Shown in pieces: positions 1-64,000 of a stretch of DNA of 64,000 bases (its first letter is position 1; every line of letters begins with the position of its first letter). A program made the position numbers and the translations under genes. Below the pieces are notes generated by a model that made no database searches, was not told the DNA's origin, and saw only the letters and a list, made by a program, of their open reading frames with translations. The DNA is from Oscillospiraceae bacterium (GTDB taxonomy: Bacteria > Bacillota > Clostridia > Oscillospirales > Oscillospiraceae). The stretch lies in the NCBI GenBank assembly GCA_017624715.1, contig JAGAMN010000043.1:43689-107688 (forward strand), in the 5' to 3' direction.

Positions 1-1
1 G

Positions 2-433
2 TATCTTCCCGGTGCTGAGGTAGAATTCCTGTTCTCTCCGGAGGACTACTGGCCCAATCCCATGCCTTGGATGAATCACACCTCCGGTGTGTGGCGTATC
101 ACCATCGACGGCAAGACCATTATGATCCCCGGCGATGCGGAAGCGGGTCTGAACAACCAGATGGTCAATGTGTTTGGCGATTACCTCAAGAGCGATATTT
201 TTCAGCCCAACCACCATGGCTGCAACTGCGGCACCCTGGAGTTTTATGAAAAAGTCAGTCCTTCCGTGTGTTTCTGGGCGTGCCAGCAGCACCATCTGGA
301 CTACGATAACCGGCACAGAGGCATTCGCCCCGGCTATGAGTTTAACGGCTATTTGTTGAAAACCGCAAAGCTGCATTTTTCCAATACCGAAACCCATACG
401 GTGCTGATTCCTACGCTGGAAGAAAAACAATAA
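2..433 (+). CDS. MBL-fold hydrolase, C-terminal part (partial)
   Basis: The frame is open from base 2, so the gene starts upstream of the window; 143 C-terminal residues are visible. The segment GKTIMIPGDAE followed by FQPNHHG matches the second half of a ComEC/Rec2-like metallo-beta-lactamase domain, where a strand ending in GD is followed by a conserved HHG that binds metal or caps the active site. The N-terminal HxHxDH motif would lie off the window. No membrane segment or signal is visible in this part. It ends 35 bases before the AraC-type regulator and is co-directional, so it may share its transcript. The substrate is unknown; nuclease, phosphodiesterase or lactonase are all possible. 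Confidence 0.7.
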   Translation, partial: YLPGAEVEFLFSPEDYWPNPMPWMNHTSGVWRITIDGKTIMIPGDAEAGLNNQMVNVFGDYLKSDIFQPNHHGCNCGTLEFYEKVSPSVCFWACQQHHLDYDNRHRGIRPGYEFNGYLLKTAKLHFSNTETHTVLIPTLEEKQ

Positions 434-468
434 TCAGCTATAGAAAAAGGTAAAAGGAGGCTGTGCAA

Positions 469-2712
469 ATGGGAAGAAAAATAAAGTCGATTGCGCAGCT
501 GGCCGTACCATATGTACTGATCGCAATTTTGCCGATTCTGTCTATTCTTGCCCTGTGTGGCTATATTGTTGGGAGCTATACCCAAACCATTCTGGAAGAA
601 CAGAACGCAAGCCTTGCTGTGGCGGTAGACCGCGTTGACGAGAAGCTGAGCCTTTTGGAAAGTGAAGCCTTCCTTTTAACTGTCAGGGACGAGTTCCAAG
701 AGTATTGTCATAGGCAGTATGTTGGTGAACCCAACGAGATTTTGGCTTGCAATGATGTGCAAAAGCTGTTTCACAGCTATGCCCGGAATACCGAAGTAGC
801 AGAGATTTATTTTTACGATAGCCAGTGCGGTCGGATTATTTCGTCGAACACAACCATGAATAATGGAGAAATGTTCTTTGAATATCTGTATCGGCCGAAC
901 GAAAAGACACCGAAGGAATGTATTTCAGCGTTGTATAATGCCGGCGATGGGTTCGCTTATTCCCAGGTGCAGCAGGTTCAGCTTGGTTCCATTAAAAGAA
1001 ATGTGATTGAAATCCGTTGGACAATTAATGTGGGAGGCGTTGCCAAGGTTCCTTCTCAGTTGGTAATGGCCATTGATACGGACAAGCTGTTCGCGGATTT
1101 CTATAGTGTAGTTAGTAAAGGCGGCACATTCCGCATCTACTACGGTGATCAATTACTTCTGAGCAGCGGAGCGCGGAATGCTCACGATTTCGGGGAACTT
1201 CCGACGGAGAAACTCGCACAGCTGTCGCAGGAAAAAGGAGCGCCCTACGGAGCGCAGTATAAGCTGAACAAGCATTTGCGTGCGGAATTTTTTTACCCGA
1301 ATTTGCCTCAGGCTGGAGAAAACAAAGCTTTGGTGGAGTATCTTCTGGTGGCCATTGGTATCCCGGCGCTGGTGTGCGTCGGCATGTGCATCCTGTTTAC
1401 CCACAAAAACCACCGCAGAATTTCGGAAATCCTGGGATTGCTGCGCGGTGAAGATCCTGCAGACGAATTGCTGAAAACGTCCCGGTCCGTCAACTATAAG
1501 CTGATCAGTCAGTACGCCCGACATGTGGTGGCAAAGAACAGTGACTACCGGACGGAACTGCATGAGATCCACGCCACCCACAAGGTCAGCGTTTTGACCC
1601 GGTTGATACAGAATGCCTACCGCAGCCAGGAAGAAATGCGCAAAGCACTGGATAAAGAACAGCTTCTGATCCGGGAGGAAAACTGTGTGGCGTTTTGCGT
1701 ACAGTTTGACGAAATCTGCAACGAATTGTTTACAGCCGGAAATGTGTCGGTTCGGGACATGATAGCCAGTCTGCTGCGTACCCAAACGGTTGCAAAGGTG
1801 GAAGTGCTGAATAATCTTCCCAACCAAATTGTGGCGATTATGGCAGTGGATGAAGCCCCGGATGCAATGGTGGAGGATGTGATTTCCCTGCTTAATGTCC
1901 GGGTAGCATATCAGTATGGTACGACATTGCTTATCGGCGTAGGTGAAGTAGTGCCCAGCATTTATGAGATCGCCCACTCCTATGAACAGGCCAGGGAAGT
2001 GATTCGCTACAACGAAAGTACCGGAAAAAATATCCGACGTTTTGCGCAGATAGAAGCATCGGAAGTGGTTGCCTTCTATCCGGTGAGCGCTGACGAAAAA
2101 ATTGCAAATTATATGACCGCTGGGCGGGCAGAGGACGCCAAAAATGTGATCCGAAGCATCTATCTGGAGAATTTCCACGACCACGCAAAGCTGCTGTCCC
2201 TGGATGCGATTCAGAGCATCCGTTACCGGGTGGCAAGCGCTGTTACCAGCACGGCGGAAAAGCAGGGCGTGCCTGTCCCGGAGAAAGCAAGCACCCTGCA
2301 TAATGAGAATAATATCAAGCAGTTCTTTGTGGCGCTGACGGAGATCGTAGATCAGATCACAGCAGCCATCGCATCCAAAAAGAATAATTCTCAGAATATT
2401 TTGGCAGTACGGGTTCGGGAATATATCCAGGAGCGTTACGCCGACAGCGCCTTGTCCATTCGACAGATCGCTGGGGAATTCGGGTTCCATGAGAACTATG
2501 TTTCCAACCTCTACAAGGAAGAATACGGCGAAAATCTTTCGGCGGCGATTGAGAAATTGCGTATCAATAAAGCAAGCCTTTTGCTGGAAACCACCGATCT
2601 GCGCATCGGCGAGGTGGCCGAAGCGGTGGGTTATTCGTCCGATTCCAGTTTTCGGCGTGCATTTAAGAAAATATCTGGCATTTCCCCTGTTGACTACCGC
2701 AACTGTCATTGA
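469..2712 (+). CDS. Membrane-anchored AraC-family sensor-regulator
   Basis: A 747-residue protein with an N-terminal membrane segment (about residues 12-36), an extracytoplasmic sensor region, a second membrane segment near residues 285-310 (VEYLLVAIGIPALVCVGM), a cytoplasmic linker and a C-terminal AraC double helix-turn-helix (about 645-745, with EVAEAVGYSSDSSFRRAFKK). This is the architecture of YesN-like one-component regulators that sense sugars outside the cell and activate adjacent glycan genes. ATG 469 is preferred because AGGAGG lies 8 bases upstream; an in-frame GTG at 463 is too close to it. It stands directly upstream of the co-directional catabolic cluster and probably activates it. 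The inducer cannot be read from the sequence. Confidence 0.88.
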   Translation: MGRKIKSIAQLAVPYVLIAILPILSILALCGYIVGSYTQTILEEQNASLAVAVDRVDEKLSLLESEAFLLTVRDEFQEYCHRQYVGEPNEILACNDVQKLFHSYARNTEVAEIYFYDSQCGRIISSNTTMNNGEMFFEYLYRPNEKTPKECISALYNAGDGFAYSQVQQVQLGSIKRNVIEIRWTINVGGVAKVPSQLVMAIDTDKLFADFYSVVSKGGTFRIYYGDQLLLSSGARNAHDFGELPTEKLAQLSQEKGAPYGAQYKLNKHLRAEFFYPNLPQAGENKALVEYLLVAIGIPALVCVGMCILFTHKNHRRISEILGLLRGEDPADELLKTSRSVNYKLISQYARHVVAKNSDYRTELHEIHATHKVSVLTRLIQNAYRSQEEMRKALDKEQLLIREENCVAFCVQFDEICNELFTAGNVSVRDMIASLLRTQTVAKVEVLNNLPNQIVAIMAVDEAPDAMVEDVISLLNVRVAYQYGTTLLIGVGEVVPSIYEIAHSYEQAREVIRYNESTGKNIRRFAQIEASEVVAFYPVSADEKIANYMTAGRAEDAKNVIRSIYLENFHDHAKLLSLDAIQSIRYRVASAVTSTAEKQGVPVPEKASTLHNENNIKQFFVALTEIVDQITAAIASKKNNSQNILAVRVREYIQERYADSALSIRQIAGEFGFHENYVSNLYKEEYGENLSAAIEKLRINKASLLLETTDLRIGEVAEAVGYSSDSSFRRAFKKISGISPVDYRNCH

Positions 2713-2771
2713 TACAATATAGGGTGAAATAAGATTCATTTCATCAAACGGATATTGGCAAGGAGGTTATT

Positions 2772-3611
2772 ATGGCAAGTATGTTTATGCGCTTCCCCGG
2801 CGGCAAAGTAAAGGTCGTGACCTTGAGCTACGACGACAATGTTGAGGCGGATGTAAGACTTGTGCAAACCATGAAGAAGTACGGTCTGAAAGGCACCTTC
2901 AACATCAACAGCGGACAGTTTCCCCCCGAAGGCTCCGTGGGCTCTATGGGCTGCGGCCATCGCCGCTTGACGGTAAAGCAATCCACCGAGCTGCACAAAG
3001 ACAGCGGAATGGAGATCGCCTGCCACGGCGTGACCCACCCGTTCCTGGATCACCTGCCTGCCAGCGTCTGTGTCCAGGAAGTCCTGGAGGACAGAAAACG
3101 TCTGGAAGAGATTTACGGCGGCATTGTAAGAGGCCTGGCATATCCCTTCGGTACATACAATGACGATGTGGTGGCAGCGCTGAAGGCTTGCGGCATTGCC
3201 TATGCAAGAGCGGTCGTTTCCACCGAGAAGTTCGATCTTCCTTCTGACTGGCTGCGTTGGGCAGGCACTTGCCATCACGGCAATCCCAAGCTCATGAAGC
3301 TGGCACAGCGTTTTGTGGAAGACAAGCGGAACTGGACACCCATGGTGTTCTATCTGTGGGGCCACAGCTACGAATTTGACGATAACGATAACTGGAACAT
3401 CATCGAGGAATTCGGTGAGTATATCGGTGGCCGTGAGGATATCTGGTATGCCACCAACATTGAAATCTACGACTATGTTACCGCCTGGAAGCAGATGATC
3501 TACAGCGCTGACGGTAGCGTCGCCTATAACCCCACCAACACAGAACTCTTTATCAAGACTGCAGCCGGCGTGTTTAGCCTGTTGCCCGGAGAAACCAAGA
3601 AAATTTTATAA
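2772..3611 (+). CDS. Polysaccharide deacetylase (NodB/CE4-like)
   Basis: 279 residues without a signal peptide. The N-terminus carries TLSYDDN, the NodB motif 1 with its catalytic and metal aspartates, then CHGVTH, matching the H-x-x-x-H metal pair, and LAYPFGTYND, matching motif 3. The family removes acetyl groups from sugars in a metal-dependent reaction. The lack of a secretion signal suggests it acts on imported acetylated oligosaccharides in the cytoplasm. AGGAGG lies 6 bases before ATG. It is the first gene of the tightly spaced cluster running to about 15 kb, and the pectin-like enzymes downstream fit acetylated plant polymers as the source. Substrate specificity is inference. Confidence 0.82.
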   Translation: MASMFMRFPGGKVKVVTLSYDDNVEADVRLVQTMKKYGLKGTFNINSGQFPPEGSVGSMGCGHRRLTVKQSTELHKDSGMEIACHGVTHPFLDHLPASVCVQEVLEDRKRLEEIYGGIVRGLAYPFGTYNDDVVAALKACGIAYARAVVSTEKFDLPSDWLRWAGTCHHGNPKLMKLAQRFVEDKRNWTPMVFYLWGHSYEFDDNDNWNIIEEFGEYIGGREDIWYATNIEIYDYVTAWKQMIYSADGSVAYNPTNTELFIKTAAGVFSLLPGETKKIL

Positions 3612-3629
3612 GAAATGGAGTTAAGAACC

Positions 3630-4394
3630 ATGAACAAGTACGAAAGACTGGCCGCCAAGCTGGCCAACAGAGAAAAAGTAGTCGGCACCACCATGTCCAT
3701 GCTCAACAGCCCCTTGCTGCTGGAGCAGATGAACCGTGATGATCTGGACTTTGTGCTGCTGGATGGTGAGCACGGCGTGTTTAACACCGAAAACTCCATC
3801 CCCATGTTCCAGATTGCCCGTTTGATGGGTCTGCCCATTTTCTATCGCGTGCAGGATACCAAGTACCACCTGATCGCCAAGACCATTGACATGGGCGCTG
3901 ACGGTGTCATGATCCCCAGAACTGAGAGCCTGGAGCAGCTGAAGGACGCGATCGATGCGCTGCTGTTTTATCCCGCAGGCCGTAAGGGCTGCGGCGGTCA
4001 CGGCCAGTGGCGTGCCGGTGAAGCCTTCGACGACTTCGGTAAGACCCGCTTCCTGATGCCCCAGATCGAGTCCCAGGAGGGTATCGACCTGCTGCCTAAG
4101 ATGCTGGAAACCTATGGCGAGTACATCAGCGCTGTTATGATCGGACCTTACGATCTGTCTGTTATGCTGGGCACTCCCAAGCAGATCGGCACTCCCGTCA
4201 TGATGGAGGCTATCCAGAAGATCTTTGACATCAGCAACAGCTACGGTAAGTCCTGCGGCATCTTCTGCGACAACGAAGTGCTGGCACAGAAGTATCGCGA
4301 CATGGGCTGCAATGTGCTGTGGACCGCTACCGACAAGGACTTCTTCCTGAAGGGCTATCGGGAAGAGATGGATGTCCTGGCAAATATCAAGTAA
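3630..4394 (+). CDS. HpcH/HpaI family aldolase
   Basis: 254 residues, a TIM-barrel class II pyruvate aldolase of the HpcH/HpaI family. DFVLLDGEHG holds the conserved Asp-x-Glu-His segment with the catalytic histidine, QIESQEG gives the metal-binding glutamate, and MIGPYDLS gives the metal-binding aspartate. The family cleaves 2-keto-3-deoxy acids to pyruvate and an aldehyde, such as 2-keto-3-deoxy-rhamnonate or -glucarate. ATG 3630 is chosen because GGAG lies 9 bases upstream; the in-frame ATG at 3615 has no site. It follows the deacetylase by 18 bases and precedes a hydroxyacid dehydrogenase, so it probably splits a keto-deoxy sugar acid from the released glycan. The exact substrate is not known. 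Confidence 0.87.
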   Translation: MNKYERLAAKLANREKVVGTTMSMLNSPLLLEQMNRDDLDFVLLDGEHGVFNTENSIPMFQIARLMGLPIFYRVQDTKYHLIAKTIDMGADGVMIPRTESLEQLKDAIDALLFYPAGRKGCGGHGQWRAGEAFDDFGKTRFLMPQIESQEGIDLLPKMLETYGEYISAVMIGPYDLSVMLGTPKQIGTPVMMEAIQKIFDISNSYGKSCGIFCDNEVLAQKYRDMGCNVLWTATDKDFFLKGYREEMDVLANIK

Positions 4395-4411
4395 TAGGGG
4401 AGGATATATCA

Positions 4412-5371
4412 ATGAAAATTGTAATTTTGGATCACCCCCGGGAGAATCCCGGCGAAATCGACTGGAGCGAATTTGAAAAATACGGCGAAGTGACCCGTTA
4501 CGCAAGAACCATGCCTGAGCAGGTTGTCGAGCGCATCGGTGATGCTGAAGTCGTGTTCCTGAACAAGACCGTGGTCACCAAGGAAGACCTGGAAAAGTGC
4601 CCCAATGTGAAGTTTATCAGCGTTATCGCTACCGGTTACAACACTGTGGACTTCAAGGCCGCTGCCCAGATGGGCATTCCCGTTGCCAACGTACCTTCCT
4701 ACGGCACTGAGGGCATCGGCCAGCACGCCATTGCTCTGCTGCTGGAGATCACCAACCATGTTGCCCACCACGATGCAGAAGTCCGCAAGGGCAGAAAGAA
4801 CGGCCCCGGCGACTGGTGCTTCTGGGATTACCCCAGCATCGAACTGGAGAACAAGGTCATGGGTATCATCGGTCTGGGCCGTATCGGTCAGATCACTTCC
4901 CGTGTTGCTCAGGCTTTCGGTATGAAGGTCCTGGCTTATGACCAGTATCAGAACCCCAACTTGATCAACGAGAACTGTCAGTATGCTGACCTGGATACCG
5001 TTCTGTCGAATGCTGATGTGATCGCTCTGCACTGCCCCCTGTTCGCTGAGACTGAGAATATGATCAACAAGGACACCATCGCAAAAATGAAGGACGGCGT
5101 TATCATTATCAACAACAGCCGTGGCGCACTGGTGGTGGAAGAGGATCTGGCCGACGCTCTGAAGTCCGGCAAGGTCTATGCCGCAGGCCTGGATGCAGTC
5201 CGTGACGAGCCCATCGCAATGGACAATCCTCTCTTAAGCTGCCCCAACGTGTTCTTCACCCCCCACATCAGCTGGTCCGCCCTGGAGGGCAGACAGCGCC
5301 TGGTGTCCTACTCCCTGGATAATCTGAAGGCCTACCTGTCCGGCAACCCCACCAATGTTGTGAATATGTAA
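4412..5371 (+). CDS. D-2-hydroxyacid dehydrogenase (NAD-dependent)
   Basis: 319 residues. The C-terminal Rossmann fold has GLGRIG at about residue 150, and the catalytic triad is visible as the arginine of NNSRGAL, the glutamate of RDEP and the histidine of FTPHISW. The family reduces 2-keto acids or oxidises D-2-hydroxyacids, as in glycerate or hydroxypyruvate metabolism. GGGGAGGA sits about 8 bases before ATG 4412, which fixes this start over longer in-frame openings. It is 17 bases after the aldolase gene and 12 before an aldo/keto reductase. Together they could take aldolase products (pyruvate, glycolaldehyde, lactaldehyde or tartronate semialdehyde) onward. Assignment to a single substrate is not possible. 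Confidence 0.88.
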   Translation: MKIVILDHPRENPGEIDWSEFEKYGEVTRYARTMPEQVVERIGDAEVVFLNKTVVTKEDLEKCPNVKFISVIATGYNTVDFKAAAQMGIPVANVPSYGTEGIGQHAIALLLEITNHVAHHDAEVRKGRKNGPGDWCFWDYPSIELENKVMGIIGLGRIGQITSRVAQAFGMKVLAYDQYQNPNLINENCQYADLDTVLSNADVIALHCPLFAETENMINKDTIAKMKDGVIIINNSRGALVVEEDLADALKSGKVYAAGLDAVRDEPIAMDNPLLSCPNVFFTPHISWSALEGRQRLVSYSLDNLKAYLSGNPTNVVNM

Positions 5372-5383
5372 GGAGAAACGATT

Positions 5384-6379
5384 ATGAAGTACGGTAAGAT
5401 CGAAGGACTGAATAAGAAGGTTTCCAAGCTGGTATTTGGTACCGCCACCCCCAAGCTGTTCGCTGCTGTTGCTCCCGGTGCCGGCGATGCTGAAAAGCAG
5501 GCTGCATTTGAGTTGCTGGATCAGATCTATGCTGCCGGCATCAATACCTTTGACTGCGCCCACCACTACGGTGAAGAAATCACCGGTATGTGGATGGATG
5601 AGCGTGGCATTCGTGACGAGTGCGTCATCATTACCAAGTGCGCCCACCCCAACCAGTGGAGAGCCCGCGTCACCGACTATGATATGCTTTCCGATGCCCA
5701 TGACTCCCTGGCTAAGCTGAACACCGACTGCATCGACATTTACATGCTGCACCGCGACGATCAGAATGCCGACATCGGCATGATCGTGGAAACCATGAAC
5801 CGCCTGTACAATGAAGGCAAGGTCAAGGTCTTCGGTGGCTCCAACTGGACCCATCAGCGCATCGAGCAGGCCAATGCGTATGCTGCCAAGCACGGCCTGG
5901 AGCCTTTCCGTGTTTCCAGCCCCAACTTTGGTCTGGCCGAGCAGGTTACTGACCCCTGGCGCTGCGATGCTAAGTTCAGCGACCCCTGCGTCACCATTTC
6001 CGGTCCCGAGAATGAGGACGCAAGAGCCTGGTATGCCAAGAACAATATGCCTGTGTTTGCTTACTCCAGCCTGGCAAGAGGCTTCTTCTCCGGTGCATTC
6101 AAGAGCAGTAACCCCGAGGATGCCAAGAAGATCATGGACGAGCCCGGTATCATCGGCTACTACTGCGACAGCAACCTGGAGCGTCTGAGAAGATGTGAAG
6201 AACTGGCTGAGAAGAAGGGCATTACTGTCGCCCAGGCAGCTATGGCTTGGATCTACAACCAGAAGTTCGACGTGTTCGCACTGTCCAGCCCTGTAACCCA
6301 GGGCCAGATCGACCAGAACATCGCTGCTATCGAGATCGAACTGACCGACGAAGAAGTTGCTTGGCTGAACCTGCAGTAA
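5384..6379 (+). CDS. Aldo/keto reductase
   Basis: 331 residues forming a TIM-barrel oxidoreductase. The catalytic tetrad is visible: Asp and Tyr in NTFDCAHHYGEE, Lys in IITKCAHP and His in YMLHRDD. Cofactor-binding residues sit near the C-terminus (SSPVTQGQIDQN). The family reduces aldehydes or sugars with NADPH or NADH in the cytoplasm. It lies 12 bases after the hydroxyacid dehydrogenase and 12 before an MBL hydrolase, so it is almost certainly co-transcribed. In this context it may reduce an aldehyde made by the aldolase or an oxidised sugar. The substrate is unassigned. Confidence 0.88.
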   Translation: MKYGKIEGLNKKVSKLVFGTATPKLFAAVAPGAGDAEKQAAFELLDQIYAAGINTFDCAHHYGEEITGMWMDERGIRDECVIITKCAHPNQWRARVTDYDMLSDAHDSLAKLNTDCIDIYMLHRDDQNADIGMIVETMNRLYNEGKVKVFGGSNWTHQRIEQANAYAAKHGLEPFRVSSPNFGLAEQVTDPWRCDAKFSDPCVTISGPENEDARAWYAKNNMPVFAYSSLARGFFSGAFKSSNPEDAKKIMDEPGIIGYYCDSNLERLRRCEELAEKKGITVAQAAMAWIYNQKFDVFALSSPVTQGQIDQNIAAIEIELTDEEVAWLNLQ

Positions 6380-6391
6380 GGAGAAAACACT

Positions 6392-7192
6392 ATGGCTGTG
6401 AAACCCTGGGTTGGCGCATTTCCGCCCTTCCGTATCTTTGGTAATCTGTATTTCGTGGGCACGGAGCCGGCTTCTACCCATATCGTGGACACCGGTGACG
6501 GCCTGATTATGTTCGACAGTGGCTATCAGCATTCGCTGTACCTGGTTATTGACGGCATGCACCGGCTGGGCTTGGATCCCAAGAATCTAAAGTATATTTT
6601 CCACACCCACGGTCATATTGATCACTTGGGTGCTACCAGAGCATTGGTAGAGCTGACCGGCGCAAAGACCGTATTGGGTCTTGCAGACCGGCAGTACGCC
6701 AATGGCGAGCTGGATCTGACTTACGCCAAGGAATTGAAGATGGAATATACCGAGGTCTTTGAGCCGGACATCCTGTGGACTGACGGCGACAGCATGACCA
6801 TCGGTAATACCACCGTTACCTGTGTTGCCACCCCTGGTCATACCCCCGGTGCGCTTTCCTATTTCTTCAATGTGACCGATGGCGAGAAGACCTATCGCGC
6901 AGGCCTCCACGGCGGTATGGGTATCAATACCATGTGCCGCAGCTTCCTGGAAAAGTATGATCTGCCTTTCTCCCTCCGGGAGGATTTCAAGAAGGCCATG
7001 GATCGTCTTTGCGAAGAAAAGGTGGATATCTTCCTGGGTAACCACATGCAGCATAACCACACCTCCGAGCGCTACAAGCTGGTGGCGGCAGGGGATAAAG
7101 AAGCATTTGTCCATCCGGAAGAATGGGCAGAGTATGCCATTTGGGCTAAGAACAATCTGATCCAAATGGAGCAGAAAGAAAATAATCAGTAA
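6392..7192 (+). CDS. MBL-fold metallo-hydrolase
   Basis: 266 residues. The diagnostic metal motif HTHGHIDH lies at residues 71-78, followed by ATPGHTPG for the next histidine and GNHMQHNH near the C-terminus for the last. All dinuclear metal ligands appear intact. There is no signal peptide, so it acts in the cytoplasm. Members act on lactones, thioesters, phosphodiesters or cyclic amides. In a sugar-acid operon a lactonase role is attractive but is inference. It follows the aldo/keto reductase by 12 bases. An 80-base gap holding a large imperfect hairpin (7200-7245) separates it from yesL. Confidence 0.82.
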   Translation: MAVKPWVGAFPPFRIFGNLYFVGTEPASTHIVDTGDGLIMFDSGYQHSLYLVIDGMHRLGLDPKNLKYIFHTHGHIDHLGATRALVELTGAKTVLGLADRQYANGELDLTYAKELKMEYTEVFEPDILWTDGDSMTIGNTTVTCVATPGHTPGALSYFFNVTDGEKTYRAGLHGGMGINTMCRSFLEKYDLPFSLREDFKKAMDRLCEEKVDIFLGNHMQHNHTSERYKLVAAGDKEAFVHPEEWAEYAIWAKNNLIQMEQKENNQ

Positions 7193-7199
7193 TTGTAAC

Positions 7200-7245
7200 G
7201 GAACGGTGAAGGCCGGTATTTGACCGGCTTTCGCCTGTTCCGCGT
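7200..7245 (+). other. Intercistronic hairpin
   Basis: A long imperfect inverted repeat between the MBL hydrolase and yesL: outer arms GGAAC/GTTCC and inner arms GGCCGG/CCGGC around a 7-base loop. No run of T follows, so it is more likely an mRNA-stabilising or processing hairpin than a full terminator. It could lower expression of downstream genes. Confidence 0.5.
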
Positions 7246-7272
7246 AAGCATTTTTACACAAAGAGGGATTTT

Positions 7273-8043
7273 ATGGAGTTTTTCAGCGGTCGTGGTGCCA
7301 AATTTTATGAGTTTTCCGTCAAATTGATGGAACTGATGTGGTTAAATTTTCTGGTATTTATCACCAGTTTGCCGATCTTTACCATCGGTGCATCTTTCTC
7401 TGCCATGCACAAGGTTCTGGTGCAGATCTACCGGGATGAGGAGGAGCAGATCACCAGGACGTTTTTCTCCGCATTTAAAGAGAATTTCAAGCAGGCCACG
7501 CTGATTTGGCTGATGTACCTGGGTGTTTTTGCAATTCTGACCCTGGACTATTGGGCGTTGAACTCGCTGAACAATGACAGCCTGAAGTATCTGAATCTAT
7601 TGGTACCGGTGCTGGCTTTTATCGCCATTTTGAGCCTGTGCTGGGTGTTCGTGCTCCAGTCCCGGTATAAACTGACCATCAAGGATACCATCGTATTTTC
7701 CTTTACCCGGATCATTGCGTTCCCGATCCGTACCTTAGGTATGGCGTTGACCCTCATTTTGCCGTTGTTGCTTGCCTACTATATGGCAACTCTGACGATC
7801 CTGGTTTTCCTTTTGGGTATTACGGTTCCTGGCATTTTGGGCACCTGTTTTTATAACCATGCCTTAAATGTCATGGAGGACGATTCCGAAAAAGTGCAAC
7901 CTGAGACAGAAGATGTCGAAGAGGAAGAAGACGACGAAGACTTCGATGAAGAGTACGAAGAGTACGAAGAGGAAGAAGATTTCTCCGAAGAAGATGACGA
8001 GGAATACATCGAAGAGGAAGAAAAATCCGAAGTGACTGAATAA
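7273..8043 (+). CDS. YesL/DUF624 family membrane protein with acidic tail
   Basis: 256 residues. The N-terminal opening GRGAKFYEFSVKLMELMWLN and three to four hydrophobic segments up to residue 195 match DUF624 (YesL), a small membrane protein usually encoded with sugar ABC importers and glycan enzymes. Residues 203-256 are almost entirely Glu and Asp with some Tyr, a low-complexity acidic tail not usual for the family. The function of YesL is not established. Its place between sugar-acid enzymes and glycosidases fits the pattern, although no importer is in view. The start is set by GAGGG 9 bases before ATG. Confidence 0.8.
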   Translation: MEFFSGRGAKFYEFSVKLMELMWLNFLVFITSLPIFTIGASFSAMHKVLVQIYRDEEEQITRTFFSAFKENFKQATLIWLMYLGVFAILTLDYWALNSLNNDSLKYLNLLVPVLAFIAILSLCWVFVLQSRYKLTIKDTIVFSFTRIIAFPIRTLGMALTLILPLLLAYYMATLTILVFLLGITVPGILGTCFYNHALNVMEDDSEKVQPETEDVEEEEDDEDFDEEYEEYEEEEDFSEEDDEEYIEEEEKSEVTE

Positions 8044-8088
8044 GAGAATAATTGGTTTTGCCAAAGTATATAAAAAGGGGTAATAACA

Positions 8089-9927
8089 ATGAACAATCAA
8101 AATGTATTGCTTCCCAGACCTGAACATCCCCGCCCGGATTTCATGAGAGATACCTTTTACAACCTGAACGGAACCTGGCAGTTTGCCTTTGACGATGCAG
8201 ATGTAGGCCTGGCAGAGGGCTGGTATCGCACCGGTTATCCGCTGGATAAGAATATTGTGGTGCCTTTCTGCTATCAGTGTGAAGCCAGCGGCATCGGCCC
8301 CAACGATGAGATCCATCCTGTGATCTGGTACCGCCGGGGCTTTACCGTGCCTGCCGATATGCAGGGAAGACGAATTCTGCTGCGGTTCGGCGCCGTAGAT
8401 TTCGAGGCTATGGTCTATGTGAACGGCCAGGCTGTGGGCGGTCATAAGGGCGGCTATACCCCCTTCGCCCTGGATATCACGCCCTTCCTGGTGGACGGTG
8501 AAAATGACCTGTGTGTCCGTGTTGTAGACCGTCCCGATCCTGTGCAGCCCCGTGGCAAGCAGAACTGGAACCGCGGCCTGATGGGCTGCTGGTATACCCC
8601 CACCAGCGGTATCTGGCAGACTGTGTACCTGGAAGCTGTCAGCGACCTGTATGTAGAGTATGTACATATTACCCCCGATATCGACAAGGGCTTTGCTTAC
8701 GCAGAGATCATGCTTAACCGCAAGCCCGATGAGAAGGTGTATGTGTCCCTGGATGTAAGCCTGCGGGGCAATCAGATTCGGGAGGTCATCGCCTCCACCG
8801 TAAACCGCAGCGTTGTGGTCACCATCGACATGAACATCAATGTTACCCATATTCCTGTGGAGCTGTGGAGTATTCGCAACCCCGCCCTTTACGATGTGAA
8901 GGTCAAGGTCATCGGCGACGGTGAGCAGCTGGATATGGTGGATACCTACTTCGGTATGCGTAAGGTCGAGGTCCGTGACGGTGTTATTTATCTGAACAAC
9001 AAGCGCCTGTATCAGCGTCTGATCCTGGACCAGGGCTACTGGCCGGATACGCTGATCACACCTCCCAGCGACGAAGCCATTCAGGAAGACCTGAAGTGGA
9101 CCATCAACTTTGGCTACAACGGTGCCCGTAAGCACCAGAAGGTGGAAGATCCCCGTTACTACTACTGGGCTGATAAAATGGGCGTCCTGGTCTGGGGTGA
9201 GTTGCCCAGCCCCTACGCCTATACCGATGAAACGGTGGAAAACCTCTCCGCTACCATGCTGGAGTTCATCCGCCGGGACTTCAACCACCCCTGTATCATT
9301 ACCTGGGTGCCCCTGAACGAAAGCTGGGGCGTGCCCAATATTCTGAACAATCCCCGTCAGCAGAATACCGCTTCCATGCTGTACTTTATGACCAAGGCAG
9401 CCGACGGCACCAGACTTTGCTCCGGCAACGATGGTTGGGAGCAGATGCATACCGATATCTGTGCCCTGCATGACTACGCAGCCGAGAAGCGGATCCTGGA
9501 CGAGCATTTTGGCGACCGGGAGTATGTGGAGCGCAGCACCTGCGATGCTCTGCGCTGCTATGCCGACGGCCATAAGACCAGCGGACACGAAGCTTTCATG
9601 GTCACCGAATTCGGTGGCATCGCTTTTGAAAACATCGGACCTCAGGGCGAGATGGGCGGTATGAATACTTGGGGCTACCATGGCAAGGTTACCGACGAAG
9701 AGGCCTTCTTCGCCCGGTTCAAGGAAGCTATGGACGCAATGGTGGAGATTCCCTACAACCAGGGCTACTGCTACACCCAGTTGACGGATGTCATGCAGGA
9801 GATCAACGGCTTGTTGACCCCCGACCGCAAGCCGAAAATGGATGTGGAAAAGGTACGACAGCTGAACCGTAACCCCGACTGGCATGGCGACCGGGATATG
9901 AAGGACGCAGTTGCTTCTGCCTGGTGA
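8089..9927 (+). CDS. Glycoside hydrolase family 2 protein
   Basis: 612 residues with the GH2 layout: an N-terminal sugar-binding beta-sandwich (about 30-185, with FEAMVYVNGQAVG), an immunoglobulin-like domain (about 190-285) and a TIM barrel. The barrel shows the acid/base Glu411 in PLNESWG and the nucleophile Glu507 in MVTEFGG. GH2 enzymes are retaining beta-galactosidases, beta-glucuronidases, beta-mannosidases or arabinosidases. No signal peptide is seen, so it acts on imported oligosaccharides. At 612 residues it is close to glucuronidase-like members and shorter than LacZ. It lies 45 bases after yesL and 23 before the GH3 gene. Substrate preference cannot be fixed by inspection. Confidence 0.9.
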   Translation: MNNQNVLLPRPEHPRPDFMRDTFYNLNGTWQFAFDDADVGLAEGWYRTGYPLDKNIVVPFCYQCEASGIGPNDEIHPVIWYRRGFTVPADMQGRRILLRFGAVDFEAMVYVNGQAVGGHKGGYTPFALDITPFLVDGENDLCVRVVDRPDPVQPRGKQNWNRGLMGCWYTPTSGIWQTVYLEAVSDLYVEYVHITPDIDKGFAYAEIMLNRKPDEKVYVSLDVSLRGNQIREVIASTVNRSVVVTIDMNINVTHIPVELWSIRNPALYDVKVKVIGDGEQLDMVDTYFGMRKVEVRDGVIYLNNKRLYQRLILDQGYWPDTLITPPSDEAIQEDLKWTINFGYNGARKHQKVEDPRYYYWADKMGVLVWGELPSPYAYTDETVENLSATMLEFIRRDFNHPCIITWVPLNESWGVPNILNNPRQQNTASMLYFMTKAADGTRLCSGNDGWEQMHTDICALHDYAAEKRILDEHFGDREYVERSTCDALRCYADGHKTSGHEAFMVTEFGGIAFENIGPQGEMGGMNTWGYHGKVTDEEAFFARFKEAMDAMVEIPYNQGYCYTQLTDVMQEINGLLTPDRKPKMDVEKVRQLNRNPDWHGDRDMKDAVASAW

Positions 9928-9950
9928 TTACTGAAACGGAGGAGAATCTG

Positions 9951-12110
9951 ATGAATCGACTAGAAAAACTCCTGTCTCAGATGTCTATTCATGATAAGAT
10001 CGGACAGCTGACACAGTATAACGCAGCCCTATATACCAAAACCACTGCGGAGATCACCGGTCCTAAGGCAAAATTAGGACTGACCGATGAAGATCTGGCA
10101 GCAGCAGGCAGCATCCTGAACTTTGCTTCCGTCCAGGAAATGAAGGACATTCAGGATAAGCATCTGCAGAACGATCCCAATAAGATCCCCATGTCCTTTA
10201 TGATGGATGTGATCCATGGATATCGCACCATTTTCCCCATCCCCTTGGGCCTGGGATGTTCATTTGACCCTGAAATCGCTGAGGAATGTTCCCGGGTAGC
10301 AGCCCGGGAGGCCTCTGCCAGCGGCGTCCAGGTTACATTTACACCTATGGTTGATTATGTCCGGGATGCCCGTTGGGGCCGGGTCATGGAGACCTGCGGC
10401 GAAGAACCTCTGGTCACCGGCGCACTGGCAGCCGCCCAGATCCGTGGCTTCCACGGTGACGGCATGGAAAAGCCCGGCAATCTTGCCACCTGCGTGAAGC
10501 ATTACGCAGGCTACGGCGGCGCAGAAGCCGGCAGAGACTATAACCTGGTGGAAGTTTCTGAAAGGGAACTGCGGGAGTATTACCTGCCTGGCTACAAGGC
10601 ATGTCTGGATGCCGGCGCACCCATGGTTATGCCTTCTTTCAACTCCCTCAATGGCATTCCGTCCATCGCTAATCCCATGCTGATGCAGAAGATCCTGCGG
10701 CAGGAATGGGGCTTCGACGGTGTGGTCATCAGCGACTACAATGCCATCGGCGAACTGCTGCCCCACGGTGTGGCGGCAGATCAGAAGGAAGCTGCCAAGC
10801 TGGCATTTGAGAACACTTGCGATATTGAGATGTGCTCCAGCGGCTACTTCCATCATCTGGAAGCACTGATCAAAGAGGGTATCTTTACTGAGGAACAGCT
10901 GGATGCAGCTGTCATGCGTGTCCTCAAGTTCAAAGATCAGCTGGGTCTGTTTGATGATCCCTACCATGGTGCTGACGCAGAGCTGGCTGAGCGCCTGTTC
11001 CTCTGCGACGAGCACAGAGCCGTGGTCAAAAAGGCGGCTGCGGAGTCGGCGGTCTTGCTGAAAAATGACGGTTTGCTGCCCCTGAGCGAGAAGCTTAACA
11101 AGGTGGCGGTCATCGGTCCCTTTGCGGATAACCACGGCATCAACGGCTTCTGGAGCTGCAACGGCAAGGATGAGGATACCACCACCGTACTGCAGGGCGT
11201 AACCGCACTGCTGGGTGATGATAAGGTGGTCACAGCGGTGGGCTGTGGCAATCTGTGGGACGATAACGATACTGCCGGCTTTGCAGAAGCCGTAGCAGCA
11301 GCAAAGGAAGCCGACGCAGTGATCCTTTGCCTTGGTGAGCCTCAGAATTACAGCGGTGAAGGTAACTGCCGTACTGACCTGCGTCTGCCCGGCATGCAGG
11401 AAGAACTGGCAAAGCAGGTGATTGCTGCCAACCCCAATACTGCGGTCGTGCTGTTCAACGGACGGCCTCTGGATGTGTCCTTGCTGCATAAGATCGCCCC
11501 TGCGATTCTTACCATGTGGTTCCCCGGCACAGAAGGCGGCAACGCTGCTGCAGAGCTGATCTTCGGCAAGCGCAATCCCTGCGGTAAGCTGACCATGAGT
11601 TTCCCCCACAATGTGGGTCAGTGCCCCATTTACTACAACCACCCCAATACCGGCCGCCCCCGCTGGCGCAGCCAGCCGGATCACAGAGGCTACGCATCGG
11701 ACTACATCGACTGCGCAACGCTTCCGCTGTATTCCTTCGGTTATGGCCTGAGTTATTCCAACTTCCAGTATAGTGACTTGATCCTTTCTTCCCGTGAGAT
11801 GACCATGGATAGCAATATCCAGGTCAGCGTCAAGGTTCGCAACGACAGCGACAGAGCAGGCAAGGAGGTCGTGCAGCTGTACATGCGGGATTTGGTTGGC
11901 TCTGTGGTGCGCCCGGTGCAGCAGCTGATCGCCTTTGAGAAGATCAGCCTGGAGCCCGGCGAGGAAAAGACTGTTTCCTTTACGGTCACAGAAGAAATGC
12001 TGCGCTTCTACGATATGGAGGGCCGGCATATTTCCGAAAAGGGCGACTTTACTCTCATGATCGGTCATGCGGATCATTTCGTCCTGACCGAAAAATTCCA
12101 GCTGGTTTAA
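9951..12110 (+). CDS. Glycoside hydrolase family 3 protein (beta-glucosidase/xylosidase-like)
   Basis: 719 residues. The N-terminal TIM barrel shows TCVKHYAGYGG and the nucleophile Asp262 in VVISDYN. An alpha/beta sandwich domain (about 365-585) follows, then a C-terminal fibronectin-III-like domain (GKEVVQLYMRD). GH3 enzymes hydrolyse terminal beta-glucosides or xylosides with retention. There is no signal peptide, so it is probably cytoplasmic. ATG 9951 is chosen because GGAGGAG lies 7-8 bases upstream; an earlier in-frame GTG at 9924 overlaps the GH2 stop and lacks a site. The next gene starts 11 bases downstream, supporting one transcript. Confidence 0.92.
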   Translation: MNRLEKLLSQMSIHDKIGQLTQYNAALYTKTTAEITGPKAKLGLTDEDLAAAGSILNFASVQEMKDIQDKHLQNDPNKIPMSFMMDVIHGYRTIFPIPLGLGCSFDPEIAEECSRVAAREASASGVQVTFTPMVDYVRDARWGRVMETCGEEPLVTGALAAAQIRGFHGDGMEKPGNLATCVKHYAGYGGAEAGRDYNLVEVSERELREYYLPGYKACLDAGAPMVMPSFNSLNGIPSIANPMLMQKILRQEWGFDGVVISDYNAIGELLPHGVAADQKEAAKLAFENTCDIEMCSSGYFHHLEALIKEGIFTEEQLDAAVMRVLKFKDQLGLFDDPYHGADAELAERLFLCDEHRAVVKKAAAESAVLLKNDGLLPLSEKLNKVAVIGPFADNHGINGFWSCNGKDEDTTTVLQGVTALLGDDKVVTAVGCGNLWDDNDTAGFAEAVAAAKEADAVILCLGEPQNYSGEGNCRTDLRLPGMQEELAKQVIAANPNTAVVLFNGRPLDVSLLHKIAPAILTMWFPGTEGGNAAAELIFGKRNPCGKLTMSFPHNVGQCPIYYNHPNTGRPRWRSQPDHRGYASDYIDCATLPLYSFGYGLSYSNFQYSDLILSSREMTMDSNIQVSVKVRNDSDRAGKEVVQLYMRDLVGSVVRPVQQLIAFEKISLEPGEEKTVSFTVTEEMLRFYDMEGRHISEKGDFTLMIGHADHFVLTEKFQLV

Positions 12111-12121
12111 GGAGGCATATT

Positions 12122-13489
12122 ATGGCGAAACCTGTAATTTCTGTTCTGGAAATGGGCGCAACGCCCAATAGCCCTGAGGTGCAGACCGCTGCTTTCCAGG
12201 CGGCCTTGGACAAGGCCTTTTTGCTGGGCGGTGCTACCGTGGAAGTACCTGCCGGCCGCTACTACATCGGCGGTGTCCGCCTACGTTCCAACACCACGCT
12301 GCTACTGCGCTCCGGTGCGGAAGTTTACGGTACCAGAGATCCGGAGGACTACTGCTTTATTCACAAGGATGAGCTGGAGCCTCTGCCTGCAGACCAGCTG
12401 ACCGACAAGCCCTGGGAGCCCTTTGTCAAGGGTGTTCAGCGCTGCTATGACTTCATGGTCAAGGCCGGCGGCCGCTGGAATAACGGCATCATCCGTGCTT
12501 ATGCTGCTGAAAATATTGCCATCATCGGCGAGCCCGGCTCTGTCATCGACGGCCAGGATTGCTACGATGAGATCGGCGAGGAGCGTTACAGAGGTCCTCA
12601 CGGTATCAGCATGCACGATTGCCACGGCGTTACCTTCCGTGGTTACACCATTCGTAACACCGGCGACTGGGCGCACAGCGTCTTCTTCTCCACAGATATT
12701 GTAATGGACGGCGTTACGGTGCTGGCCGGTCACGACGGTATTCACTGCACCTGCTGCACCAATCTGCGGATTATGAACAGCGAATTCTACACCGGTGATG
12801 ATTGCGTGGCCGGCTTCGGCAATGTCAACACCCTGGTTAGCAACTGTATCTGTAACACCGCTTGCTCCGGCTTGCGTTTCGGCGGCACCAATGCGCTAAT
12901 CCGGGATTGCAAGTTCTTTGGCCCTGCCAAGTATTTTTTCCGTGGTAGCCTGAGTCTGGAAGAGAAGAAGAGCGGTGCCCAAGCACATATTCCTAAGCGT
13001 GTGAACATGCTCTCCGTCTTTACTTACTATGCCGACTTCTCCGTGGACATCCCCGAGCAGCCCGGCAACATCATCATTGAAAACTGCACGGTGGACAATG
13101 TAGACCGTTTCCTGCACTACAATTACTCCGGTAATGAGCGCTGGCAGGCCCACAGACCCCTGGAATCCGTGAAGTTCGAGAATATCCAGGCTACCGGCAT
13201 TGGCATGCCCTTGACCGCTTACGGCTCCAAGGATGTGCCCATCACTCTGACCATGCGCAATATCGATGTGTCCTTCCGGGATGAGGTGGAAAATACCGCA
13301 TTCCTGCACACTGCCCATGTGGATCGGATTCTGCTGGAAAATGTCAGCGTCAACAAGCGCACAGACGCACCGCTGATCAAGTGCTGGACAGAAGGCGGCG
13401 ATTTCGTAATGCGCAATGTCCGCTATGATCTGCCTCAAGAGCAGTGGATCTGCCACACCGATGAGCCCTTCGTCTGCAAGGCGATTTAA
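12122..13489 (+). CDS. Right-handed beta-helix glycosidase (GH28-like)
   Basis: 455 residues. The N-terminus VPAGRYYIGGVRLRSNTTL is the typical opening of a pectin-type beta-helix, and the repeating NxxI/V pattern (NLRIMNS, NIIIENC, VKFENI) forms the coils. HDGIHC at 204-208 and GDDC with Asp226-Asp227 match the paired catalytic acids of family 28 polygalacturonases. The usual GHG motif is replaced by SGLRFGG, so activity may differ, for example rhamnogalacturonan or sulphated-glycan cleavage. No signal peptide is present. It is co-directional with the GH2 and GH3 genes, with an ideal AAGGAGG before the ATG. The family is moderately certain, the substrate unknown. Confidence 0.75.
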   Translation: MAKPVISVLEMGATPNSPEVQTAAFQAALDKAFLLGGATVEVPAGRYYIGGVRLRSNTTLLLRSGAEVYGTRDPEDYCFIHKDELEPLPADQLTDKPWEPFVKGVQRCYDFMVKAGGRWNNGIIRAYAAENIAIIGEPGSVIDGQDCYDEIGEERYRGPHGISMHDCHGVTFRGYTIRNTGDWAHSVFFSTDIVMDGVTVLAGHDGIHCTCCTNLRIMNSEFYTGDDCVAGFGNVNTLVSNCICNTACSGLRFGGTNALIRDCKFFGPAKYFFRGSLSLEEKKSGAQAHIPKRVNMLSVFTYYADFSVDIPEQPGNIIIENCTVDNVDRFLHYNYSGNERWQAHRPLESVKFENIQATGIGMPLTAYGSKDVPITLTMRNIDVSFRDEVENTAFLHTAHVDRILLENVSVNKRTDAPLIKCWTEGGDFVMRNVRYDLPQEQWICHTDEPFVCKAI

Positions 13490-13526
13490 TTAACGCATCC
13501 CCAACAACAGAAAGGAAGTATGAATC

Positions 13527-15050
13527 ATGAAAAAACGCGTAATTATGCTGCTGGTTCTGAGCCTGATGATCTCTTTGCTGGCTATGGGCTGTGCAGAAAC
13601 TCCCGCAGGCTCCGGCGATGGCCAGGCGGCCGTCAAGCTGCCCAAGTATGTTTTCCTGTTTATCGGTGACGGCATGAGCTATCCCCAGATCCAGGTCACC
13701 AATTACTACCTGACCATTCAGGCGAATAACAACAAGTATCCTGCTGTTCTGAAGAGCCAGAACAACCTGAGCTTTATGGATTTCCCCGTGACCGGCTCCG
13801 CTCAGACCTATGACAGCACCTCCTTTGCTCCTGACTCTTCCTCTACTGCTACCTCCATTGCCACCGGTAATAAGACTTACAGTGGCCGACTGAATATTGA
13901 TATCGGCGGTTTTACTAAGTTTGAGACTATTGCCGAGAAGCTGAAGGCACAGAAGGACTATAAGATCGGTGTGGTCACCAGTGTGAATATCAACCACGCC
14001 ACCCCCGGTGCATTCTATGCCCACCAGACATCCAGAAACGAGTACTATGCCATCGGTCAGGAACTGATCGCCAGCGGCTTTGATTATTTTGCAGGCGGTG
14101 GCTTCCGCGAAGCTTCCAGTTCCATGAGTAGTAGCAAGGACCTGTATACCCAGGCTGCCGAGGCTGGTTATAAGGTCGTCAGAACCCAGGCTGAAGCTGA
14201 GGCTCTGAAGCCCGGCGATGGCAAGACTATCGTTATTTCTGAGCACCTGGTTGCTAAGGATATGGACTTCGTGGATGCTATGGACTACGAAATCGACCGT
14301 GAGGAAGGTGAGTGGGGTCTGGCGAACTATGTTGCCAAGGGCATCGAGATGCTGGACAATGAAAATGGCTTCTTCATGATGGTCGAAGGCGGCAAGATCG
14401 ACTGGGCTTGCCACGCCAACGATGCAGCCACTGCTGTCAATGAAGTGATCGCTTTGGACAATGCTGTCCGTGAGGCTCTGAAGTTCTATGAGCAGCATCC
14501 CGACGATACTCTGATCATCGTTACCGGTGACCACGAGACCGGCGGCTTCTCCCTGGGTTACGCAGGTACTGACTACGATACCTTCCTGAACAACCTGGCC
14601 AGCCAGAAGGTTTCTTACTCCACCTTCAACTCTGACTATGTTGCCAAGTACAGAGAGAATAATACTGACCTCCAAACTGTTTTGGCTGACATTGAAGAGC
14701 TGTTCGGTCTGAAGGTTCCCAAGAACTTTGCAATGGCTAAGGAGGGCAGCCTGCAGCTGAATGAGTATGAGTACAATCTGCTGGTGGACGCATACAACAA
14801 GACCATGCAATTTGGTGCAGATAGAAATGCAAACGAGGAAGAAGAGCTGAAGTACGATAAGTACGAGCCTCTGACCGTTACCATTACGCATATTCTGGCC
14901 AACAAGTGCGGTCTGAACTTTGGTTCCTATGTCCACACTGGTCTGCCTACTGCCGTGTTCGCCATCGGCGCAGGCTCTGAATTGTTCGACGGTTACTATG
15001 ACAATACCGACATCTTCTTCAAGATGGCCGAGCTGACCAACGTAAAATAA
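13527..15050 (+). CDS. Alkaline phosphatase lipoprotein
   Basis: 507 residues with a lipoprotein signal: a short KKR N-terminus, a hydrophobic core and a cysteine at residue 22 in LAMGC. The mature part has alkaline phosphatase motifs: FIGDGMSYPQ for the first metal aspartate, APDSSSTATS for the nucleophile serine, VNINHATPGAF for histidine ligands, EGGKIDWACHAND for Glu/Asp ligands and TGDHETGG for the last Asp-His pair. It would release phosphate from phosphomonoesters outside the membrane. It follows the GH28-like gene by 37 bases. A perfect 30-base palindrome just after its stop may limit read-through into the YibE/F gene. No Pho-box could be identified. Confidence 0.9.
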   Translation: MKKRVIMLLVLSLMISLLAMGCAETPAGSGDGQAAVKLPKYVFLFIGDGMSYPQIQVTNYYLTIQANNNKYPAVLKSQNNLSFMDFPVTGSAQTYDSTSFAPDSSSTATSIATGNKTYSGRLNIDIGGFTKFETIAEKLKAQKDYKIGVVTSVNINHATPGAFYAHQTSRNEYYAIGQELIASGFDYFAGGGFREASSSMSSSKDLYTQAAEAGYKVVRTQAEAEALKPGDGKTIVISEHLVAKDMDFVDAMDYEIDREEGEWGLANYVAKGIEMLDNENGFFMMVEGGKIDWACHANDAATAVNEVIALDNAVREALKFYEQHPDDTLIIVTGDHETGGFSLGYAGTDYDTFLNNLASQKVSYSTFNSDYVAKYRENNTDLQTVLADIEELFGLKVPKNFAMAKEGSLQLNEYEYNLLVDAYNKTMQFGADRNANEEEELKYDKYEPLTVTITHILANKCGLNFGSYVHTGLPTAVFAIGAGSELFDGYYDNTDIFFKMAELTNVK

Positions 15051-15058
15051 GGAAACAG

Positions 15059-15088
15059 CAGTAGCCACAGAATATTCTGTGGCTACTG
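15059..15088 (+). terminator. Perfect palindrome after phosphatase gene
   Basis: Two 12-base arms (CAGTAGCCACAG and its complement) flank AATATT, so the whole 30 bases are palindromic. It lies nine bases after the alkaline phosphatase stop and four before the next start. It is followed by TGTT rather than a T run, so termination is probably partial; it could also mask the next ribosome binding site. Confidence 0.5.
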
Positions 15089-15092
15089 TGTT

Positions 15093-16292
15093 ATGGGGTC
15101 CAAGATGATACGAAAATTTTTCGATAAAACCACGCTGCAAATGCTCATTATCGGTGTGATACTGATCGCAATATTGCTGCTGATCCCCACAGGCTACGAA
15201 GATGCCATTATCTATCAGGAGGCCCAACGGGCTATAGTAGAGGTCGTTGCGGTGGATAATTCCATGGTCCATACCTCTGGCTTGATCCAATTTGGTGAGC
15301 AAACCTGCACCTTGCGGATCAAGGATGGCATTTTCAAAGGCTGTGAGATTGAAGGCGTGAATTTCCTCAGCGGTTCTATGGCTGAGGATAAGATCTATCA
15401 GGTAGGTGACGAAGCCTTCGTTCGGATCAGCTGTAAGAGCGTTGAGGACGTTCCGGATTTCGAAGGTGCTGTAATCAACGGCTATGCCATCGCATCCTGC
15501 GTCATGACAGACCATTACCGACTGGACAAAGAGGTAATTTTGCTGGCAGCATTCTTCCTGTTGCTGATCATCGTAGCGGGAAAGAACGGCCTGCAGGCGA
15601 TTTTCTCCTTTGTCATCACCATACTGACGGTCTGGAAAATCCTGATCCCGGCATATCTGAAAGGGTACTCTCCGGTTTGGGTGGGTATCGGCATCACAGT
15701 GCTGCTGACGGGCGTGATCATTTTCTTCGTCTATGGCTTCGATAAGCGTACGGTGGTGGCTGCCCTGGGCTCCCTGCTGGGCATCCTGGCAACCTGTATT
15801 TTGGGCATTGTGTTTACCGATCTGTTCAAGATCCACGGCGCGGTAATGCCGGATTCGGAATCCCTGCTGTATAGTGGCTATGAGCACCTGGATCTGACGG
15901 CAATCTTTATGAGCAGCATATTCATTGGAGCTTCCGGTGCTATGATGGATTTGTCTGTGGATATTACCTCTGCAGTCCGGGAAGTTGTAGACAAGAAACC
16001 GGGAATGGATTGGAAAGAAGCCGCTCGTTCCGGTATGAATGTTGGCAGAGCCGCTATGGGCACTATGACCACCACGCTGCTGCTTGCCTATTCCGGCGGC
16101 TATATCACATCCTTGATGGTGTACATGGCTCAGGGAACCCCCATCGACCACATCCTCAATTATAAGTATGTGGCTTCTGAGATCATGGATACCGTGATTG
16201 GCAGCTTTGGCCTGGTAACCGTCGCCCCCTTTACCGCCTTGGTAGCCGGCCTGATGCTGACCAAACGTCCCCCAAAGGTAACACAAGAATAA
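15093..16292 (+). CDS. YibE/F family membrane protein
   Basis: Up to 399 residues. After a short basic start and one membrane segment (about 15-35) comes an extracytoplasmic region of about 110 residues, followed by seven or so hydrophobic segments typical of YibE/F, ending in GLMLTKRPP. The motif GASGAMMDLSVDITSAV is characteristic of the family. Its biochemical role is unknown; it is a polytopic membrane protein. The start is uncertain: ATG 15093 has no site, while ATG 15105 has GGGG 6 bases upstream. The gene is the last of the co-directional cluster and ends at a strong two-way terminator. Confidence 0.8.
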   Translation: MGSKMIRKFFDKTTLQMLIIGVILIAILLLIPTGYEDAIIYQEAQRAIVEVVAVDNSMVHTSGLIQFGEQTCTLRIKDGIFKGCEIEGVNFLSGSMAEDKIYQVGDEAFVRISCKSVEDVPDFEGAVINGYAIASCVMTDHYRLDKEVILLAAFFLLLIIVAGKNGLQAIFSFVITILTVWKILIPAYLKGYSPVWVGIGITVLLTGVIIFFVYGFDKRTVVAALGSLLGILATCILGIVFTDLFKIHGAVMPDSESLLYSGYEHLDLTAIFMSSIFIGASGAMMDLSVDITSAVREVVDKKPGMDWKEAARSGMNVGRAAMGTMTTTLLLAYSGGYITSLMVYMAQGTPIDHILNYKYVASEIMDTVIGSFGLVTVAPFTALVAGLMLTKRPPKVTQE

Positions 16293-16323
16293 AAAACACG
16301 GGTGCATCGCACCCGTGTTTTTG
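16291..16323. terminator. Bidirectional terminator
   Basis: AAAAAACACGGGTGC and its complement flank a short loop, giving A-rich and T-rich flanks on the two strands. It separates the YibE/F gene from the convergent glycerol-1-phosphate dehydrogenase gene and can serve both. Confidence 0.85.
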
Positions 16324-16332
16324 CGTATTACA

Positions 16333-17592
16333 TTACTGATTGCCAAACAGATCGTAGTACAGCCACAGCACGGTGTAGCGGTCCTTCAGCTCCTTGGCAT
16401 AAAGGATGGCATCGGCGATCTTTTCCTTGCTGTACAGCGCGTAGAATTCGGCCATATCCATACCCACGGCGTTCAGCATGGCTTCAATCTCGGAGGCCTT
16501 GGGGACTTCTGCCAAAACCGCGCGGATCTCGGCCTCCTTCGCTTTGTAGACGGAGATCATATCCTTGTTGTATAGACCAACCTTGTCCTGCAGGGCAATA
16601 CAGCCCTCGGCAACAGGACCATAAATACGGCTAACCTCGGCCACATATTCTTCCCGGGTGGGGCGGAACTGAGTGTCGGGCCAGGGCTTGGCCAGAATTT
16701 CGTCTCGAAGGGCGGCGGTGACAACAGTGGAGTAGGCAACATCGATGCCGTGGCAGAAGTAATCCTCGTTCCGCACGATGCCCACGATCTCAAAGTAGTG
16801 AGACAAATGGTGCTCACTGCCGGAGGCAGGCCGGGAAGAACCCACAAATGCCATGGCAATGCCCACGATGACCAGAGCTTCCATCAAAACCCGAACACTT
16901 TCCTCGTCCCGGTTTACCAAGCCTTCCGCCAGAGAAAGGGTCTTCTTCAGCATCTGCTCGATGAGGTCATAATTCTCCTGGCAGAAGCTTTCACCCAGGA
17001 CTATGTGGCTCAACTTCCAGTCATTTAAAGCGGAGAACTTGCCCACAATATCGCCGTAACCGGCCTGGATCATCTCCATGGGTGCATCCTTCAGAATTTC
17101 GGTGTCCGCCAAAATGACGCTGGGCACATGGGCAGGGTAGGTGACCTTCATGCCACCCATGATCATAGCAGCACCGGTGGATGCATAGCCGTCCATAGAG
17201 GGAGCGGTTGCGACGATGAAGTAGGGAACACCGCTGGTCTGGGACACATATTTGCACAGATCCTGAATAACGCCGGAGCCCAGACCAACGATCAGATCAA
17301 TACCGTCCATTTCCTTGTCCACGGCGGCTACCGCATCTTCGTTGGGAATCAGAATAGTCTTGCCGCTAAAGATAACCTTTTTTGCCAATCTTTCGCCCAG
17401 GGCGGCTTCGGTCTTGGCACCGCCGACGCCGTAAGTGTTCTCGTCGGCCACCAGCAGAACGGACTTGTAGCCTTCGGTCAGATGAGTCAGGTGAGAAATT
17501 GCACCCTTTTCAATGGCGACAAACTTGATGTCGCAGGAGTGATGCTTGCCGCAAGAGCAATCTGTGCCCTGCAAAAGCTGCTGTATGTTCAT
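16333..17592 (-). CDS. egsA: sn-Glycerol-1-phosphate dehydrogenase
   Basis: 419 residues of the iron-containing alcohol dehydrogenase superfamily, AraM/EgsA branch. VGLGSGVIQD forms the NAD-binding loop, ATAPSMDGYAS is the substrate loop, and SGSEHHLSHY holds metal-binding histidines. The enzyme reduces dihydroxyacetone phosphate to sn-glycerol-1-phosphate, the stereoisomer used for archaeal lipids; in Bacillus it feeds heptaprenylglyceryl phosphate synthesis. In some bacteria araM is linked to arabinose use, which fits the glycan locus next door. A GGAGGT site lies 7 bases before the ATG. It is convergent to the glycan cluster and probably monocistronic. Confidence 0.85.
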   Translation of the reverse strand: MNIQQLLQGTDCSCGKHHSCDIKFVAIEKGAISHLTHLTEGYKSVLLVADENTYGVGGAKTEAALGERLAKKVIFSGKTILIPNEDAVAAVDKEMDGIDLIVGLGSGVIQDLCKYVSQTSGVPYFIVATAPSMDGYASTGAAMIMGGMKVTYPAHVPSVILADTEILKDAPMEMIQAGYGDIVGKFSALNDWKLSHIVLGESFCQENYDLIEQMLKKTLSLAEGLVNRDEESVRVLMEALVIVGIAMAFVGSSRPASGSEHHLSHYFEIVGIVRNEDYFCHGIDVAYSTVVTAALRDEILAKPWPDTQFRPTREEYVAEVSRIYGPVAEGCIALQDKVGLYNKDMISVYKAKEAEIRAVLAEVPKASEIEAMLNAVGMDMAEFYALYSKEKIADAILYAKELKDRYTVLWLYYDLFGNQ

Positions 17593-17713
17593 GGGAATAC
17601 CTCCAACATGTATGTTTTCTAAAAATTATTATAGTATTTTGTGACAGAATAATCAAGTCAAAAGGTAATCTTTTTTGGACAATATCGGTGCGAGAAATTT
17701 TTCGAAAAAAGGC

Positions 17714-17742
17714 TTGACAATCGAGAATATCTATTATATAAT
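17714..17742 (+). promoter_or_regulatory. Promoter of tRNA-Thr
   Basis: TTGACA at 17714-17719 and TATAAT at 17737-17742 are separated by exactly 17 bases, 20 bases before the tRNA. This is a consensus housekeeping sigma promoter. Confidence 0.85.
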
Positions 17743-17762
17743 GGCAAAGCTGTCTGACAAAT

Positions 17763-17838
<76 letters not shown>

Positions 17839-17843
17839 CAAAA

Positions 17844-17878
17844 AACCGCTTAAATCGCAAGATTTAAGCGGTTTTTCT
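17844..17878 (+). terminator. Terminator after tRNA-Thr
   Basis: ACCGCTTAAATC pairs with GATTTAAGCGGT around a GCAA tetraloop, followed by TTTTCTTT. It ends the tRNA transcript and lies just inside the island, so it was brought by the element. Confidence 0.9.
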
Positions 17879-17982
17879 TTGCTTCTACGAACTTTTACGG
17901 GCAAAAACTTGAGGGCGAGATGACCTCGTTCCCAGATTTTGCGCCTTTTTCCAACTACCGCACCAACTTTTTGGTGCTTTGT

Positions 17983-18022
17983 AATGCCGAAAGCCCTTGT
18001 GCCGCAATAGGTTTTCGGCATT
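17983..18022. terminator. Hairpin after integrase gene
   Basis: ATGCCGAAA and TTTTCGGCAT form an imperfect hairpin 15 bases past the end of the leftward integrase gene. The flanking sequence is moderately A/T-rich, so it may end the integrase transcript. Confidence 0.45.
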
Positions 18023-18037
18023 TCTGTTTACCAACTT

Positions 18038-19342
18038 TTATCCAACTTCTTTGGCTTTGGACGTATAACGGCGCTCGACAGCGTCTGTCGCCGCATGAAT
18101 TGTCTGACGTCCTTTGATGTAGTGCTTGACGCTTGTCGACATCTGGGCATGTCCTCCGGCATCCATCACTGCTTTGAGGTCTTTGGTTACATCGTACATA
18201 TCGGTCAATACAGTCGTCCGAAACCGGATCGGTGTGATATTTTCCTCAAAGCCAGTATCCTTCTGAATGCGTTGACACATTCTGCGCACAACGGTATAAG
18301 AAAGAGGTTTTTTTCCTCCAAAAACAAATTCGTCTGCCGGTGTCTCTGGAATATGCGCCAAGGCGATAGCGGCCAATCCGATAGTACGACGACTTACAGC
18401 ATTCTTGGTATCCTTAATTTCCGGCTGATTGCGGTCAGGATGCGTCACCGCCCTGCGGATGGTGATTTCCTTATCAATGCGGTTAATATCTGCTCCCTTC
18501 AGACCCAATCCCTCTTCCAAACGCAACGGATGCAGAGCCATGACCGCGAGAAACGCCCGGTCACGGTTGTTTTTCACATCCTCCAGATGTTCGATCAAAT
18601 ACTCCATTTGCTCGACGCTGTAAGGCGGTGTGGCCTTGCTGGCGTCACCAACAACTTTGACCTTGCGGGATTTCACAGGATTCGCATCAATCAGCTTGTC
18701 TTCCAAAGCTGCCTCTAAAATTTGATTCAGGACCGTCCTGGTCTTATCTTTCGTGGCTTTGGCCACATGCATTTTATTGAACATCTGCTGCACATGGTCC
18801 GAGGTGATATCCTCCACGGCCAGTTCCCCAAAGGTGGGGATCAGATACTTTTCAATCTGGCGTCGATAAGTTACTGCTGTAACGGTGGCGATGTTGGGCA
18901 GGGAATAAGTGTTGAACCAATTCCACGCATACTCGGAAAAGGGATGCTTGCTTTTTTGCTGGACGCTGCCTGTCAAAAGATTTGCGACTTTATCCGCAAA
19001 TTCCTGAGCAGTCTTGGCAGTTACCCAGCACTTTTTGCCGTTAATCATAACGGCTTGATTGATTCTGTTTGCCATATCAGATTCTCCTTCCGATAATGGC
19101 ATAAGATCCGCTTCTGTTGAATTGTCAAGATGCATCTTCGTGGATGCATCATAACACAAGTGGGTTTGCTTTTCAACATAGTTTGTTAAATCTGATTTGC
19201 GTACGAGTTTGGTTTCTCCGATTGCCACATATGTAATTTCTCGATTTTTGATCAGTTCCTCCACGACAGAAGCGGATACTCGTAACGCTTCTGCGGCTTC
19301 CGGCACTGTCATCAGATCCGGGAAAGCCTCAAATTGTTTCAT
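18038..19342 (-). CDS. Tyrosine integrase with fused excisionase-like HTH
   Basis: 434 residues from ATG 19342, which has AAGGAGG 8 bases upstream. Residues 1-60 (MTVPEAAEALRVSASVVEEL) are an excisionase/MerR-type helix-turn-helix. The integrase part then has an N-terminal SAM-like domain (about 150-240) and a catalytic domain with Arg in HPLRLEEGLGL, Lys in IKDTKNAVSRR, Arg in PIRFRTTVLTD, and His/Tyr in GGHAQMSTSVKHY. The first His of HxxR is Thr here. A second start at 19075 (MANRINQ) has its own AAGGAGA 7 bases upstream, so integrase alone may also be made. Lying beside tRNA-Thr, it is the likely recombinase of the island. Confidence 0.87.
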   Translation of the reverse strand: MKQFEAFPDLMTVPEAAEALRVSASVVEELIKNREITYVAIGETKLVRKSDLTNYVEKQTHLCYDASTKMHLDNSTEADLMPLSEGESDMANRINQAVMINGKKCWVTAKTAQEFADKVANLLTGSVQQKSKHPFSEYAWNWFNTYSLPNIATVTAVTYRRQIEKYLIPTFGELAVEDITSDHVQQMFNKMHVAKATKDKTRTVLNQILEAALEDKLIDANPVKSRKVKVVGDASKATPPYSVEQMEYLIEHLEDVKNNRDRAFLAVMALHPLRLEEGLGLKGADINRIDKEITIRRAVTHPDRNQPEIKDTKNAVSRRTIGLAAIALAHIPETPADEFVFGGKKPLSYTVVRRMCQRIQKDTGFEENITPIRFRTTVLTDMYDVTKDLKAVMDAGGHAQMSTSVKHYIKGRQTIHAATDAVERRYTSKAKEVG

Positions 19343-19559
19343 AGTATCCACCTCCTTGGTTGGATCGTTTGATGTGTTTACTTCCCACCGACTCCGCTGC
19401 GGCCACGAAGCAGGCTCACTTTTATTATGCGCACAACGGGAATTCACAACAAAAAACAAAGTAGAGGCTTTGGCAAAATAAAAGGCGACACCTTGGTGTC
19501 GCACCGCATTTGGTTGGTTTGAGTTAAATTGATTATGAAGGAAAACGAGGGAAAAACTA

Positions 19560-19788
19560 GGGTTCCCGAAAGAAAAAAGTTTGAAAACCCTAGCTGAATC
19601 AATAAAAGTACGAACATTTTTGCAGAATTTGATTTTTAGGAGGGGGGTTCCCGGGAACCCGGCCCCCTTTAAGAAGATAATTTGATAAGATATTCGGAAC
19701 CTCCCGATATACTACCGCCGTTACCATGAAATTGGTTGCGGAACCCTATTTCATTTTTTCGGGAACCCTAAATGGGGGGTCGGAACCC
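19560..19788. repeat. Cluster of GGAACCC motifs in both orientations
   Basis: Seven copies or near-copies of GGAACCC/GGGTTCC fall in 230 bases: 19560, 19586 (partial), 19645-19660 (two copies fused as a perfect 16-base palindrome), 19696, 19740, 19761 and 19782. The stretch has no gene and lies upstream of the leftward integrase. Such iteron-like spacing is typical of binding sites for a replication initiator, an integration-excision factor or a repressor. No initiator gene is recognisable nearby. Confidence 0.6.
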
Positions 19789-20689
19789 TCTTTTTCAGCG
19801 GATTTTGCGAAAATTGTATTAACATAAATAAGAGAAAGCAAAAATACCGGATAAACATAAAATTAATTTACCTGTCATACAGGCTAAAAGAGCAAAACAA
19901 TAGGTGCAGACTTTCATCTTTTTGAAAAGATATGAGAAAACAGGGCAACGCAAAACCTCTCATGATTGTTGATGATACAAGAAAAAAGATGAGAAAATAT
20001 GAGATAAAGAAGCGAAGTCTTTTTCTCATCCTATCCACCACATTAGAAAGCAAAGAGTGTGGGCTTGCAATCGAGCAATATACGAATAGATGTGCTTGCT
20101 TTGCTTTGAGTTCAATGATGGAATACGAGAAAAAATGAAATGAAACATCTCGTCTTGATCTCGCTACATCATAGCAATGCCTTTACCTCTTTTTCGCCAC
20201 TATACCGATTGTTTGTTTTGATCTTTGATCTGGCCTTTTCATCCGTTTTATCTTCTTAGTCTTAATATGAGATAAAGTACGAAGTTGGCCTTCCCATCAC
20301 ACTTTTCTGTCTTTTAATACGAACAGCGATCTGTTTACAATCGAGCAATGCACGAAAAGCGGTCTGTACATTGCTGGGTGAGTGAAAGATATACCAGACA
20401 GAATGCGAAACGGAATCTCTGATCATAAATATGAAAAAAGATAGAAAGATATAGGCGATTATTTGGTGCCGCGAAATTTGGGTCTTTAAAATCCACCAAA
20501 AAACAGAATCCAAAATCCCACAGACACTAAATAGGAGCGCAGAGACTCTAGGCAACCAAAAATCCAGTTATGTCCGTGAACGCCATTTTCGCCCCACGGA
20601 TATGTTTCGCTAATCAACCAAAATGCAAGCCGCCTACAAAAACAGGCGGCTTGCTGTGCTATGATATTTGATTGAGTTCTAGACATTTG
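19789..20689. other. Gene-free AT-rich stretch with short repeats
   Basis: About 900 bases without a convincing gene. A 12-base direct repeat CAATCGAGCAAT occurs at 20068 and 20338, each followed by xxACGAAxAG, and variants of ATGAGA(A/T)AA recur near 19930, 19989, 20001 and 20266. A leftward open frame at 20555-20262 (97 codons) ends in residues resembling a winged-helix tip (NVQTAFRALLD and GRPTSYF), so it may be the remains of a replication-initiator or regulator gene. A short hairpin near 20624-20650 (GCAAGCCGCC and GGCGGCTTGC) lies downstream of the hypothetical gene at 20690 on the minus strand. Confidence 0.4.
20624..20653 (-). terminator. Terminator-like hairpin after hypothetical gene
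   Basis: GCAAGCCGCC and GGCGGCTTGC flank TACAAAAACA, giving a 10-base stem about 40 bases beyond the stop of the leftward gene at 20690. On the minus strand it is followed by ATTTTGG, so it may end that transcript. Confidence 0.5.
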
Positions 20690-21370
20690 TTATCTCACGA
20701 AAATTTCCTGGCTAATTTTGTTGTAGTCAATGCTATAATCGCTCTGCATGGCATCCACGCCAGCTTGATAGGTGCTAAACTCATCCACCAGCATATACAG
20801 CCGTGAATGGATCTCGCCGTTTTCGGTCTTGTAAATCATACCAGGGACGCCTCCGTCGTCTACCTGGTAGTCTACCCAACCGTTATCGGAGTGAACACGG
20901 CAGAGGCCGCCAAATTGGTAGCGAGCAAAACGGAAAAAGCGGCCCCTATACAACAGCACCTGGTGCACATCTGCGGTATCAGCAGATGCCAGCATGGTGC
21001 AGCCGAATTTATCGGTATAGCTCCACTGGGCCTCATCCAGCAGATAGGCGGACCGGCACAGTTCCTTAGCCGGGATCAGCAAGGGTTCGACGTTGGCGCC
21101 CACATGATGCAGTGCCATTTTATCCCCCTCCTGCCAAGCCTCCCAGGCGGCGATGGTGCTTTCATAGTAGTGGCGGTTCCATTCATTCTGGTCCAGGCTG
21201 TTGATCAGCTTTCCGATCTCTTCCAACGTGCCACAGTAAGTGCGCACTACAAACTCTTCCTCAGGACGCATCATCAAGTCGAGCTTGATAATGTAATACT
21301 TGTCGATTATCAATTCGGGGGTGTCTTCAAATGCAAATTCGAAGACCTTGTGGTTTTTCTGTTCGGTCAT
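20690..21370 (-). CDS. Hypothetical protein
   Basis: 226 residues of unknown function. It is an acidic soluble protein rich in aromatic residues, without a signal peptide, membrane segment or recognisable catalytic motif. Segments such as RFFRFARYQFGGLCRVH and DDGGVPGMIYKTENGEIHSRLY look like a compact beta-rich fold. ATG 21370 is preferred because GGAGG lies 8 bases upstream; the first Met at 21385 overlaps that site. It is transcribed leftwards towards the gene-free repeat region and is probably monocistronic. Similar cargo proteins are common in clostridial mobile elements, but no function can be named. Confidence 0.65.
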   Translation of the reverse strand: MTEQKNHKVFEFAFEDTPELIIDKYYIIKLDLMMRPEEEFVVRTYCGTLEEIGKLINSLDQNEWNRHYYESTIAAWEAWQEGDKMALHHVGANVEPLLIPAKELCRSAYLLDEAQWSYTDKFGCTMLASADTADVHQVLLYRGRFFRFARYQFGGLCRVHSDNGWVDYQVDDGGVPGMIYKTENGEIHSRLYMLVDEFSTYQAGVDAMQSDYSIDYNKISQEIFVR

Positions 21371-21518
21371 TTTTTGTTCCTCCATGTAATAAATGTTTTG
21401 ATTTTGGGTGTGGGGATTGCGATATTTGCTCCTTTCCTGGTATCAAAGCAAAACATCGTGCAGGTGGATACCTACACGATGTACATGGATGTTATGTACA
21501 ACCGCCGGAAACATCCCC

Positions 21519-21640
21519 TTGAAAACCAATTGTAAAAAGGGTATAATATCCCCGACGGCGCGGCTATACCGCTATGTAGGTGCTCACTCACCTTCGTAGG
21601 TGTACAGAGGTTGCCCCCTCTGTACACTGCCGTTGTTTTG
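21519..21640 (+). ncRNA. Candidate small RNA with promoter and terminator
   Basis: TTGAAA at 21519 and TATAAT at 21542 are 17 bases apart. About 50 bases downstream a strong hairpin (GTGTACAGAGG at 21600 and its complement ending at 21627) is followed by a T-rich tract. Nothing between encodes a plausible protein. A transcript of roughly 90 bases is predicted. Just upstream, 21451-21480 holds another hairpin (CATCGTG...CACGATG). The target is unknown; it lies between two divergent island genes. Confidence 0.5.
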
Positions 21641-21660
21641 TTTTCTGTGGCTATTATAGC

Positions 21661-21740
21661 ATATGTGCGGACACATATCAACCTGGCTTTTTCACTAAAT
21701 TATCGTAGCTGTTTTTGTGCAATATATGGGGACACATATT
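21661..21740. promoter_or_regulatory. Pair of palindromic operator-like sites
   Basis: A perfect palindrome ATATGTG-CGGA-CACATAT (21661-21678) and a near-palindrome AATATATG-GGGA-CACATATT (21721-21740) share GGACACATAT. They lie 57-120 bases before the ribbon-helix-helix gene. Such proteins often autoregulate through repeated short palindromes, so these are likely its operators; this is inference. Confidence 0.55.
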
Positions 21741-21796
21741 GTTGATTTACTATTTGAGGTAATGTATACTAATATCATTAAAGGAGTGGATTACCT

Positions 21797-22015
21797 ATGG
21801 CGCAAACCGAAGCACAATTGCGGGCATCAAAAAAATATCATCAAAAATTCGATGATCTTCGGATCCGTGTCCCGGCAGGCGAAAAAGCCGATATTGATTC
21901 GCATGCGCAAGCAATGGGTGAGTCAACCAATGCTTTTGTTTGTCGAGCCATTAGGGAAACCATTGCGAGAGATGATGCTACGGGCAAGGCAAGACCTGAA
22001 CGCAACACAAAATGA
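21797..22015 (+). CDS. Ribbon-helix-helix (Arc-like) protein
   Basis: 72 residues. DLRIRVPAGEKADIDSHAQAMGESTNAFVCRAIRETI matches the beta-strand, helix, helix pattern of the Arc/CopG family, which binds DNA as a dimer through the strand. AAAGGAG lies 10 bases before the ATG. Two palindromes sharing GGACACATAT lie upstream and are candidate operators. It has no toxin partner downstream, so it may be a stand-alone regulator of island genes or of copy number. Family assignment is fairly sure, role is not. Confidence 0.75.
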   Translation: MAQTEAQLRASKKYHQKFDDLRIRVPAGEKADIDSHAQAMGESTNAFVCRAIRETIARDDATGKARPERNTK

Positions 22016-22126
22016 ACCGGAAGCTATCAGGCGCAATATTATATGCCGCCCAAAGTTTGCGGTAATTGACAAAAATTGTTTGTAGTGCATGATTATCCCA
22101 TCATTTTTTAGAGAGGAGTGAACTTC

Positions 22127-22198
22127 ATGCAGAATCAGATCAAGACCTGCTATTGTGTATATAGTGGAAGTTTCGCTCCTTGTATCATTGCCCGTTGA
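22127..22198 (+). CDS. Putative 23-residue leader peptide
   Basis: A 24-codon frame with a strong GAGAGGAG 8-9 bases before ATG. The peptide starts MQNQIKT and has the cysteine- and tyrosine-containing middle CYCVYSGSF, ending CIIAR. It lies 22 bases before a GC-rich intrinsic terminator, which itself is about 20 bases before the first gene of a five-gene cassette. A TTGACA at 22062 with a weak -10 upstream could start the transcript. The layout matches ribosome-mediated attenuators, where stalling on the leader prevents termination. Translation is not proven. Confidence 0.55.
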   Translation: MQNQIKTCYCVYSGSFAPCIIAR

Positions 22199-22220
22199 TA
22201 TTCGGGATAGGTGCATTAAG

Positions 22221-22253
22221 TTGGCGCAAGCTTCACGCTTGCGCCATTTTTGT
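22221..22253 (+). terminator. Attenuator-type terminator before five-gene cassette
   Basis: TGGCGCAAGC at 22222 pairs with GCTTGCGCCA around TTCAC and is followed by TTTTTGT. It sits between the short leader ORF and the histidine phosphatase start at 22272, so it must be bypassed for the cassette to be expressed from the leader promoter. Confidence 0.8.
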
Positions 22254-22271
22254 ATTTGGGAGAATTAATGT

Positions 22272-22844
22272 ATGATCTGTTATTTGATAAGGCATGGGCA
22301 GGACGACGAGTCCCGGCGCGGCGAATGGAGCACACACCCACTTACAGAAGAGGGGCGCCATCAAGCAGAACTATTGGCGGCAGAAATGTCTCCCCTTGCT
22401 ATTGGCACAATCTATTCCAGTGATTTGTGCCGAGCAATGCAGACAGCGCAGATATTGGGTGATAAGTTATTTTTATCTCCTATTCCTCTCCCCCAATTCA
22501 GGGAAGTCAACAATGGCGATCTCGCCGGAATGAAAAACGACCTTGCATTAGCGCAATATCCCGGATTGTTTTGGAATCAGTTGGAATGGGAAGAAAACTA
22601 TCCAAATGGAGAAAGCCCCCGACAATTTTACGAGCGTATCCATACGGCCTGGTCTGCCTTTACAGAAGAAATCCTTTCTCATAATAAGGATGTAGCACTA
22701 GTCACGCATGGTGGAGTAATTCATGTCATCTGTGATATTCTTGAAAACAAACAATATAGTAATCGGAATAAACACAGGAAAGTAGATCACGCAGAAGTAA
22801 TTACATTGCTCTATCAAAACGGTGTATGGAAAGAATCGGAATAA
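22272..22844 (+). CDS. Histidine phosphatase family protein
   Basis: 190 residues of the phosphoglycerate mutase-like superfamily. LIRHGQDDE at the N-terminus gives the phospho-accepting histidine and RHG core, SSDLCRAMQTA the second arginine, the glutamate lies in FREVNNGDL, and VTHGGVIHV gives the second histidine. These enzymes dephosphorylate small molecules or proteins in the cytoplasm. It is the first gene of a co-directional cassette with an APH-like kinase, HD hydrolase, methyltransferase and P-loop kinase. A leader ORF plus terminator upstream points to attenuation control. The ATG at 22272 has GGGAG about 9 bases upstream. Confidence 0.85.
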   Translation: MICYLIRHGQDDESRRGEWSTHPLTEEGRHQAELLAAEMSPLAIGTIYSSDLCRAMQTAQILGDKLFLSPIPLPQFREVNNGDLAGMKNDLALAQYPGLFWNQLEWEENYPNGESPRQFYERIHTAWSAFTEEILSHNKDVALVTHGGVIHVICDILENKQYSNRNKHRKVDHAEVITLLYQNGVWKESE

Positions 22845-22871
22845 TCTCTACTAGCACAAAAGGAGTACATA

Positions 22872-23753
22872 ATGTCAGTTTACAAAACCATCGTTTCCCG
22901 CGGTTCAATCGATAAAGGTTGGTCGGGAGATCAGAAATACTGTGCCGTCACATCAGACGGGTCTAAGTATCTGCTTCGTATTTCGTCCATAGATCGTTTG
23001 GAGCGCAAGCGCCGGGAATATGAAAAGATGAGCAAAGTGGCACAGTTGGGGATCCCTATGTGTCTGCCAGTAGAATTTGGCACCTGCGACGAGGGTGCTT
23101 ATTCTATCCAGAGCTGGATCGATGGTGAGGATGCAGAAGAAAAGATTATGGCTATGGATTCAGCAGAGCAGTATCGCTATGGTTTGGATGCAGGAAGAAT
23201 CCTTGCGAAGATCCACACCATCCCGGCTCCGGAGAACGCACCGGACTGGGAAACTCGATTCAACGCCAAGATTGACCGCAAGATTGCCATGTATGAAAAC
23301 TGCGAACTGAAGTATGAAAGCGGTAGCGATGCCTTCCTGAAATACATCGCGGAAAACCGCCATCTGTTGCATGGCAGACCCCAAAGCTATCAGCACGGCG
23401 ATTATCACATCGGCAACATGATGATAGACCGTAACGGAGTACTGACCATCATCGACTTTGACCGGGATGATTTTGGCGATCCCTGGGAGGAATTTAACCG
23501 GATCGTTTGGTGCGCCCAAGCTGCCCCTGCCTTTGCATCCGGTATGGTGGATGGTTATTTTGGCGGCAAAATTCCTATGGATTTCTGGCGGTTGCTGGCA
23601 CTGTATATCTGCTCTAACACCCTCAGCTCCCTTCCCTGGGCGATTCCATTTGGGGATAAAGAAATACAAGTGATGTGCCAGCAGGCCGCACAGGTGTTGC
23701 AGTGGTACGACGGAATGAAAAATGTGGTACCTAGTTGGTACCAACCTAAATAA
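22872..23753 (+). CDS. Aminoglycoside phosphotransferase-like kinase
   Basis: 293 residues of the APH/choline kinase-like fold. QSYQHGDYHIGNMMI contains the catalytic HGDYHxxN loop and LTIIDFDRDDFGDPWEE the metal-binding DFD motif. The N-terminal lobe has KYLLRIS for the ATP-binding lysine. Members phosphorylate antibiotics such as aminoglycosides or macrolides, or sugars and amines. It has an AAAGGAG site before ATG and lies 27 bases after the phosphatase gene. Its place in an attenuator-led island cassette suggests drug modification, but the substrate cannot be read from sequence. Confidence 0.82.
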   Translation: MSVYKTIVSRGSIDKGWSGDQKYCAVTSDGSKYLLRISSIDRLERKRREYEKMSKVAQLGIPMCLPVEFGTCDEGAYSIQSWIDGEDAEEKIMAMDSAEQYRYGLDAGRILAKIHTIPAPENAPDWETRFNAKIDRKIAMYENCELKYESGSDAFLKYIAENRHLLHGRPQSYQHGDYHIGNMMIDRNGVLTIIDFDRDDFGDPWEEFNRIVWCAQAAPAFASGMVDGYFGGKIPMDFWRLLALYICSNTLSSLPWAIPFGDKEIQVMCQQAAQVLQWYDGMKNVVPSWYQPK

Positions 23754-23766
23754 TGGAGAATCTATT

Positions 23767-24417
23767 ATGAATACAGAAATGATTGCAAAAACAGAAGCCT
23801 TTTTGAAGGATACTTTCGCCGCAAGTACATATCTCCAGAGCCATCCCACAGACCGGGATTACCGTTTGGAGCATTCCTATCGGGTGGCGAATATCGCAAA
23901 GACCATCGCAGAAGCAGAGGGATTTAATGTGACCTATGCCGTGATAGCCGGTCTGCTTCACGATATTGCTTATTGTGAGGAAATGGTAACCCGTGAAGAC
24001 CGGATGAATCATGGTCGCCGCAGCGCATCCATCGCCAGACCTTTTCTCGAAAGTCTGGGCCTGCCTGCTGATGCGGTGAATGAAATCTGCTATGGTATTG
24101 CCATCCATGTGGACGACGAAGCCGACTTTGAATGGGAGCGGACTCCTTTCTGCGAAACTGTCGGTGATGCAGATAATATTGACCGCTTCGATGTTTACCG
24201 TGTCTATGAATCGCTGCAATGGATGCAGTTCAGTGAAATGCCCCTTGAGAAGAAGCAGATCGAAGTGGACAGTATTATGGAAAAGCTGACCCGGTACAAG
24301 GAAATGAAGCTAGGAACCGAAACTGCAAAGAAGCTGTGGCTTCAGCGGCTGGACTATCAGCTCGGTTTTTATGCCAAGCTGAAAGCTCAGTTGGATAGCA
24401 GTACAACAATACGCTAA
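23767..24417 (+). CDS. HD-domain hydrolase
   Basis: 216 residues. LEHSYRVANIAK gives the first metal histidine, GLLHDIAYCEE the HD pair, and HVDDEADFEW with VGDADNIDRFDVYRV the remaining ligands. HD enzymes hydrolyse nucleotides or other phosphate esters. ATG 23767 is preferred because GGAG lies 8 bases upstream; the longer frame starting at 23722 overlaps the APH-like gene. It sits 13 bases after the kinase gene and 15 before the methyltransferase, so co-transcription is very likely. Function within the cassette is unknown. Confidence 0.82.
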   Translation: MNTEMIAKTEAFLKDTFAASTYLQSHPTDRDYRLEHSYRVANIAKTIAEAEGFNVTYAVIAGLLHDIAYCEEMVTREDRMNHGRRSASIARPFLESLGLPADAVNEICYGIAIHVDDEADFEWERTPFCETVGDADNIDRFDVYRVYESLQWMQFSEMPLEKKQIEVDSIMEKLTRYKEMKLGTETAKKLWLQRLDYQLGFYAKLKAQLDSSTTIR

Positions 24418-24432
24418 ACGGAAGTGAGAATA

Positions 24433-25077
24433 ATGGGTAACTATTGGAACGACAATTATTGGCGCAGACATTTGGCAGAACCGGAAAGAATGGACATCTT
24501 TGAGGAACTGTGGATCGGTAAGCACCAAGAATTGATTGATAAACTGAATAAGGGTCATGCACTGGACTTGGGTTGTGGCATTGGTCAGTTCACGGACTAC
24601 TGGATCAATAATGGCTTCCAAGTCACTTCTGCCGATATTTCTGTAAACGCTTTGAACGCACTGAAAGAAAGAACACCGTCTGCAACCACAGTAGAACTCG
24701 ACATGAGCAAGCAGTTGCCCTTTGAGGACGGCACTTTTGATGTGGTATTCGCCAATCTGTCAATCCATTATTTTGACGAGAAAACCACCCTTGCGCTGTC
24801 TGGGGAGATTCGCCGAGTTTTGAAGCCGGGAGGCCTGTTCATCGGTAGTGTTAATTCAAGCGTTGCTTATGAAATCGTCAAAGACAAGGCAAAAGTTCTG
24901 GAAGATAACTACTATCTGATCGGTGAGCGGTACATTCGCCTGTTCGACAGAGTGCAGTTCGACCAGTTCTTCGGCCAGTTCAAAACCATATTGCTAGAAG
25001 AAATCCATACTGTACGATTCAAGAACCAACGCGATCATTGGGAGTTTATCTTCCAAAAGGATGATGGAAAGGACTAA
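24433..25077 (+). CDS. Class I SAM-dependent methyltransferase
   Basis: 214 residues. ALDLGCGIGQFTDYW is the SAM-binding motif I, SADISVNALNALKER the acidic loop II region, and FDVVFANLSIHYFDEK motif IV. RVLKPGGLFIGSVNS is the typical post-motif strand. The family methylates small molecules, proteins or nucleic acids. ATG 24433 follows GGAAGTGAG. It is fourth in the five-gene cassette and its stop lies 2 bases before the next start, implying translational coupling. A resistance or drug-modifying role is possible but unproven. Confidence 0.82.
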   Translation: MGNYWNDNYWRRHLAEPERMDIFEELWIGKHQELIDKLNKGHALDLGCGIGQFTDYWINNGFQVTSADISVNALNALKERTPSATTVELDMSKQLPFEDGTFDVVFANLSIHYFDEKTTLALSGEIRRVLKPGGLFIGSVNSSVAYEIVKDKAKVLEDNYYLIGERYIRLFDRVQFDQFFGQFKTILLEEIHTVRFKNQRDHWEFIFQKDDGKD

Positions 25078-25079
25078 TT

Positions 25080-25514
25080 ATGGTCATCGGAATATTTGGT
25101 GAAAGTTGTACCGGTAAGTCTACTCTCGCTGAAAAGATTGCCGCCAGCTTTCCTTGTGAAGTATTTACCGGCAAGGATTATCTGCGCCTTGCTAAGAATG
25201 AGAATATCGCCAAGGTGATATTCCAAAAGAAACTGACCGCCGCAGTCACCGGCGAAAATATCATTTATGTGATCTCGGAGAAGGAACACCTTCCGCTACT
25301 GCCGGATGGAGCGTTTCGTATCCTTGTAACAGCAGATCTGGATTTGATCAAGTCTCGGTTCGCCCAACGGATGCGTGGAACTCTGCCTGCCCCTGTGGCC
25401 GTTATGTTGGAAAAGAAGCACGGCTCTTTCGACAATATTCGACACGATATTCACGTAATCTCCGGCGAAACGGATCTGGACGAGGTTTGCAAGAAGATTA
25501 TAGCGAGACTATGA
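25080..25514 (+). CDS. Small P-loop kinase-like ATPase
   Basis: 144 residues. GIFGESCTGKSTLAEKIA is a clear Walker A at residues 3-20. ILVTADLDLIKSRFAQRMRG matches the LID/arginine region of nucleoside- or nucleotide-kinase-like proteins. It is shorter than adenylate kinases and lacks an obvious substrate motif. It starts 2 bases after the methyltransferase stop and ends the cassette. Phosphorylation of a small molecule is the simplest guess; the partner enzymes (phosphatase, APH-like kinase, HD hydrolase, methyltransferase) suggest a joint modification pathway or resistance. Confidence 0.7.
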   Translation: MVIGIFGESCTGKSTLAEKIAASFPCEVFTGKDYLRLAKNENIAKVIFQKKLTAAVTGENIIYVISEKEHLPLLPDGAFRILVTADLDLIKSRFAQRMRGTLPAPVAVMLEKKHGSFDNIRHDIHVISGETDLDEVCKKIIARL

Positions 25515-25610
25515 TTTGTTGTGGCAAACAAGCTTGGCAAAGGTCGTGAAGCTTGAAATCTGCTCGGTTTAGTTGAGAATACGAAAACGGCTCAGCAAGG
25601 AGTAAAAGAT

Positions 25611-28563
25611 ATGATAAGAAAACTATGGAATAAAATATCCCCACCGAATCCTAATATTAAAAAGTAGCAGGACACTTTAGGAATTACAGTTAAAGAGGCA
25701 AAGGAAACAGATGCCTTGATTCGTTCAACAATAGGTCCTCTAGAGGATGATATCGCATCTACAACTAAGCGAATATCGAAACTCATTAAGAGCTACACAG
25801 AAAGACTACCTCAAGATGAATGTGCCCTAATATGCGACGAGCTCACTAGCTACTATATGAAACGATATAAGGATTGGAAGAATGGCGAAGATACATTTTG
25901 CGTCATAGCATATATCTTCACATTTTTTAGTTTAGTCATTGACAGCATCGACACTTTTGATTGGCTTAAGGGTATTCTGCACAATTTTTCAAATGAAACC
26001 CACGTGATCAGCAGCGCAATGCTTGTATTAGCAGTTCTTTCTGTTTTAGGCGGAATTGCAATTACTGCGAAGGTTCGAGGAACAGGGAGCTTGCCTGCGT
26101 GGTTTGCTATGGCGAACAAATCGCTCCCGACACTTACCATATTGGCATATTGGGGATACTATTGCCTAAAACATGGATATACATTGGATAACAGCAATGT
26201 TTATTACGTTCACTTTGCAGCCGTACCGTATCTATACTTAGCTATTAGCGCGTTGATTATCATTCCTAAACTTGTCAAATTCAAGCATGCAAAACGGATT
26301 ATCGATGACGATGATTCGAAAATCGATTCAGGTGATATGGCGGCAGAGAATGTGTTTCATTCAGATAAACCCATTTCTTCGGTTTCGGACGATCTATTGA
26401 AGAGGGGCGGCTTTGCGAAACTCCTTGCTGAAACTGTCATGAGGCTTGATAAGTCGGACACTTTTACTGTTGGTGTTTTTGGAAAATGGGGTAGCGGTAA
26501 GACATCCATCGTGAAAATGATGCTTCAAGAACTAAGAAAGCAACAGTTATCGTTACCTGAAGAAGAGAAAACTATTGTTGTACATTTTGAACCATGGAAT
26601 TTCACAGATACCAATCAGTTGCTAAACCAGTTTTTTTGCCAGATTGGCAAATGAGTTTCGGAGCAAAGGCGACAAGGGGCTAAAAACTATTGGCGATGCT
26701 TTAGAAAAATACTCTGACGCTTTTTCTCTTGCTGAACTAATTCCCGAAGTAGGCTTTGCAGGGAATGTCATTTCCTTCCTGGGTAAAAGCGGTGCAAAGG
26801 CAGCAGGAAAGTTTTTGAAGAAACGAGTAGATTCCAGTGATGTGCAACAACAAAAAGAATATGTAATTAGCCTGCTCAAAAAGCAACCGTGCAAAATCCT
26901 GGTTATTATCGATGATATTGATCGTTTAAGCAATGAACAAATCCGTCATGTTTTTCAGTTAGTTACATCGGTCGCCAAATTCCCTAATACAATCTATATG
27001 TTGGTTTTTGACAAGGATATTGTAGTTAGGGCACTGGAGCGAGTCCAAGAAGGTAGTGGCGAGGACTATCTAGAGAAAATCATCCAGATGCCAATCCAAA
27101 TCCCCGATATTCAAAGATCTGCACTGAGGCAAGTGTTGTTCAACAGACTTGATGAGATAATAACACGTCACAGTGATGTCAATTGCGTAGACGCACATTG
27201 GCAGAACCTCTATAATTCGTGTGTGGATCCGTTCGTAAATCACATTCGTGATGTTAACCGCCTTTGTAACGCTATTGAGTTCAAACTCTCCGCAATTTCT
27301 GGCGAAGTTGATTTCGCCGACATGGTTGCGATTACTGCCTTGGAGATGGGGATTCCTCCTGTGTATGAATGGATTAAGGTAAACAAGACTGCTTTAACTG
27401 GAGAATTTGATTTTAGCGTAAGAGACCGAAAACCAGAGGAGTGGTGCAAATTTTACAAGGAGCAAATAGAGGCAATCTTAGCTGAGCGCCAAAGCGATGC
27501 ACCTGTCTGCGGGAACGCAGAATTCGCGCTGAAGTGTTTGGCACAAATCTTCCCGCACTTCGGCAGAAAGATTGGAAAGTATTATGAGTCCTTCACACAT
27601 CTATCCCTACGCAAAAATAACCAAGTTGCTCATCCAGATAAGTTTGATAGATACTTCCATTTAACCTTGGATTATATTGGTTTCAGAAGAATAGATGTAA
27701 CGTCTGTTCTTCAAATAATGAACAGCGCAGAAGTCTGCGAATTCATATTGCAGAAAGACAAAGAGAATGCAAGCTACGAACTTTTGGAAGAAATAAGAGC
27801 GGAAGTACAAGAAATTCCTGCAGAACGAGCGAAAATTTTAATCGATGCGCTACTGAAAGCCGGAAGCCAGTTGGATGATAAATCAGGAAGAAGCCTGCTT
27901 TCTTTAAGATCTCAGGATATTGCAGAGTATATCATTTATGATTTGTTTGAGCGCATCCCTGTTCAAGAACGGCAACAATACATTATTGATATAGTTAACT
28001 TTGCCGATTGCGAATGTCTAGCAACGCTTTCTGGGATTATTAACATGCTTGAATTAGCATATGGTCGGCTGGCTGCAGAGGGGCAGGAACGCAGCGAGTT
28101 TACGAAATTTCTAAGCTTAGAGGGGTTGCTTGCACTTGAGACTGCTTTTGCTGACCGGGCGAAAGAGTTGATGAAAGGCCGAAGCTTGTTTGCTTTTCAC
28201 AGATGGAGAATGATCTTGCATCTCTTAGAAAACTTTGATGCCAATTTTATATCAGAATATATGCCTCAGGAACTACTGCACGATGAGAGCATACTGAGAT
28301 ATATTGAAGGTTCCGTTTCGAAATGGATTGGTTCCGTGACATCCTATGAAGTAAGCAATGACTATGAGAAATATTTATCAAAGGATCGGGTGCTTAGCGC
28401 AATTAACAATCAGAGGCAGAATCGTAATCTATATTCACTGCCTCAGGAAGTGCAGGTAGCTAGTGTTGCATTCTATTTGCATGAAAACGAGGACTGTACA
28501 CATCGTCATAGTTTGACCAGCAAAAGAATCACCGATACTCTAGAGCCTTGGAGTAATATTTGA
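25611..28563 (+). pseudogene. KAP-family P-loop NTPase, interrupted by stop and frameshift
   Basis: The natural start is ATG 25611 with AAGGAG 8-9 bases upstream, but codon 19 is TAG (25665-25667). The same frame then continues with two pairs of membrane segments (about 25900-26270) and the Walker A FGKWGSGKTSIV near 26480. At a seven-T run near 26631-26637 one base must be dropped to enter the second frame (LNQFFA then RLANEFRSKGDKG), which carries Walker B ILVIIDDIDRLSNEQ and runs to 28563. Repaired, it would be about 983 residues, typical of KAP NTPases with membrane insertions, a family found in antiphage systems. It is either a recent pseudogene or a switchable gene. Confidence 0.8.
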
Positions 28564-28582
28564 CCATACTTGGTTGACATAC

Positions 28583-28618
28583 GCAAACTCCCCGGAGATG
28601 CGCTCCGGGGAGTTTGCT
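28583..28618. terminator. Strong hairpin between convergent genes
   Basis: GCAAACTCCCCGGAG and its complement form a 15-base stem around ATGCG between the KAP gene and the convergent ABC exporter gene. There is no clear T run, but the stem is very stable and sits where a two-way terminator is expected. Confidence 0.65.
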
Positions 28619-28700
28619 ATCTTGCATACTTAGAACAATCACTATAGTCTAGGCGGACTCCTTCTGTGCCTAGGTTGTAACATAGGTAGTCGGAGCAAAA

Positions 28701-30506
28701 TTATGCAAGAATCTTCGCGGTGGTTTCGTCTTCGTACTGGCGGGTGTACAGTTCGTAATAATAGCCGTAAAGCTTCAGCAGCTCAGAGTGGGTACCTTGC
28801 TCCACGATCCGGCCATTTTTGACTACCAAGATCATGTCGGCGTTCCGTACGGTAGAAAGTCGGTGGGCGATCATCAGGCAGGTTCGGCCTGCGGTAACAC
28901 CTTCCAGTGCAGATTGGATCTTAGCCTCGGTAAGGGTGTCCACGGATGCAGTAGCCTCGTCCAGAATCAAGATCTTCGGGTCTGCCAAAATGGCCCGTGC
29001 AAAAGAAATCAGCTGCTTTTCACCGGTGGAGAGCAGGTCACCTCCCTCACCCACATCTGTATCCAAGCCCTTTTCCAGATGGGCGATGACATCCTCCGCG
29101 GAAACGGCGCGGATCGCCTGCCAAATTTGATACTCTGTTGCATTGGGATTGCCCATCAGCAGGTTTTCCCGTACCGTGCCTGAGAACAGATGAGGCGTTT
29201 GCAGCACATAGCCGATAGAAGAATGGAGCCAAAGCTGGCTGCGCTCCCGCGCATCAGCGCCGTCAATCAGCACCTGACCCTGGGTAGGCTCGTAGAACCG
29301 GCATACCAAGTTGACCAAGGTGGATTTGCCCGCACCGGTTTCACCGACAATAGCAAGATGAGAACCAAAGGGGACTTTCAAAGAGAAATGCTCCAAAACC
29401 GTTTCGTCACCATCGGGATACTGAAAAGTCACATCCTTGAATTCAATGTCACCTCGCAGTTCTTCCCAGTTCTCTTTTTTTGGATTGAGCATATCGCCGT
29501 ACTTTTCCACCACCTCCGGCGTGTCCACCACATCGGATTTTACCGCCAGCAAATCTGTGAAACGCTCAATGTTGACTTGGGTGGTAATCAGATCGGAAAT
29601 AATGTCCACCAGCCACCGCAGGGGCTCCATCATGCCCTGCGCGTAGGACATAAAGACAGAGAAAGTACCCAGTTCTTCTGTGGCGATATAGCCGCCCTTC
29701 CACAGCACTATGGCCAGGGCAACACTGGATGCCAGATTCATCGTACCGGCAAACAAGCCCCGAAGTCGGGAAGCCTGGACGCTCTTTTTGCGCATGTTCT
29801 GGGTTTCCTCTGTAAAACGGGACTCGATCTTCTCCTCAATGCCCAGAGATTTAATGGTTTTGGCGCCGGTGATGCCCTCGTTGAAATTGCTGGTGATTTG
29901 GGAGTTGATTTCCCGCACCTCTCGATTAACACCGATCAGCCGCTTCTGGAAAATGGCATAAAGCACCGTCAACAGCGGCAGGATGGACAGAACCATCGCC
30001 GCCAGCTTCGGATTCAAAACGATCATCACCACAATCGCGCCGATCAGGTAGCTCATACGCCATACGCAGTCTACCAGTGTCCAGGACACCAAACTGCCGA
30101 TGCGGGAGGTGTCGCTCATCAGGCGGGCGTGGATGTAACCAACGCTGTTTTGGTTGAAATACGAGAAGGACAGGGTCTGCAGATGGTTGAAGCCCAGCTG
30201 CCGCAATTCCCGGTTGGTGCGCATTTCGATGATAATGGCCAAAGCGCAGGAAATGTAGTTGGATACGGCCGCAACCAAAATGGTCAGCAGGTAAAGCACC
30301 ACGAAGACCGCAACGGTATCGAATACGCCCAGCCCTACATAATGATCCAGGGCGTACCTCTGGAACAGAGGCAGGATGATGTCCGTTAAGCTTCCTGTCA
30401 GGCCGAAGAAAACCATGGCGGTAATCGGCTTTTTCAGCTTGGAAAGGTAGGGAGTAATCCTGCCAATCCCAAAGAATTTTAGATGTTTGTTCTTTTGCTT
30501 TGGCAT
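28701..30506 (-). CDS. Heterodimeric ABC exporter subunit (consensus site partner)
   Basis: 601 residues: six membrane segments in the first 310 residues, then an ATPase domain with Walker A GETGAGKST, signature LSTGEKQLISFARA and Walker B ILILDEATASVD with the catalytic glutamate. It overlaps the stop of the upstream exporter gene by one base (TAATG), so translation is coupled. The pair resembles BmrCD/LmrCD-type multidrug exporters, in which one subunit has a degenerate ATP site; this one keeps Glu after Walker B, while the LSTGE signature differs from LSGGQ. It probably exports drugs or peptides. The leader ORF and terminator upstream of the operon support drug-inducible control. Confidence 0.88.
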   Translation of the reverse strand: MPKQKNKHLKFFGIGRITPYLSKLKKPITAMVFFGLTGSLTDIILPLFQRYALDHYVGLGVFDTVAVFVVLYLLTILVAAVSNYISCALAIIIEMRTNRELRQLGFNHLQTLSFSYFNQNSVGYIHARLMSDTSRIGSLVSWTLVDCVWRMSYLIGAIVVMIVLNPKLAAMVLSILPLLTVLYAIFQKRLIGVNREVREINSQITSNFNEGITGAKTIKSLGIEEKIESRFTEETQNMRKKSVQASRLRGLFAGTMNLASSVALAIVLWKGGYIATEELGTFSVFMSYAQGMMEPLRWLVDIISDLITTQVNIERFTDLLAVKSDVVDTPEVVEKYGDMLNPKKENWEELRGDIEFKDVTFQYPDGDETVLEHFSLKVPFGSHLAIVGETGAGKSTLVNLVCRFYEPTQGQVLIDGADARERSQLWLHSSIGYVLQTPHLFSGTVRENLLMGNPNATEYQIWQAIRAVSAEDVIAHLEKGLDTDVGEGGDLLSTGEKQLISFARAILADPKILILDEATASVDTLTEAKIQSALEGVTAGRTCLMIAHRLSTVRNADMILVVKNGRIVEQGTHSELLKLYGYYYELYTRQYEDETTAKILA

Positions 30507-32311
30507 TACTCGGTCACCTCCTGAATGCCGCTTTGGGCTTCGTAGATTTTCTGATAGATACCTCTGGCGGTTTTCAGTTCGTCGTGGGTTCCTTCTTCTG
30601 CAATGCGTCCGCCATCCAGCACAATGATTTTGTCGGCGGCGGAAAGGGTAGTAATTCTGTGGGAAATCAGGATCACACTGGCTTTGCCGAAGCGCTGCTG
30701 AATAGACTTACGAATCTTGGCATCTGTTTGAGTATCCACGGCAGACAGAGAATCGTCAAAGATCAAAATGGGGGTATCATTGACCAGCATACGGGCAATG
30801 GCGGTGCGCTGCTTTTGTCCGCCGGAAAGGGTAACGCCTCGTTCACCTACCATAGTATCGTAACCGGCGGTGAAGGACGTAATGGATTCGTCCAAGGCGG
30901 CAGCCTGAGCCGCAGCACGGATCGCCTCCATATCCAGTTCGGGTGATGCGATACCGATGTTTTCTGCAATGGTGCGAGAGAACAGATAAGGCTCCTGCAG
31001 CACCATGCCGATATTGCGCCGCAGATGAGCGGTACGAATCTGGCGAATGTCTGTGCCGCCGATGGTAATTCTTCCGCAACCCTCCTCCAGAGGATACAGC
31101 TTATCCAGAAGCAGCATCAATGTGGATTTTCCGCTGCCAGTACCACCCAAAATGCCCAAGGTGGTTCCTGCTTGCATAGTGAAATGAATATCGTGGAGAA
31201 TTTCGGGGCTGTTTTCATAGGCAAAGCTGACATGTTCAAAACAGATGTCGCCGTCCATAGGCGCATCCACGGCATCCGGTGCATCCTGCTCCACGGGAGA
31301 ATTCATAATGTATGCCACCCGGTCGATGGATACGCCCGCTTTGCTCAGCTCGGAGATCATTCGACCCAGCTGGCGGATGGGCCACACCATCATGGAGTTG
31401 TAGGAAATAAAGGCAATGTATTCACCACTGCGCAGATTTCCACGGATGCAAAAGTACGCGCCGAAAATCACAACAAGCATGATCTGAACGCCGGAAAGAA
31501 TATCCGAAATACTCCAAAACCGGGACAAGGTTTTGCCCATCTTCTCCCACAGAGAAGTATAGTGGTCGTTCTGTTTTCCAAACTTCTCGATCTCAGAGCG
31601 CTCCTGACCAAAGGCACGAACCACCCGAACACCGGTCAGATTTTCCTGCGCCATAGCAGAAAGCTTGCCCTCGCTTTCGTCGCAGGTTTCAAACCCGTCA
31701 TGGACCTGATTGTGGAAGTGGAAGGAATACACGATGATGATCGGGGTGGGGATCAATGCAATCAGCGTCAGCAAAGGGTGCATAGAGAGCATAAAGGTGA
31801 TGGATAGAATGAGCAATAACGCGATGCGGAATATGGCGGTCAGCTGCTCGGACAAAAAGTTTTTGGTGGTGTCAATATCCGAGGTGCAGCGCTGAATGAT
31901 GTCGCCGGTGCGATTCTTCATATGCCAGGAGAAAGGCAAGTGCTGGATGTGGGAAAACAGCTGATCCCGCATGGTCTTTACCAGAGTTTCCGATGCTTTG
32001 GTATTGTACACACGGAAGGCATACTGAGATACCACCTGTACCAACGCAACTGCCAGTACAGCCAGAGCCATGATCCAAAGATGTTGACCCAGGTAGGCAA
32101 AACCGCCAATGCGGTCTACCAATTCCATTACAAAGGCCGGGAAGTCTCCTTCTTCGCCGCCCAGAGCACAGTCTACAGCGGCACGGATGATTTGGGGCTG
32201 CAGCATATCCGCCAGAGCGGTAATGCCGGCAGCTAAAATTGTAATTAGAAAATAACGCTTGGCACCTTTCAAGAAGCGCCACAGCAGGGAAATCGTTTGC
32301 TTTTTCTTCAT
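30506..32311 (-). CDS. Heterodimeric ABC exporter subunit (degenerate Walker B)
   Basis: 601 residues from ATG 32311, with GGAG 7 bases upstream; a longer frame from 32341 lacks a site. An N-terminal six-helix domain is followed by an ATPase with Walker A GGTGSGKST, signature LSGGQKQRTAIAR and Walker B ILIFDDSLSAVD. The residue after the Walker B aspartate is Asp instead of Glu, as in the degenerate subunit of BmrC/LmrC-type heterodimers. It is first of a two-gene operon. The upstream region holds a consensus promoter, a 19-codon leader frame and an intrinsic terminator, so expression is likely controlled by ribosome-mediated attenuation. Confidence 0.88.
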   Translation of the reverse strand: MKKKQTISLLWRFLKGAKRYFLITILAAGITALADMLQPQIIRAAVDCALGGEEGDFPAFVMELVDRIGGFAYLGQHLWIMALAVLAVALVQVVSQYAFRVYNTKASETLVKTMRDQLFSHIQHLPFSWHMKNRTGDIIQRCTSDIDTTKNFLSEQLTAIFRIALLLILSITFMLSMHPLLTLIALIPTPIIIVYSFHFHNQVHDGFETCDESEGKLSAMAQENLTGVRVVRAFGQERSEIEKFGKQNDHYTSLWEKMGKTLSRFWSISDILSGVQIMLVVIFGAYFCIRGNLRSGEYIAFISYNSMMVWPIRQLGRMISELSKAGVSIDRVAYIMNSPVEQDAPDAVDAPMDGDICFEHVSFAYENSPEILHDIHFTMQAGTTLGILGGTGSGKSTLMLLLDKLYPLEEGCGRITIGGTDIRQIRTAHLRRNIGMVLQEPYLFSRTIAENIGIASPELDMEAIRAAAQAAALDESITSFTAGYDTMVGERGVTLSGGQKQRTAIARMLVNDTPILIFDDSLSAVDTQTDAKIRKSIQQRFGKASVILISHRITTLSAADKIIVLDGGRIAEEGTHDELKTARGIYQKIYEAQSGIQEVTE

Positions 32312-32342
32312 TTTTGTTCTCCATTTCTTAATTTTGGGCATG

Positions 32343-32374
32343 AAAAAAGGGCGCAGGCGGAAGCCTGCACCCTT
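32343..32374 (-). terminator. Attenuator terminator before ABC exporter operon
   Basis: On the minus strand GGGTGCAGGC pairs with GCCTGCGCCC around TTCC and is followed by TTTTTT. It lies between the leader ORF and the first exporter gene. CTTCCG in its apex is complementary to CGGAAG inside the leader ORF (near 32427), offering an alternative anti-terminating pairing. Confidence 0.82.
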
Positions 32375-32397
32375 AAAAAACGCAGCAAAGCAAAAGC

Positions 32398-32457
32398 CTA
32401 TACTGACAGCAAAGGAGCAACACTTCCGGTATGGATCATAGTAACATTCATCAACAT
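32398..32457 (-). CDS. Leader peptide of ABC exporter operon (putative)
   Basis: A 19-residue frame, MLMNVTMIHTGSVAPLLSV, with AAAGGAG 9 bases before ATG, ending 24 bases before the terminator hairpin. It is located about 30 bases after a consensus promoter. This matches the bmrB-bmrCD arrangement of Bacillus subtilis, where antibiotic-stalled ribosomes on a leader ORF allow read-through into the exporter genes. The peptide sequence itself is not recognised, and translation is inferred from the ribosome binding site. Confidence 0.65.
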   Translation of the reverse strand: MLMNVTMIHTGSVAPLLSV

Positions 32458-32491
32458 ATCTAATTGCTCCTTTCTTTCATAATTTACCAGT

Positions 32492-32520
32492 ATCATAGCA
32501 CCGCCTTACCGCGCTGTCAA
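32492..32520 (-). promoter_or_regulatory. Promoter of ABC exporter operon
   Basis: On the minus strand TTGACA (32515-32520) and TATGAT (32492-32497) are separated by 17 bases. The leader ORF begins about 35 bases downstream. Promoter strength fits constitutive transcription controlled by attenuation. Confidence 0.8.
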
Positions 32521-32633
32521 GGGATTGTTTGTGACCGTTACGGTTCGTAACAGGATTGTTTATGGTATTTTATTGATTTTTTATAAAAAGTTCGGTAAGA
32601 TGGAAAAAGTTGAGCCGAGAGGAGGTAGAGAAA

Positions 32634-33206
32634 ATGACTCTGGGCGAAAAAATCAGAGAAGCCAGACGAAAATGCGGATTGTCCCAAGAGCAGCTGGCGG
32701 AAAAAATGTCTGTATCCCGATCTGCGATTGCCAAATGGGAAACGAATAAAGGCTTGCCGGATGTGGGGAACCTGAAGGTCTTGGCACGGCTTCTGAATGT
32801 CAGCGTAGACCATCTGTTGGATGAGGCGGAGACTGTAGACGAACTGGTCATTAGGGAACCGTATAACCTTTCTGCTTACGGCTATGGCTGTAATAAAGTC
32901 AAGAAAGACCGGGTTGTACGGGACAAATTCCCAGATGCAACAATCTATCCTTTGCTTGGACAGCAGGATGTCGCCAGTCTGGAACTACAGGTGGACAACA
33001 CACCGGACTGTCGGTCAAATCCGTTGGATCGGGTGAAGAATACAGACAAAGCATTTTATTTGATAGAAAAGGACGATCAGAAATTACTTGTGATGGTGAC
33101 CGACGTCTTCATAGAAATCCGTCCCCTGGAACAGTCTTTGGAAAGAAACAGTTTTCGTGTTGGTGGCTGGAACTTTATAAAATGCAATTACGAGATTGGA
33201 AAGTGA
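32634..33206 (+). CDS. XRE-family transcriptional regulator
   Basis: 190 residues. An N-terminal Cro/C1 helix-turn-helix spans about residues 3-60 (LGEKIREARRKCGLSQEQL, SRSAIAKWETNKG). The C-terminal 120 residues have a beta-rich form without a known name. AGGAGG lies 9 bases before ATG 32634; an earlier Met at 32610 overlaps that site. It is divergent from the ABC exporter operon with 320 bases between, and may regulate it. Its own terminator follows at 33215. Confidence 0.82.
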   Translation: MTLGEKIREARRKCGLSQEQLAEKMSVSRSAIAKWETNKGLPDVGNLKVLARLLNVSVDHLLDEAETVDELVIREPYNLSAYGYGCNKVKKDRVVRDKFPDATIYPLLGQQDVASLELQVDNTPDCRSNPLDRVKNTDKAFYLIEKDDQKLLVMVTDVFIEIRPLEQSLERNSFRVGGWNFIKCNYEIGK

Positions 33207-33213
33207 TACAGCA

Positions 33214-33242
33214 TACGGCGGAGAATTTCTCCGCCGTTTTAG
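33214..33242 (+). terminator. Terminator after XRE regulator
   Basis: ACGGCGGAGA and TCTCCGCCGT flank a three-base loop and are followed by TTTTAG, eight bases past the regulator stop. Confidence 0.8.
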
Positions 33243-33394
33243 TCTATAAAAGACTTAGCCAAAGCTGGGCTGTTTGATAGCATGAGCGCTGGGCACGGAT
33301 TTCTATTGTTCCGCTAAATTACAGAATATTATTCCGTTAATGTTGCTATTATTCCGCAAATGTGGTATACTTCCATCAGAAGGAAGTGACAGCT

Positions 33395-34288
33395 ATGTTT
33401 ATTACGGTAAAACAAGCAGCAGAAAAATGGAATCTGTCTGACCGGCGTGTTCGGATTCTTTGCGCCGAAGGCAAAATTCCTGGGGCATTTCAGGAAGGCC
33501 GCGGCTGGAAAATCCCCGTAGATGCCGTGAAACCCGTAGATGGTCGTTTTAAGTCCACAGAAAGCTTGCTGGATATGATCGACCGCAAAAAAGCCGAGCT
33601 GGATACCCGCCGACCGTTGACGGAAGGCGAAGTGGCTCGCCTGACAGAAGAATTCATTGTGGAATACACTTATAATTCCAATGCCATCGAGGGAAACACC
33701 CTGACCCTCCGAGAAACTGATATGGTTTTGAGGGGTCTTACCATTGATCAGAAGCCTTTGAAGGATCACATGGAGGCCGTGGGCCACAAGGAAGCTTTTG
33801 AGTTCGTACGGGAGCTTGTACAGCGCAAGGAGCCCATGTCCGAGCGAATTATTCAGCAGATCCATTACCTTGTGTTAGCAGACAAGAAGGATGACCGGGG
33901 CGTATATCGCCGGGTTCCTGTCCGCATTATGGGTGCACATCATGAGCCGGTGCAGCCCTATCTGATCCAGCCGAAAATGGAGCAACTGATGGCCGCCTTT
34001 GCAGAAAGCACTGAGCATATCGTCACAAAGCTGGCCCGTTTTCACATTGAATTTGAGGGTATTCATCCCTTTATTGATGGCAATGGACGAACGGGACGGT
34101 TGCTTGTCAATTTGGAACTGATGAAATCAGGCTATCCGCCCATCGATATCAAGTTCACAGATCGACTGGCCTACTACAAGGCTTTTGACGAATACCATGT
34201 GAAGCACAATCTGTCTGCTATGGAGAAACTGTTTGCAGGATATATCAACGAACGCCTAGATATGTATTTGACCATTCTGAAGAACTGA
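33395..34288 (+). CDS. Fic family protein (HTH-Fic)
   Basis: 298 residues. Residues 1-45 look like a helix-turn-helix (TVKQAAEKWNLSDRRVRILC) and the rest is a Fic fold. The active-site motif HPFIDGNGRTGR lies at 224-235 and is intact. An N-terminal inhibitory helix motif YNSNAIEGN precedes it, as in self-inhibited Fic enzymes. Fic proteins transfer AMP from ATP to target proteins. ATG 33395 has AAGGAAG upstream; a longer in-frame start at 33362 has none. It may be a toxin-like or regulatory enzyme of the island. Confidence 0.85.
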   Translation: MFITVKQAAEKWNLSDRRVRILCAEGKIPGAFQEGRGWKIPVDAVKPVDGRFKSTESLLDMIDRKKAELDTRRPLTEGEVARLTEEFIVEYTYNSNAIEGNTLTLRETDMVLRGLTIDQKPLKDHMEAVGHKEAFEFVRELVQRKEPMSERIIQQIHYLVLADKKDDRGVYRRVPVRIMGAHHEPVQPYLIQPKMEQLMAAFAESTEHIVTKLARFHIEFEGIHPFIDGNGRTGRLLVNLELMKSGYPPIDIKFTDRLAYYKAFDEYHVKHNLSAMEKLFAGYINERLDMYLTILKN

Positions 34289-34370
34289 TTTGAATTACCT
34301 TTTTAGCATAGGCGTTTGAAAAGGTGTGCAGCTACTCGCTTAGCAAAAAACACAGCAACTGAGGTGTACA

Positions 34371-35514
34371 ATGCAATTTCTTAACCATGCTCTTCTTGTT
34401 GAGTTTAGAGAAACCATTAACTCATCACAAATTTTTGAAAAATCAGATAGACTCAAAGAGAAATACAACCTAATTTGTGTTGTTATGGACCGTCTCGAAA
34501 GTGCCGTCAATTATCTTAATAATCATTCGGATCTGCCTCGAACAGAAGAAGATTTTGTGTGCTTCTTAGTGTATGCTTGTATGGTCCGAGATGCTGTGTT
34601 GAAATTATATGAAAATATATTTCAAAGAAAGCCGGATTTCATAGGAGAGAAAAAGTTTTTCAAAAAATGTGAAACAGTATTCCCAAAATGCATTTTCTGA
34701 AGAAAACTGTCCGACTGATGATGTGTTCTTTGAATACTTGCGATCAATGGCTTTTGCGCATCCTTTTGAAACCGGGCATAGACCTGGCAGGCTGTTTTTT
34801 GAAACACAAGAAAAGCAGTATTGCCCTTGGGTCATTGTGCAGGATGATCTTGTTGGTATCCGTGTGTATACCAGTAGTGATAAGTTCATTATCAATGATT
34901 TGACATTTCCTTTTGATAATCTAAAGGAATATGTCAAATCTATATATGTGCATCTGAGAGAGATTAACGAATGGGCAAAAGACGAAATCTATATCCAAGA
35001 TGCAGAATGGAAACGACACAAGGTAGATCGTTCTGGTACTGTTGCCGATCTACTGATATTAATAAGAACCATCTATGCAGAAAGATTTTTAGTGCCTTAT
35101 GACATAGACCGCATCAAATCTTACCTAAATTGCGAATGCTCTAACCCACGAAATAATGATATAGTCAAAGCATACCGTGAACTTTTAGTAGAAGCTCTTT
35201 ACAAAATATCCGATGCGCTTGATGTAGGGGACTATGATGCACTGGATATGGCTACTAATAGTGTTTTTTTGCGCCCTAGAAAAACACATCAGATGATGTA
35301 TTATCAGCTTGAGAAGATATACTGCTACTTAGATAATGATAATAACTGGATGGATGTCCAATGGGGATTAAAGCAAGCTACGCTTTTTTCACGTGAGTTT
35401 TCCAAAAATTGGGTCATCATTGATGTCAGCACCATGGGGTTTGATGAAATAAAACTATTGGTGACTATCGCCTGCTATTACGAGGCCAAAAAGCAAGAGG
35501 GCACCACCAAATGA
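34371..35514 (+). pseudogene. Hypothetical protein, frameshifted
   Basis: Two overlapping frames make one protein of about 380 residues if one base is removed near 34650-34668, where A and T runs occur. The first frame (to 34700) ends in out-of-phase residues after DFIGEKKF, and the second, read from about 34658, continues SKNVKQYSQNAFSEENCP. The second part holds HPFETGHRPG and a long helical C-terminus. No membrane segment or catalytic motif is recognised. Low GC suggests recent transfer. It lies between the Fic gene and another hypothetical gene. Confidence 0.55.
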
Positions 35515-35525
35515 GCGTTTAGGAA

Positions 35526-36260
35526 ATGAGCAATTATTTGCTTTATAAAGAGCGAATGCAGAAGACGAGGTGTATAAGTTTGGAAGAAAACAATTACTTG
35601 GTTCAGTCATTTGCTGACTCAATCGGTTCCGACATTGTAGAGTTTGCGGGAGAGGCGGTAGAGTTCACTCTGGATACGTGTTCCGGCGAAGACAGTATTT
35701 TAAAAGAGATTCCTTTTGTTAGCACCGCAGTTAAGCTGTACAGTATTGGCAGCAAAGTACATTATAAACACAATTTCTATAAACTGAAATCTTTTATTAC
35801 AGCCGTTAATACTGGCACTGGTAAACCCGGAGAATTGGAGGATCGAAAGGAAAAATTTCTGTCCACTGCAACATTCCGAAAGCATGAACTGGAGTATCTT
35901 TTAATTCTTATTGAAAGATATGTTGGTTTCGTGAAACCTGACATGTTAGGGAAACTGTATATCGCATACATTGATGGGATTATTGATTGGAATGAGCTAA
36001 CTATGTATGCGGAGGTTATAGATCGTTTTCTTCCAGGAGACAGAGAATACTTTTTGGAAGAGAAAGCATTGTATCGCACGATTGCTACTCCAACACCGGA
36101 GGCATTTATAAGACTGTCTGCATTTGGTTTGTACGAGGAATATATGACTGACATAAGCGTACCTACAACGTTGGGAGAAATAACAATTCCCGCCAAACAA
36201 ACAAAGACTTATAAACTAACTGGGTTTGGAGGAAAACTCCAAGATATTCTTAGCGATTGA
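35526..36260 (+). CDS. Hypothetical protein, island cargo
   Basis: 244 residues of unknown function. An acidic N-terminal part is followed by a segment (IPFVSTAVKLYSIGSKVHYKHNFYKLKSFI) that may pack on a membrane, a helical middle with LEYLLILIERYVGFVKPDMLGKLYIAYIDG, and a C-terminal beta region ending near ILSD. It starts 12 bases after the frameshifted gene and may be co-transcribed with it. The ribosome binding site is weak (TAGGAA close to ATG), so the start is unsure; Met11 is an alternative. It is the last gene before attR. Confidence 0.6.
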   Translation: MSNYLLYKERMQKTRCISLEENNYLVQSFADSIGSDIVEFAGEAVEFTLDTCSGEDSILKEIPFVSTAVKLYSIGSKVHYKHNFYKLKSFITAVNTGTGKPGELEDRKEKFLSTATFRKHELEYLLILIERYVGFVKPDMLGKLYIAYIDGIIDWNELTMYAEVIDRFLPGDREYFLEEKALYRTIATPTPEAFIRLSAFGLYEEYMTDISVPTTLGEITIPAKQTKTYKLTGFGGKLQDILSD

Positions 36261-36377
36261 GATTGTACGCTAATAAATGATAGGCGACGAAATTTGGGGA
36301 AATCAATGAATTCAGAATCCTGAAGATCCTGCGGATCTTATGCCTGATTTTTAAACCTTTTTTACAAAAATACACCT

Positions 36378-36422
36378 TTGGTAAGGATGAGGTCGCCAGT
36401 TCAAATCTGGCTAGCAGCTCCA
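36378..36422 (+). repeat. attR: copy of tRNA-Thr 3' end
   Basis: 45 bases identical to 17794-17838, with no 5' half of a tRNA before them. This is the displaced end of the original tRNA gene and marks the right boundary of the island. Confidence 0.9.
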
Positions 36423-36463
36423 AAAAATCAGTCATCCCAACCGGGATGGCTGATTTTTTATTT
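36423..36463 (+). terminator. Terminator after displaced tRNA end
   Basis: AAATCAGTCATCCC pairs with GGGATGGCTGATTT around AACC and is followed by a T run. It directly follows the displaced tRNA-Thr 3' end, so it is probably the original tRNA terminator. Confidence 0.8.
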
Positions 36464-36469
36464 GTTGAT

Positions 36470-36715
36470 ACAGATTTAACTGGCGAAGCCAGTGAAAATC
36501 TGGGGAACGAGGGGAGCACCGCCGGGGGCGGGAGGAGCGACCCGAGTGAGTGGCAGCGGTCGGCGAGGGACGATGGCGTTCGTGCCGAGGACATTCGACG
36601 GGCACCGCAACAGGATAGCAGCATCCGGCTGCCGTAGGCAGCCACTATATGAATGTGTACTTTACGCAACTGACAAACCATTCGTTCCATCCGGGACGGC
36701 TGATTTTTGTTGTTA
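36470..36715. other. GC-rich gene-free unit downstream of attR
   Basis: This 245-base stretch is clearly GC-richer than its surroundings (36510-36640) and contains short inverted repeats such as GGCTGCC/GGCAGCC near 36630. It ends in a second hairpin, CATCCGGGACGGCTGATTTTTG, similar in its distal half to the terminator at 36423. No plausible gene is seen; open frames on both strands have unnatural composition. It may be a dispersed intergenic repeat or structured RNA. Confidence 0.4.
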
Positions 36716-36829
36716 GAGAACTGTGGCGATGTTTGGAGAAATCCCAATTAATCATAGCGGATTCCCAACTGATGTAAAGATTTTTATTTATTGTATTGTT
36801 ATACTAACTTCGTTGAAGGGGGAATCCGT

Positions 36830-37954
36830 ATGCTTGAACGTATATATATGGTACAAAGAATAATTAGTTATATTGATGATCATATTTCAATTAATCCGTC
36901 CCTGGCTACACTAGCTACACTTGTTGGTTATTCACAGTACCATTGCTCAGAATTGTTCCATGACATTACAGGTATTACAATCCGAGAATATGTAGCAAAG
37001 AGGAGATTGTGTACTGCTGCACAAATGCTATGCGATACAGATATGAAAATAATAGATATAGCAATGGAATGTGGCTATTCTTCACAGCAGGCTCTATCGC
37101 GTGCTTTTAAATGTGCAAATGGGTGTAGTCCGGCGGCATATAGAAAGGATCCGGAACGTATGGGGCAATGGATTAGAAAAGAGGTTGAAGGCATTATGGA
37201 ATTGAGAAAAGTATTTGATACGGTATCAGAACAGTTTGATAAATATCGTCCAAAGTATAGCGAAGAATTATTTAATGAGCTGATTGCCTATTCAAAAGTT
37301 AATAGAGAAAAGAAAGTTTTGGAGCTAGGTCCCGGAACCGGTCAAGCTACAGACCCTGTTTTGAATACGGGATGTGAGTATTACGGGATTGAATTGGGTA
37401 AGAATCTAGCAGCAAAAATGATAGAAAAATATGATCATAATGAGAATTTCCATCTTATACACGATGATTTTATTACTCACGATTTTGGAGAACAACGGTT
37501 TGATATGATTTATTCGGCTGCTACTATTCAGTGGCTTCCAGAAAACACGGCATTTTCAAAAACCTTTTCCTTGCTGAAGCCAGGTGGAGTGTTAGCAATG
37601 ATGCTCATACATGGAGATTACAAAACCCCTAATGTTGAGCTATATGAAAGAATACAAAAAGTATACGCAGACTATTTTAAACCAATTGTTCAGTATAAGC
37701 ATGGCAATTTTAATTACAATAATGCTGTAAATTACGGGTATTGCGAATTTGAAAGACGAGAATATTATGGCAAGAGAGAATTTAACGCGGACGAATATAT
37801 TTCATATTTAGGAACACATTGCGACCATATTGTAATTCCAGAACCGTATAAAAGTAGGTTATTTGATGGCGTTAAAACGGCAATTCTGGAAGCAGGAAAC
37901 AGAATTGTATTCCATGATACATGTATTTTGTATTTAGCAAAAAAACCATTGTAA
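36830..37954 (+). CDS. AraC-type HTH fused to SAM methyltransferase
   Basis: 374 residues. Residues 1-105 form an AraC double helix-turn-helix (YIDDHISINPSLATLA, DIAMECGYSSQQALSRAFK). Residues 135-374 form a class I methyltransferase with VLELGPGTGQAT as motif I and FDMIYSAATIQWL as motif IV. AAGGGGG lies 7 bases before ATG 36830. Composition is AT-rich compared with the core genes, suggesting transfer. Similar fusions of a regulator with a small-molecule methyltransferase occur in Firmicutes, often without known substrate. A terminator follows the stop. It lies outside the repeat-bounded island but may belong to an older insertion. Confidence 0.82.
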   Translation: MLERIYMVQRIISYIDDHISINPSLATLATLVGYSQYHCSELFHDITGITIREYVAKRRLCTAAQMLCDTDMKIIDIAMECGYSSQQALSRAFKCANGCSPAAYRKDPERMGQWIRKEVEGIMELRKVFDTVSEQFDKYRPKYSEELFNELIAYSKVNREKKVLELGPGTGQATDPVLNTGCEYYGIELGKNLAAKMIEKYDHNENFHLIHDDFITHDFGEQRFDMIYSAATIQWLPENTAFSKTFSLLKPGGVLAMMLIHGDYKTPNVELYERIQKVYADYFKPIVQYKHGNFNYNNAVNYGYCEFERREYYGKREFNADEYISYLGTHCDHIVIPEPYKSRLFDGVKTAILEAGNRIVFHDTCILYLAKKPL

Positions 37955-37960
37955 TGATAT

Positions 37961-37993
37961 AAAAACAGGGAACCATTACGGTTCCCTGTTTAT
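37961..37993 (+). terminator. Terminator after AraC-methyltransferase gene
   Basis: AAACAGGGAACC and GGTTCCCTGTTT pair around ATTACG, with A-rich and T-rich flanks, seven bases past the stop codon. Confidence 0.8.
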
Positions 37994-38089
37994 ATATTAA
38001 CTGCGCTTGATTCTGGGCTGTCCTTTATGTGATAGAAAAATTAGATCGTTGTGGTAGATACCCCTTCGCAGGCAATCAATAAAAGAAAA

Positions 38090-38127
38090 ATCCCGGTGCT
38101 GTTTGACCGTACAGCACCGGGTTTTTC
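38090..38127. terminator. Terminator hairpin in intergenic space
   Basis: CCCGGTGCTGT and ACAGCACCGGG pair around TTGACCGT and are followed by TTTTTCG. It lies between the AraC-methyltransferase gene and the leftward pseudouridine synthase gene. The A-rich 5' side allows use on both strands. Confidence 0.75.
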
Positions 38128-38247
38128 GTAAGGAAAAGAGGGAGAAAATGAAAAAGAAAATCGATATCTCAATTACAAAAATATAATATCATAAGAATAT
38201 TACGGAAATAAGGTTTAAGTTTTTAAGAAAGTATGAAGCACGTAAAA

Positions 38248-38865
38248 TCACGGGGTCTGAGATTGTGGAAACTGCACAAGAGGGGCACCTTCTGCCCATT
38301 CCGGCAGAGCTTCGTAGCAATGCACCTTGCCCCGGTAGGGGAAAGTGATCCGGCAGGAGAACAGCCTGGGCGCGGTATGTTCGTCTCGAGCACCGTACTT
38401 ATGGTCACCCAGCAGAGGGAAACCCCTACTGGCAAACTGCACACGGATCTGGTGACTGCGGCCGGTGTGCAGCCGCACATGAACAAGCCCCAGGGCGATC
38501 AGCCGATACTCCAACCGGGCCTTTTTAACACCCTTACGCTCCCGTTTCACCACGAAAACCTTGTTTTTCGAGCTGTCCTTCCACAGCAGGTCCGTCCAAT
38601 CACCGGATTCCGGGGGCTGACCATGAACCTGAGCCACATACTCCTTGACCATCGCGCCATCCTGAATGACTTTGGACAAAGCTGCAGCGGCTGCCTTGCT
38701 CCGGGCGTAGACCATCACGCCGCCCACATTTTTGTCCAGCCGGTGCAGGGTAAAGAATGTACCGCCCAGAGCCTCCGCCAGGGCCGACGGCACTTCTGTC
38801 TCCGAATCTAAGCCTGCCGGCTTGACACACACGGCAAGGTCGTTGTCGCTGTAAAGGATCTGCAT
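38248..38865 (-). CDS. RluA-family pseudouridine synthase
   Basis: 205 residues, short for the family because there is no S4 domain. HRLDKNVGGVMVYARS holds the catalytic aspartate in the RluA motif (usually HRLDxxTSG), and RLHTGRSHQIRVQFASRGFPLLGD is the conserved second motif. The enzyme isomerises uridine to pseudouridine in rRNA or tRNA. AGGAGGC lies 5-6 bases before ATG on the minus strand. It is divergent from the ABC exporter at 38995. The exact RNA target is not clear. Confidence 0.88.
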   Translation of the reverse strand: MQILYSDNDLAVCVKPAGLDSETEVPSALAEALGGTFFTLHRLDKNVGGVMVYARSKAAAAALSKVIQDGAMVKEYVAQVHGQPPESGDWTDLLWKDSSKNKVFVVKRERKGVKKARLEYRLIALGLVHVRLHTGRSHQIRVQFASRGFPLLGDHKYGARDEHTAPRLFSCRITFPYRGKVHCYEALPEWAEGAPLVQFPQSQTP

Positions 38866-38994
38866 AAATGCCTCCTAAGATGTTTCTTAACCACATTATA
38901 GCATAAAAATTTGAAAATTCAAAAAGTTTTCCTGGTTGCGGCGGCTCGTTTTTTGATATATAATATAGCCAATTAAGAAAAAGAGGTAAGTGCC

Positions 38995-40740
38995 ATGACT
39001 ACAAAAGACTTCCAGCGTAAATCGCCGCTGAGAATATTTGTAAGTTATTTCAGAAATCATATCGGCCTGTTTATACTGGACATTTCCTGCGCCGTAGGTA
39101 TTGCGATCATCGACCTGGCGTTCCCCCTGATCACTCGCAGCGCCCTGTATGACCTATTGCCCAATCAGCTATATCAGACCTTCTTCGCCATAACTGCCAC
39201 CATTGTGGTGTGCTATCTGTTGCGGTCGTACTTAAACTATGTGATCAGCTACCATGGCCACACCTTCGGTATCCGGGTGGAGGCAGATATCCGGTCGGAT
39301 CTGTTCCACCATATGCAGAAGCTGAGCTTTGATTTTTATGACAAAAACCGTACCGGACAACTGATGAGCCGTCTGACCACCGACCTGTTCGAGATCACAG
39401 AATTTGCTCACCACGGCCCGGAGGATTTGCTGACCTCGGTGCTGACCATCCTGGGCGCGCTGATCGTCATGTTCGTCATTCAGTGGCGGTTGGCCCTGGT
39501 GGTCATGCTGATGATCCCGGTATTTCTCGTGGTGGTGGCCTCTATGCGCCACCGAATGTCCTGTGCCTCCAAAGAGGTCAAACAGAAGGTTGGTAATATC
39601 AATGCCGAGATCGAGAGCAGCCTGTCCGGCATCCGCACCGCCAAGGCATTTGCCAACGAGGAAGTAGAAAGCAAGCGGTTCACCGCTGCCAACGACCAGT
39701 TTAAAGGCTCGAAACGGAATTTTCACAAGGCCATGGGTGTGTTCCACAGCTCCATGGAGTTCTTCCTCTGCAGCTTGAATGTGGTTGTGCTGGCCATCGG
39801 TGGTTACTACATCATGCAGGGCGAAATGGACTACATTGACCTGCTGACGTTCAACCTGTATATTGCATCCTTTACCAGCCCCATGCGGAAGCTCTCCAGC
39901 TTCTCCGAAACCTTTGCCAGCAGCCTGGCAGGTCTGAATCGATTCGTGACCATCATGCGTACCGAGCCTACCGTGCAGGATGCCCCCGACGCCAAGCCCC
40001 TGGCAGATGTCCGGGGTGATATCCGGGTAGAGAATGTGACCTTCGCCTATGATGGCGACTTGGAGGTTCTGCAGGACGTAAGCCTGGAGGTGGCGGCAGG
40101 GGAGACCATCGCCATCGTGGGCCCCTCCGGTGGCGGCAAGACCACCCTCTGCCAGTTGATTCCCCGGTTCTACGATGTATCCGAGGGCGTGATTTCGATC
40201 GACGGCAAGGACATCCGTACCGTGACCCAGCAGTCCATCCATCAAAACATCGGCATCGTGCAGCAGGATGTGTTCCTGTTTGCAGATACCATTTTTGAAA
40301 ACATTCGCTATGGCAAGCCCGATGCTACGGAAGAAGAGGTCATCGAGGCCGCAAAGCGGGCAGAGATCTACGAGGATATCCTGGCCATGCCGGAAGGCTT
40401 CCGGACCTATGTAGGCGAGCGGGGAACCCTGCTCTCCGGCGGACAGAAGCAGCGTGTGGCCATTGCCCGGGTATTCCTGAAAAACCCGCCCATCCTCATT
40501 TTGGACGAGGCTACCTCCGCTCTGGACTCCGTGACGGAAGCCAAGATCCAACGAGCCTTCGACAACCTGGCCAAGGGCAGAACCACCCTCATCATTGCCC
40601 ACCGCTTGAGCACCATTCGCAATGCCAGCCGAATCATTTCCATCGCCGATGGCCGCATCACCGAATGCGGCACTCACGACGAATTGGTGAATAACGGCGG
40701 TATTTACGCCAGCCTGTATCACACACAGAACGGAATTTGA
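38995..40740 (+). CDS. ABC transporter, permease-ATPase fusion (MsbA-like)
   Basis: 581 residues. Six membrane segments lie in the first 300 residues and an ATPase domain follows with Walker A GPSGGGKTT, signature LSGGQKQRVAIAR and Walker B ILILDEATSALD. All catalytic residues are intact, so it may work as a homodimer exporting lipids, drugs or peptides. An AGAGGT site precedes the ATG, and TATAAT at 38959 upstream gives a probable -10. No partner gene is adjacent. A two-way terminator at 40761 ends it. Confidence 0.88.
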   Translation: MTTKDFQRKSPLRIFVSYFRNHIGLFILDISCAVGIAIIDLAFPLITRSALYDLLPNQLYQTFFAITATIVVCYLLRSYLNYVISYHGHTFGIRVEADIRSDLFHHMQKLSFDFYDKNRTGQLMSRLTTDLFEITEFAHHGPEDLLTSVLTILGALIVMFVIQWRLALVVMLMIPVFLVVVASMRHRMSCASKEVKQKVGNINAEIESSLSGIRTAKAFANEEVESKRFTAANDQFKGSKRNFHKAMGVFHSSMEFFLCSLNVVVLAIGGYYIMQGEMDYIDLLTFNLYIASFTSPMRKLSSFSETFASSLAGLNRFVTIMRTEPTVQDAPDAKPLADVRGDIRVENVTFAYDGDLEVLQDVSLEVAAGETIAIVGPSGGGKTTLCQLIPRFYDVSEGVISIDGKDIRTVTQQSIHQNIGIVQQDVFLFADTIFENIRYGKPDATEEEVIEAAKRAEIYEDILAMPEGFRTYVGERGTLLSGGQKQRVAIARVFLKNPPILILDEATSALDSVTEAKIQRAFDNLAKGRTTLIIAHRLSTIRNASRIISIADGRITECGTHDELVNNGGIYASLYHTQNGI

Positions 40741-40760
40741 TATTCCATATGACAAAAAAT

Positions 40761-40788
40761 GCCCGGTCCAAAGACCGGGCTTTTTTTA
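40761..40788. terminator. Bidirectional terminator between ABC exporter and argS
   Basis: GCCCGGTC and GACCGGGC flank CAAA, with an A run before and a T run after. It overlaps the end of the convergent argS gene. Confidence 0.88.
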
Positions 40789-42534
40789 CATCTTTTCGGG
40801 GGCGGAGAAGCCCAGGATGTGGATACAGGTTTCTAAGATGTTCTTGGCCAGTCCAATCAGGGAGATGTAGCCTGCCTTCAATTCCTCGTTTTCCTCGCCC
40901 AGGATCCGAGTCTCGTGGTAGAACTTGTTGACACAGCCTGCCAGTTCGTAGATATACGCGCAAATCAGGTTGGGAGAAGAAGTCCGCAGCGCATTTTCCA
41001 GGGTGGGGGAGAACTTGGTGATGGCCAGCATCAGGTCCTTGGCATAGATGTTGGCAGGAGTGGAAATAGGCAGATGCTCCCAAGCGCCGTACTTAGCCAG
41101 GATGGACTTGATCCGGACGATGGTGTAGAGGATATAGGGGCCGGTGTTGCCTTCGAAAGCGGCAAAACGCTCCAGATCGAAGTTGTAGTCTTTGGTGGGC
41201 TGGTTGCTCAGGTCGCCGTATTTCAGGGCTGCCAGAGCAATCTTGGCGGTGGTGGCCTCCACCTCGTCGTCACCGACGATCTTGTTCTCTACAACCTTAG
41301 ACCGGACGAAGTCGGTCATGTCCTTGATCAGCTGCTCCAACCGCAGAACGCCGCCGTCACGGGTCTTGAAAGGCTTGCCGTCAGCGCCGTTCATCGTGCC
41401 GTGGCCCACGTGCTCCAGTTCGGTCTCGGCATTTACGATGCCGCCCTTCTTGGCCGCGCGGAACACCTGCTCAAAGTGCAGGTTCTGCCGTTTGTCGGTG
41501 ATGTAGAGCATCTTATCCGGCTGCCAGTCCTGCATACGCTGGACCATGGTGGCCAGGTCGGTAGTGGCATAAATGGAAGAACCGTCGGACTTAACCAGAA
41601 TACAGGGGGGAATCTCCTGCTTGTCGGTTTCCTCGGCTACAGGAATGACCAGCGCACCGTTGCTTTCTACAGCCAAGCCCCGATCCTTCAGGTCAGCGAC
41701 CATAGCAGGGATGTAGGAATCGGCATCGCTTTCGCCCAGCCACTTTTCGTAGTGGACATCCAGGCTGTCGTAAACACGGCGCAGGTCGGGTAGGGAAATG
41801 CTCATAATATGATTCCAGATAGCCCGGTAGCCGGGACGACCCTGCTGCAGCTCATAGGTCGCGGTGTGGGCCTTTTCTGCGAAGACCGGGTCGGTCTTTT
41901 TGGAAGAAGCGGTGGGATAGATCTCCTCCAGCTCACTCAGTGTAAAGGGAGATTCCTTAGGATACTCGCCGGTGAAATCCGGGTCGAAGTAGCAAAGCTC
42001 CGGCTGCCGTTCCTGCAATTCTGCGATGATCAGACCCATCTGCAGGCCCCAGTCACCCAGGTGAATGTCACCGATGGTGTTATAGCCCAGGAATTTGTAC
42101 AGCCGCTTCAGGGCTTCGCCGATGATGGCAGGCCGCAGGTGACCGATGTGCAGGGGTTTTGCCACATTGGCTCCACCGTAGTCCACCACGCAGGTCTTAC
42201 CGGCGCCGATCATCTCAGCACCGTAGGAAGGAGCGGTGCGCATGGCTTCCAGATACTTCTGCAGGAATGCACCGCTGAGCTTCAGATTGATGAAGCCGGG
42301 CATCACAGCCTCTACCAGGTCGTAGTCGCCGGCGTCCAGCTGAGCCACAACGGCGTTGGCGATCTGGATGGGCGCGCACTTATACTGCTTGGCAGCAGAC
42401 AGAGCGCCGTTGCACTGATACTCGCACAGGTCGGGGCGGTTGGAAACCGTCACCCGGCCAAAGGAAGCATCATAGCCAGCATCCACAAAAGCCTGCTGCA
42501 TTTTCTCAGTGATAATGTCTAAGATTCTTTTCAT
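40786..42534 (-). CDS. argS: Arginyl-tRNA synthetase
   Basis: 582 residues, class I. The N-terminal Add1 domain is followed by GGANVAKPLHIGHLRPAIIG with the HIGH motif, and SSIYATTDLATMVQRM with DGGVLRLEQLIKDM in the catalytic core. A C-terminal anticodon-binding DALR domain has KDYNFDLERFAAFEGNTGPYILY. It attaches arginine to tRNA-Arg. The start overlaps the stop of the upstream ABC-F gene by one base (TAATG), so the two are co-translated. The length fits the family. Confidence 0.95.
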   Translation of the reverse strand: MKRILDIITEKMQQAFVDAGYDASFGRVTVSNRPDLCEYQCNGALSAAKQYKCAPIQIANAVVAQLDAGDYDLVEAVMPGFINLKLSGAFLQKYLEAMRTAPSYGAEMIGAGKTCVVDYGGANVAKPLHIGHLRPAIIGEALKRLYKFLGYNTIGDIHLGDWGLQMGLIIAELQERQPELCYFDPDFTGEYPKESPFTLSELEEIYPTASSKKTDPVFAEKAHTATYELQQGRPGYRAIWNHIMSISLPDLRRVYDSLDVHYEKWLGESDADSYIPAMVADLKDRGLAVESNGALVIPVAEETDKQEIPPCILVKSDGSSIYATTDLATMVQRMQDWQPDKMLYITDKRQNLHFEQVFRAAKKGGIVNAETELEHVGHGTMNGADGKPFKTRDGGVLRLEQLIKDMTDFVRSKVVENKIVGDDEVEATTAKIALAALKYGDLSNQPTKDYNFDLERFAAFEGNTGPYILYTIVRIKSILAKYGAWEHLPISTPANIYAKDLMLAITKFSPTLENALRTSSPNLICAYIYELAGCVNKFYHETRILGEENEELKAGYISLIGLAKNILETCIHILGFSAPEKM

Positions 42535-44141
42535 TATACATTTCCTTTCTGCTGGCTGGTCCAGTACAGGTACTCATCGTAGGTACCGTAACGGTCCACG
42601 ATGGTGCCGTCGGGCTGGAAGGCAATGACACGGTTACAGGTAGAAGTCAGCAGCTCGTGGTCGTGGGAAGCTAGCAGCACAACGCCGTTGAAGGCCTCCA
42701 GACCCTTGTTCACTGCCTGGATGGATTCCATGTCCAGGTGGTTGGTGGGCTGGTCAAGCAGCACCACATTGGCACCGGAGAGCATCATTTTACTCAGCAT
42801 GCAGCGAACCTTCTCACCACCGGAGAGGACGTTAACCTGCTTGAAAACATCTTCGTTGCTGAATAGCATACGGCCCAGGAAGCCGCGCAGATATACATCG
42901 TCTTTCTTTGTGGAATACTGCCGCAGCCAATCCACCAGCTCGGCAGTGTTGCCCTCAAAGTATTCGCTGTTGTCCTTAGGCAGATAGCTGCGAATGGTGG
43001 AAACGCCCCACTTAACGCTGCCTTCATCGGGTTCCAGCTCGCCCATCAGAATCTGCATGAGAGCAGTCTGTGCCTTCTCGTTTTCGCCGACAAAGGCGAT
43101 CTTGTCATTACGGCCCACGGAGAAGTAGACCTTGTCCAGCAGCTTCTCGCCGTCAACCGTTACAGACACATCCTTGACGGTCAGAACATCCTTGCCCAGC
43201 TCTCGCTCGGGCATGAAGCCCACGAAGGGATACCGGCGGGTGGAGCAGGGCATTTCTTCCACGGTCAGCTTGTCCAGCAGCTTACGGCGGGCGGTAGCCT
43301 GCTTGGCCTTGGACTTATTGGCGGAGAACCGCTGAATGAACAGCTGCAGCTCTTCAATCTTTTCCTGATTCCGCTTATTCTTGTTGCGGATCATAGCCTG
43401 AACCATCTGAGAGGACTCATACCAGAAGTCGTAGTTACCCACATACATCTTGATCTTGCCGTAGTCGATATCCACGGTGTGGGTACAGACGGTGTTCAGG
43501 AAGTGGCGGTCGTGGGAAACGGCGATGACCATGCCGGGGAAGTCCAGCAAGAAGTCCTCCAGCCAGTTGATGGCTTCAATATCCAGGTTGTTGGTGGGCT
43601 CGTCCAGCATAACGATGTCGGGGTTGCCGAATAATGCCTGAGCCAGCAGCACCTTCACCTTCAGACGGGGGTCGACAGTGGCCATAATGTCATAGTGCAT
43701 ATCGGTTCCGATGCCCAGACCCTGCAGCAGACGGGATGCGTCGGATTCGGCTTCCCAGCCGCCCAGTTCTGCAAATTCTGCCTCCAGATCGGCAGCACGG
43801 ATGCCATCTTCATCGGTAAAATCGGGCTTTTCGTAGATAGCGTCCTTTTCCTTCATCACATCGTAAAGATGCTGGTTGCCCATGATGACGGTGTCCATGA
43901 CGGTGTATTCATCGTAAGCGTTCTGATTCTGCTTCAGAACGGAAACACGCTTGTCGGGGTCAATGGCAATATTGCCGGTGGTGGAATCCAGCTCGCCGGT
44001 GAGGATTCGCAGGAAGGTAGACTTGCCTGCACCGTTTGCACCGATAATGCCGTAGCAGTTGCCGGGGAGGAACTGCAGATCTACATGCTGGAACAGCCAC
44101 TGGCCGCCGAATTGCATTCCAAGATTGCTGACAGTAATCAT
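42534..44141 (-). CDS. ABC-F family ATPase
   Basis: 535 residues with two ATPase domains and no membrane segment. The first has Walker A GANGAGKST and Walker B IVMLDEPTNNLD; the linker lies at about 250-300. The second has GENEKAQTA where Walker A is expected, so the Gly-Lys is replaced by Ala-Gln, while LSGGEKVR and LLDQPTNHLD remain (Gln after Asp instead of Glu). ABC-F proteins act on ribosomes in translation control or antibiotic protection. The altered second site resembles YkpA/YbiT-like members. It is upstream of argS in one operon, fitting a translation role. Confidence 0.88.
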   Translation of the reverse strand: MITVSNLGMQFGGQWLFQHVDLQFLPGNCYGIIGANGAGKSTFLRILTGELDSTTGNIAIDPDKRVSVLKQNQNAYDEYTVMDTVIMGNQHLYDVMKEKDAIYEKPDFTDEDGIRAADLEAEFAELGGWEAESDASRLLQGLGIGTDMHYDIMATVDPRLKVKVLLAQALFGNPDIVMLDEPTNNLDIEAINWLEDFLLDFPGMVIAVSHDRHFLNTVCTHTVDIDYGKIKMYVGNYDFWYESSQMVQAMIRNKNKRNQEKIEELQLFIQRFSANKSKAKQATARRKLLDKLTVEEMPCSTRRYPFVGFMPERELGKDVLTVKDVSVTVDGEKLLDKVYFSVGRNDKIAFVGENEKAQTALMQILMGELEPDEGSVKWGVSTIRSYLPKDNSEYFEGNTAELVDWLRQYSTKKDDVYLRGFLGRMLFSNEDVFKQVNVLSGGEKVRCMLSKMMLSGANVVLLDQPTNHLDMESIQAVNKGLEAFNGVVLLASHDHELLTSTCNRVIAFQPDGTIVDRYGTYDEYLYWTSQQKGNV

Positions 44142-44221
44142 TTTGTACTCCTTTGCTTTTGCACATAATATTTCATGATAATTCTACCACAAAATCTGGA
44201 ATAATCAAGGCTTTTTGGCAA

Positions 44222-44254
44222 AAAAGAAGCCTTCCCCCGACGGAGAAGGCTTGG
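44222..44254 (-). terminator. Terminator after ribU
   Basis: On the minus strand AAGCCTTCTCC pairs with GGGGAAGGCTT around GTCG, followed by CTTTTTTG. It lies just past the ribU stop. Confidence 0.85.
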
Positions 44255-44257
44255 TAT

Positions 44258-44899
44258 TTACAGTTTTCCTTGCAGCACCAGCAGCAGGAGAATGCAAGTG
44301 ATCAAAAGCACCGCACCGATCAGATATATTCCGATCTTGGATTTCTGCTTGGGTGTGGAAGAGGACACCAGGCCGGTACGCCGCAGAGCAGATACCAGGG
44401 GCTTGTAAAGCATCAGCGTCAAGGCAGTATTGAAGCCGGCCTTCAGCAGATTGAAGGGCAAAAAGGCGGGGATCAGCAATGCCTCCACAGCCTCCCGGGG
44501 CTGTCCCATATACCATGGGGTGATCAGCCAGTTCCACAGCAGCATGGCGGCGGTCATGACCACAGAACCTGCTACCAAACCCAGCACAGCGCCCATCAGA
44601 TTGTGGCGTTTCTTGTAGATCACCGCGGCAACGCAGGCAAAACTGCAGGTGGAAAGCAGATTCATTACACAGCCGATAGGGCCTGTGGTGCTGATGGTAA
44701 CCATCTCCACCAGAGAGACAACTGCCGAACACAGGAAAGCGGTCATGGGGCCCAGTAAAAATCCGCCCACGGTGATGATTACATCCTTGGGCTCGTAGCT
44801 TAAAAACAGAACCACCGGAATGCGGATAAAGCAAACCAGCAGATAAGCAACCGCTGCAAGCATAGCAGTCAGCACCATTTTTTTAACATTCATCTTCAT
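44258..44899 (-). CDS. ribU: ECF transporter riboflavin-binding component
   Basis: 213 residues with about six membrane segments. The N-terminal VLTAMLAAVAYLLVCFIRIP and the YEPKDVIITVGGFLLGPMTAFL region match RibU-type S components of energy-coupling factor importers. ATG 44899 has GAGG 6-7 bases upstream; longer in-frame openings run into the terminator and riboswitch. The FMN riboswitch directly upstream confirms riboflavin as the substrate. The ATPase and T components must be encoded elsewhere. Confidence 0.93.
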   Translation of the reverse strand: MKMNVKKMVLTAMLAAVAYLLVCFIRIPVVLFLSYEPKDVIITVGGFLLGPMTAFLCSAVVSLVEMVTISTTGPIGCVMNLLSTCSFACVAAVIYKKRHNLMGAVLGLVAGSVVMTAAMLLWNWLITPWYMGQPREAVEALLIPAFLPFNLLKAGFNTALTLMLYKPLVSALRRTGLVSSSTPKQKSKIGIYLIGAVLLITCILLLLVLQGKL

Positions 44900-44917
44900 A
44901 TTGTAACCTCGCAAAAA

Positions 44918-44942
44918 AGCCCTGAGCATACACTCAGGGCGC
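44918..44942 (-). terminator. Riboswitch-controlled terminator
   Basis: On the minus strand GCCCTGAGTG and its complement CTCAGGGC form a hairpin followed by TTTTTTGC, immediately downstream of the FMN aptamer. FMN binding should favour this terminator and shut off ribU. Confidence 0.85.
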
Positions 44943-44958
44943 AATTTATCTGTAAAGA

Positions 44959-45067
44959 TATCTTCTTCCATCCAGACTTTACTGTCGGTACCGGAATCAC
45001 ACCGGTTCAGCACAACTGCTCGCGGACTCTACCGCCGGTCGGGAATCACACCCTGCCCTGAAGATCT
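44959..45067 (-). ncRNA. FMN riboswitch (RFN element)
   Basis: Read on the minus strand, the conserved RFN blocks appear in order: AGGGCAGGGTG, ATTCCCGACCGGCGGTAGAG, CCGCGAGC, CCGGTGTGATTCCGGTACCGACAGTA and AGTCTGGATGGAAGAAG. The closing stem ATCTTC/GAAGAT is visible. It is followed by a terminator and ribU, so it senses FMN and controls riboflavin uptake. Confidence 0.95.
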
Positions 45068-45081
45068 ATGAAGTTATCTAA

Positions 45082-45110
45082 AGCATAGCATGCAGTGCGA
45101 TGCTTGTCAA
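45082..45110 (-). promoter_or_regulatory. Promoter of the FMN riboswitch-ribU transcript
   Basis: On the minus strand TTGACA (45105-45110) and TATGCT (45082-45087) lie 17 bases apart, just before the aptamer. Confidence 0.75.
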
Positions 45111-45136
45111 GACTGGGAAATTGTGGTAAAATATGT

Positions 45137-45625
45137 TTACTCGTTGACGGTGGGGTTGGTTTCGGTGTCAGATGGCATCTTAAACCCCCGGATCACACCC
45201 TTGGCAGCAGTGTCCGTCACATCACCTCCGATGATCTGGTTTTTGTAGACCAACAGGGTGGCGTACACCGGCTCGGTGGCACCGGGATAGTTGTGTACCT
45301 GGTATACATAGCGCATCACGGTTTTTCCGGCGTACTGCGTCAGGTCATAGCCCTGGCTTTTCTGCAAGGCATTATAGCGATCGAAAACATCGCTGCTCTC
45401 GCTGGGGATCCGTACCTGGCTGGATTCGGTGGGGGATGTGCTTACCTCCCAGCCGAAGCTTTTCAGAAATGCCACCCGGGCATCATTATTAGATACGCTG
45501 GGTGCGGAAGTAGGAGCGGTATCATTACCCCCAAACAGTACGATCAAGCCCACGACCAATGCAACCACAGCGGCTGCGATCAAGGCGATTTTCTTCTTAT
45601 TGACCTTTGCGGTCAGAACTAACAT
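45137..45625 (-). CDS. DUF4830 domain protein, membrane-anchored
   Basis: 162 residues. A basic start is followed by one membrane segment (about 12-31, IALIAAAVVALVVGLIVLFGG), so the rest faces outwards. The C-terminal domain (about 45-150) contains AFLKSFGWEV, YNALQKSQGYDLTQYAGK and LLVYKNQIIGGDV, matching DUF4830, a clostridial extracytoplasmic domain with no known function. AGGAGGG lies about 7 bases before the ATG at 45625. It is divergent from rsuA with 70 bases between. Probably monocistronic. Confidence 0.8.
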   Translation of the reverse strand: MLVLTAKVNKKKIALIAAAVVALVVGLIVLFGGNDTAPTSAPSVSNNDARVAFLKSFGWEVSTSPTESSQVRIPSESSDVFDRYNALQKSQGYDLTQYAGKTVMRYVYQVHNYPGATEPVYATLLVYKNQIIGGDVTDTAAKGVIRGFKMPSDTETNPTVNE

Positions 45626-45695
45626 ACCTATCCCTCCTGTTACAAATTCGCATTACAAACTATGCGACCGTGGACAGGGATAGAACGGAGGTACT

Positions 45696-46388
45696 ATGGA
45701 ACGGTTGGATAAATTCTTGTGCGACAGCGGTGTTGGTACCCGCAGTCAGGTGAAAGTGATCCTGAAATCCGGCAGAGTAACGGTGGATGGCCGTGCGGAA
45801 AAGGATGCTGCCCGAAAGATCGACCCCAATACCCAAACCGTATGCCTGGACGGGGAAGTGCTGGGCGGCTACCGGCGGATCGTCGCAATGATGAATAAAC
45901 CGGCGGGATTCGTGACTGCCACGGAAGACCCGGTGGAAAAGACGGTGATGGAGCTGTTGCCACCGGAATATCGCAATCTGGATTTAAAGCCGGTAGGTCG
46001 GTTGGATAAAGCCACCGAAGGTCTGCTGCTGTTTACCAATGACGGCGATCTTTTGCACCGGCTCATCAGCCCAAAGAAGGAGATTCCAAAAGTTTACTAC
46101 GCCCGGCATGAGGGCCAGGCGGGGGATGAGGATGTGGCTGCATTTTCCGCCGGACTTATCCTGCGTGATGAAACCCATTGCTTGCCAGCCAAGCTGGAGT
46201 CCCTGGGCCCCGGAGAAAGTCTGATCACCGTTTGCGAGGGCAAGTACCATCAGGTCCGGCGGATGATGGCCTCCCGGGGAATGCCGGTGACCTACCTGGA
46301 GCGCAGGGAAGAAGGCCCGCTGACCTTGGGAGATTTGCCCAGAGGACAGGTTCGGGAACTGACAGAGGCGGAAATCGCGATGCTGTGA
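45696..46388 (+). CDS. rsuA: 16S rRNA pseudouridine synthase (RsuA family)
   Basis: 230 residues. An S4 RNA-binding domain at 1-60 (RLDKFLCDSGVGTRSQVK) is followed by the synthase domain with VGRLDKATEGLLLFTNDG, holding the catalytic aspartate, and GKYHQVRRMMASRGMPV near the C-terminus. RsuA-type enzymes make pseudouridine 516 of 16S rRNA. GGAGG precedes the ATG at 45696. Length and domain order fit the family. Confidence 0.9.
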   Translation: MERLDKFLCDSGVGTRSQVKVILKSGRVTVDGRAEKDAARKIDPNTQTVCLDGEVLGGYRRIVAMMNKPAGFVTATEDPVEKTVMELLPPEYRNLDLKPVGRLDKATEGLLLFTNDGDLLHRLISPKKEIPKVYYARHEGQAGDEDVAAFSAGLILRDETHCLPAKLESLGPGESLITVCEGKYHQVRRMMASRGMPVTYLERREEGPLTLGDLPRGQVRELTEAEIAML

Positions 46389-46511
46389 TTTGTGGTGATT
46401 TTGCTGCATCCTCGCCGAAAACCGGAAAGGAAAAGTATGGTAAATCCCCATCGGATATGACAATACATCCAAAAAAGAAGGGACATTTTGCAATAAAATG
46501 TCAAAAGGTAC

Positions 46512-46540
46512 TTGCAAAATGCGCAAAAGCTATGTATAAT
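46512..46540 (+). promoter_or_regulatory. Promoter of CdaR-family regulator gene
   Basis: TTGCAA (46512) and TATAAT (46535) are 17 bases apart, about 60 bases before the start codon. Confidence 0.65.
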
Positions 46541-46598
46541 GGTAGTGCAAATTTGGTGAAAGCGCATTTGTGCATAATTATTAGAGGAGGTCTGGAAA

Positions 46599-47687
46599 AT
46601 GTCTAACAGTGTTTTTCAGAATGTAATCGTTCAACTCAGAGAAGTATCTGACCGGGTTTTTGGTGTCATTGATACCGATGGCTACGTTGTTTCCTGCACC
46701 GACCCTGCTTTGCTGGGCGAGCGTTGGACAGATGCAGCGCTGAAAGTTGCCAACACCAGCGAAAATGTTGTTACTTTTGGTCAGAAGACCTTTAAGGCCA
46801 TTACCAGCAATACCAATTGCTTTGAATATGCTGTGTTCTGCACCGGTATCGACAAGGATGCCAAGAGTGCCTGTGTGATGGCGTACATTGCCCTGAACGA
46901 TGCCAAGACCTTCTATGAAGAAAAGCATGACCGGGGCACTTTTGTAAAGAATATCATCATGGACAATATTCTGCCCGGTGATATTTACATCCGTGCCAAG
47001 GAGCTGCACTTCGCCACCGATGCACCCCGGGCTGTGTTCCTGGTTCGCCAACTGGGTCATGCGGATGTAGCAACTGTGGATGTACTGTCCGGCATGTTTC
47101 CGGACAAGACCCAGGACTTCGTGCTGAGCATCAACGAAACCGATATCGCTGTTGTCAAGCAGATTGCCCCCAGCACCACTGCAGAGGAACTGGAAAAGCT
47201 GGCACAGTCCATGGAGGACACCCTGAAGAACGAACTGTTCATTAAGTCCGTCATTGGTTTTGGTACAGTTGCAGAGCATCTGCGTTCTCTGGCTGATTCC
47301 TACAAGGAAGCCCAGACGGCTATCGATGTGGGTAAGGTCTTCGACACCGAGAAGAGCATCATCAACTACGAAAACCTGGGCATTGGCCGTCTGATCTATC
47401 AGCTGCCCACCACCCTGTGTGATATTTTCCTGTCAGAAGTGTTCAAGAAGAACTCCATCGACTCTCTGGATCAGGAAACTCTGTTTACTATCAATAAGTT
47501 CTTTGAGAACAATCTGAACGTTTCCGAAACCTCCCGGAAGCTCTTTGTCCACCGTAACACCCTGGTGTACCGCCTGGAGAAGATCAAGAAGCTCACCGGT
47601 CTGGACCTGCGGGAGTTCGATCACGCTATCGTGTTCAAGGTAGCACTGATGGTTCGCAAGTACCTGTCCTCCCGGGATCTGCACTAA
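46599..47687 (+). CDS. CdaR/PucR-family transcriptional regulator
   Basis: 362 residues. The N-terminal 130 residues resemble the sugar-diacid recognition region, the middle is a GGDEF-like CdaR domain, and the C-terminus (about 300-355) is a PucR helix-turn-helix with NLNVSETSRKLFVHRNTLVYRLEKIKKLTG. Such proteins activate genes for glycerate, glucarate or purine use. AGGAGG lies 8 bases before the ATG. It is monocistronic with its own promoter and terminator. The inducer is unknown; the sugar-acid cluster at the left of the window is a possible target but is 30 kb away. Confidence 0.85.
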   Translation: MSNSVFQNVIVQLREVSDRVFGVIDTDGYVVSCTDPALLGERWTDAALKVANTSENVVTFGQKTFKAITSNTNCFEYAVFCTGIDKDAKSACVMAYIALNDAKTFYEEKHDRGTFVKNIIMDNILPGDIYIRAKELHFATDAPRAVFLVRQLGHADVATVDVLSGMFPDKTQDFVLSINETDIAVVKQIAPSTTAEELEKLAQSMEDTLKNELFIKSVIGFGTVAEHLRSLADSYKEAQTAIDVGKVFDTEKSIINYENLGIGRLIYQLPTTLCDIFLSEVFKKNSIDSLDQETLFTINKFFENNLNVSETSRKLFVHRNTLVYRLEKIKKLTGLDLREFDHAIVFKVALMVRKYLSSRDLH

Positions 47688-47699
47688 AAATAATTGACA

Positions 47700-47728
47700 A
47701 GGGCACGGCTCAGCCGTGCCCGTTTTGT
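47700..47728. terminator. Terminator after CdaR-family gene
   Basis: GGGCACGGCT and AGCCGTGCCC form a compact hairpin followed by GTTTTGT, between convergent genes. Confidence 0.85.
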
Positions 47729-47738
47729 ATCTGTACTG

Positions 47739-47975
47739 TTATTTCTTCTTTTTGACACCCACAATGATCGAAGTGATGATAGAACAAACACCTAAAAATG
47801 CCAGGGTAGAATACAGCCCCCGTTTCTCGTTGTAAAACACGAAACAGAAAGTGGGCCAGTCTGCACCGCCGATAATGTTCTTACTGCTTGCAGCGCTGAT
47901 TGTAAAAACAATGGATGCCAACAATAGTACAATGCCAGCTGCAAGCAGTGAAACGACAAGAATTTTCTTTTTCAC
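47739..47975 (-). CDS. Small membrane protein
   Basis: 78 residues with two membrane segments (about 5-29 and 55-73), a short central loop and basic ends (MKKK and KKKK). No family is recognised. AGGGAGGG lies 8 bases before the ATG on the minus strand, supporting translation. It is convergent to the CdaR-family gene and divergent from ftsE. It may be a small envelope protein; no role can be given. Confidence 0.6.
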   Translation of the reverse strand: MKKKILVVSLLAAGIVLLLASIVFTISAASSKNIIGGADWPTFCFVFYNEKRGLYSTLAFLGVCSIITSIIVGVKKKK

Positions 47976-48149
47976 AGGACAATCCCTCCCTTAGCAAGTT
48001 TGCTATTCGCTATGAAAATATCATATCACAGGATGGCCTAAATGGCAATCAGTAAATATGGAACCTTTTTGGGAAGGAAATGGCTTGTTTCTTTGATTGA
48101 CAACTTCTGCCAATTATCTGGAAAAGATGATTTTTTACAACCAACCACA

Positions 48150-48178
48150 TTGACATAACATCGGCAATATGTTACAAT
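48150..48178 (+). promoter_or_regulatory. Promoter of ftsEX operon
   Basis: TTGACA (48150) and TACAAT (48173) are separated by 17 bases, 30 bases before the ftsE start. Confidence 0.75.
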
Positions 48179-48208
48179 TCGGTTACACTGATTTGGAGCA
48201 GGATAACT

Positions 48209-48898
48209 ATGATTGAATTTTCTAAAGTAACAAAATCCTATTCCGTGGGCACCCGTGCCCTGAAGGGCGTTTCTATGCAGATCGAGGACGGCGAGTTTGC
48301 GTTCCTGGTCGGTCCTTCCGGCAGTGGCAAGTCCACGATTATTAAATTAATTACCGGTGAGCTGAAGCCTACATCCGGCACTGTCCATGTCAACGGCTAC
48401 TCCCTGGAGCGGATCCGTAAGCGCGAGATTCCTTATCTGCGCCGCACTGTCGGTGTCGTGTTCCAGGACTTCCGGCTCATTGAAAATAAAACCGTATATG
48501 AAAATGTGGCTTTCGTTATGCGTGCCATCGGCGCAAGAGAACGGGAAATTCGGGAACGGGTACCTTATGTACTGAATCTGGTGGGACTGGACACCAAGAG
48601 CCGCCGTCACCCCGGTGAGCTGTCCGGCGGTGAGCAGCAGCGTCTGGCTATTGCCAGAGCGCTGGTGAATAACCCCTCCACCATCATCGCTGACGAGCCT
48701 ACCGGTAACCTGGACCCCGCCCGGTCTTTGGAGATCATGAGCCTGCTGACCGAGATCAACAACCTGGGCACGACCATGCTGGTGGTTACCCATGAACGGG
48801 ATCTGGTGGAACGCTTCCCCAGACGTGTTATCACCATTGACGACGGCTTGGTCGTTCACGACGGAATGGATGGGTATTATCAGTATGAAAATCAGTAA
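48209..48898 (+). CDS. ftsE: Cell division ATP-binding protein FtsE
   Basis: 229 residues. Walker A is GPSGSGKST, the Q-loop is VFQDFRLI, the signature is LSGGEQQRLAIAR and Walker B is TIIADEPTGNLDP. VTHERDLVERFPRRVITI is the switch region. FtsE works with FtsX to activate peptidoglycan hydrolases at division. Its stop overlaps the ftsX start by 14 bases. The M23 hydrolase and CtpA-type protease downstream complete the usual clostridial cluster. Confidence 0.93.
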   Translation: MIEFSKVTKSYSVGTRALKGVSMQIEDGEFAFLVGPSGSGKSTIIKLITGELKPTSGTVHVNGYSLERIRKREIPYLRRTVGVVFQDFRLIENKTVYENVAFVMRAIGAREREIRERVPYVLNLVGLDTKSRRHPGELSGGEQQRLAIARALVNNPSTIIADEPTGNLDPARSLEIMSLLTEINNLGTTMLVVTHERDLVERFPRRVITIDDGLVVHDGMDGYYQYENQ

Positions 48899-49772
48899 CA
48901 TCGGATATTTGATCAAAGAGGGCATCCGGGGCATTTTCCTCCACGGCTTCATGTCCTTTGCCGCTGTGTGCGTCACGGTGGCTTGCCTGCTGATCGTGGG
49001 CAGCTTTTCCTGCCTGACCTACAATGTCAGCCTGATGGTGGAGGACCTGAATAAAACCAATGAGATCACTGTCATCATTGATGAGAATCTTCCCTATGCC
49101 GAAGCACTGAGCGTAGGCACGGATATCAACCTGGTGGACAATGTTCTGAAGGCTACTTTTAAGTCCAGAGAAGAAGCCCTGGAAGAGTTTCTGAAAGAAC
49201 ACGAAGGTGACGAGGCTTTTGAAGGCGTTATGGCAGAGGACCTGCGCCATCGCTACATCGTGGTGCTGGAGGATAACAGCAAGCTGGAACAGACCGTGGA
49301 AGACATCGGTCAGATTCCCGGTGTTGCCAAGATCAGCGCGGATTATGAACTGGCAGAGGGCTTCTCGACCCTGGAAAATGTGCTGAGCATTGCCTCTGTC
49401 GCCGTGATCGTCGTGTTGCTTGTGGTGAGTCTGCTGATCATTTCCAATACGGTCAAGCTGGCCATGTATGACCGCCGTGACGAGATCGCGATCATGAAAA
49501 TGGTGGGTGCGACCAACGGCTTTATCCGACTTCCTTATGTGGTGGAAGGCTTTATCCTGGGCATGCTGGGCGCAGCGGCAGCCTTCGGTTTGGAGTGGCT
49601 GCTGTACGACTGGATGCTCAGAGAACTGGACAAGGTCGATACCTTGAACATGTTCAACTTCGTACCTTTTGAACAGCTTTTGATCCCTATGGTGACCATT
49701 TTTGCAGGCGCAGGCCTGTTCGTCGGTGTCGTAGGTAGTTGGACTTCCATCCGGAAGTTTATGGATGTATAA
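48885..49772 (+). CDS. ftsX: Cell division protein FtsX
   Basis: 295 residues. One membrane segment (about 22-45) is followed by an extracytoplasmic domain (about 46-165) and three membrane segments (about 170-290), the standard FtsX topology. KLAMYDRRDEIAIMKMVGAT is the conserved coupling region. ATG 48885 lies inside the ftsE end; longer upstream openings are within ftsE. It transmits FtsE ATP hydrolysis across the membrane to the coiled-coil hydrolase encoded next. Confidence 0.93.
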   Translation: MKISNIGYLIKEGIRGIFLHGFMSFAAVCVTVACLLIVGSFSCLTYNVSLMVEDLNKTNEITVIIDENLPYAEALSVGTDINLVDNVLKATFKSREEALEEFLKEHEGDEAFEGVMAEDLRHRYIVVLEDNSKLEQTVEDIGQIPGVAKISADYELAEGFSTLENVLSIASVAVIVVLLVVSLLIISNTVKLAMYDRRDEIAIMKMVGATNGFIRLPYVVEGFILGMLGAAAAFGLEWLLYDWMLRELDKVDTLNMFNFVPFEQLLIPMVTIFAGAGLFVGVVGSWTSIRKFMDV

Positions 49773-49797
49773 ACCCCGCGCTTTAAGGAGAATCTTT

Positions 49798-51063
49798 GTG
49801 AAGAATAAGAAAATTTGGATATCCCTGCTGGTGTTCGGCATGATCCTGGCCATGCTGCCCGGCTCTATTTTCGACCTGCAGCCTACCACGGTGGAAGCTG
49901 CGTCCTCCAGCCAGATTCAGAATCAGATCAATCAGCTGGAAAAGGAACAGAACGAACTGGAAAAGGAACTGGCTGACTTAAAAAAACAGCAGTCCGGCAA
50001 CTTGTCCGATATTAAGCAGATCGCCAATCAGAAGTCTGTCATCGAGCAGCAGGTTGGTGTGCTGTATGCTCAGATCGATGTGATGAACGAGCAGATGGCT
50101 GCCTACGCTTTGCTGATTGCAGATAAGCAGCTGGAAGTGGATGCTGCCCAGCAGCGTCTGATCGAGCTGAATAAGAAGCATAAAGAGCGCATCCGTGCCA
50201 TGGAAGAGGAGGGCGGCCTCTCTTACTGGTCTGTTCTGTTTAATGCAAACAGCTTCTCCGATTTCCTGGACCGGCTGAATATCATTGAAGAGATCGCCTC
50301 TGCCGACCGCCGCCGTTTGGAGGAAATGTCCAAGGCAAACGCTGAACTGGAAGCCGCACAGAAAGAACTGTTGGCAGAAAAGCAGGAACTGGAAAGCAGT
50401 AAAACCGCATTGGCTGCCAAGCAGACGGAAATGGAGGCCAAGCATGACGAGGCCGATGCCCTGCTGCAGGAGCTAATGGCCAAGGGCGAAGAATACGAAA
50501 AACTCATGCAGGAGCAAGAGGACGCCATGGCCCAGCTGGAAAACCGCATTGAAGATGCAAAGGCGGATCTGGATGAGGCCAAGCGGCTGGAATACCTGCA
50601 GTATATGTCCACTATGCCCACCGGTGGCGGCAAGGTTTCCTTTGACAAGAACGGTACAGCATGGGTCGTGCCCTGCTCCTACCGCCGCGTATCCAGTTCC
50701 TTCGGCGATCGGATCCACCCGGTGCACGGTGTCCCGCGGTTCCATACCGGTGTAGACCTGGCAACACCCTGCCCCAATAAGATCTATGCATCCCGCGCCG
50801 GCGTTGTTACTATTTCCAAGTACAGCTCTTCTGCCGGTTACTATGTAACGATCGACCATTTGGATGGCTATTACTCTTCCTATATGCATATGTGCAAGCG
50901 CCCGGATGTTAAGGTCGGCGATATCGTTTCCGCCGGTCAGGTGATCGGCTGTATCGGCACAACCGGAACATCTACCGGCAATCATCTGCACTTTGAGATA
51001 TTCACCTTCAAAGCAAATGGAGAGAAGGTATATCTGAACCCTATGGATTACATAGGCAATTAA
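49798..51063 (+). CDS. LytM/M23 peptidoglycan hydrolase with coiled coil
   Basis: 421 residues from GTG 49798, which has AAGGAG 8 bases upstream; an earlier in-frame start overlaps ftsX. A signal peptide (about 1-35, ending near VEAAS) precedes a long coiled coil (about 36-270, rich in Glu, Gln and Leu). The C-terminal M23 domain has RFHTGVDLA, DHLDGYYSSYMHM and GNHLHFEIF, so the zinc ligands HxxxD and HxH are intact and it should be an active endopeptidase. It is the expected effector of FtsEX, like PcsB, CwlO or EnvC-type proteins. Confidence 0.9.
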   Translation: MKNKKIWISLLVFGMILAMLPGSIFDLQPTTVEAASSSQIQNQINQLEKEQNELEKELADLKKQQSGNLSDIKQIANQKSVIEQQVGVLYAQIDVMNEQMAAYALLIADKQLEVDAAQQRLIELNKKHKERIRAMEEEGGLSYWSVLFNANSFSDFLDRLNIIEEIASADRRRLEEMSKANAELEAAQKELLAEKQELESSKTALAAKQTEMEAKHDEADALLQELMAKGEEYEKLMQEQEDAMAQLENRIEDAKADLDEAKRLEYLQYMSTMPTGGGKVSFDKNGTAWVVPCSYRRVSSSFGDRIHPVHGVPRFHTGVDLATPCPNKIYASRAGVVTISKYSSSAGYYVTIDHLDGYYSSYMHMCKRPDVKVGDIVSAGQVIGCIGTTGTSTGNHLHFEIFTFKANGEKVYLNPMDYIGN

Positions 51064-51069
51064 ACAGTT

Positions 51070-51097
51070 CCCACAGCTCTCCAATGGAGCTGTGGGA
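51070..51097 (+). terminator. Hairpin between hydrolase and protease genes
   Basis: CCCACAGCTC and GAGCTGTGGG pair around TCCAATG without a T run after. It probably tunes read-through or stabilises the mRNA rather than stopping transcription completely. Confidence 0.5.
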
Positions 51098-51119
51098 CTC
51101 GTTGTAAGAGGTGTTTTTC

Positions 51120-52340
51120 GTGAAAGATAAGATTAAAAACCTTGGCAAACAGGTTGTAACCTTTTTCAAGGACAGACCCGGCATTATCACATTTTTGAGC
51201 TACATTCTCGTGGCGGCCGCTGCATCTATGGTGACCATGGCGCTGATGCTGCCCAGTGTCACTGCGCCGTATGCCTCCGGCCAGAACAAACTGATGGCCT
51301 TGGAGCAACTCATCGATGAACGCTACATTGACGAAGTGGATATGTCCAAGCTGGAAGACATGGCAGCCAATGCGATGATCAGCTCCTTAGGCGATCGCTG
51401 GAGCTTTTACATTCCAAAGTCGGAGATGGAATCCTACGAGGAGCAGAAGAATAATGCCTATGTAGGCATCGGTGTTACCATTATTCAGCCTCAGGATGTT
51501 CCCGGCCTGCAGGTCACGCAGGTCACGCCCGGCGGCAGTGCTGAGGAGGCCGGTATCCTGGCTGGTGATGTGGTCGTCGGCGTGGATGGACAGAGCATTG
51601 TGGACATGAGTCTGGATGCCGTGAGCAATCTTATCAAGGGCGAAGAGGGAACACAGGTGGTGCTGACTGTGCTGCGCGAGGGCACAGAAATGAACATTAC
51701 CGTGACCCGGCGGCAGATCAAAACCCCAGTGGCTGTGGCTACCTTGCTGGAAAACAACATTGGTCTGATCCAGATCAAGAATTTTAACACCAACTGCGCA
51801 AGTGAAACGGTGGCAGCTATCAAAAAACTCCAGGAGCAGGGCGCGCAGAAGCTGATCTTTGATGTCCGGTTCAATGGCGGCGGCTACGCCAATGAAATGG
51901 TGACCCTGCTGGATTATTTACTGCCGGAAGGCGATCTGTTTAAGACGGTGGATTATACCGGTAAAGAGTCTGTCGAAAAGTCTGACGCATCCTATTTGAA
52001 TATGCCCATGGCGGTGCTGGTCAACGGCAGCTCCTATTCCGCTGCGGAGTTCTTTGCAGCTGCCTTGGATGAATACGATGCAGCGATTGTAGTGGGTGAA
52101 CAGACCAGCGGCAAGGGCTATTTCCAGGTGACCTATGCGCTGCCGGACGGCTCGGCTGTGGCGTTATCCATTGGCAAGTATTTTACCCCCCAGGGTAAAT
52201 CCTTGGAGGGTGTGGGCCTGACACCGGAGTACGTTGTTCCGGTGGATGACAAGACTGCCGCCGGTATCTACGCCGGCACCATTAAGCCTATGGATGATCC
52301 CCAAATTCTGAAGGCCATCGAGGCTCTGACAAGCAAGTAA
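51120..52340 (+). CDS. S41 family C-terminal processing protease
   Basis: 406 residues from GTG 51120, preceded by AGAGGTG; GTG 51111 is an alternative. A basic start and one membrane segment (about 19-42) anchor it. A PDZ domain spans about 115-190 (AGILAGDVVVGVDGQ) and the S41 peptidase domain shows the nucleophile in NGSSYSAAEFF and the lysine in EQTSGKGYFQ. CtpA-type proteases trim or degrade envelope proteins and can process hydrolases. Co-directional with ftsEX and the M23 hydrolase. Confidence 0.9.
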   Translation: MKDKIKNLGKQVVTFFKDRPGIITFLSYILVAAAASMVTMALMLPSVTAPYASGQNKLMALEQLIDERYIDEVDMSKLEDMAANAMISSLGDRWSFYIPKSEMESYEEQKNNAYVGIGVTIIQPQDVPGLQVTQVTPGGSAEEAGILAGDVVVGVDGQSIVDMSLDAVSNLIKGEEGTQVVLTVLREGTEMNITVTRRQIKTPVAVATLLENNIGLIQIKNFNTNCASETVAAIKKLQEQGAQKLIFDVRFNGGGYANEMVTLLDYLLPEGDLFKTVDYTGKESVEKSDASYLNMPMAVLVNGSSYSAAEFFAAALDEYDAAIVVGEQTSGKGYFQVTYALPDGSAVALSIGKYFTPQGKSLEGVGLTPEYVVPVDDKTAAGIYAGTIKPMDDPQILKAIEALTSK

Positions 52341-52343
52341 TAT

Positions 52344-52377
52344 AAACGCAGGAACGGCAGATCCGTTCCTGCGTTTT
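52344..52377. terminator. Bidirectional terminator after ctpA-type gene
   Basis: AACGCAGGAACGG and CCGTTCCTGCGTT pair around CAGAT and are followed by TTGTTT, between convergent genes. Confidence 0.85.
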
Positions 52378-52379
52378 GT

Positions 52380-53351
52380 TTAGTTATCGGGATAGCTATA
52401 CGTATTCGACAGAATGTGATATTCTCCCGTTTGGGAGAGCACCATTTGTCCAATCCTGCCACTAAAGTTATCCACATACCGCACCCAGATATTACCACCG
52501 GGCAGGGTGACTGCGTGGGTGACGTTCAGGTCATTGGCATAGGCCTCTTCGATGAAATAGTAGCAATTGGTTCTTGCCCAGAACACCGCATCTTTTGCAG
52601 AGGGGACATCTTCTAGCCGCAGTCCATAGTATTGCTGCAAAATGGCTTCTGCTTCATGTTTGGGAAGAATGCAAACATCCAGATAGAGATAGGCTTCGGA
52701 AATACTTGCAAGATAATTCTCTTCTTGTTCGGTTAGGGTTACATCGGAATCCGGACGAATGTCAGCAGCGGTCAAAGCTTGCAGACCGATGGTGGTGGGG
52801 TCAGTAAAACTATAACGGCTCATAGAGGCATAAACGCTGTAAGAATCGAACAACTCTTGCAAATGGGCCAGTTCTTCACTGCTCACCGGCGTACCCTCAG
52901 GCACTACCACCGGGGGCTCAGGCAGTGGTTCCGTAGGCGGTTCCGTAGGCGGCTCCGTCGGCGGTCCCGTGGGTGGTTCCGTAGGAGGAACATAGGGCGG
53001 CGTGCTTTCTGTAGGATCGATAGGCTGGGTATCCGGCGGCACTGGAACCTCTGTGGGTTGTTCTGTGCCGTCGGTGAGGGTCTCATTCATTTCCGATGGC
53101 AAGGTGGTTTCCGGGGGAGTGGGGGGAGGTTCTTCCGTACCGCCGCCCAAAACAAGGACCAGCAGAGTCACCGTCAGTATGAGCAGAACCGCGGCGATCA
53201 AAAGATTGCGCACCAGGGTGGGAATCTGCAAAACCGGCTTGCGGACAGCAGACTTTTTGCGCTTTTGCGGAGTGTTGGCAAATTCCGCCATGGCTTTATC
53301 TACAGCAGCCAATTCTTCTGCACTTAATGGCTTTTTCTGATTCTGGTCCAT
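52380..53351 (-). CDS. Membrane-anchored protein with Pro/Thr-rich linker
   Basis: 323 residues. A cytoplasmic lysine-rich start (about 1-45) is followed by one membrane segment (about 50-70, LLIAAVLLILTVTLLVLVLGG), then a Pro-Thr-Glu linker with PPTEPP repeats (about 72-150) and an outer domain (about 155-323) with LYLDVCILPKHEAEAILQQYYG and VRYVDNFSGRIGQM. The linker is typical of wall-spanning spacers. No enzyme family is recognised in the outer domain. GGAGGAG lies 5 bases before the ATG. Divergent from greA. Confidence 0.7.
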   Translation of the reverse strand: MDQNQKKPLSAEELAAVDKAMAEFANTPQKRKKSAVRKPVLQIPTLVRNLLIAAVLLILTVTLLVLVLGGGTEEPPPTPPETTLPSEMNETLTDGTEQPTEVPVPPDTQPIDPTESTPPYVPPTEPPTGPPTEPPTEPPTEPLPEPPVVVPEGTPVSSEELAHLQELFDSYSVYASMSRYSFTDPTTIGLQALTAADIRPDSDVTLTEQEENYLASISEAYLYLDVCILPKHEAEAILQQYYGLRLEDVPSAKDAVFWARTNCYYFIEEAYANDLNVTHAVTLPGGNIWVRYVDNFSGRIGQMVLSQTGEYHILSNTYSYPDN

Positions 53352-53484
53352 CAGAGCTCCTCCTTCTTTTGTGATATAATTAAATTAATTTTAGTATACT
53401 GATGACCTAACTGTCAAGAGAAATCTAAGTCTGGAAAAATAGTAAAAGATAAGGTTGTTTTACATCAGAAAATTGGAAAAGCCC

Positions 53485-53513
53485 TTGACTGTATGGAAAA
53501 AATACACTATAAT
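53485..53513 (+). promoter_or_regulatory. Promoter of greA-lysS
   Basis: TTGACT (53485) and TATAAT (53508) are 17 bases apart, about 45 bases before the greA start. Confidence 0.75.
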
Positions 53514-53556
53514 GTTCGGAGCTATGGATATTTTTAGCTGAGAAAGGATTTTGATT

Positions 53557-54036
53557 ATGGCTAAGGAATATAAAATTACCAGTCTGCGCCTGCAGGATCT
53601 GGAAAAGGAACTGAACTACCTGAAGACCACCCGGGAGCGTGAGATCGCCGCAATGATCGCAGAAGCCCGTTCCTACGGTGACCTTTCCGAAAACTCCGAG
53701 TACGATGCTGCCAAGAACGAGCAGGCAAAGCTCTACGGCCGTATCGCCGAGATCGAAGACATTCTGGGCCACGCCGTTATCATTGAGGATGAAAATGAGG
53801 CCACCGGCCGCGTTGGCCTGGGCTGCACCGTTGAGGTGGAGAACCTGACCACCGGTGCTAAGGCAACCTACCGCATCACGGGCTCTCAGGAAGCCAACCC
53901 CATGGAAAACAAGCTGTCCGATGACTCTCCCTTTGGCCGTGCCATCGTTGGCAAGTCCGCAGGTGATACCTTCATGGTCAATGCCCCTGCCGGCTCTTAC
54001 CAGATGAAGGTCATCAGCGTTTCTCGCGAGGGCTAA
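53557..54036 (+). CDS. greA: Transcription elongation factor GreA
   Basis: 159 residues, the normal length. The N-terminal coiled coil (about 8-78) carries ARSYGDLSENSEYDAAKNEQ with the acidic tip residues, and the C-terminal FKBP-like domain includes SPFGRAIVGKSAGD. GreA stimulates RNA polymerase to cleave backtracked transcripts. ATG 53557 has AAAGGA 8 bases upstream. It is 4 bases before lysS, so the genes form an operon. Confidence 0.94.
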   Translation: MAKEYKITSLRLQDLEKELNYLKTTREREIAAMIAEARSYGDLSENSEYDAAKNEQAKLYGRIAEIEDILGHAVIIEDENEATGRVGLGCTVEVENLTTGAKATYRITGSQEANPMENKLSDDSPFGRAIVGKSAGDTFMVNAPAGSYQMKVISVSREG

Positions 54037-54040
54037 GCAC

Positions 54041-55534
54041 ATGGCAAAGTTTGAACCTCAGGCAGAGCTGCCCGTTTCCGAGCAGGCTCAGATCCGCCGC
54101 GAAAAGCTGGAGGCACTTCGTGCCGAAGGTCGGGACCCCTTTGTCCAGACCAAGTTTGATTTCAATGCCGATTCCGCTGCCATCAAGGCCGACTATGAAG
54201 GCTATGAGGGCAAGATCGTGAAGGTTGCCGGCCGTCTGATGTCCAAGAGAGGTCAGGGTAAGGTCATGTTCTGCGACCTGCAGGACTCCACCGGCCGTAT
54301 CCAGCTGTTCGTTAAGATCGACGAGCTGGGCGAGGAGGAGTACAGCCGCTTCAAGAAAAACGACATCGGTGATATCGTGGGCGTAGAGGGCGAAGTGTTC
54401 AAGACCAAGACGGAGGAAATCTCCATACGCGCTAAGAATGTGACTCTGCTGTCCAAGTCCCTGCTGCCCCTGCCCGAAAAGTACCATGGCCTGACTGATA
54501 AGGAGATCCGCTTCCGTCAGCGCTATGTGGACCTGATGGTCAACCCCGAAGTGAAGCAGAACTTTATCATCCGCAGCAAGTTCATCAAGTTCATGCGTTC
54601 TTACCTGGACAACATGGGCTACATTGAGGTGGAGACCCCGGTGCTGAATACCATCGCCGGCGGCGCATCTGCCCGTCCTTTTATTACCCACCACAATACG
54701 CTGGATATCGATATGTACATGCGAATCGCCACCGAGCTGCCCCTGAAGCGGCTGATCATCGGCGGTATGGATCGTGTGTATGAAATTGGCCGTATCTTCC
54801 GCAACGAGGGCATGGACCCCAAGCACAACCCCGAGTTTACCTCCGTTGAGCTGTACCAGGCTTATGCGGATTTCCATGATATGATGGACATCTGCGAGGG
54901 CATCATCTCCGGCGCTGCCAAGGAGATCCTGGGCACCTACGAGGTCGAGTGGATGGGCGAGAAGGTCAACCTGGCTCCCGGCTGGCGTCGGATGACCATG
55001 GTCGAGGCTGTTAAGGAGTATGTGGGCATTGACTTCGGTGCCATTACCGATGATACTGAGGCTGTGGCTGCTGCCAAGGCCAAGGGCGTGGAGTTGGCTG
55101 ATGCCGCTGAAAAGACTTGGGGCAATGCTCTGTACGCCTGCTTCGACCAGAGAGTGGAAGAGCACCTGATCCAGCCTACCTTCATCACCATGTATCCTGT
55201 TGAGGTCAGCCCCCTGACCAAGCGCAGCCCCATCGACCCCCGCCTGACTGAGCGTTTCGAGGCATTTATCTGCCACAGCGAGATGGGCAACGCTTACTCC
55301 GAGCTGAACGATCCCATCGATCAGAGAGACCGTTTCATGAAGCAGGTGGAGCAGCGTGAGCGCGGCGACGATGAGACCGAAATGCTGGACGAGGATTTCC
55401 TGAACGCCATGGAGTACGGCATGCCTCCCACGGGCGGCATGGGCATCGGCATCGACCGCTGTGTCATGCTGCTGACCGGCTCTGACAGCATCCGTGAGGT
55501 CATCCTGTTCCCCACGATGCGCCCGTTGGACTGA
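54041..55534 (+). CDS. lysS: Lysyl-tRNA synthetase, class II
   Basis: 497 residues. An OB-fold anticodon-binding domain (about 60-150) is followed by the class II core: motif 1 near RSKFIKFMRSYLDNMGYIEVETP, motif 2 FRNEGMDPKHNPEFT and motif 3 GMGIGIDRCVMLLTG. The C-terminus ends FPTMRPLD. It charges tRNA-Lys. It is co-transcribed with greA, 4 bases apart. Its 3' end is the insertion site of the second island: a diverged copy of its last nine codons lies at 62960, so this end was probably supplied by the element. Confidence 0.95.
   Translation: MAKFEPQAELPVSEQAQIRREKLEALRAEGRDPFVQTKFDFNADSAAIKADYEGYEGKIVKVAGRLMSKRGQGKVMFCDLQDSTGRIQLFVKIDELGEEEYSRFKKNDIGDIVGVEGEVFKTKTEEISIRAKNVTLLSKSLLPLPEKYHGLTDKEIRFRQRYVDLMVNPEVKQNFIIRSKFIKFMRSYLDNMGYIEVETPVLNTIAGGASARPFITHHNTLDIDMYMRIATELPLKRLIIGGMDRVYEIGRIFRNEGMDPKHNPEFTSVELYQAYADFHDMMDICEGIISGAAKEILGTYEVEWMGEKVNLAPGWRRMTMVEAVKEYVGIDFGAITDDTEAVAAAKAKGVELADAAEKTWGNALYACFDQRVEEHLIQPTFITMYPVEVSPLTKRSPIDPRLTERFEAFICHSEMGNAYSELNDPIDQRDRFMKQVEQRERGDDETEMLDEDFLNAMEYGMPPTGGMGIGIDRCVMLLTGSDSIREVILFPTMRPLD
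55508..55534 (+). repeat. Left attachment region in lysS 3' end
   Basis: The last 27 bases of lysS (FPTMRPLD and stop) match 62960-62986 at 22 of 27 positions, with only one amino-acid change (Arg to Lys). This is read as the left end of an element inserted in the lysS terminus. Confidence 0.65.
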
Positions 55535-55542
55535 AACGGTTG

Positions 55543-55588
55543 AATATGAAGAAATATGAAGCAATATGAAGAGTTATGACAAGTTATT
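55543..55588 (+). repeat. 10-base-phased AATATGAA repeats
   Basis: AATATGAA occurs at 55543, 55553 and 55563, exactly one helical turn apart, followed by GTTATGAC and AAGTTATT. The third copy extends to AATATGAAGAGTT, which recurs at 62875-62887 near the other end of the island. Such phased short repeats beside an attachment site are typical of integrase arm-binding sites. Confidence 0.55.
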
Positions 55589-55670
55589 TTTTGTTGTCAA
55601 ACCTTAAAGACCGTTGGTATACCAATGGTAAATCGTGTTGCGGTAATAACTTATAACAACTTATGAAACG

Positions 55671-55707
55671 AGCGAGACCTCGCCAATTGGCTGGGTCTCG
55701 CTTTTCT
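55671..55707 (+). terminator. Terminator upstream of excisionase gene
   Basis: AGCGAGACC pairs with GGTCTCGCT across a 14-base loop and is followed by TTTCTTG. It may end lysS read-through before the island genes. Confidence 0.75.
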
Positions 55708-55756
55708 TGTAGAATATTCTCGTCGAAAGACAGAATATTTTATAGGAGGTTTTCAT

Positions 55757-55954
55757 ATGAAAACGGAGATTCCCGTGTGGAAAAAGTCAAATTTGACAAT
55801 TCAGGAGGCAGCGGCGTATTTTGGCATTGGTATGCAAAAATTGCGTCAACTGACCGCAAAAGAGGATTGCCCTTATGTCCTCTGGGTGGGGAGCAAATGT
55901 CTCATTAAGCGTGTGATGTTTGAGGAATACCTCAGAGATGTTTATTCTATTTAG
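55757..55954 (+). CDS. Excisionase-like HTH protein
   Basis: 65 residues. LTIQEAAAYFGIGMQKLRQLT is the winged helix-turn-helix opening of Tn916-type excisionases, and the C-terminus LIKRVMFEEYLRDVYSI completes the fold. AGGAGG lies 7 bases before ATG. It is 12 bases upstream of the integrase gene, the standard xis-int pair. It would bend DNA at the attachment sites to direct excision. Confidence 0.88.
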   Translation: MKTEIPVWKKSNLTIQEAAAYFGIGMQKLRQLTAKEDCPYVLWVGSKCLIKRVMFEEYLRDVYSI

Positions 55955-55966
55955 GGGGCAATCACA

Positions 55967-57184
55967 ATGACAGAGAAAGTTAGGTATGACAGCAAACGAA
56001 GAAGACTCCGTATGGGAGAATACGAGCGCGCGAATGGGCGCTATGAGTACCGCTACAAGGTGTATGGAAAGCAGTTCTCCATTTATGCCCGTTCGTTAGA
56101 GGAGTTGCGTAGAAAGGAACAAGAACTGGATTCCAAGGAGCGTTCCATAAAAGAGAGATTTTCACATCCCAGAACAACGCTGAACCAGATTTATGAATTG
56201 TGGAAGGAACTGAAAAAGGGCGTAAGGGATAACACCTATCGCAACTACTGCTATAACTACGATCGTTATGTCCGTGACAGTCTTGGAGAAATGTATTTGC
56301 AGCAAATCAGAAAGTCGGATATCAAGCGGTTTTACAATCACCTGGCAGATGAGTGCAGGCTGAAGGCTGGAACAATTGATGCCGTGCAAACCATTCTACA
56401 TCAAGTCCTACAGATTGCTGTGGACGATGGATTGATCGACCATAACCCCTCTGATAATGCCACAAAAGAGTTGAAACGCGCTCATAACCTCCATCATAAA
56501 AAGAGGGAGGCGCTAAGCGTGGACGAACAGGCGTTGCTGCTTCGTTTCCTGCAGGAGAATACCGAGAATCAAAAGTGGTATCCCATTACGGCTGTGCTGC
56601 TTGGAACAGGCATGCGGGTTGGAGAGGCAACAGGACTTAGGTGGTGTGACATCGATTTTAAAGAAGGGATGATCGATGTAAATCATACGCTGGTCTATTA
56701 CAGTAAAGGAAACTATGAATCTAAATATGCCATTAACGATACCAAGACACCCGCCAGCAAACGGCTGATCCCTATGACTGAAACTGTTAGAAATGCATTC
56801 CTGATGGAAAAGGAAATGCAGAAACAGTTGGGCGTTATCTGTGATATTACTGTTGATGGATACACGAATTTTGTCTTTCTGAATCGCTTTGGAACACTGC
56901 AACATCAAGGAACATTGAATAAGGCATATAGACGTATTATCCGGGATTGTAACGATGCTGAGTTCTTAAAAAACGAAAGTCCGGCTGTACTGCTGCCAAA
57001 ATTTAGCTGTCACAATCTCAGACATACCTTTGCCACAAGATTGTGCGAATCCGGTATGAACATAAAGCTGATTCAGGACATCCTGGGACATTCTGATATT
57101 TCCACAACGATGGATATATACGCGCATGTTACGAAGGAAATGAGACGTAGAGCAAAAGAAATTATGGAAAGATACGGCAAATAA
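55967..57184 (+). CDS. int: Tyrosine integrase (Tn916-like)
   Basis: 405 residues. An N-terminal arm-binding domain (about 10-60) and a SAM-like core-binding domain (about 65-165) precede the catalytic domain. Catalytic residues are Arg in GTGMRVGEATGLRW, Lys in NDTKTPASKR, His/Arg in CHNLRHTFATRL, and His/Tyr in LGHSDISTTMDIYAHV; all are intact. It recombines attachment sites, presumably in the lysS end. It is paralogous to the integrase at 61558 in order and motif sequence. A strong terminator follows. Confidence 0.93.
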   Translation: MTEKVRYDSKRRRLRMGEYERANGRYEYRYKVYGKQFSIYARSLEELRRKEQELDSKERSIKERFSHPRTTLNQIYELWKELKKGVRDNTYRNYCYNYDRYVRDSLGEMYLQQIRKSDIKRFYNHLADECRLKAGTIDAVQTILHQVLQIAVDDGLIDHNPSDNATKELKRAHNLHHKKREALSVDEQALLLRFLQENTENQKWYPITAVLLGTGMRVGEATGLRWCDIDFKEGMIDVNHTLVYYSKGNYESKYAINDTKTPASKRLIPMTETVRNAFLMEKEMQKQLGVICDITVDGYTNFVFLNRFGTLQHQGTLNKAYRRIIRDCNDAEFLKNESPAVLLPKFSCHNLRHTFATRLCESGMNIKLIQDILGHSDISTTMDIYAHVTKEMRRRAKEIMERYGK

Positions 57185-57186
57185 TA

Positions 57187-57222
57187 TTAACGACCAGAGA
57201 GGGTGTACTCTCTGGTCGTTAA
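57187..57222. terminator. Terminator after integrase
   Basis: TTAACGACCAGAGAG and its complement form a 15-base stem around GGTGTA between convergent genes; no long T run, but the stem is very stable. Confidence 0.75.
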
Positions 57223-57242
57223 TGGCTAGATACATTGTGATT

Positions 57243-59090
57243 CTACTGTGCTTTTGGATGTACATTGTTGTCAATGATTTGATTAGCATTATCGCCAGAA
57301 AATGCTTTGAATGGAAATCCATCAACATCAATTATTTCAGAACGCAGAGAGATTTCTACACCGATGCGATCATTATCGTTAATAATGGCATAATCGAACA
57401 GCGACTCGGCACGGTCTTTGGCTTGCTTAATATTAGATGTTATATCTTTGGGCGTTGAGTTTTTGTTTAGAACTCCTAGAACAAGAGCCAATTCGCTATA
57501 TAATTCTTTCTTTACTGCAAAGCTTTCGTCCACCGCTTTATCAAGCGCTGCAAAATCAAGTGCGCGCACTACATCAGCATATTGCGCTCTTACTTGTTCT
57601 TCAGGAAGATCTTCTAAATTAGTAGCTTCGGCTGCAGCAGCAGATGGCTTTCCGTTAAAAGTATCGTTTGGAGAAAATAAGTAGTAGCTCTCGATAGCAC
57701 CTTTACGAAGAATAAAACAACCTAATTCTTCTAAGATATCAAAAAGTACACATATTCGAGTCTTAATGCTGTTCCAGTCATTATGGTTGGGCCATTTTGA
57801 AAGATCCTCATCTGTTGCTGCAAATAATTGGGCTATTAGTGCACGCCGAATAATTTTATCTTCATCCGCATCAGGGTCTCGATGAATCCAGTATGGGTGA
57901 AGTTCATATACGGTAGTCATATTTGCCTTGTTGTTTCGAATAAGTTCATCAATTTTTGTCTTTATATCTCTTATCATACCATGCAAATCACCATTTCCGT
58001 GGGCATTTGCAATTTCAGTAGCTGCAGGTAACGACGAAAAGAGGTTGACAATATTATTATCATCTGTAAAGCCGTCTAAGTCTGTCAGTACACATATTTC
58101 TTTCCCGGTTAGTCGGAAAAGCTTGGCAATAACAGGAAACTGTCCTTTGCCTTCAACAGGAATGATTTGCGATCCAGCAATATCAAGATTAAGATTTAGT
58201 CTATTACTAAGATAACGACACATAATCAAATCACTTGAGCCCTCGATTAACATTACCTTTTTGGCAAAGAATCCTTCGTTGTATATAAGGCTCATACGAA
58301 GGAGAAAATCTTTTAATTGTTTGTTGTTTAGCTCTGGAGTATTAGGAGAAATCTGTTTTGGGAGCTCCTTGTCTTTAAAAAAGACATAGTTGCACAATTC
58401 GTCCGCTGATTTTAAATCTATCATTTCGGAGGAGTGAGTTGAAATGATTATGGTTTTTCCATACTTTTTGCTAGCGTTTTTCATTTCTCTTAGCAGATAT
58501 GATTGCAACTGAGGATGTAGGGAAACCTCGGGCTCATCAATAAGTAGAACCTCAATAGTTTCATCGAATAAAGCAGCTAATATAGATATGACATTTACTA
58601 GACCGCTTGCTTCAACTGCAAGTGAGTATTCTCCTTCGGTTTCTGTTTTTTCAAAAAAGACCTTTAATTTTCCGGCATCCCACCTGAAAAAAATGTGCCT
58701 ATTAAAGAGAACAGAGAGCCTTTCGGCTACTTTAATAAATACATCTTTCCGCTCGTCCATTGTAAAGAAATCACCATTAGCTGTTTCAATCTGCTGTCGC
58801 ACTCTTTTAGTGCTTTGATCACCAAGTGTATAATCGTTTGCAGAGCGGCCGTATTGATCAACTTTGGATCGATATTCTTCCATGTTTCCAATTCTATTTG
58901 AAGATAAGTATCTGACTTTATTTTGCCCAATTACCTGTTTTAACTTGTTTCTTAGAGCTTTTAGTGTTTGGGTTTTTCCGGATCCATTTGTTCCAACAAA
59001 GGTTGTCAAACCTGAATAGAGTGTAATTTTTACGTCGTCAGAACCGAATATTTTATCAACTTTAAAAGTTAATTCATATGGATAATTCAT
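57243..59090 (-). CDS. OLD-family ATP-dependent nuclease
   Basis: 615 residues. The ATPase domain has Walker A FVGTNGSGKTQT at about 32-42, and VLLIDEPEVSLHPQLQSYLL with IIISTHSSEM as Walker B and switch histidine. The C-terminal TOPRIM domain has VMLIEGSSD with the catalytic glutamate and LTDLDG with the metal aspartates. OLD proteins are DNA nucleases used in phage defence, alone or with a partner helicase as in Gabija. No UvrD-like partner is present, so it may act alone. ATG 59090 has AGGA upstream. It is leftward, followed upstream by the Fic gene. Confidence 0.87.
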   Translation of the reverse strand: MNYPYELTFKVDKIFGSDDVKITLYSGLTTFVGTNGSGKTQTLKALRNKLKQVIGQNKVRYLSSNRIGNMEEYRSKVDQYGRSANDYTLGDQSTKRVRQQIETANGDFFTMDERKDVFIKVAERLSVLFNRHIFFRWDAGKLKVFFEKTETEGEYSLAVEASGLVNVISILAALFDETIEVLLIDEPEVSLHPQLQSYLLREMKNASKKYGKTIIISTHSSEMIDLKSADELCNYVFFKDKELPKQISPNTPELNNKQLKDFLLRMSLIYNEGFFAKKVMLIEGSSDLIMCRYLSNRLNLNLDIAGSQIIPVEGKGQFPVIAKLFRLTGKEICVLTDLDGFTDDNNIVNLFSSLPAATEIANAHGNGDLHGMIRDIKTKIDELIRNNKANMTTVYELHPYWIHRDPDADEDKIIRRALIAQLFAATDEDLSKWPNHNDWNSIKTRICVLFDILEELGCFILRKGAIESYYLFSPNDTFNGKPSAAAAEATNLEDLPEEQVRAQYADVVRALDFAALDKAVDESFAVKKELYSELALVLGVLNKNSTPKDITSNIKQAKDRAESLFDYAIINDNDRIGVEISLRSEIIDVDGFPFKAFSGDNANQIIDNNVHPKAQ

Positions 59091-59149
59091 ATTCACCAAT
59101 TCCTATCTTTTTTAGATTTATAAAGAAATGAACGATTCCTTACTGTGGT

Positions 59150-60130
59150 TTATTTTGAAATACAATACCCCCAAGATTTGCCGATGCGGATTTTCTGAAG
59201 TTTTTCTTCGTCTGCTAACTTGGCAAGAATGCGGTTGGCGGTTGCGGAAGATACTTGGAACAACTGGCGGACATCTGCGTTGGTGATCGTTCCATTCTTC
59301 TTCAGGAAGAGTTCAATCTTGTACCAGCGCAGCTCATCGGTGGTCATGCTTTCTGCGGCACCGCTGGTCTGCACAGCCTCTAACAACGCTTCCTTGATAG
59401 CAGACAACATAAACTCGATAAAGGCGGTGGACTCGCCCTCAAAGTTGGCTCGGTTTATAGCAGCGTAGTATTCGTCCTGCCGATCATGGATGATAGATTC
59501 CACTGGGAGCCATGCAAACAGCGGTTTCCATTGGGTCAGCAACAGGGTATGCCACAGACGACCGATTCGTCCGTTGCCATCGGCAAAGGGGTGGATAACC
59601 TCAAGCTCATAATGGAACACGCAGCTTTTAATAAGCATATGAAGATCGCTATCTTTAACCCAGTCCAGCAGTTCTTTTGTTAGTCCCGGTGCGTAATCGG
59701 GCAGCGTGCCGAAATGCAGAATGTTGCCCTGCTTGTCCACTACCCCTACAGGGCCGGAACGGAAACAGCCGGATTCTTCCGTCAAACCCTTGGTCATAAC
59801 AGCATGGGCATTCAGGAAATCATCAACAGAGTAGGGATCCAGTGAGTCCATAATTTCGTAGATCTCATAAGCATTCTTAACTTCAGTAATATCCTTGGGC
59901 GGGGCAATGACTTTCTTTCCGTTTAGGACAGCGGTAACCTGCTCAAGGCTTAATGTGTTCTGCTCAATGGCCAGGGAGGAATAGATGGTGCGAATACGAT
60001 TGGTTCGACGCAGCATCGGGTTTGTACTTAAACCTGACACTGCATTAACTTGTCCAACTAATTCTGCAATCTCTGCAATTTTATCAAGAATAGAAGTTGT
60101 AATCTGAAAGGGTGGTTTCTTATTATACAT
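59150..60130 (-). CDS. Fic family protein with C-terminal winged helix
   Basis: 326 residues. An N-terminal helical part includes YSSLAIEQN at about 50-58, resembling the inhibitory helix motif of class II Fic proteins. The Fic motif HPFADGNGRIGR is at 180-191, with the beta-hairpin flap near GPVGVVDKQGNILHFG. The C-terminus (about 265-325) is a winged helix (ITNADVRQLFQVSSATANRI). The typical action is AMP transfer to a protein. GGTGATGC precedes ATG, a weak site. It is 60 bases upstream of, and co-directional with, the OLD nuclease, suggesting a joint transcript. Confidence 0.87.
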   Translation of the reverse strand: MYNKKPPFQITTSILDKIAEIAELVGQVNAVSGLSTNPMLRRTNRIRTIYSSLAIEQNTLSLEQVTAVLNGKKVIAPPKDITEVKNAYEIYEIMDSLDPYSVDDFLNAHAVMTKGLTEESGCFRSGPVGVVDKQGNILHFGTLPDYAPGLTKELLDWVKDSDLHMLIKSCVFHYELEVIHPFADGNGRIGRLWHTLLLTQWKPLFAWLPVESIIHDRQDEYYAAINRANFEGESTAFIEFMLSAIKEALLEAVQTSGAAESMTTDELRWYKIELFLKKNGTITNADVRQLFQVSSATANRILAKLADEEKLQKIRIGKSWGYCISK

Positions 60131-60273
60131 GACGCATCACCTCATGCCCATTATAACACTTCATCGCTCATTAATCAACAAGAAATGATTGATGAAATGA
60201 GCGATGAAAGTAAAAAACCAAAAACGATATTTCTAATAGTGGCTTCAAGCTGAGTGCTTTTAATAGGTCATTG

Positions 60274-60515
60274 TTGACAATCTGCTCTATACTATATATC
60301 ATAATGATGGAGGATGGGCGTCATCCTATCAGTGCGACTGGCACTTTAAATCCGATATAGAAGTAGGACCTGTGGGCCTAAGAGTTGGCGGGTAACGGAA
60401 AAATCCGATTGTGATTCAGGGCGTAAGGACCTGAGAGTTGGCGGACAACGGAAAAACCAGTCATTTAAAGGGAGACGAGTAATGCTACGGCATTACAGTC
60501 TCCCTTTTTGCATGA
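60274..60515 (+). ncRNA. Candidate RNA with two tandem 53-base units and terminator
   Basis: TTGACA at 60274 with TATCAT 17 bases later could start a transcript running into a strong terminator at 60469-60509. Between lie two tandem units of about 53 bases (60350-60402 and 60402-60456), each with AAATCCGAT, GGACCTG and AGAGTTGGCGG then AACGGAAAA; a 25-base core (60379 and 60432) matches at 22 positions. No coding frame is convincing. It lies between leftward Fic and AbiEi genes. Tandem RNA units ending in a terminator recall type III antitoxin RNAs, but no ToxN-like gene is adjacent. Confidence 0.55.
60469..60510 (+). terminator. Terminator of candidate RNA
   Basis: GGGAGAC and GTCTCCC form the outer stem and GTAATGC/GCATTAC an inner stem around TACG, followed by TTTTTG. 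It faces the convergent end of the AbiEi-type gene. Confidence 0.8.
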
Positions 60516-60516
60516 T

Positions 60517-61110
60517 TTATAGCAATATCTCCAAGTAGGAGCGGACTTTTTCGCTGACCTTAAGGATTTTGGAATACTCAGAAAGAAGGGAGATATCTCT
60601 GTCCGGCGATCTAGCATATTCCTTGAATGCTTGGGTAATTAATTGAATGTCCGTATGATTTCCTTTCCGGAGGATATCGCATAAGGTGCGCTCTCGATTG
60701 TAGATCCTTACCGTATTTTGTGCAGGGGTCTTAATTTCGGTCAGACCCAGTTCAAACAAGGAATCCACGGATTGCGAAGTCTTGATGTTGTTTGCTCTGG
60801 CACTGGATACGTTGTAGGATGCGGGAAAGGTCATGCAGTACCGATTTGGTGTCCGGTCCGTGAGCCCCCAGAGGAACAATGCAGTGTCGTTGGAGAAGAT
60901 TCCACGTTTATATCTAATTTGGAGAGTATATATTTCATCGCCCAAAATCTCTGGAAGAATGTAGACTCCACGACCGGATTGCTCAAGCTTACCATGATCG
61001 TACAGATACTTGAGGATTCCCCTGGAAAGGCCTGATTTGGTAACCATTGCAGATGTCACGGTGCCGTTATTCTCCTGTGCCATTTGCATGATCTGCTCAG
61101 TTTCGCGCAT
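60517..61110 (-). CDS. AbiEi-type antitoxin (solo)
   Basis: 197 residues. An N-terminal winged helix (about 5-55, NGTVTSAMVTKSGLSRGILKYL) is followed by ESGRGVYILPE-like residues QSGRGVYILPEILGDE and a C-terminal domain with RIYNRERTLCDILR, matching the AbiEi family of type IV toxin-antitoxin systems. ATG 61110 has GGGGG 8 bases upstream. AbiEi represses its own promoter and counters the nucleotidyltransferase toxin AbiEii. No AbiEii gene follows; the region downstream holds the RNA candidate instead. It may be a remnant or a stand-alone regulator. Confidence 0.85.
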   Translation of the reverse strand: MRETEQIMQMAQENNGTVTSAMVTKSGLSRGILKYLYDHGKLEQSGRGVYILPEILGDEIYTLQIRYKRGIFSNDTALFLWGLTDRTPNRYCMTFPASYNVSSARANNIKTSQSVDSLFELGLTEIKTPAQNTVRIYNRERTLCDILRKGNHTDIQLITQAFKEYARSPDRDISLLSEYSKILKVSEKVRSYLEILL

Positions 61111-61130
61111 AATACACACCCCCATAATTA

Positions 61131-61174
61131 ACATTCATGCTTACTAGCATAAATTAATTAAGCAAGAATGTCAA
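61131..61174 (-). promoter_or_regulatory. AbiEi promoter with inverted-repeat operator
   Basis: On the minus strand TTGACA (61169-61174) and TATGCT (61146-61151) are 17 bases apart. Two 13-base arms, ACATTCATGCTTA at 61131 and TAAGCAAGAATGT at 61159, are inverted with one mismatch and cover the -35 and the region after -10. This is what is expected for autorepression by AbiEi. Confidence 0.75.
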
Positions 61175-61344
61175 TATATACAACTCAATAAGAACTTCTG
61201 TAAATACTGAGAGGAGACGGTTAAAACACAAAGTAAAAATGGAAGCAGAAAAGACATGAAGAAAATATATAGGATTTCTAGCACTAAGGCTTGACTTTCT
61301 GTCTTACAATAATTATACTAAAGACAGTGTGGAGGTAGCGTGCA

Positions 61345-61512
61345 ATGAGAACTGGAAGACCTAAATTGGACAACGCAAAGCGTAAGACCATTACGATTCG
61401 CCTGTCAGAGGAGCTTTACAAGAAGATCATTGAATACGCCGCCGAGCACAAACTGTCAAAGACAGATGTTGCCCTGCAAAGCTTGGAGAAGTTTTTATCC
61501 AAGGAAAAGTAA
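61345..61512 (+). CDS. Small ribbon-helix-helix protein
   Basis: 55 residues. RKTITIRLSEELYKKIIEYA followed by LSKTDVALQSLEKFL is a clear CopG/Arc-like strand-helix-helix. GGAGG lies 8-9 bases before the ATG. It ends 45 bases before the second integrase and is co-directional, so it may regulate integration or excision in place of an excisionase. Too short for many gene callers. Confidence 0.75.
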   Translation: MRTGRPKLDNAKRKTITIRLSEELYKKIIEYAAEHKLSKTDVALQSLEKFLSKEK

Positions 61513-61557
61513 GTGCTATGGAATCCTTCTTTATCATTACATAAAGGAGGCAATAAC

Positions 61558-62790
61558 ATGGCAAACAATCGTAAGGATGACCGAGGAAGGGTACTTAGGA
61601 AGGGAGAGATTCAGAGGTCTTCGGATAAGCGGTATATGTACACTTATACTGATCCGCTGGGGCGGCGTAAGTACATATATGCAAATGATTTGGCAGAGCT
61701 TCGTGAAAAGGAAAAGAAACTGGTAAAGGACCAGATGGATGGTTTGGATCTGTATGTAGCCGGTAAGGCTACGGTCAACGATACCTTTGACCGATATCTT
61801 TCCACCAAATTTCAGCTGAGGGCAACGACTCGCAGCAACTACGTCTATATGTACAATAAGTATGTTAGAGAGACGTTTGGTGAAAAGAAGATTGCAGAAA
61901 TTAAATTTTCTCATGTCCTGCAGTTTTATCTTTACCTGCTCAACGAAGAGGGACTGGCGCTTAGCACACTGGACACGATCCACACGCTGCTGCATCCAAC
62001 ATTTCGGCTTGCGGTACGGGATGAAATCATTCGCAATAATCCCTCCGACGGTGTTATGAAGGAAATTGCAAAGGAAACGGATAAAACCAGGGGTATTCGC
62101 AGAGCGCTGACGCTTGAACAGCAACGGGCGTTTATGGATTACACAGCAAACCACGTGGTGTACTACCATTGGTGGCCGCTGTTTACTGTGTTGCTGGGTA
62201 CTGGCTGCCGGATCGGCGAAGTTTTGGGACTGCGCTGGGAAGACTTGGATTTTGAAAACAGAGTCATTCATATCAATCACAGTATTGTGTATTACCCAGT
62301 AGGTGATTCCCGAACCTCCGTACAGAGAATTTCAAAGCCTAAGACCGAGGCGGGGATCCGAACCGTTCCAATGCTGGAGCAAGTGTATGAAGCGTTTATG
62401 TTCGAGCGGGAAGAACAGGAAGAAAAAGGCTTTAATCAAACCGTTATCGATGGAATGACCGGATTCATATTTGTGAACCGGAACGGTGGTGTGCCCAACC
62501 CGCAGACCATTAACCGAACGATCAAGCGAATCGCTCATAGCTACAATTCCGAGGAGGCTGTAAAAGCCAAGCGAGAGCGGCGTGCTCCAATCATTCTTCC
62601 GGATTTTTCCTGCCACCATCTCAGGCATACCTTTTGCACCAGGCTTTGCGAAAACGAAAACAATCTGAAGGTGATCCAGGCAATTATGGGCCATCGAAAC
62701 ATTGCAACAACGATGGACGTCTATGCCGAGGCAACAGAAAGCAGGAAACGGGAAACATTTGAAAACCTATCAAAACTGGATATCTTTTAG
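61558..62790 (+). CDS. int: Second tyrosine integrase (Tn916-like)
   Basis: 410 residues from ATG 61558, which has AAAGGAGG 7 bases upstream; a longer in-frame opening at 61513 has no site. The domain order is the same as in the integrase at 55967, with Arg in GTGCRIGEVLGLRW, Lys in SKPKTEAGIR, His/Arg in CHHLRHTFCTRL and His/Tyr in MGHRNIATTMDVYAEA. All catalytic residues are intact. It sits at the right end of the lysS island, about 170 bases before the displaced lysS end. Two integrases in one island suggest tandem insertion. Confidence 0.93.
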   Translation: MANNRKDDRGRVLRKGEIQRSSDKRYMYTYTDPLGRRKYIYANDLAELREKEKKLVKDQMDGLDLYVAGKATVNDTFDRYLSTKFQLRATTRSNYVYMYNKYVRETFGEKKIAEIKFSHVLQFYLYLLNEEGLALSTLDTIHTLLHPTFRLAVRDEIIRNNPSDGVMKEIAKETDKTRGIRRALTLEQQRAFMDYTANHVVYYHWWPLFTVLLGTGCRIGEVLGLRWEDLDFENRVIHINHSIVYYPVGDSRTSVQRISKPKTEAGIRTVPMLEQVYEAFMFEREEQEEKGFNQTVIDGMTGFIFVNRNGGVPNPQTINRTIKRIAHSYNSEEAVKAKRERRAPIILPDFSCHHLRHTFCTRLCENENNLKVIQAIMGHRNIATTMDVYAEATESRKRETFENLSKLDIF

Positions 62791-62874
62791 GAAGGGTTCT
62801 CAGCGCGAAGGCCTGACAACAATTATTCTGCATTGACAACAAGTTTACAACAAATTTGCAATGCTCCCTGAAGG

Positions 62875-62887
62875 AATATGAAGAGTT
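62875..62887 (+). repeat. Right-end copy of AATATGAAGAGTT
   Basis: A 13-base exact match to 55563-55575, lying inside the right end of the lysS island. Possible integrase arm site. Confidence 0.5.
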
Positions 62888-62959
62888 CAGAGACGGAAAA
62901 CCATTGCAAATAAACGAAGATGAAGGCCAACGGAGTGTCGTGAAGTTTGGTGATTACAT

Positions 62960-62986
62960 TTCCCCACAATGAAGCCTTTGGACTGA
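62960..62986 (+). repeat. Right attachment region: displaced lysS 3' end
   Basis: 27 bases encoding FPTMKPLD and a stop match the end of lysS at 22 positions; changes are mostly synonymous or Arg to Lys. A hairpin (62994-63031, CGGAAAAACC and GGTTTTTCGG) follows and could be the original lysS terminator. This is best explained as the native lysS end pushed aside by the insertion. Confidence 0.65.
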
Positions 62987-63280
62987 TAAATTTCGGAAAA
63001 ACCCAGTAGTTATGCGGTTTTTCGGTGGTTTAAAAGCTCAAAAAACTACACCACTACGCCAACTACTACGCCAATTTTCACAAGAGATTTGCAGAGAAAA
63101 GTCACTATGATAGGTTAAAGTTCAAGCGCCGTGCAGTTCGCACGGCGCTTTCTTCGTAAATAACGATGGTTTTTGAGCAGATGTCTGTTAATTAGATGCT
63201 CTAAAGACGCGGAGCCCGGTCAGTGCAAGTCTGACAAGGGGGGTACCGAGTTAGATTTCTCGATAAAAAATCACCCATAT
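62987..63280. other. Gene-free stretch with terminators and tRNA-like remnant
   Basis: Contains the imperfect hairpin 62994-63031, a repeated CTACGCCAACT-like motif at 63052 and 63065, a clear terminator at 63126-63152 (GCGCCGTGC and GCACGGCGC then TTTCTT), and at 63213-63237 a T-arm-like GTCAG-TGCAAGT-CTGAC followed by AAGGGG. The last resembles the 3' part of the tRNA-Asn that follows and may be a decayed duplicate. No gene seen. Confidence 0.5.
63126..63152 (+). terminator. Terminator in the space before tRNA-Asn
   Basis: GCGCCGTGC and GCACGGCGC pair around AGTTC, followed by TTTCTTC. Confidence 0.8.
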
Positions 63281-63356
63281 TCCTCGTTAGCTCAGTCGGT
63301 AGAGCGACGGACTGTTAATCCGCAGGTCGTTGGTTCGAGTCCAACAAGGGGAGCCA
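63281..63356 (+). tRNA. tRNA-Asn (anticodon GTT)
   Basis: 76 bases. D arm TAGCTCAGTCGGTAGAGC, anticodon loop CTGTTAA with GTT, T arm GTTGG-TTCGAGT-CCAAC, encoded CCA. The acceptor TCCTCGT faces AAGGGGA, which leaves a G-A mismatch at the sixth pair and a T-G at the fourth, so the acceptor stem is weaker than usual. It may still work, or one half may have been exchanged by past recombination. Confidence 0.88.
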
Positions 63357-63360
63357 CAGA

Positions 63361-63396
63361 AAGCCTTGAAAACCTAGTGTTTTCAAGGCTTTTTCT
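63361..63396 (+). terminator. Terminator after tRNA-Asn
   Basis: AAGCCTTGAAAAC and GTTTTCAAGGCTT pair around CTAGT, followed by TTTTC. It closes the tRNA transcript. Confidence 0.85.
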
Positions 63397-63402
63397 TATA
63401 TT

Positions 63403-63437
63403 TCGTTGGTTCTTTTCGTAAGAACCAACGATTTTTC
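63403..63437 (+). terminator. Second terminator hairpin
   Basis: CGTTGGTTCTT and AAGAACCAACG pair around a short loop, followed by ATTTTTC. Confidence 0.75.
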
Positions 63438-63708
63438 TTGAAGTAATATTGCCTTCGATTTTACTTCACTCTCTTTTGGTCGTTGTTTGGATCTACGTAG
63501 CTCTGATAAATTGTGGTAGATTATTCATCATATTGCTAACGGTCCTACAAATCATCGCGCTTTGGGGTTTGAAGCAAATTTGAAGTAAAATTTGAGAATG
63601 GTCAAATTTAGGTTTTTTCGAAAATTGATGTTATTTTTCGATTTGAAGTTGATTGAGTTTTTTGAAGTAAATTTTATCAATTTTTTTACTTCAAAGCTAA
63701 TGCTTAAT

Positions 63709-63746
63709 AGATCCGTAGTAGAGCAAACCACTCTACTGCGGATTTT
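63709..63746 (+). terminator. Terminator upstream of TetR-type gene
   Basis: ATCCGTAGTAGAG and CTCTACTGCGGAT pair with one wobble around CAAACCA, followed by TTTTTG. It isolates the regulator gene from upstream transcription. Confidence 0.75.
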
Positions 63747-63790
63747 TGTAACTTTTTCGGGAATAAACTCGGAAAGTTTTTCAAAACCTA

Positions 63791-63819
63791 TTGCATCGCT
63801 CTTGGCTTAGTGCTATAAT
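63791..63819 (+). promoter_or_regulatory. Promoter of TetR-type gene
   Basis: TTGCAT (63791) and TATAAT (63814) are 17 bases apart. TTAGTGC occurs twice around the -10 (63807 and 63824), a possible operator for autoregulation. Confidence 0.65.
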
Positions 63820-63888
63820 TGCATTAGTGCAAAAACAAAAGCAGTGCTAACTGCTTTTGAGTACAGCAGGATCGAAGGAGGTAATCAA

Positions 63889-64000
63889 GTGGCTCGAAGA
63901 AGAGTTGTAACGACAAAATATGAGATCATTCAGGTTGCATCAGAATTTTTTATGAGTGTAGGGTATTCCAACACCTCACCAAAGATGATTGCGGAAGAAT
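63889..64000 (+). CDS. TetR-family regulator, N-terminal part (partial)
   Basis: The first 37 codons from GTG 63889, with AAGGAGG 7 bases upstream; the gene continues past the window. KYEIIQVASEFFMSVGYSNT followed by SPKMIAEE is the start of a TetR helix-turn-helix. It has its own promoter and an upstream terminator. Ligand and targets are unknown. Confidence 0.8.
   Translation, partial: MARRRVVTTKYEIIQVASEFFMSVGYSNTSPKMIAEE

Follow-up and report, generated by a model that had tools for sequence, protein, structure and literature searches.

The locus described here lies on a mobile island of the window, by which we mean the whole 64,000-nucleotide stretch of DNA that was analysed (Table 1). 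A short leader ORF, an intrinsic terminator and five same-strand genes follow one another through to position 25514, as the preliminary description had reported; the genes are separated by 27, 13, 15 and 2 nt, in that order, and a Shine-Dalgarno region, AGAGAGGAGTGAACTTC, precedes the leader's ATG. The island, likewise proposed earlier, is supported by a tyrosine recombinase gene adjoining the tRNA-Thr gene and by the 3' end of that tRNA recurring as a 45-nt direct repeat, which are the marks of a tRNA-targeted integrative element. An exporter pair on the same island is headed by the same kind of switch as the five genes.

Table 1. Features of the island and of the leader-terminator locus (window coordinates)
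Feature	Position	Strand	Remarks
Island end, 3' part of tRNA-Thr, 45-nt repeat	17794..17838	+	
Tyrosine recombinase, N-terminal HTH	18038..19504	-	
Putative sigma-70 promoter	22066..22093	+	TTGACA-16-CATGAT; motif scan
Arm 1 (leader's Shine-Dalgarno arm)	22113..22126	+	pairs with arm 2
Leader ORF, 23 codons, MQNQIKTCYCVYSGSFAPCIIAR	22127..22198	+	ATG 22127, TGA 22196-22198; homologous leaders elsewhere
Arm 2, within leader ORF	22167..22181	+	partners: arm 1 or terminator 5' arm
Intrinsic terminator	22222..22251	+	5' arm 22223-22234 (arm 3)
Histidine phosphatase (branch 1), CobC/PhoE-like	22272..22844	+	His_Phos_1, E 5.2e-39
APH-fold kinase, no named resistance enzyme fits	22872..23753	+	APH, E 2.7e-35
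HD-domain hydrolase	23767..24417	+	HD, E 4.2e-14
Class I SAM methyltransferase	24433..25077	+	Methyltransf_11, E 2.4e-21
Small P-loop kinase-like protein, GESCTGKST	25080..25514	+	Pfam: only sub-threshold AAA_18, AAA_33
Paired ABC exporter genes	28701..32341	-	lie behind second attenuator
Second attenuator of the family, leader MLMNVTMIHTGSVAPLLSV	32339..32475	-	33.3 bits (R1); 84.7 bits (R2, whose training set included it)
Island end, second copy of 45-nt repeat	36378..36422	+	

None of the five genes reached a curated NCBIfam resistance cut-off; the best score was 28.6 bits for APH_3p (cut-off 205), and the APH-fold kinase stayed below the NCBIfam cut-offs for aminoglycoside and macrolide phosphotransferases. 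To the preliminary description the five genes looked like a small-molecule modification or resistance pathway. Relatives of the APH-fold kinase at 60-86% were found in 80 loci kept of 278, and the five genes occur together at none of these 80, many of whose contigs are short. Homologues of four of the five, 59-86% identical, occur elsewhere in different orders and with different partners; HD homologues are present in 12 and P-loop homologues in 21 of the 136 genomes of the genus (the window genome counted in both). At one locus (L278) a methyltransferase homologue (68%) adjoins an HD homologue, and homologues of four of the five genes share arrays with genes for GNAT, NUDIX, nucleoside phosphorylase or methyltransferase proteins. 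Since the full set is absent from the 80 APH loci and four genes recur in other orders, this part of the earlier interpretation is not supported: judged by these loci, the five do not make up a conserved pathway. APH matches were also present in 11 plasmid records at 24-52%, with different neighbours in the two regions opened; the P-loop protein had no relative in plasmids or viral contigs (eight pattern-matching stretches, none confirmed), and the DNA of 21700-25600 matched no plasmid or phage record. Integron gene-cassette arrays hold unrelated small genes on the same strand, in varying order and behind one control region, and arrays of the window type resemble them in all these respects; a visual comparison of junctions, covering four gene types, showed no conserved recombination site, attC-like or other.

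The leader-terminator element stands above chance, because its RNA (22095-22275) folds better than 200 of 200 dinucleotide shuffles (z -4.4) and it has homologues in other genomes. The terminator by itself, with a stem at 22222-22246 of 10 pairs (7 G-C) followed by TTTTTG in the terminator scan, is weak evidence, since 12 terminator-like sites occur in 20000-28000, where shuffled sequence gives 6.8 on average (sd 2.8). Promoter-like sites in the same interval show no excess (19 versus 15.9). The putative promoter aligns with TTGACA...TATGAT at L122 and TTGACA...TATAAT at L124, and a loose -10 pattern was counted, without a control, upstream of the element in 39 of 49 regions. At the Rfam gathering threshold the 64-kb window yielded only an FMN riboswitch and two tRNAs, leaving the element unmatched, and the family was not found in the literature searched. 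The third match in a DNA search for homologues of the element was G017.

A covariance search of the 136 genomes with model R2 found 47 elements in 42 of them, a count that includes the 28 training sequences of that model. The first gene downstream encodes an ABC exporter at 29 of the 47 and another product, mostly a small-molecule enzyme, at 17, so that besides exporters the family also heads mosaic enzyme operons; the remaining copy, L123, is a relic. No element was detected with R2 (E<=0.5) in 18 fetched regions around HD and P-loop homologues, some of which end at contig ends, and these genes therefore do not require the switch. Leader peptides vary in sequence from locus to locus. All of the 35 members tested have a leader ORF that is 19-29 codons long and has a Shine-Dalgarno sequence, matches without a usable leader ORF having been set aside beforehand. 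These 35 are the 40 matches of model R1 minus the relic, L181 (whose leader frame continues into the next gene) and L182, L187 and L190 (no leader); for L173, L185 and L188 the start was set automatically at an in-frame GTG that precedes the more likely one. L193, the sole order-level match outside the genus, showed no leader on reading and was set aside. As far as sequence comparison goes, leader and terminator are conserved across homologous loci, yet they head different gene sets.

Pairing between arms 1 and 2 is supported by covariation. Cognate duplexes were more stable than re-paired ones, which was equalled in 0 of 5000 permutations for the 35 members and in 0 of 10000 for 17 non-redundant members, although these permutation statistics ignore relatedness. 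The 35-member set is biased towards this pairing, because it was found with R1, which models the arm 1:2 helix; R2 has no such helix, and among nine later finds made with it the signal was equalled in 1 of 10000 permutations. These nine (13 fetched minus the near-identical loci L235 and L237-L239) were still picked out with the family's own sequence profile, were not filtered for identity to the 35, and contain two similar pairs (L233 and L234, L236 and L243). The co-varying helix includes the leader's Shine-Dalgarno sequence. Between arms 2 and 3 covariation was present in the 35 members (29/5000) and weak in the 17 non-redundant ones (577/10000). In G004 and the relic, two of the four founding sequences, the terminator's 3' arm is a better match for arm 2 than the 5' arm is; across the 35 members this alternative pairing is not supported, as it shows no covariation (3710/5000). 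Ala-Pro recurs in 30 of the 35 leaders, and we put it aside as a peptide stalling motif: its Ala codon is GCT in 29 of the 30, and leaders without it, such as those of L234 and L241, retain the arm pairing, so the constraint on the leader looks to act mainly at the RNA level.

Partition-function folding of transcripts ending at arm 3, an equilibrium treatment that leaves out transcription kinetics, predicts that a ribosome's position governs the pairing of arms 2 and 3. Across the 35 members the expected number of arm 2:3 pairs is 3.3 in the free RNA, rises to 8.3 when a ribosome occupies the start codon and falls to 0.15 when one occupies the stop codon; codon-shuffled leaders give 4.2, 5.5 and 3.3, respectively. 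The observed switch of 5.0 exceeds the shuffle maximum of 2.2 (0 of 30 shuffles matched it), and for the 17 non-redundant members it was matched by 0 of 60. The gain is below 3 pairs in 10 of the 35, and in L160, L163, L171 and L176 arm 2:3 pairs do not rise. For the window element, the full antiterminator is predicted only with ribosomes on codons 1-3. Leader-plus-terminator control, as first proposed for this locus, thus gains support from conservation, from the co-varying helix and from a predicted antiterminator. Neither of the two outcomes at sequence level that the preliminary description had named as refuting it, an unconserved leader and a missing terminator at homologous loci, was observed.

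The leader, the terminator, the co-varying arms 1 and 2, the conserved family and its gene contexts can all be read from the sequences, and we consider it likely that the window element is a BmrB-like, ribosome-mediated transcription attenuator that senses ribosomes arrested near initiation. In the switching that we infer, RNA polymerase would initiate just upstream, and arm 1, carrying the Shine-Dalgarno region, would emerge first. If no ribosome loads, arms 1 and 2 would pair, the terminator (arms 3:4) would close and transcription would end; under free translation, ribosomes at the stop codon would mask arm 2, again with termination. A ribosome arrested early in the leader, within its first few codons, would instead mask arm 1 and let arm 2 pair with arm 3, and this antiterminator would keep the terminator from closing, so that the operon would be transcribed. 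Start-codon arrest on other uORFs has been reported for retapamulin, lincomycin and tetracycline, and the operon is therefore most likely induced by ribosome inhibitors. Since the same kind of switch heads likely exporters and mixed enzyme sets in relatives, it probably activates genes when ribosomes stall, and we infer that the enzymes of the operon probably modify or clear ribosome-inhibiting compounds, or repair the resulting damage.

Other readings account for parts of these observations. An amino-acid attenuator, whose leader would stall through shortage of one charged tRNA and whose operon would be metabolic, has the same architecture as the classic attenuators, and of the three leaders that precede S66 peptidases among the 35 members, two have many His and Asn residues (L160 with 2 and 5, L161 with 4 and 4, against averages of 0.44 and 1.72 in the other 32). 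However, the third, L165, has two His and no Asn, the window leader has no single-residue run, leaders differ between loci, and the identified genes encode exporters and modifying or hydrolysing enzymes, with amino-acid biosynthesis not among them; we regard this explanation as quite unlikely. A riboswitch or protein-bound leader in which the short ORF is incidental would fit the strong structure (z -4.4), but it is very improbable given the lack of an Rfam family at gathering score for the window element, the ORF with Shine-Dalgarno sequence in all 35 members (ORF-less matches having been set aside first) and the location of that sequence within the co-varying helix. Hardly to be expected is that the terminator is an unregulated, read-through remnant of an upstream unit: terminator-like sites are common here (12 versus 6.8 expected) and one copy of the element is a relic, but arms 1 and 2 co-vary and the family heads 29 ABC exporter genes.

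A further alternative concerns the genes themselves, which could form an anti-phage or toxin-linked defence operon instead of acting in drug modification. A PifA-like KAP ATPase and a Fic protein, both matching PADLOC candidates, lie nearby on the island. On the other hand, only the methyltransferase among the five genes has a PADLOC match (mad2, E 9.4e-17, to the methyltransferase fold), the other four having none at E<=0.001, and the GNAT, NUDIX, nucleoside phosphorylase and methyltransferase arrays that hold homologues of four of the genes also speak against defence, which we consider unlikely.

If the attenuator reading is right, uncultured gut bacteria would carry a family of attenuators that sense ribosomes and that, at the window, match nothing in Rfam. 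The family would join probable exporters of drugs and enzyme operons that are uncharacterised in one regulon, offer a sequence handle on translation-inhibitor-responsive genes that match no resistance-family model, and provide a test case for how mobile resistance-like genes gain regulation. A broader and tentative possibility, which we rather doubt, is an inducible detoxification regulon, largely at genus level, in which a small start-arrest RNA switch would have reached many loci, among them exporters and islands, and short enzyme genes shuffled in and out behind it would become inducible by translation inhibitors on landing; these genes might include those for APH, HD, methyltransferase, P-loop kinase, GNAT, NUDIX, phosphorylase and S66 peptidase proteins.

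Known systems offer close parallels. The likeness to bmrB/bmrCD of Bacillus subtilis rests on architecture and logic, not on sequence comparison: as far as described in the parts of PMC4191407 drawn on here, both have a short leader ORF, a terminator and downstream ABC exporter genes (the first gene at 29 of the 47 loci of the window family), and the leader translation, antiterminator, anti-antiterminator and read-through on slowed translation described for bmrB are predicted for the window family as well. Chloramphenicol, erythromycin and lincomycin induce that system, while kanamycin and gentamicin are inactive; its terminator lies within the 162-bp leader gene, whereas that of the window begins 23 nt past the stop of a 23-codon leader (PMC4191407). 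The window family also differs from bmrB in that the leader's own Shine-Dalgarno arm would serve as anti-antiterminator, and in heading mosaic enzyme operons too. In patAB of Streptococcus pneumoniae, a predicted terminator, antiterminator and anti-antiterminator likewise precede ABC exporter genes, but the excerpt of that source mentions no leader peptide, unlike the window element (PMC4319486). At tlrB (yxjB) of B. subtilis, too, a leader peptide and a terminator precede a gene for a methyltransferase, in that case one acting on rRNA; according to the available portion of PMC6851288, no overlapping antiterminator was identified at this gene, where the hairpin is blocked directly by the stalled ribosome. 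At toiL, and by citation at vmlR and vga(A), a ribosome arrested on the uORF's start codon alters RNA pairing, and several drug classes can act as inducers; the target at toiL is a downstream Shine-Dalgarno sequence together with Rho (PMC12121999, in part), whereas in the window it would be the intrinsic terminator.

Both parts of the leader-plus-terminator control that the preliminary description proposed for the five-gene operon are kept in homologous loci: one relative (G004) carries an intact homologue, 68% identical across leader and terminator and with a GNAT gene downstream, and covariance models match many genomes of the genus. A DNA search of 99 relatives gave matches in four (the window's own genome, G004, G451 and G017), the one in G451 being a decayed relic, and a pattern search matched 4 of the 136 genus genomes, newly adding G510. 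The first covariance model (R1), made from the four founding sequences, yielded 35 matches in the genus set at E <= 0.001, while the second (R2), trained on 28 members and holding only the terminator stem in its structure, yielded 47 in 42 of the 136 genomes, a total that includes its training members. Beyond the genus, R1 matched 3 of 295 order genomes, two of which belong to the genus and the third of which lacks a leader; R2 had matches in 5 of the 300 family genomes, of which three are from other genera; there, leaders are clear at two loci (L240, L242) and diverged at L241. The relic, with an altered leader start codon, lies between genes named on reading as ftsK/spoIIIE-like and coaBC-like.

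Coordinates of the element, its surroundings and loci elsewhere (window positions unless another sequence is named)
Feature	Position	Strand	Remarks
Island repeats	17794-17838 and 36378-36422		tRNA-Thr 3' end, 45 nt exact
Integrative element	17839-36422		18584 bases, at tRNA-Thr
Arm 1	22113-22126	+	leader's Shine-Dalgarno arm
Leader ORF	22127-22198	+	23 codons + stop; AGAGAGGAGTGAACTTC on its 5' side
Arm 2	22167-22181	+	within leader
Terminator stem	22222-22246	+	T run 3' of stem
Terminator 5' arm (arm 3)	22223-22234	+
Five-gene operon	ends at 25514	+	all same strand as leader
KAP/PifA-like ATPase	25668-28563		overlapping frames 25668-26651, 26644-28563
ABC exporter pair	28701-32341	-
Second attenuator	32339-32475	-	heads exporter pair
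Fic protein with HTH	33362-34288
FMN riboswitch	44956-45069	-
Relic element	L123 7830-7970
Array behind one switch	L128 6385-15975 (G510:C2)		same strand, thirteen ORFs incl. APH
Second P-loop copy	G000:C5:69941-70363 (L026/L109)		own genome, 69%

Arms 1 and 2 pair in the window, and across 35 members the true partners reach -16.8 vs -14.0 kcal/mol when re-paired (0 of 5000 permutations), a comparison in which R1 itself models the pairing tested in its own finds; none of these permutation counts keeps phylogeny, and they are thus not probabilities. Re-pairing gave 0 of 10000 permutations for 17 members below 70% identity and 1 of 10000 for nine members found with R2, and none of 100 leader codon shuffles matched the observed fit. 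A weaker test of arm 2 against the terminator 5' arm gave 29 of 5000 (35 members) and 577 of 10000 (17 members); pairing of arm 2 with the terminator 3' arm found no support (3710 of 5000).

We folded the transcripts of 35 members up to the terminator 5' arm in three states: free, with the start codon occupied by a ribosome, and with a ribosome at the stop. In the free transcript, 12.6 pairs are expected between arms 1 and 2 and 3.3 between arms 2 and 3; the latter figure becomes 8.3 when the ribosome is on the start codon and 0.15 when it is at the stop. For codon-shuffled leaders the arm 1:2 figure is 5.05, and the arm 2:3 figures are 4.2 (free), 5.5 (start) and 3.3 (stop). At least three arm 2:3 pairs are gained in 25 of the 35 members vs a mean of 8.4 in shuffles; the other 10 gain fewer, with no rise in L160, L163, L171 and L176. 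When the ribosome is moved along the window's leader, about 8 arm 2:3 pairs are expected at codons 1-3, 1.4 at codon 4 and practically none further on; the mean over the family declines more gradually, starting at 8.3, standing at about 4 by codons 6-8 and reaching roughly 1 towards the stop. From this dependence on ribosome position, the element is predicted to sense ribosomes held at or near initiation.

An ABC exporter is the first gene at 29 of the 47 R2 elements (called by tblastn within 400 nt at 29 of 53 loci examined, then mapped onto the 47); 17 head other genes and one is the relic. Pfam names the first or second gene at 12 of the 17 (the window, L122, L128, L159, L160, L163, L165, L167, L170, L176, L186 and L236), as GNAT, S66 peptidase, nucleoside phosphorylase, methyltransferase, GrpB or histidine phosphatase. 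Similarity names a metallophosphoesterase at L162 and, at L181 (G468:C40), a P-loop homologue (84%) immediately 3' of a damaged leader and intact-looking terminator; on reading, L161 resembles L160 and L243 resembles L236, and a family search gave no name for the gene at L169. The window's own genome has a third element (L165, G000:C56), followed by S66 peptidase and HAD-like genes, the latter named on reading. Leaders upstream of S66 (LD-carboxypeptidase) genes at L160, L161 and L242 are rich in His and/or Asn, which may hint at another kind of stall signal; the L165 leader, although it too precedes an S66 gene, lacks the Asn richness.

By Pfam, the window's operon encodes, in order, a histidine phosphatase, an APH kinase fold, an HD protein, a class I methyltransferase and a P-loop protein, no Pfam family reaching its cut-off for the last; none of the five meets a resistance-enzyme cut-off in NCBIfam. 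Sequence searches for solved relatives linked gene 1 to CobC/PhoE-type phosphatases, the HD protein to 2pq7 and gene 4 to generic methyltransferases; the APH protein had two weak matches and the P-loop protein had none at E <= 0.1. The five-gene order did not recur in the APH loci compared: none of the best 80, from 278 relatives among pattern-matched stretches (one genome per species), shows the five, many of these loci ending at contig ends. Among these 80, HD adjoins APH once (L032) and a P-loop gene lies near APH once (L027). Of the 136 genus genomes, own included, 12 have an HD match and 21 a P-loop match; the histidine phosphatase search covered the own genome and fetched loci. Behind a switch, we found metallophosphoesterase, GNAT, APH and HD in G032, an array with HD (59%) in G010 and the long array of L128; other orders are HD-methyltransferase (G505) and YcaQ-like, NUDIX, HD, P-loop (G529). 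In 18 further regions that carry HD or P-loop homologues, R2 matched nothing at E <= 0.5 and R1 gave one weak match (20.3 bits). Judged from these sequences, gene order behind the element is not conserved and the cassettes appear to shuffle. No R1 match lies near the second P-loop copy of the own genome.

In the accessible text of the sources, BmrB-BmrCD is described as ribosome-mediated attenuation upstream of ABC exporter genes (PMC4191407), and toiL as a sensor of start-codon arrest, with vmlR and vga(A) cited for the same (PMC12121999). The accessible parts of surveys of bacterial RNA motifs describe no such element, nor was the family found in the literature searched, a scope mostly outside subscription papers; as far as these searches show, the element family and its placement ahead of shuffled enzyme genes are new.

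The location of the operon in a mobile island was borne out by the exact repeats at both ends and by a tyrosine recombinase adjoining the first copy. From 18 to 36 kb, 2-kb windows have 39-52% G+C; the remaining ones of 12000-44000 have 50-56%, except 36-38 kb (39%), which lies mostly past the second repeat. The cargo comprises both attenuated operons, the PifA-like ATPase, whose split into two frames may reflect a frameshift, an error or decay, and the Fic protein, which matches the PADLOC PDC-S04 and SoFic models.
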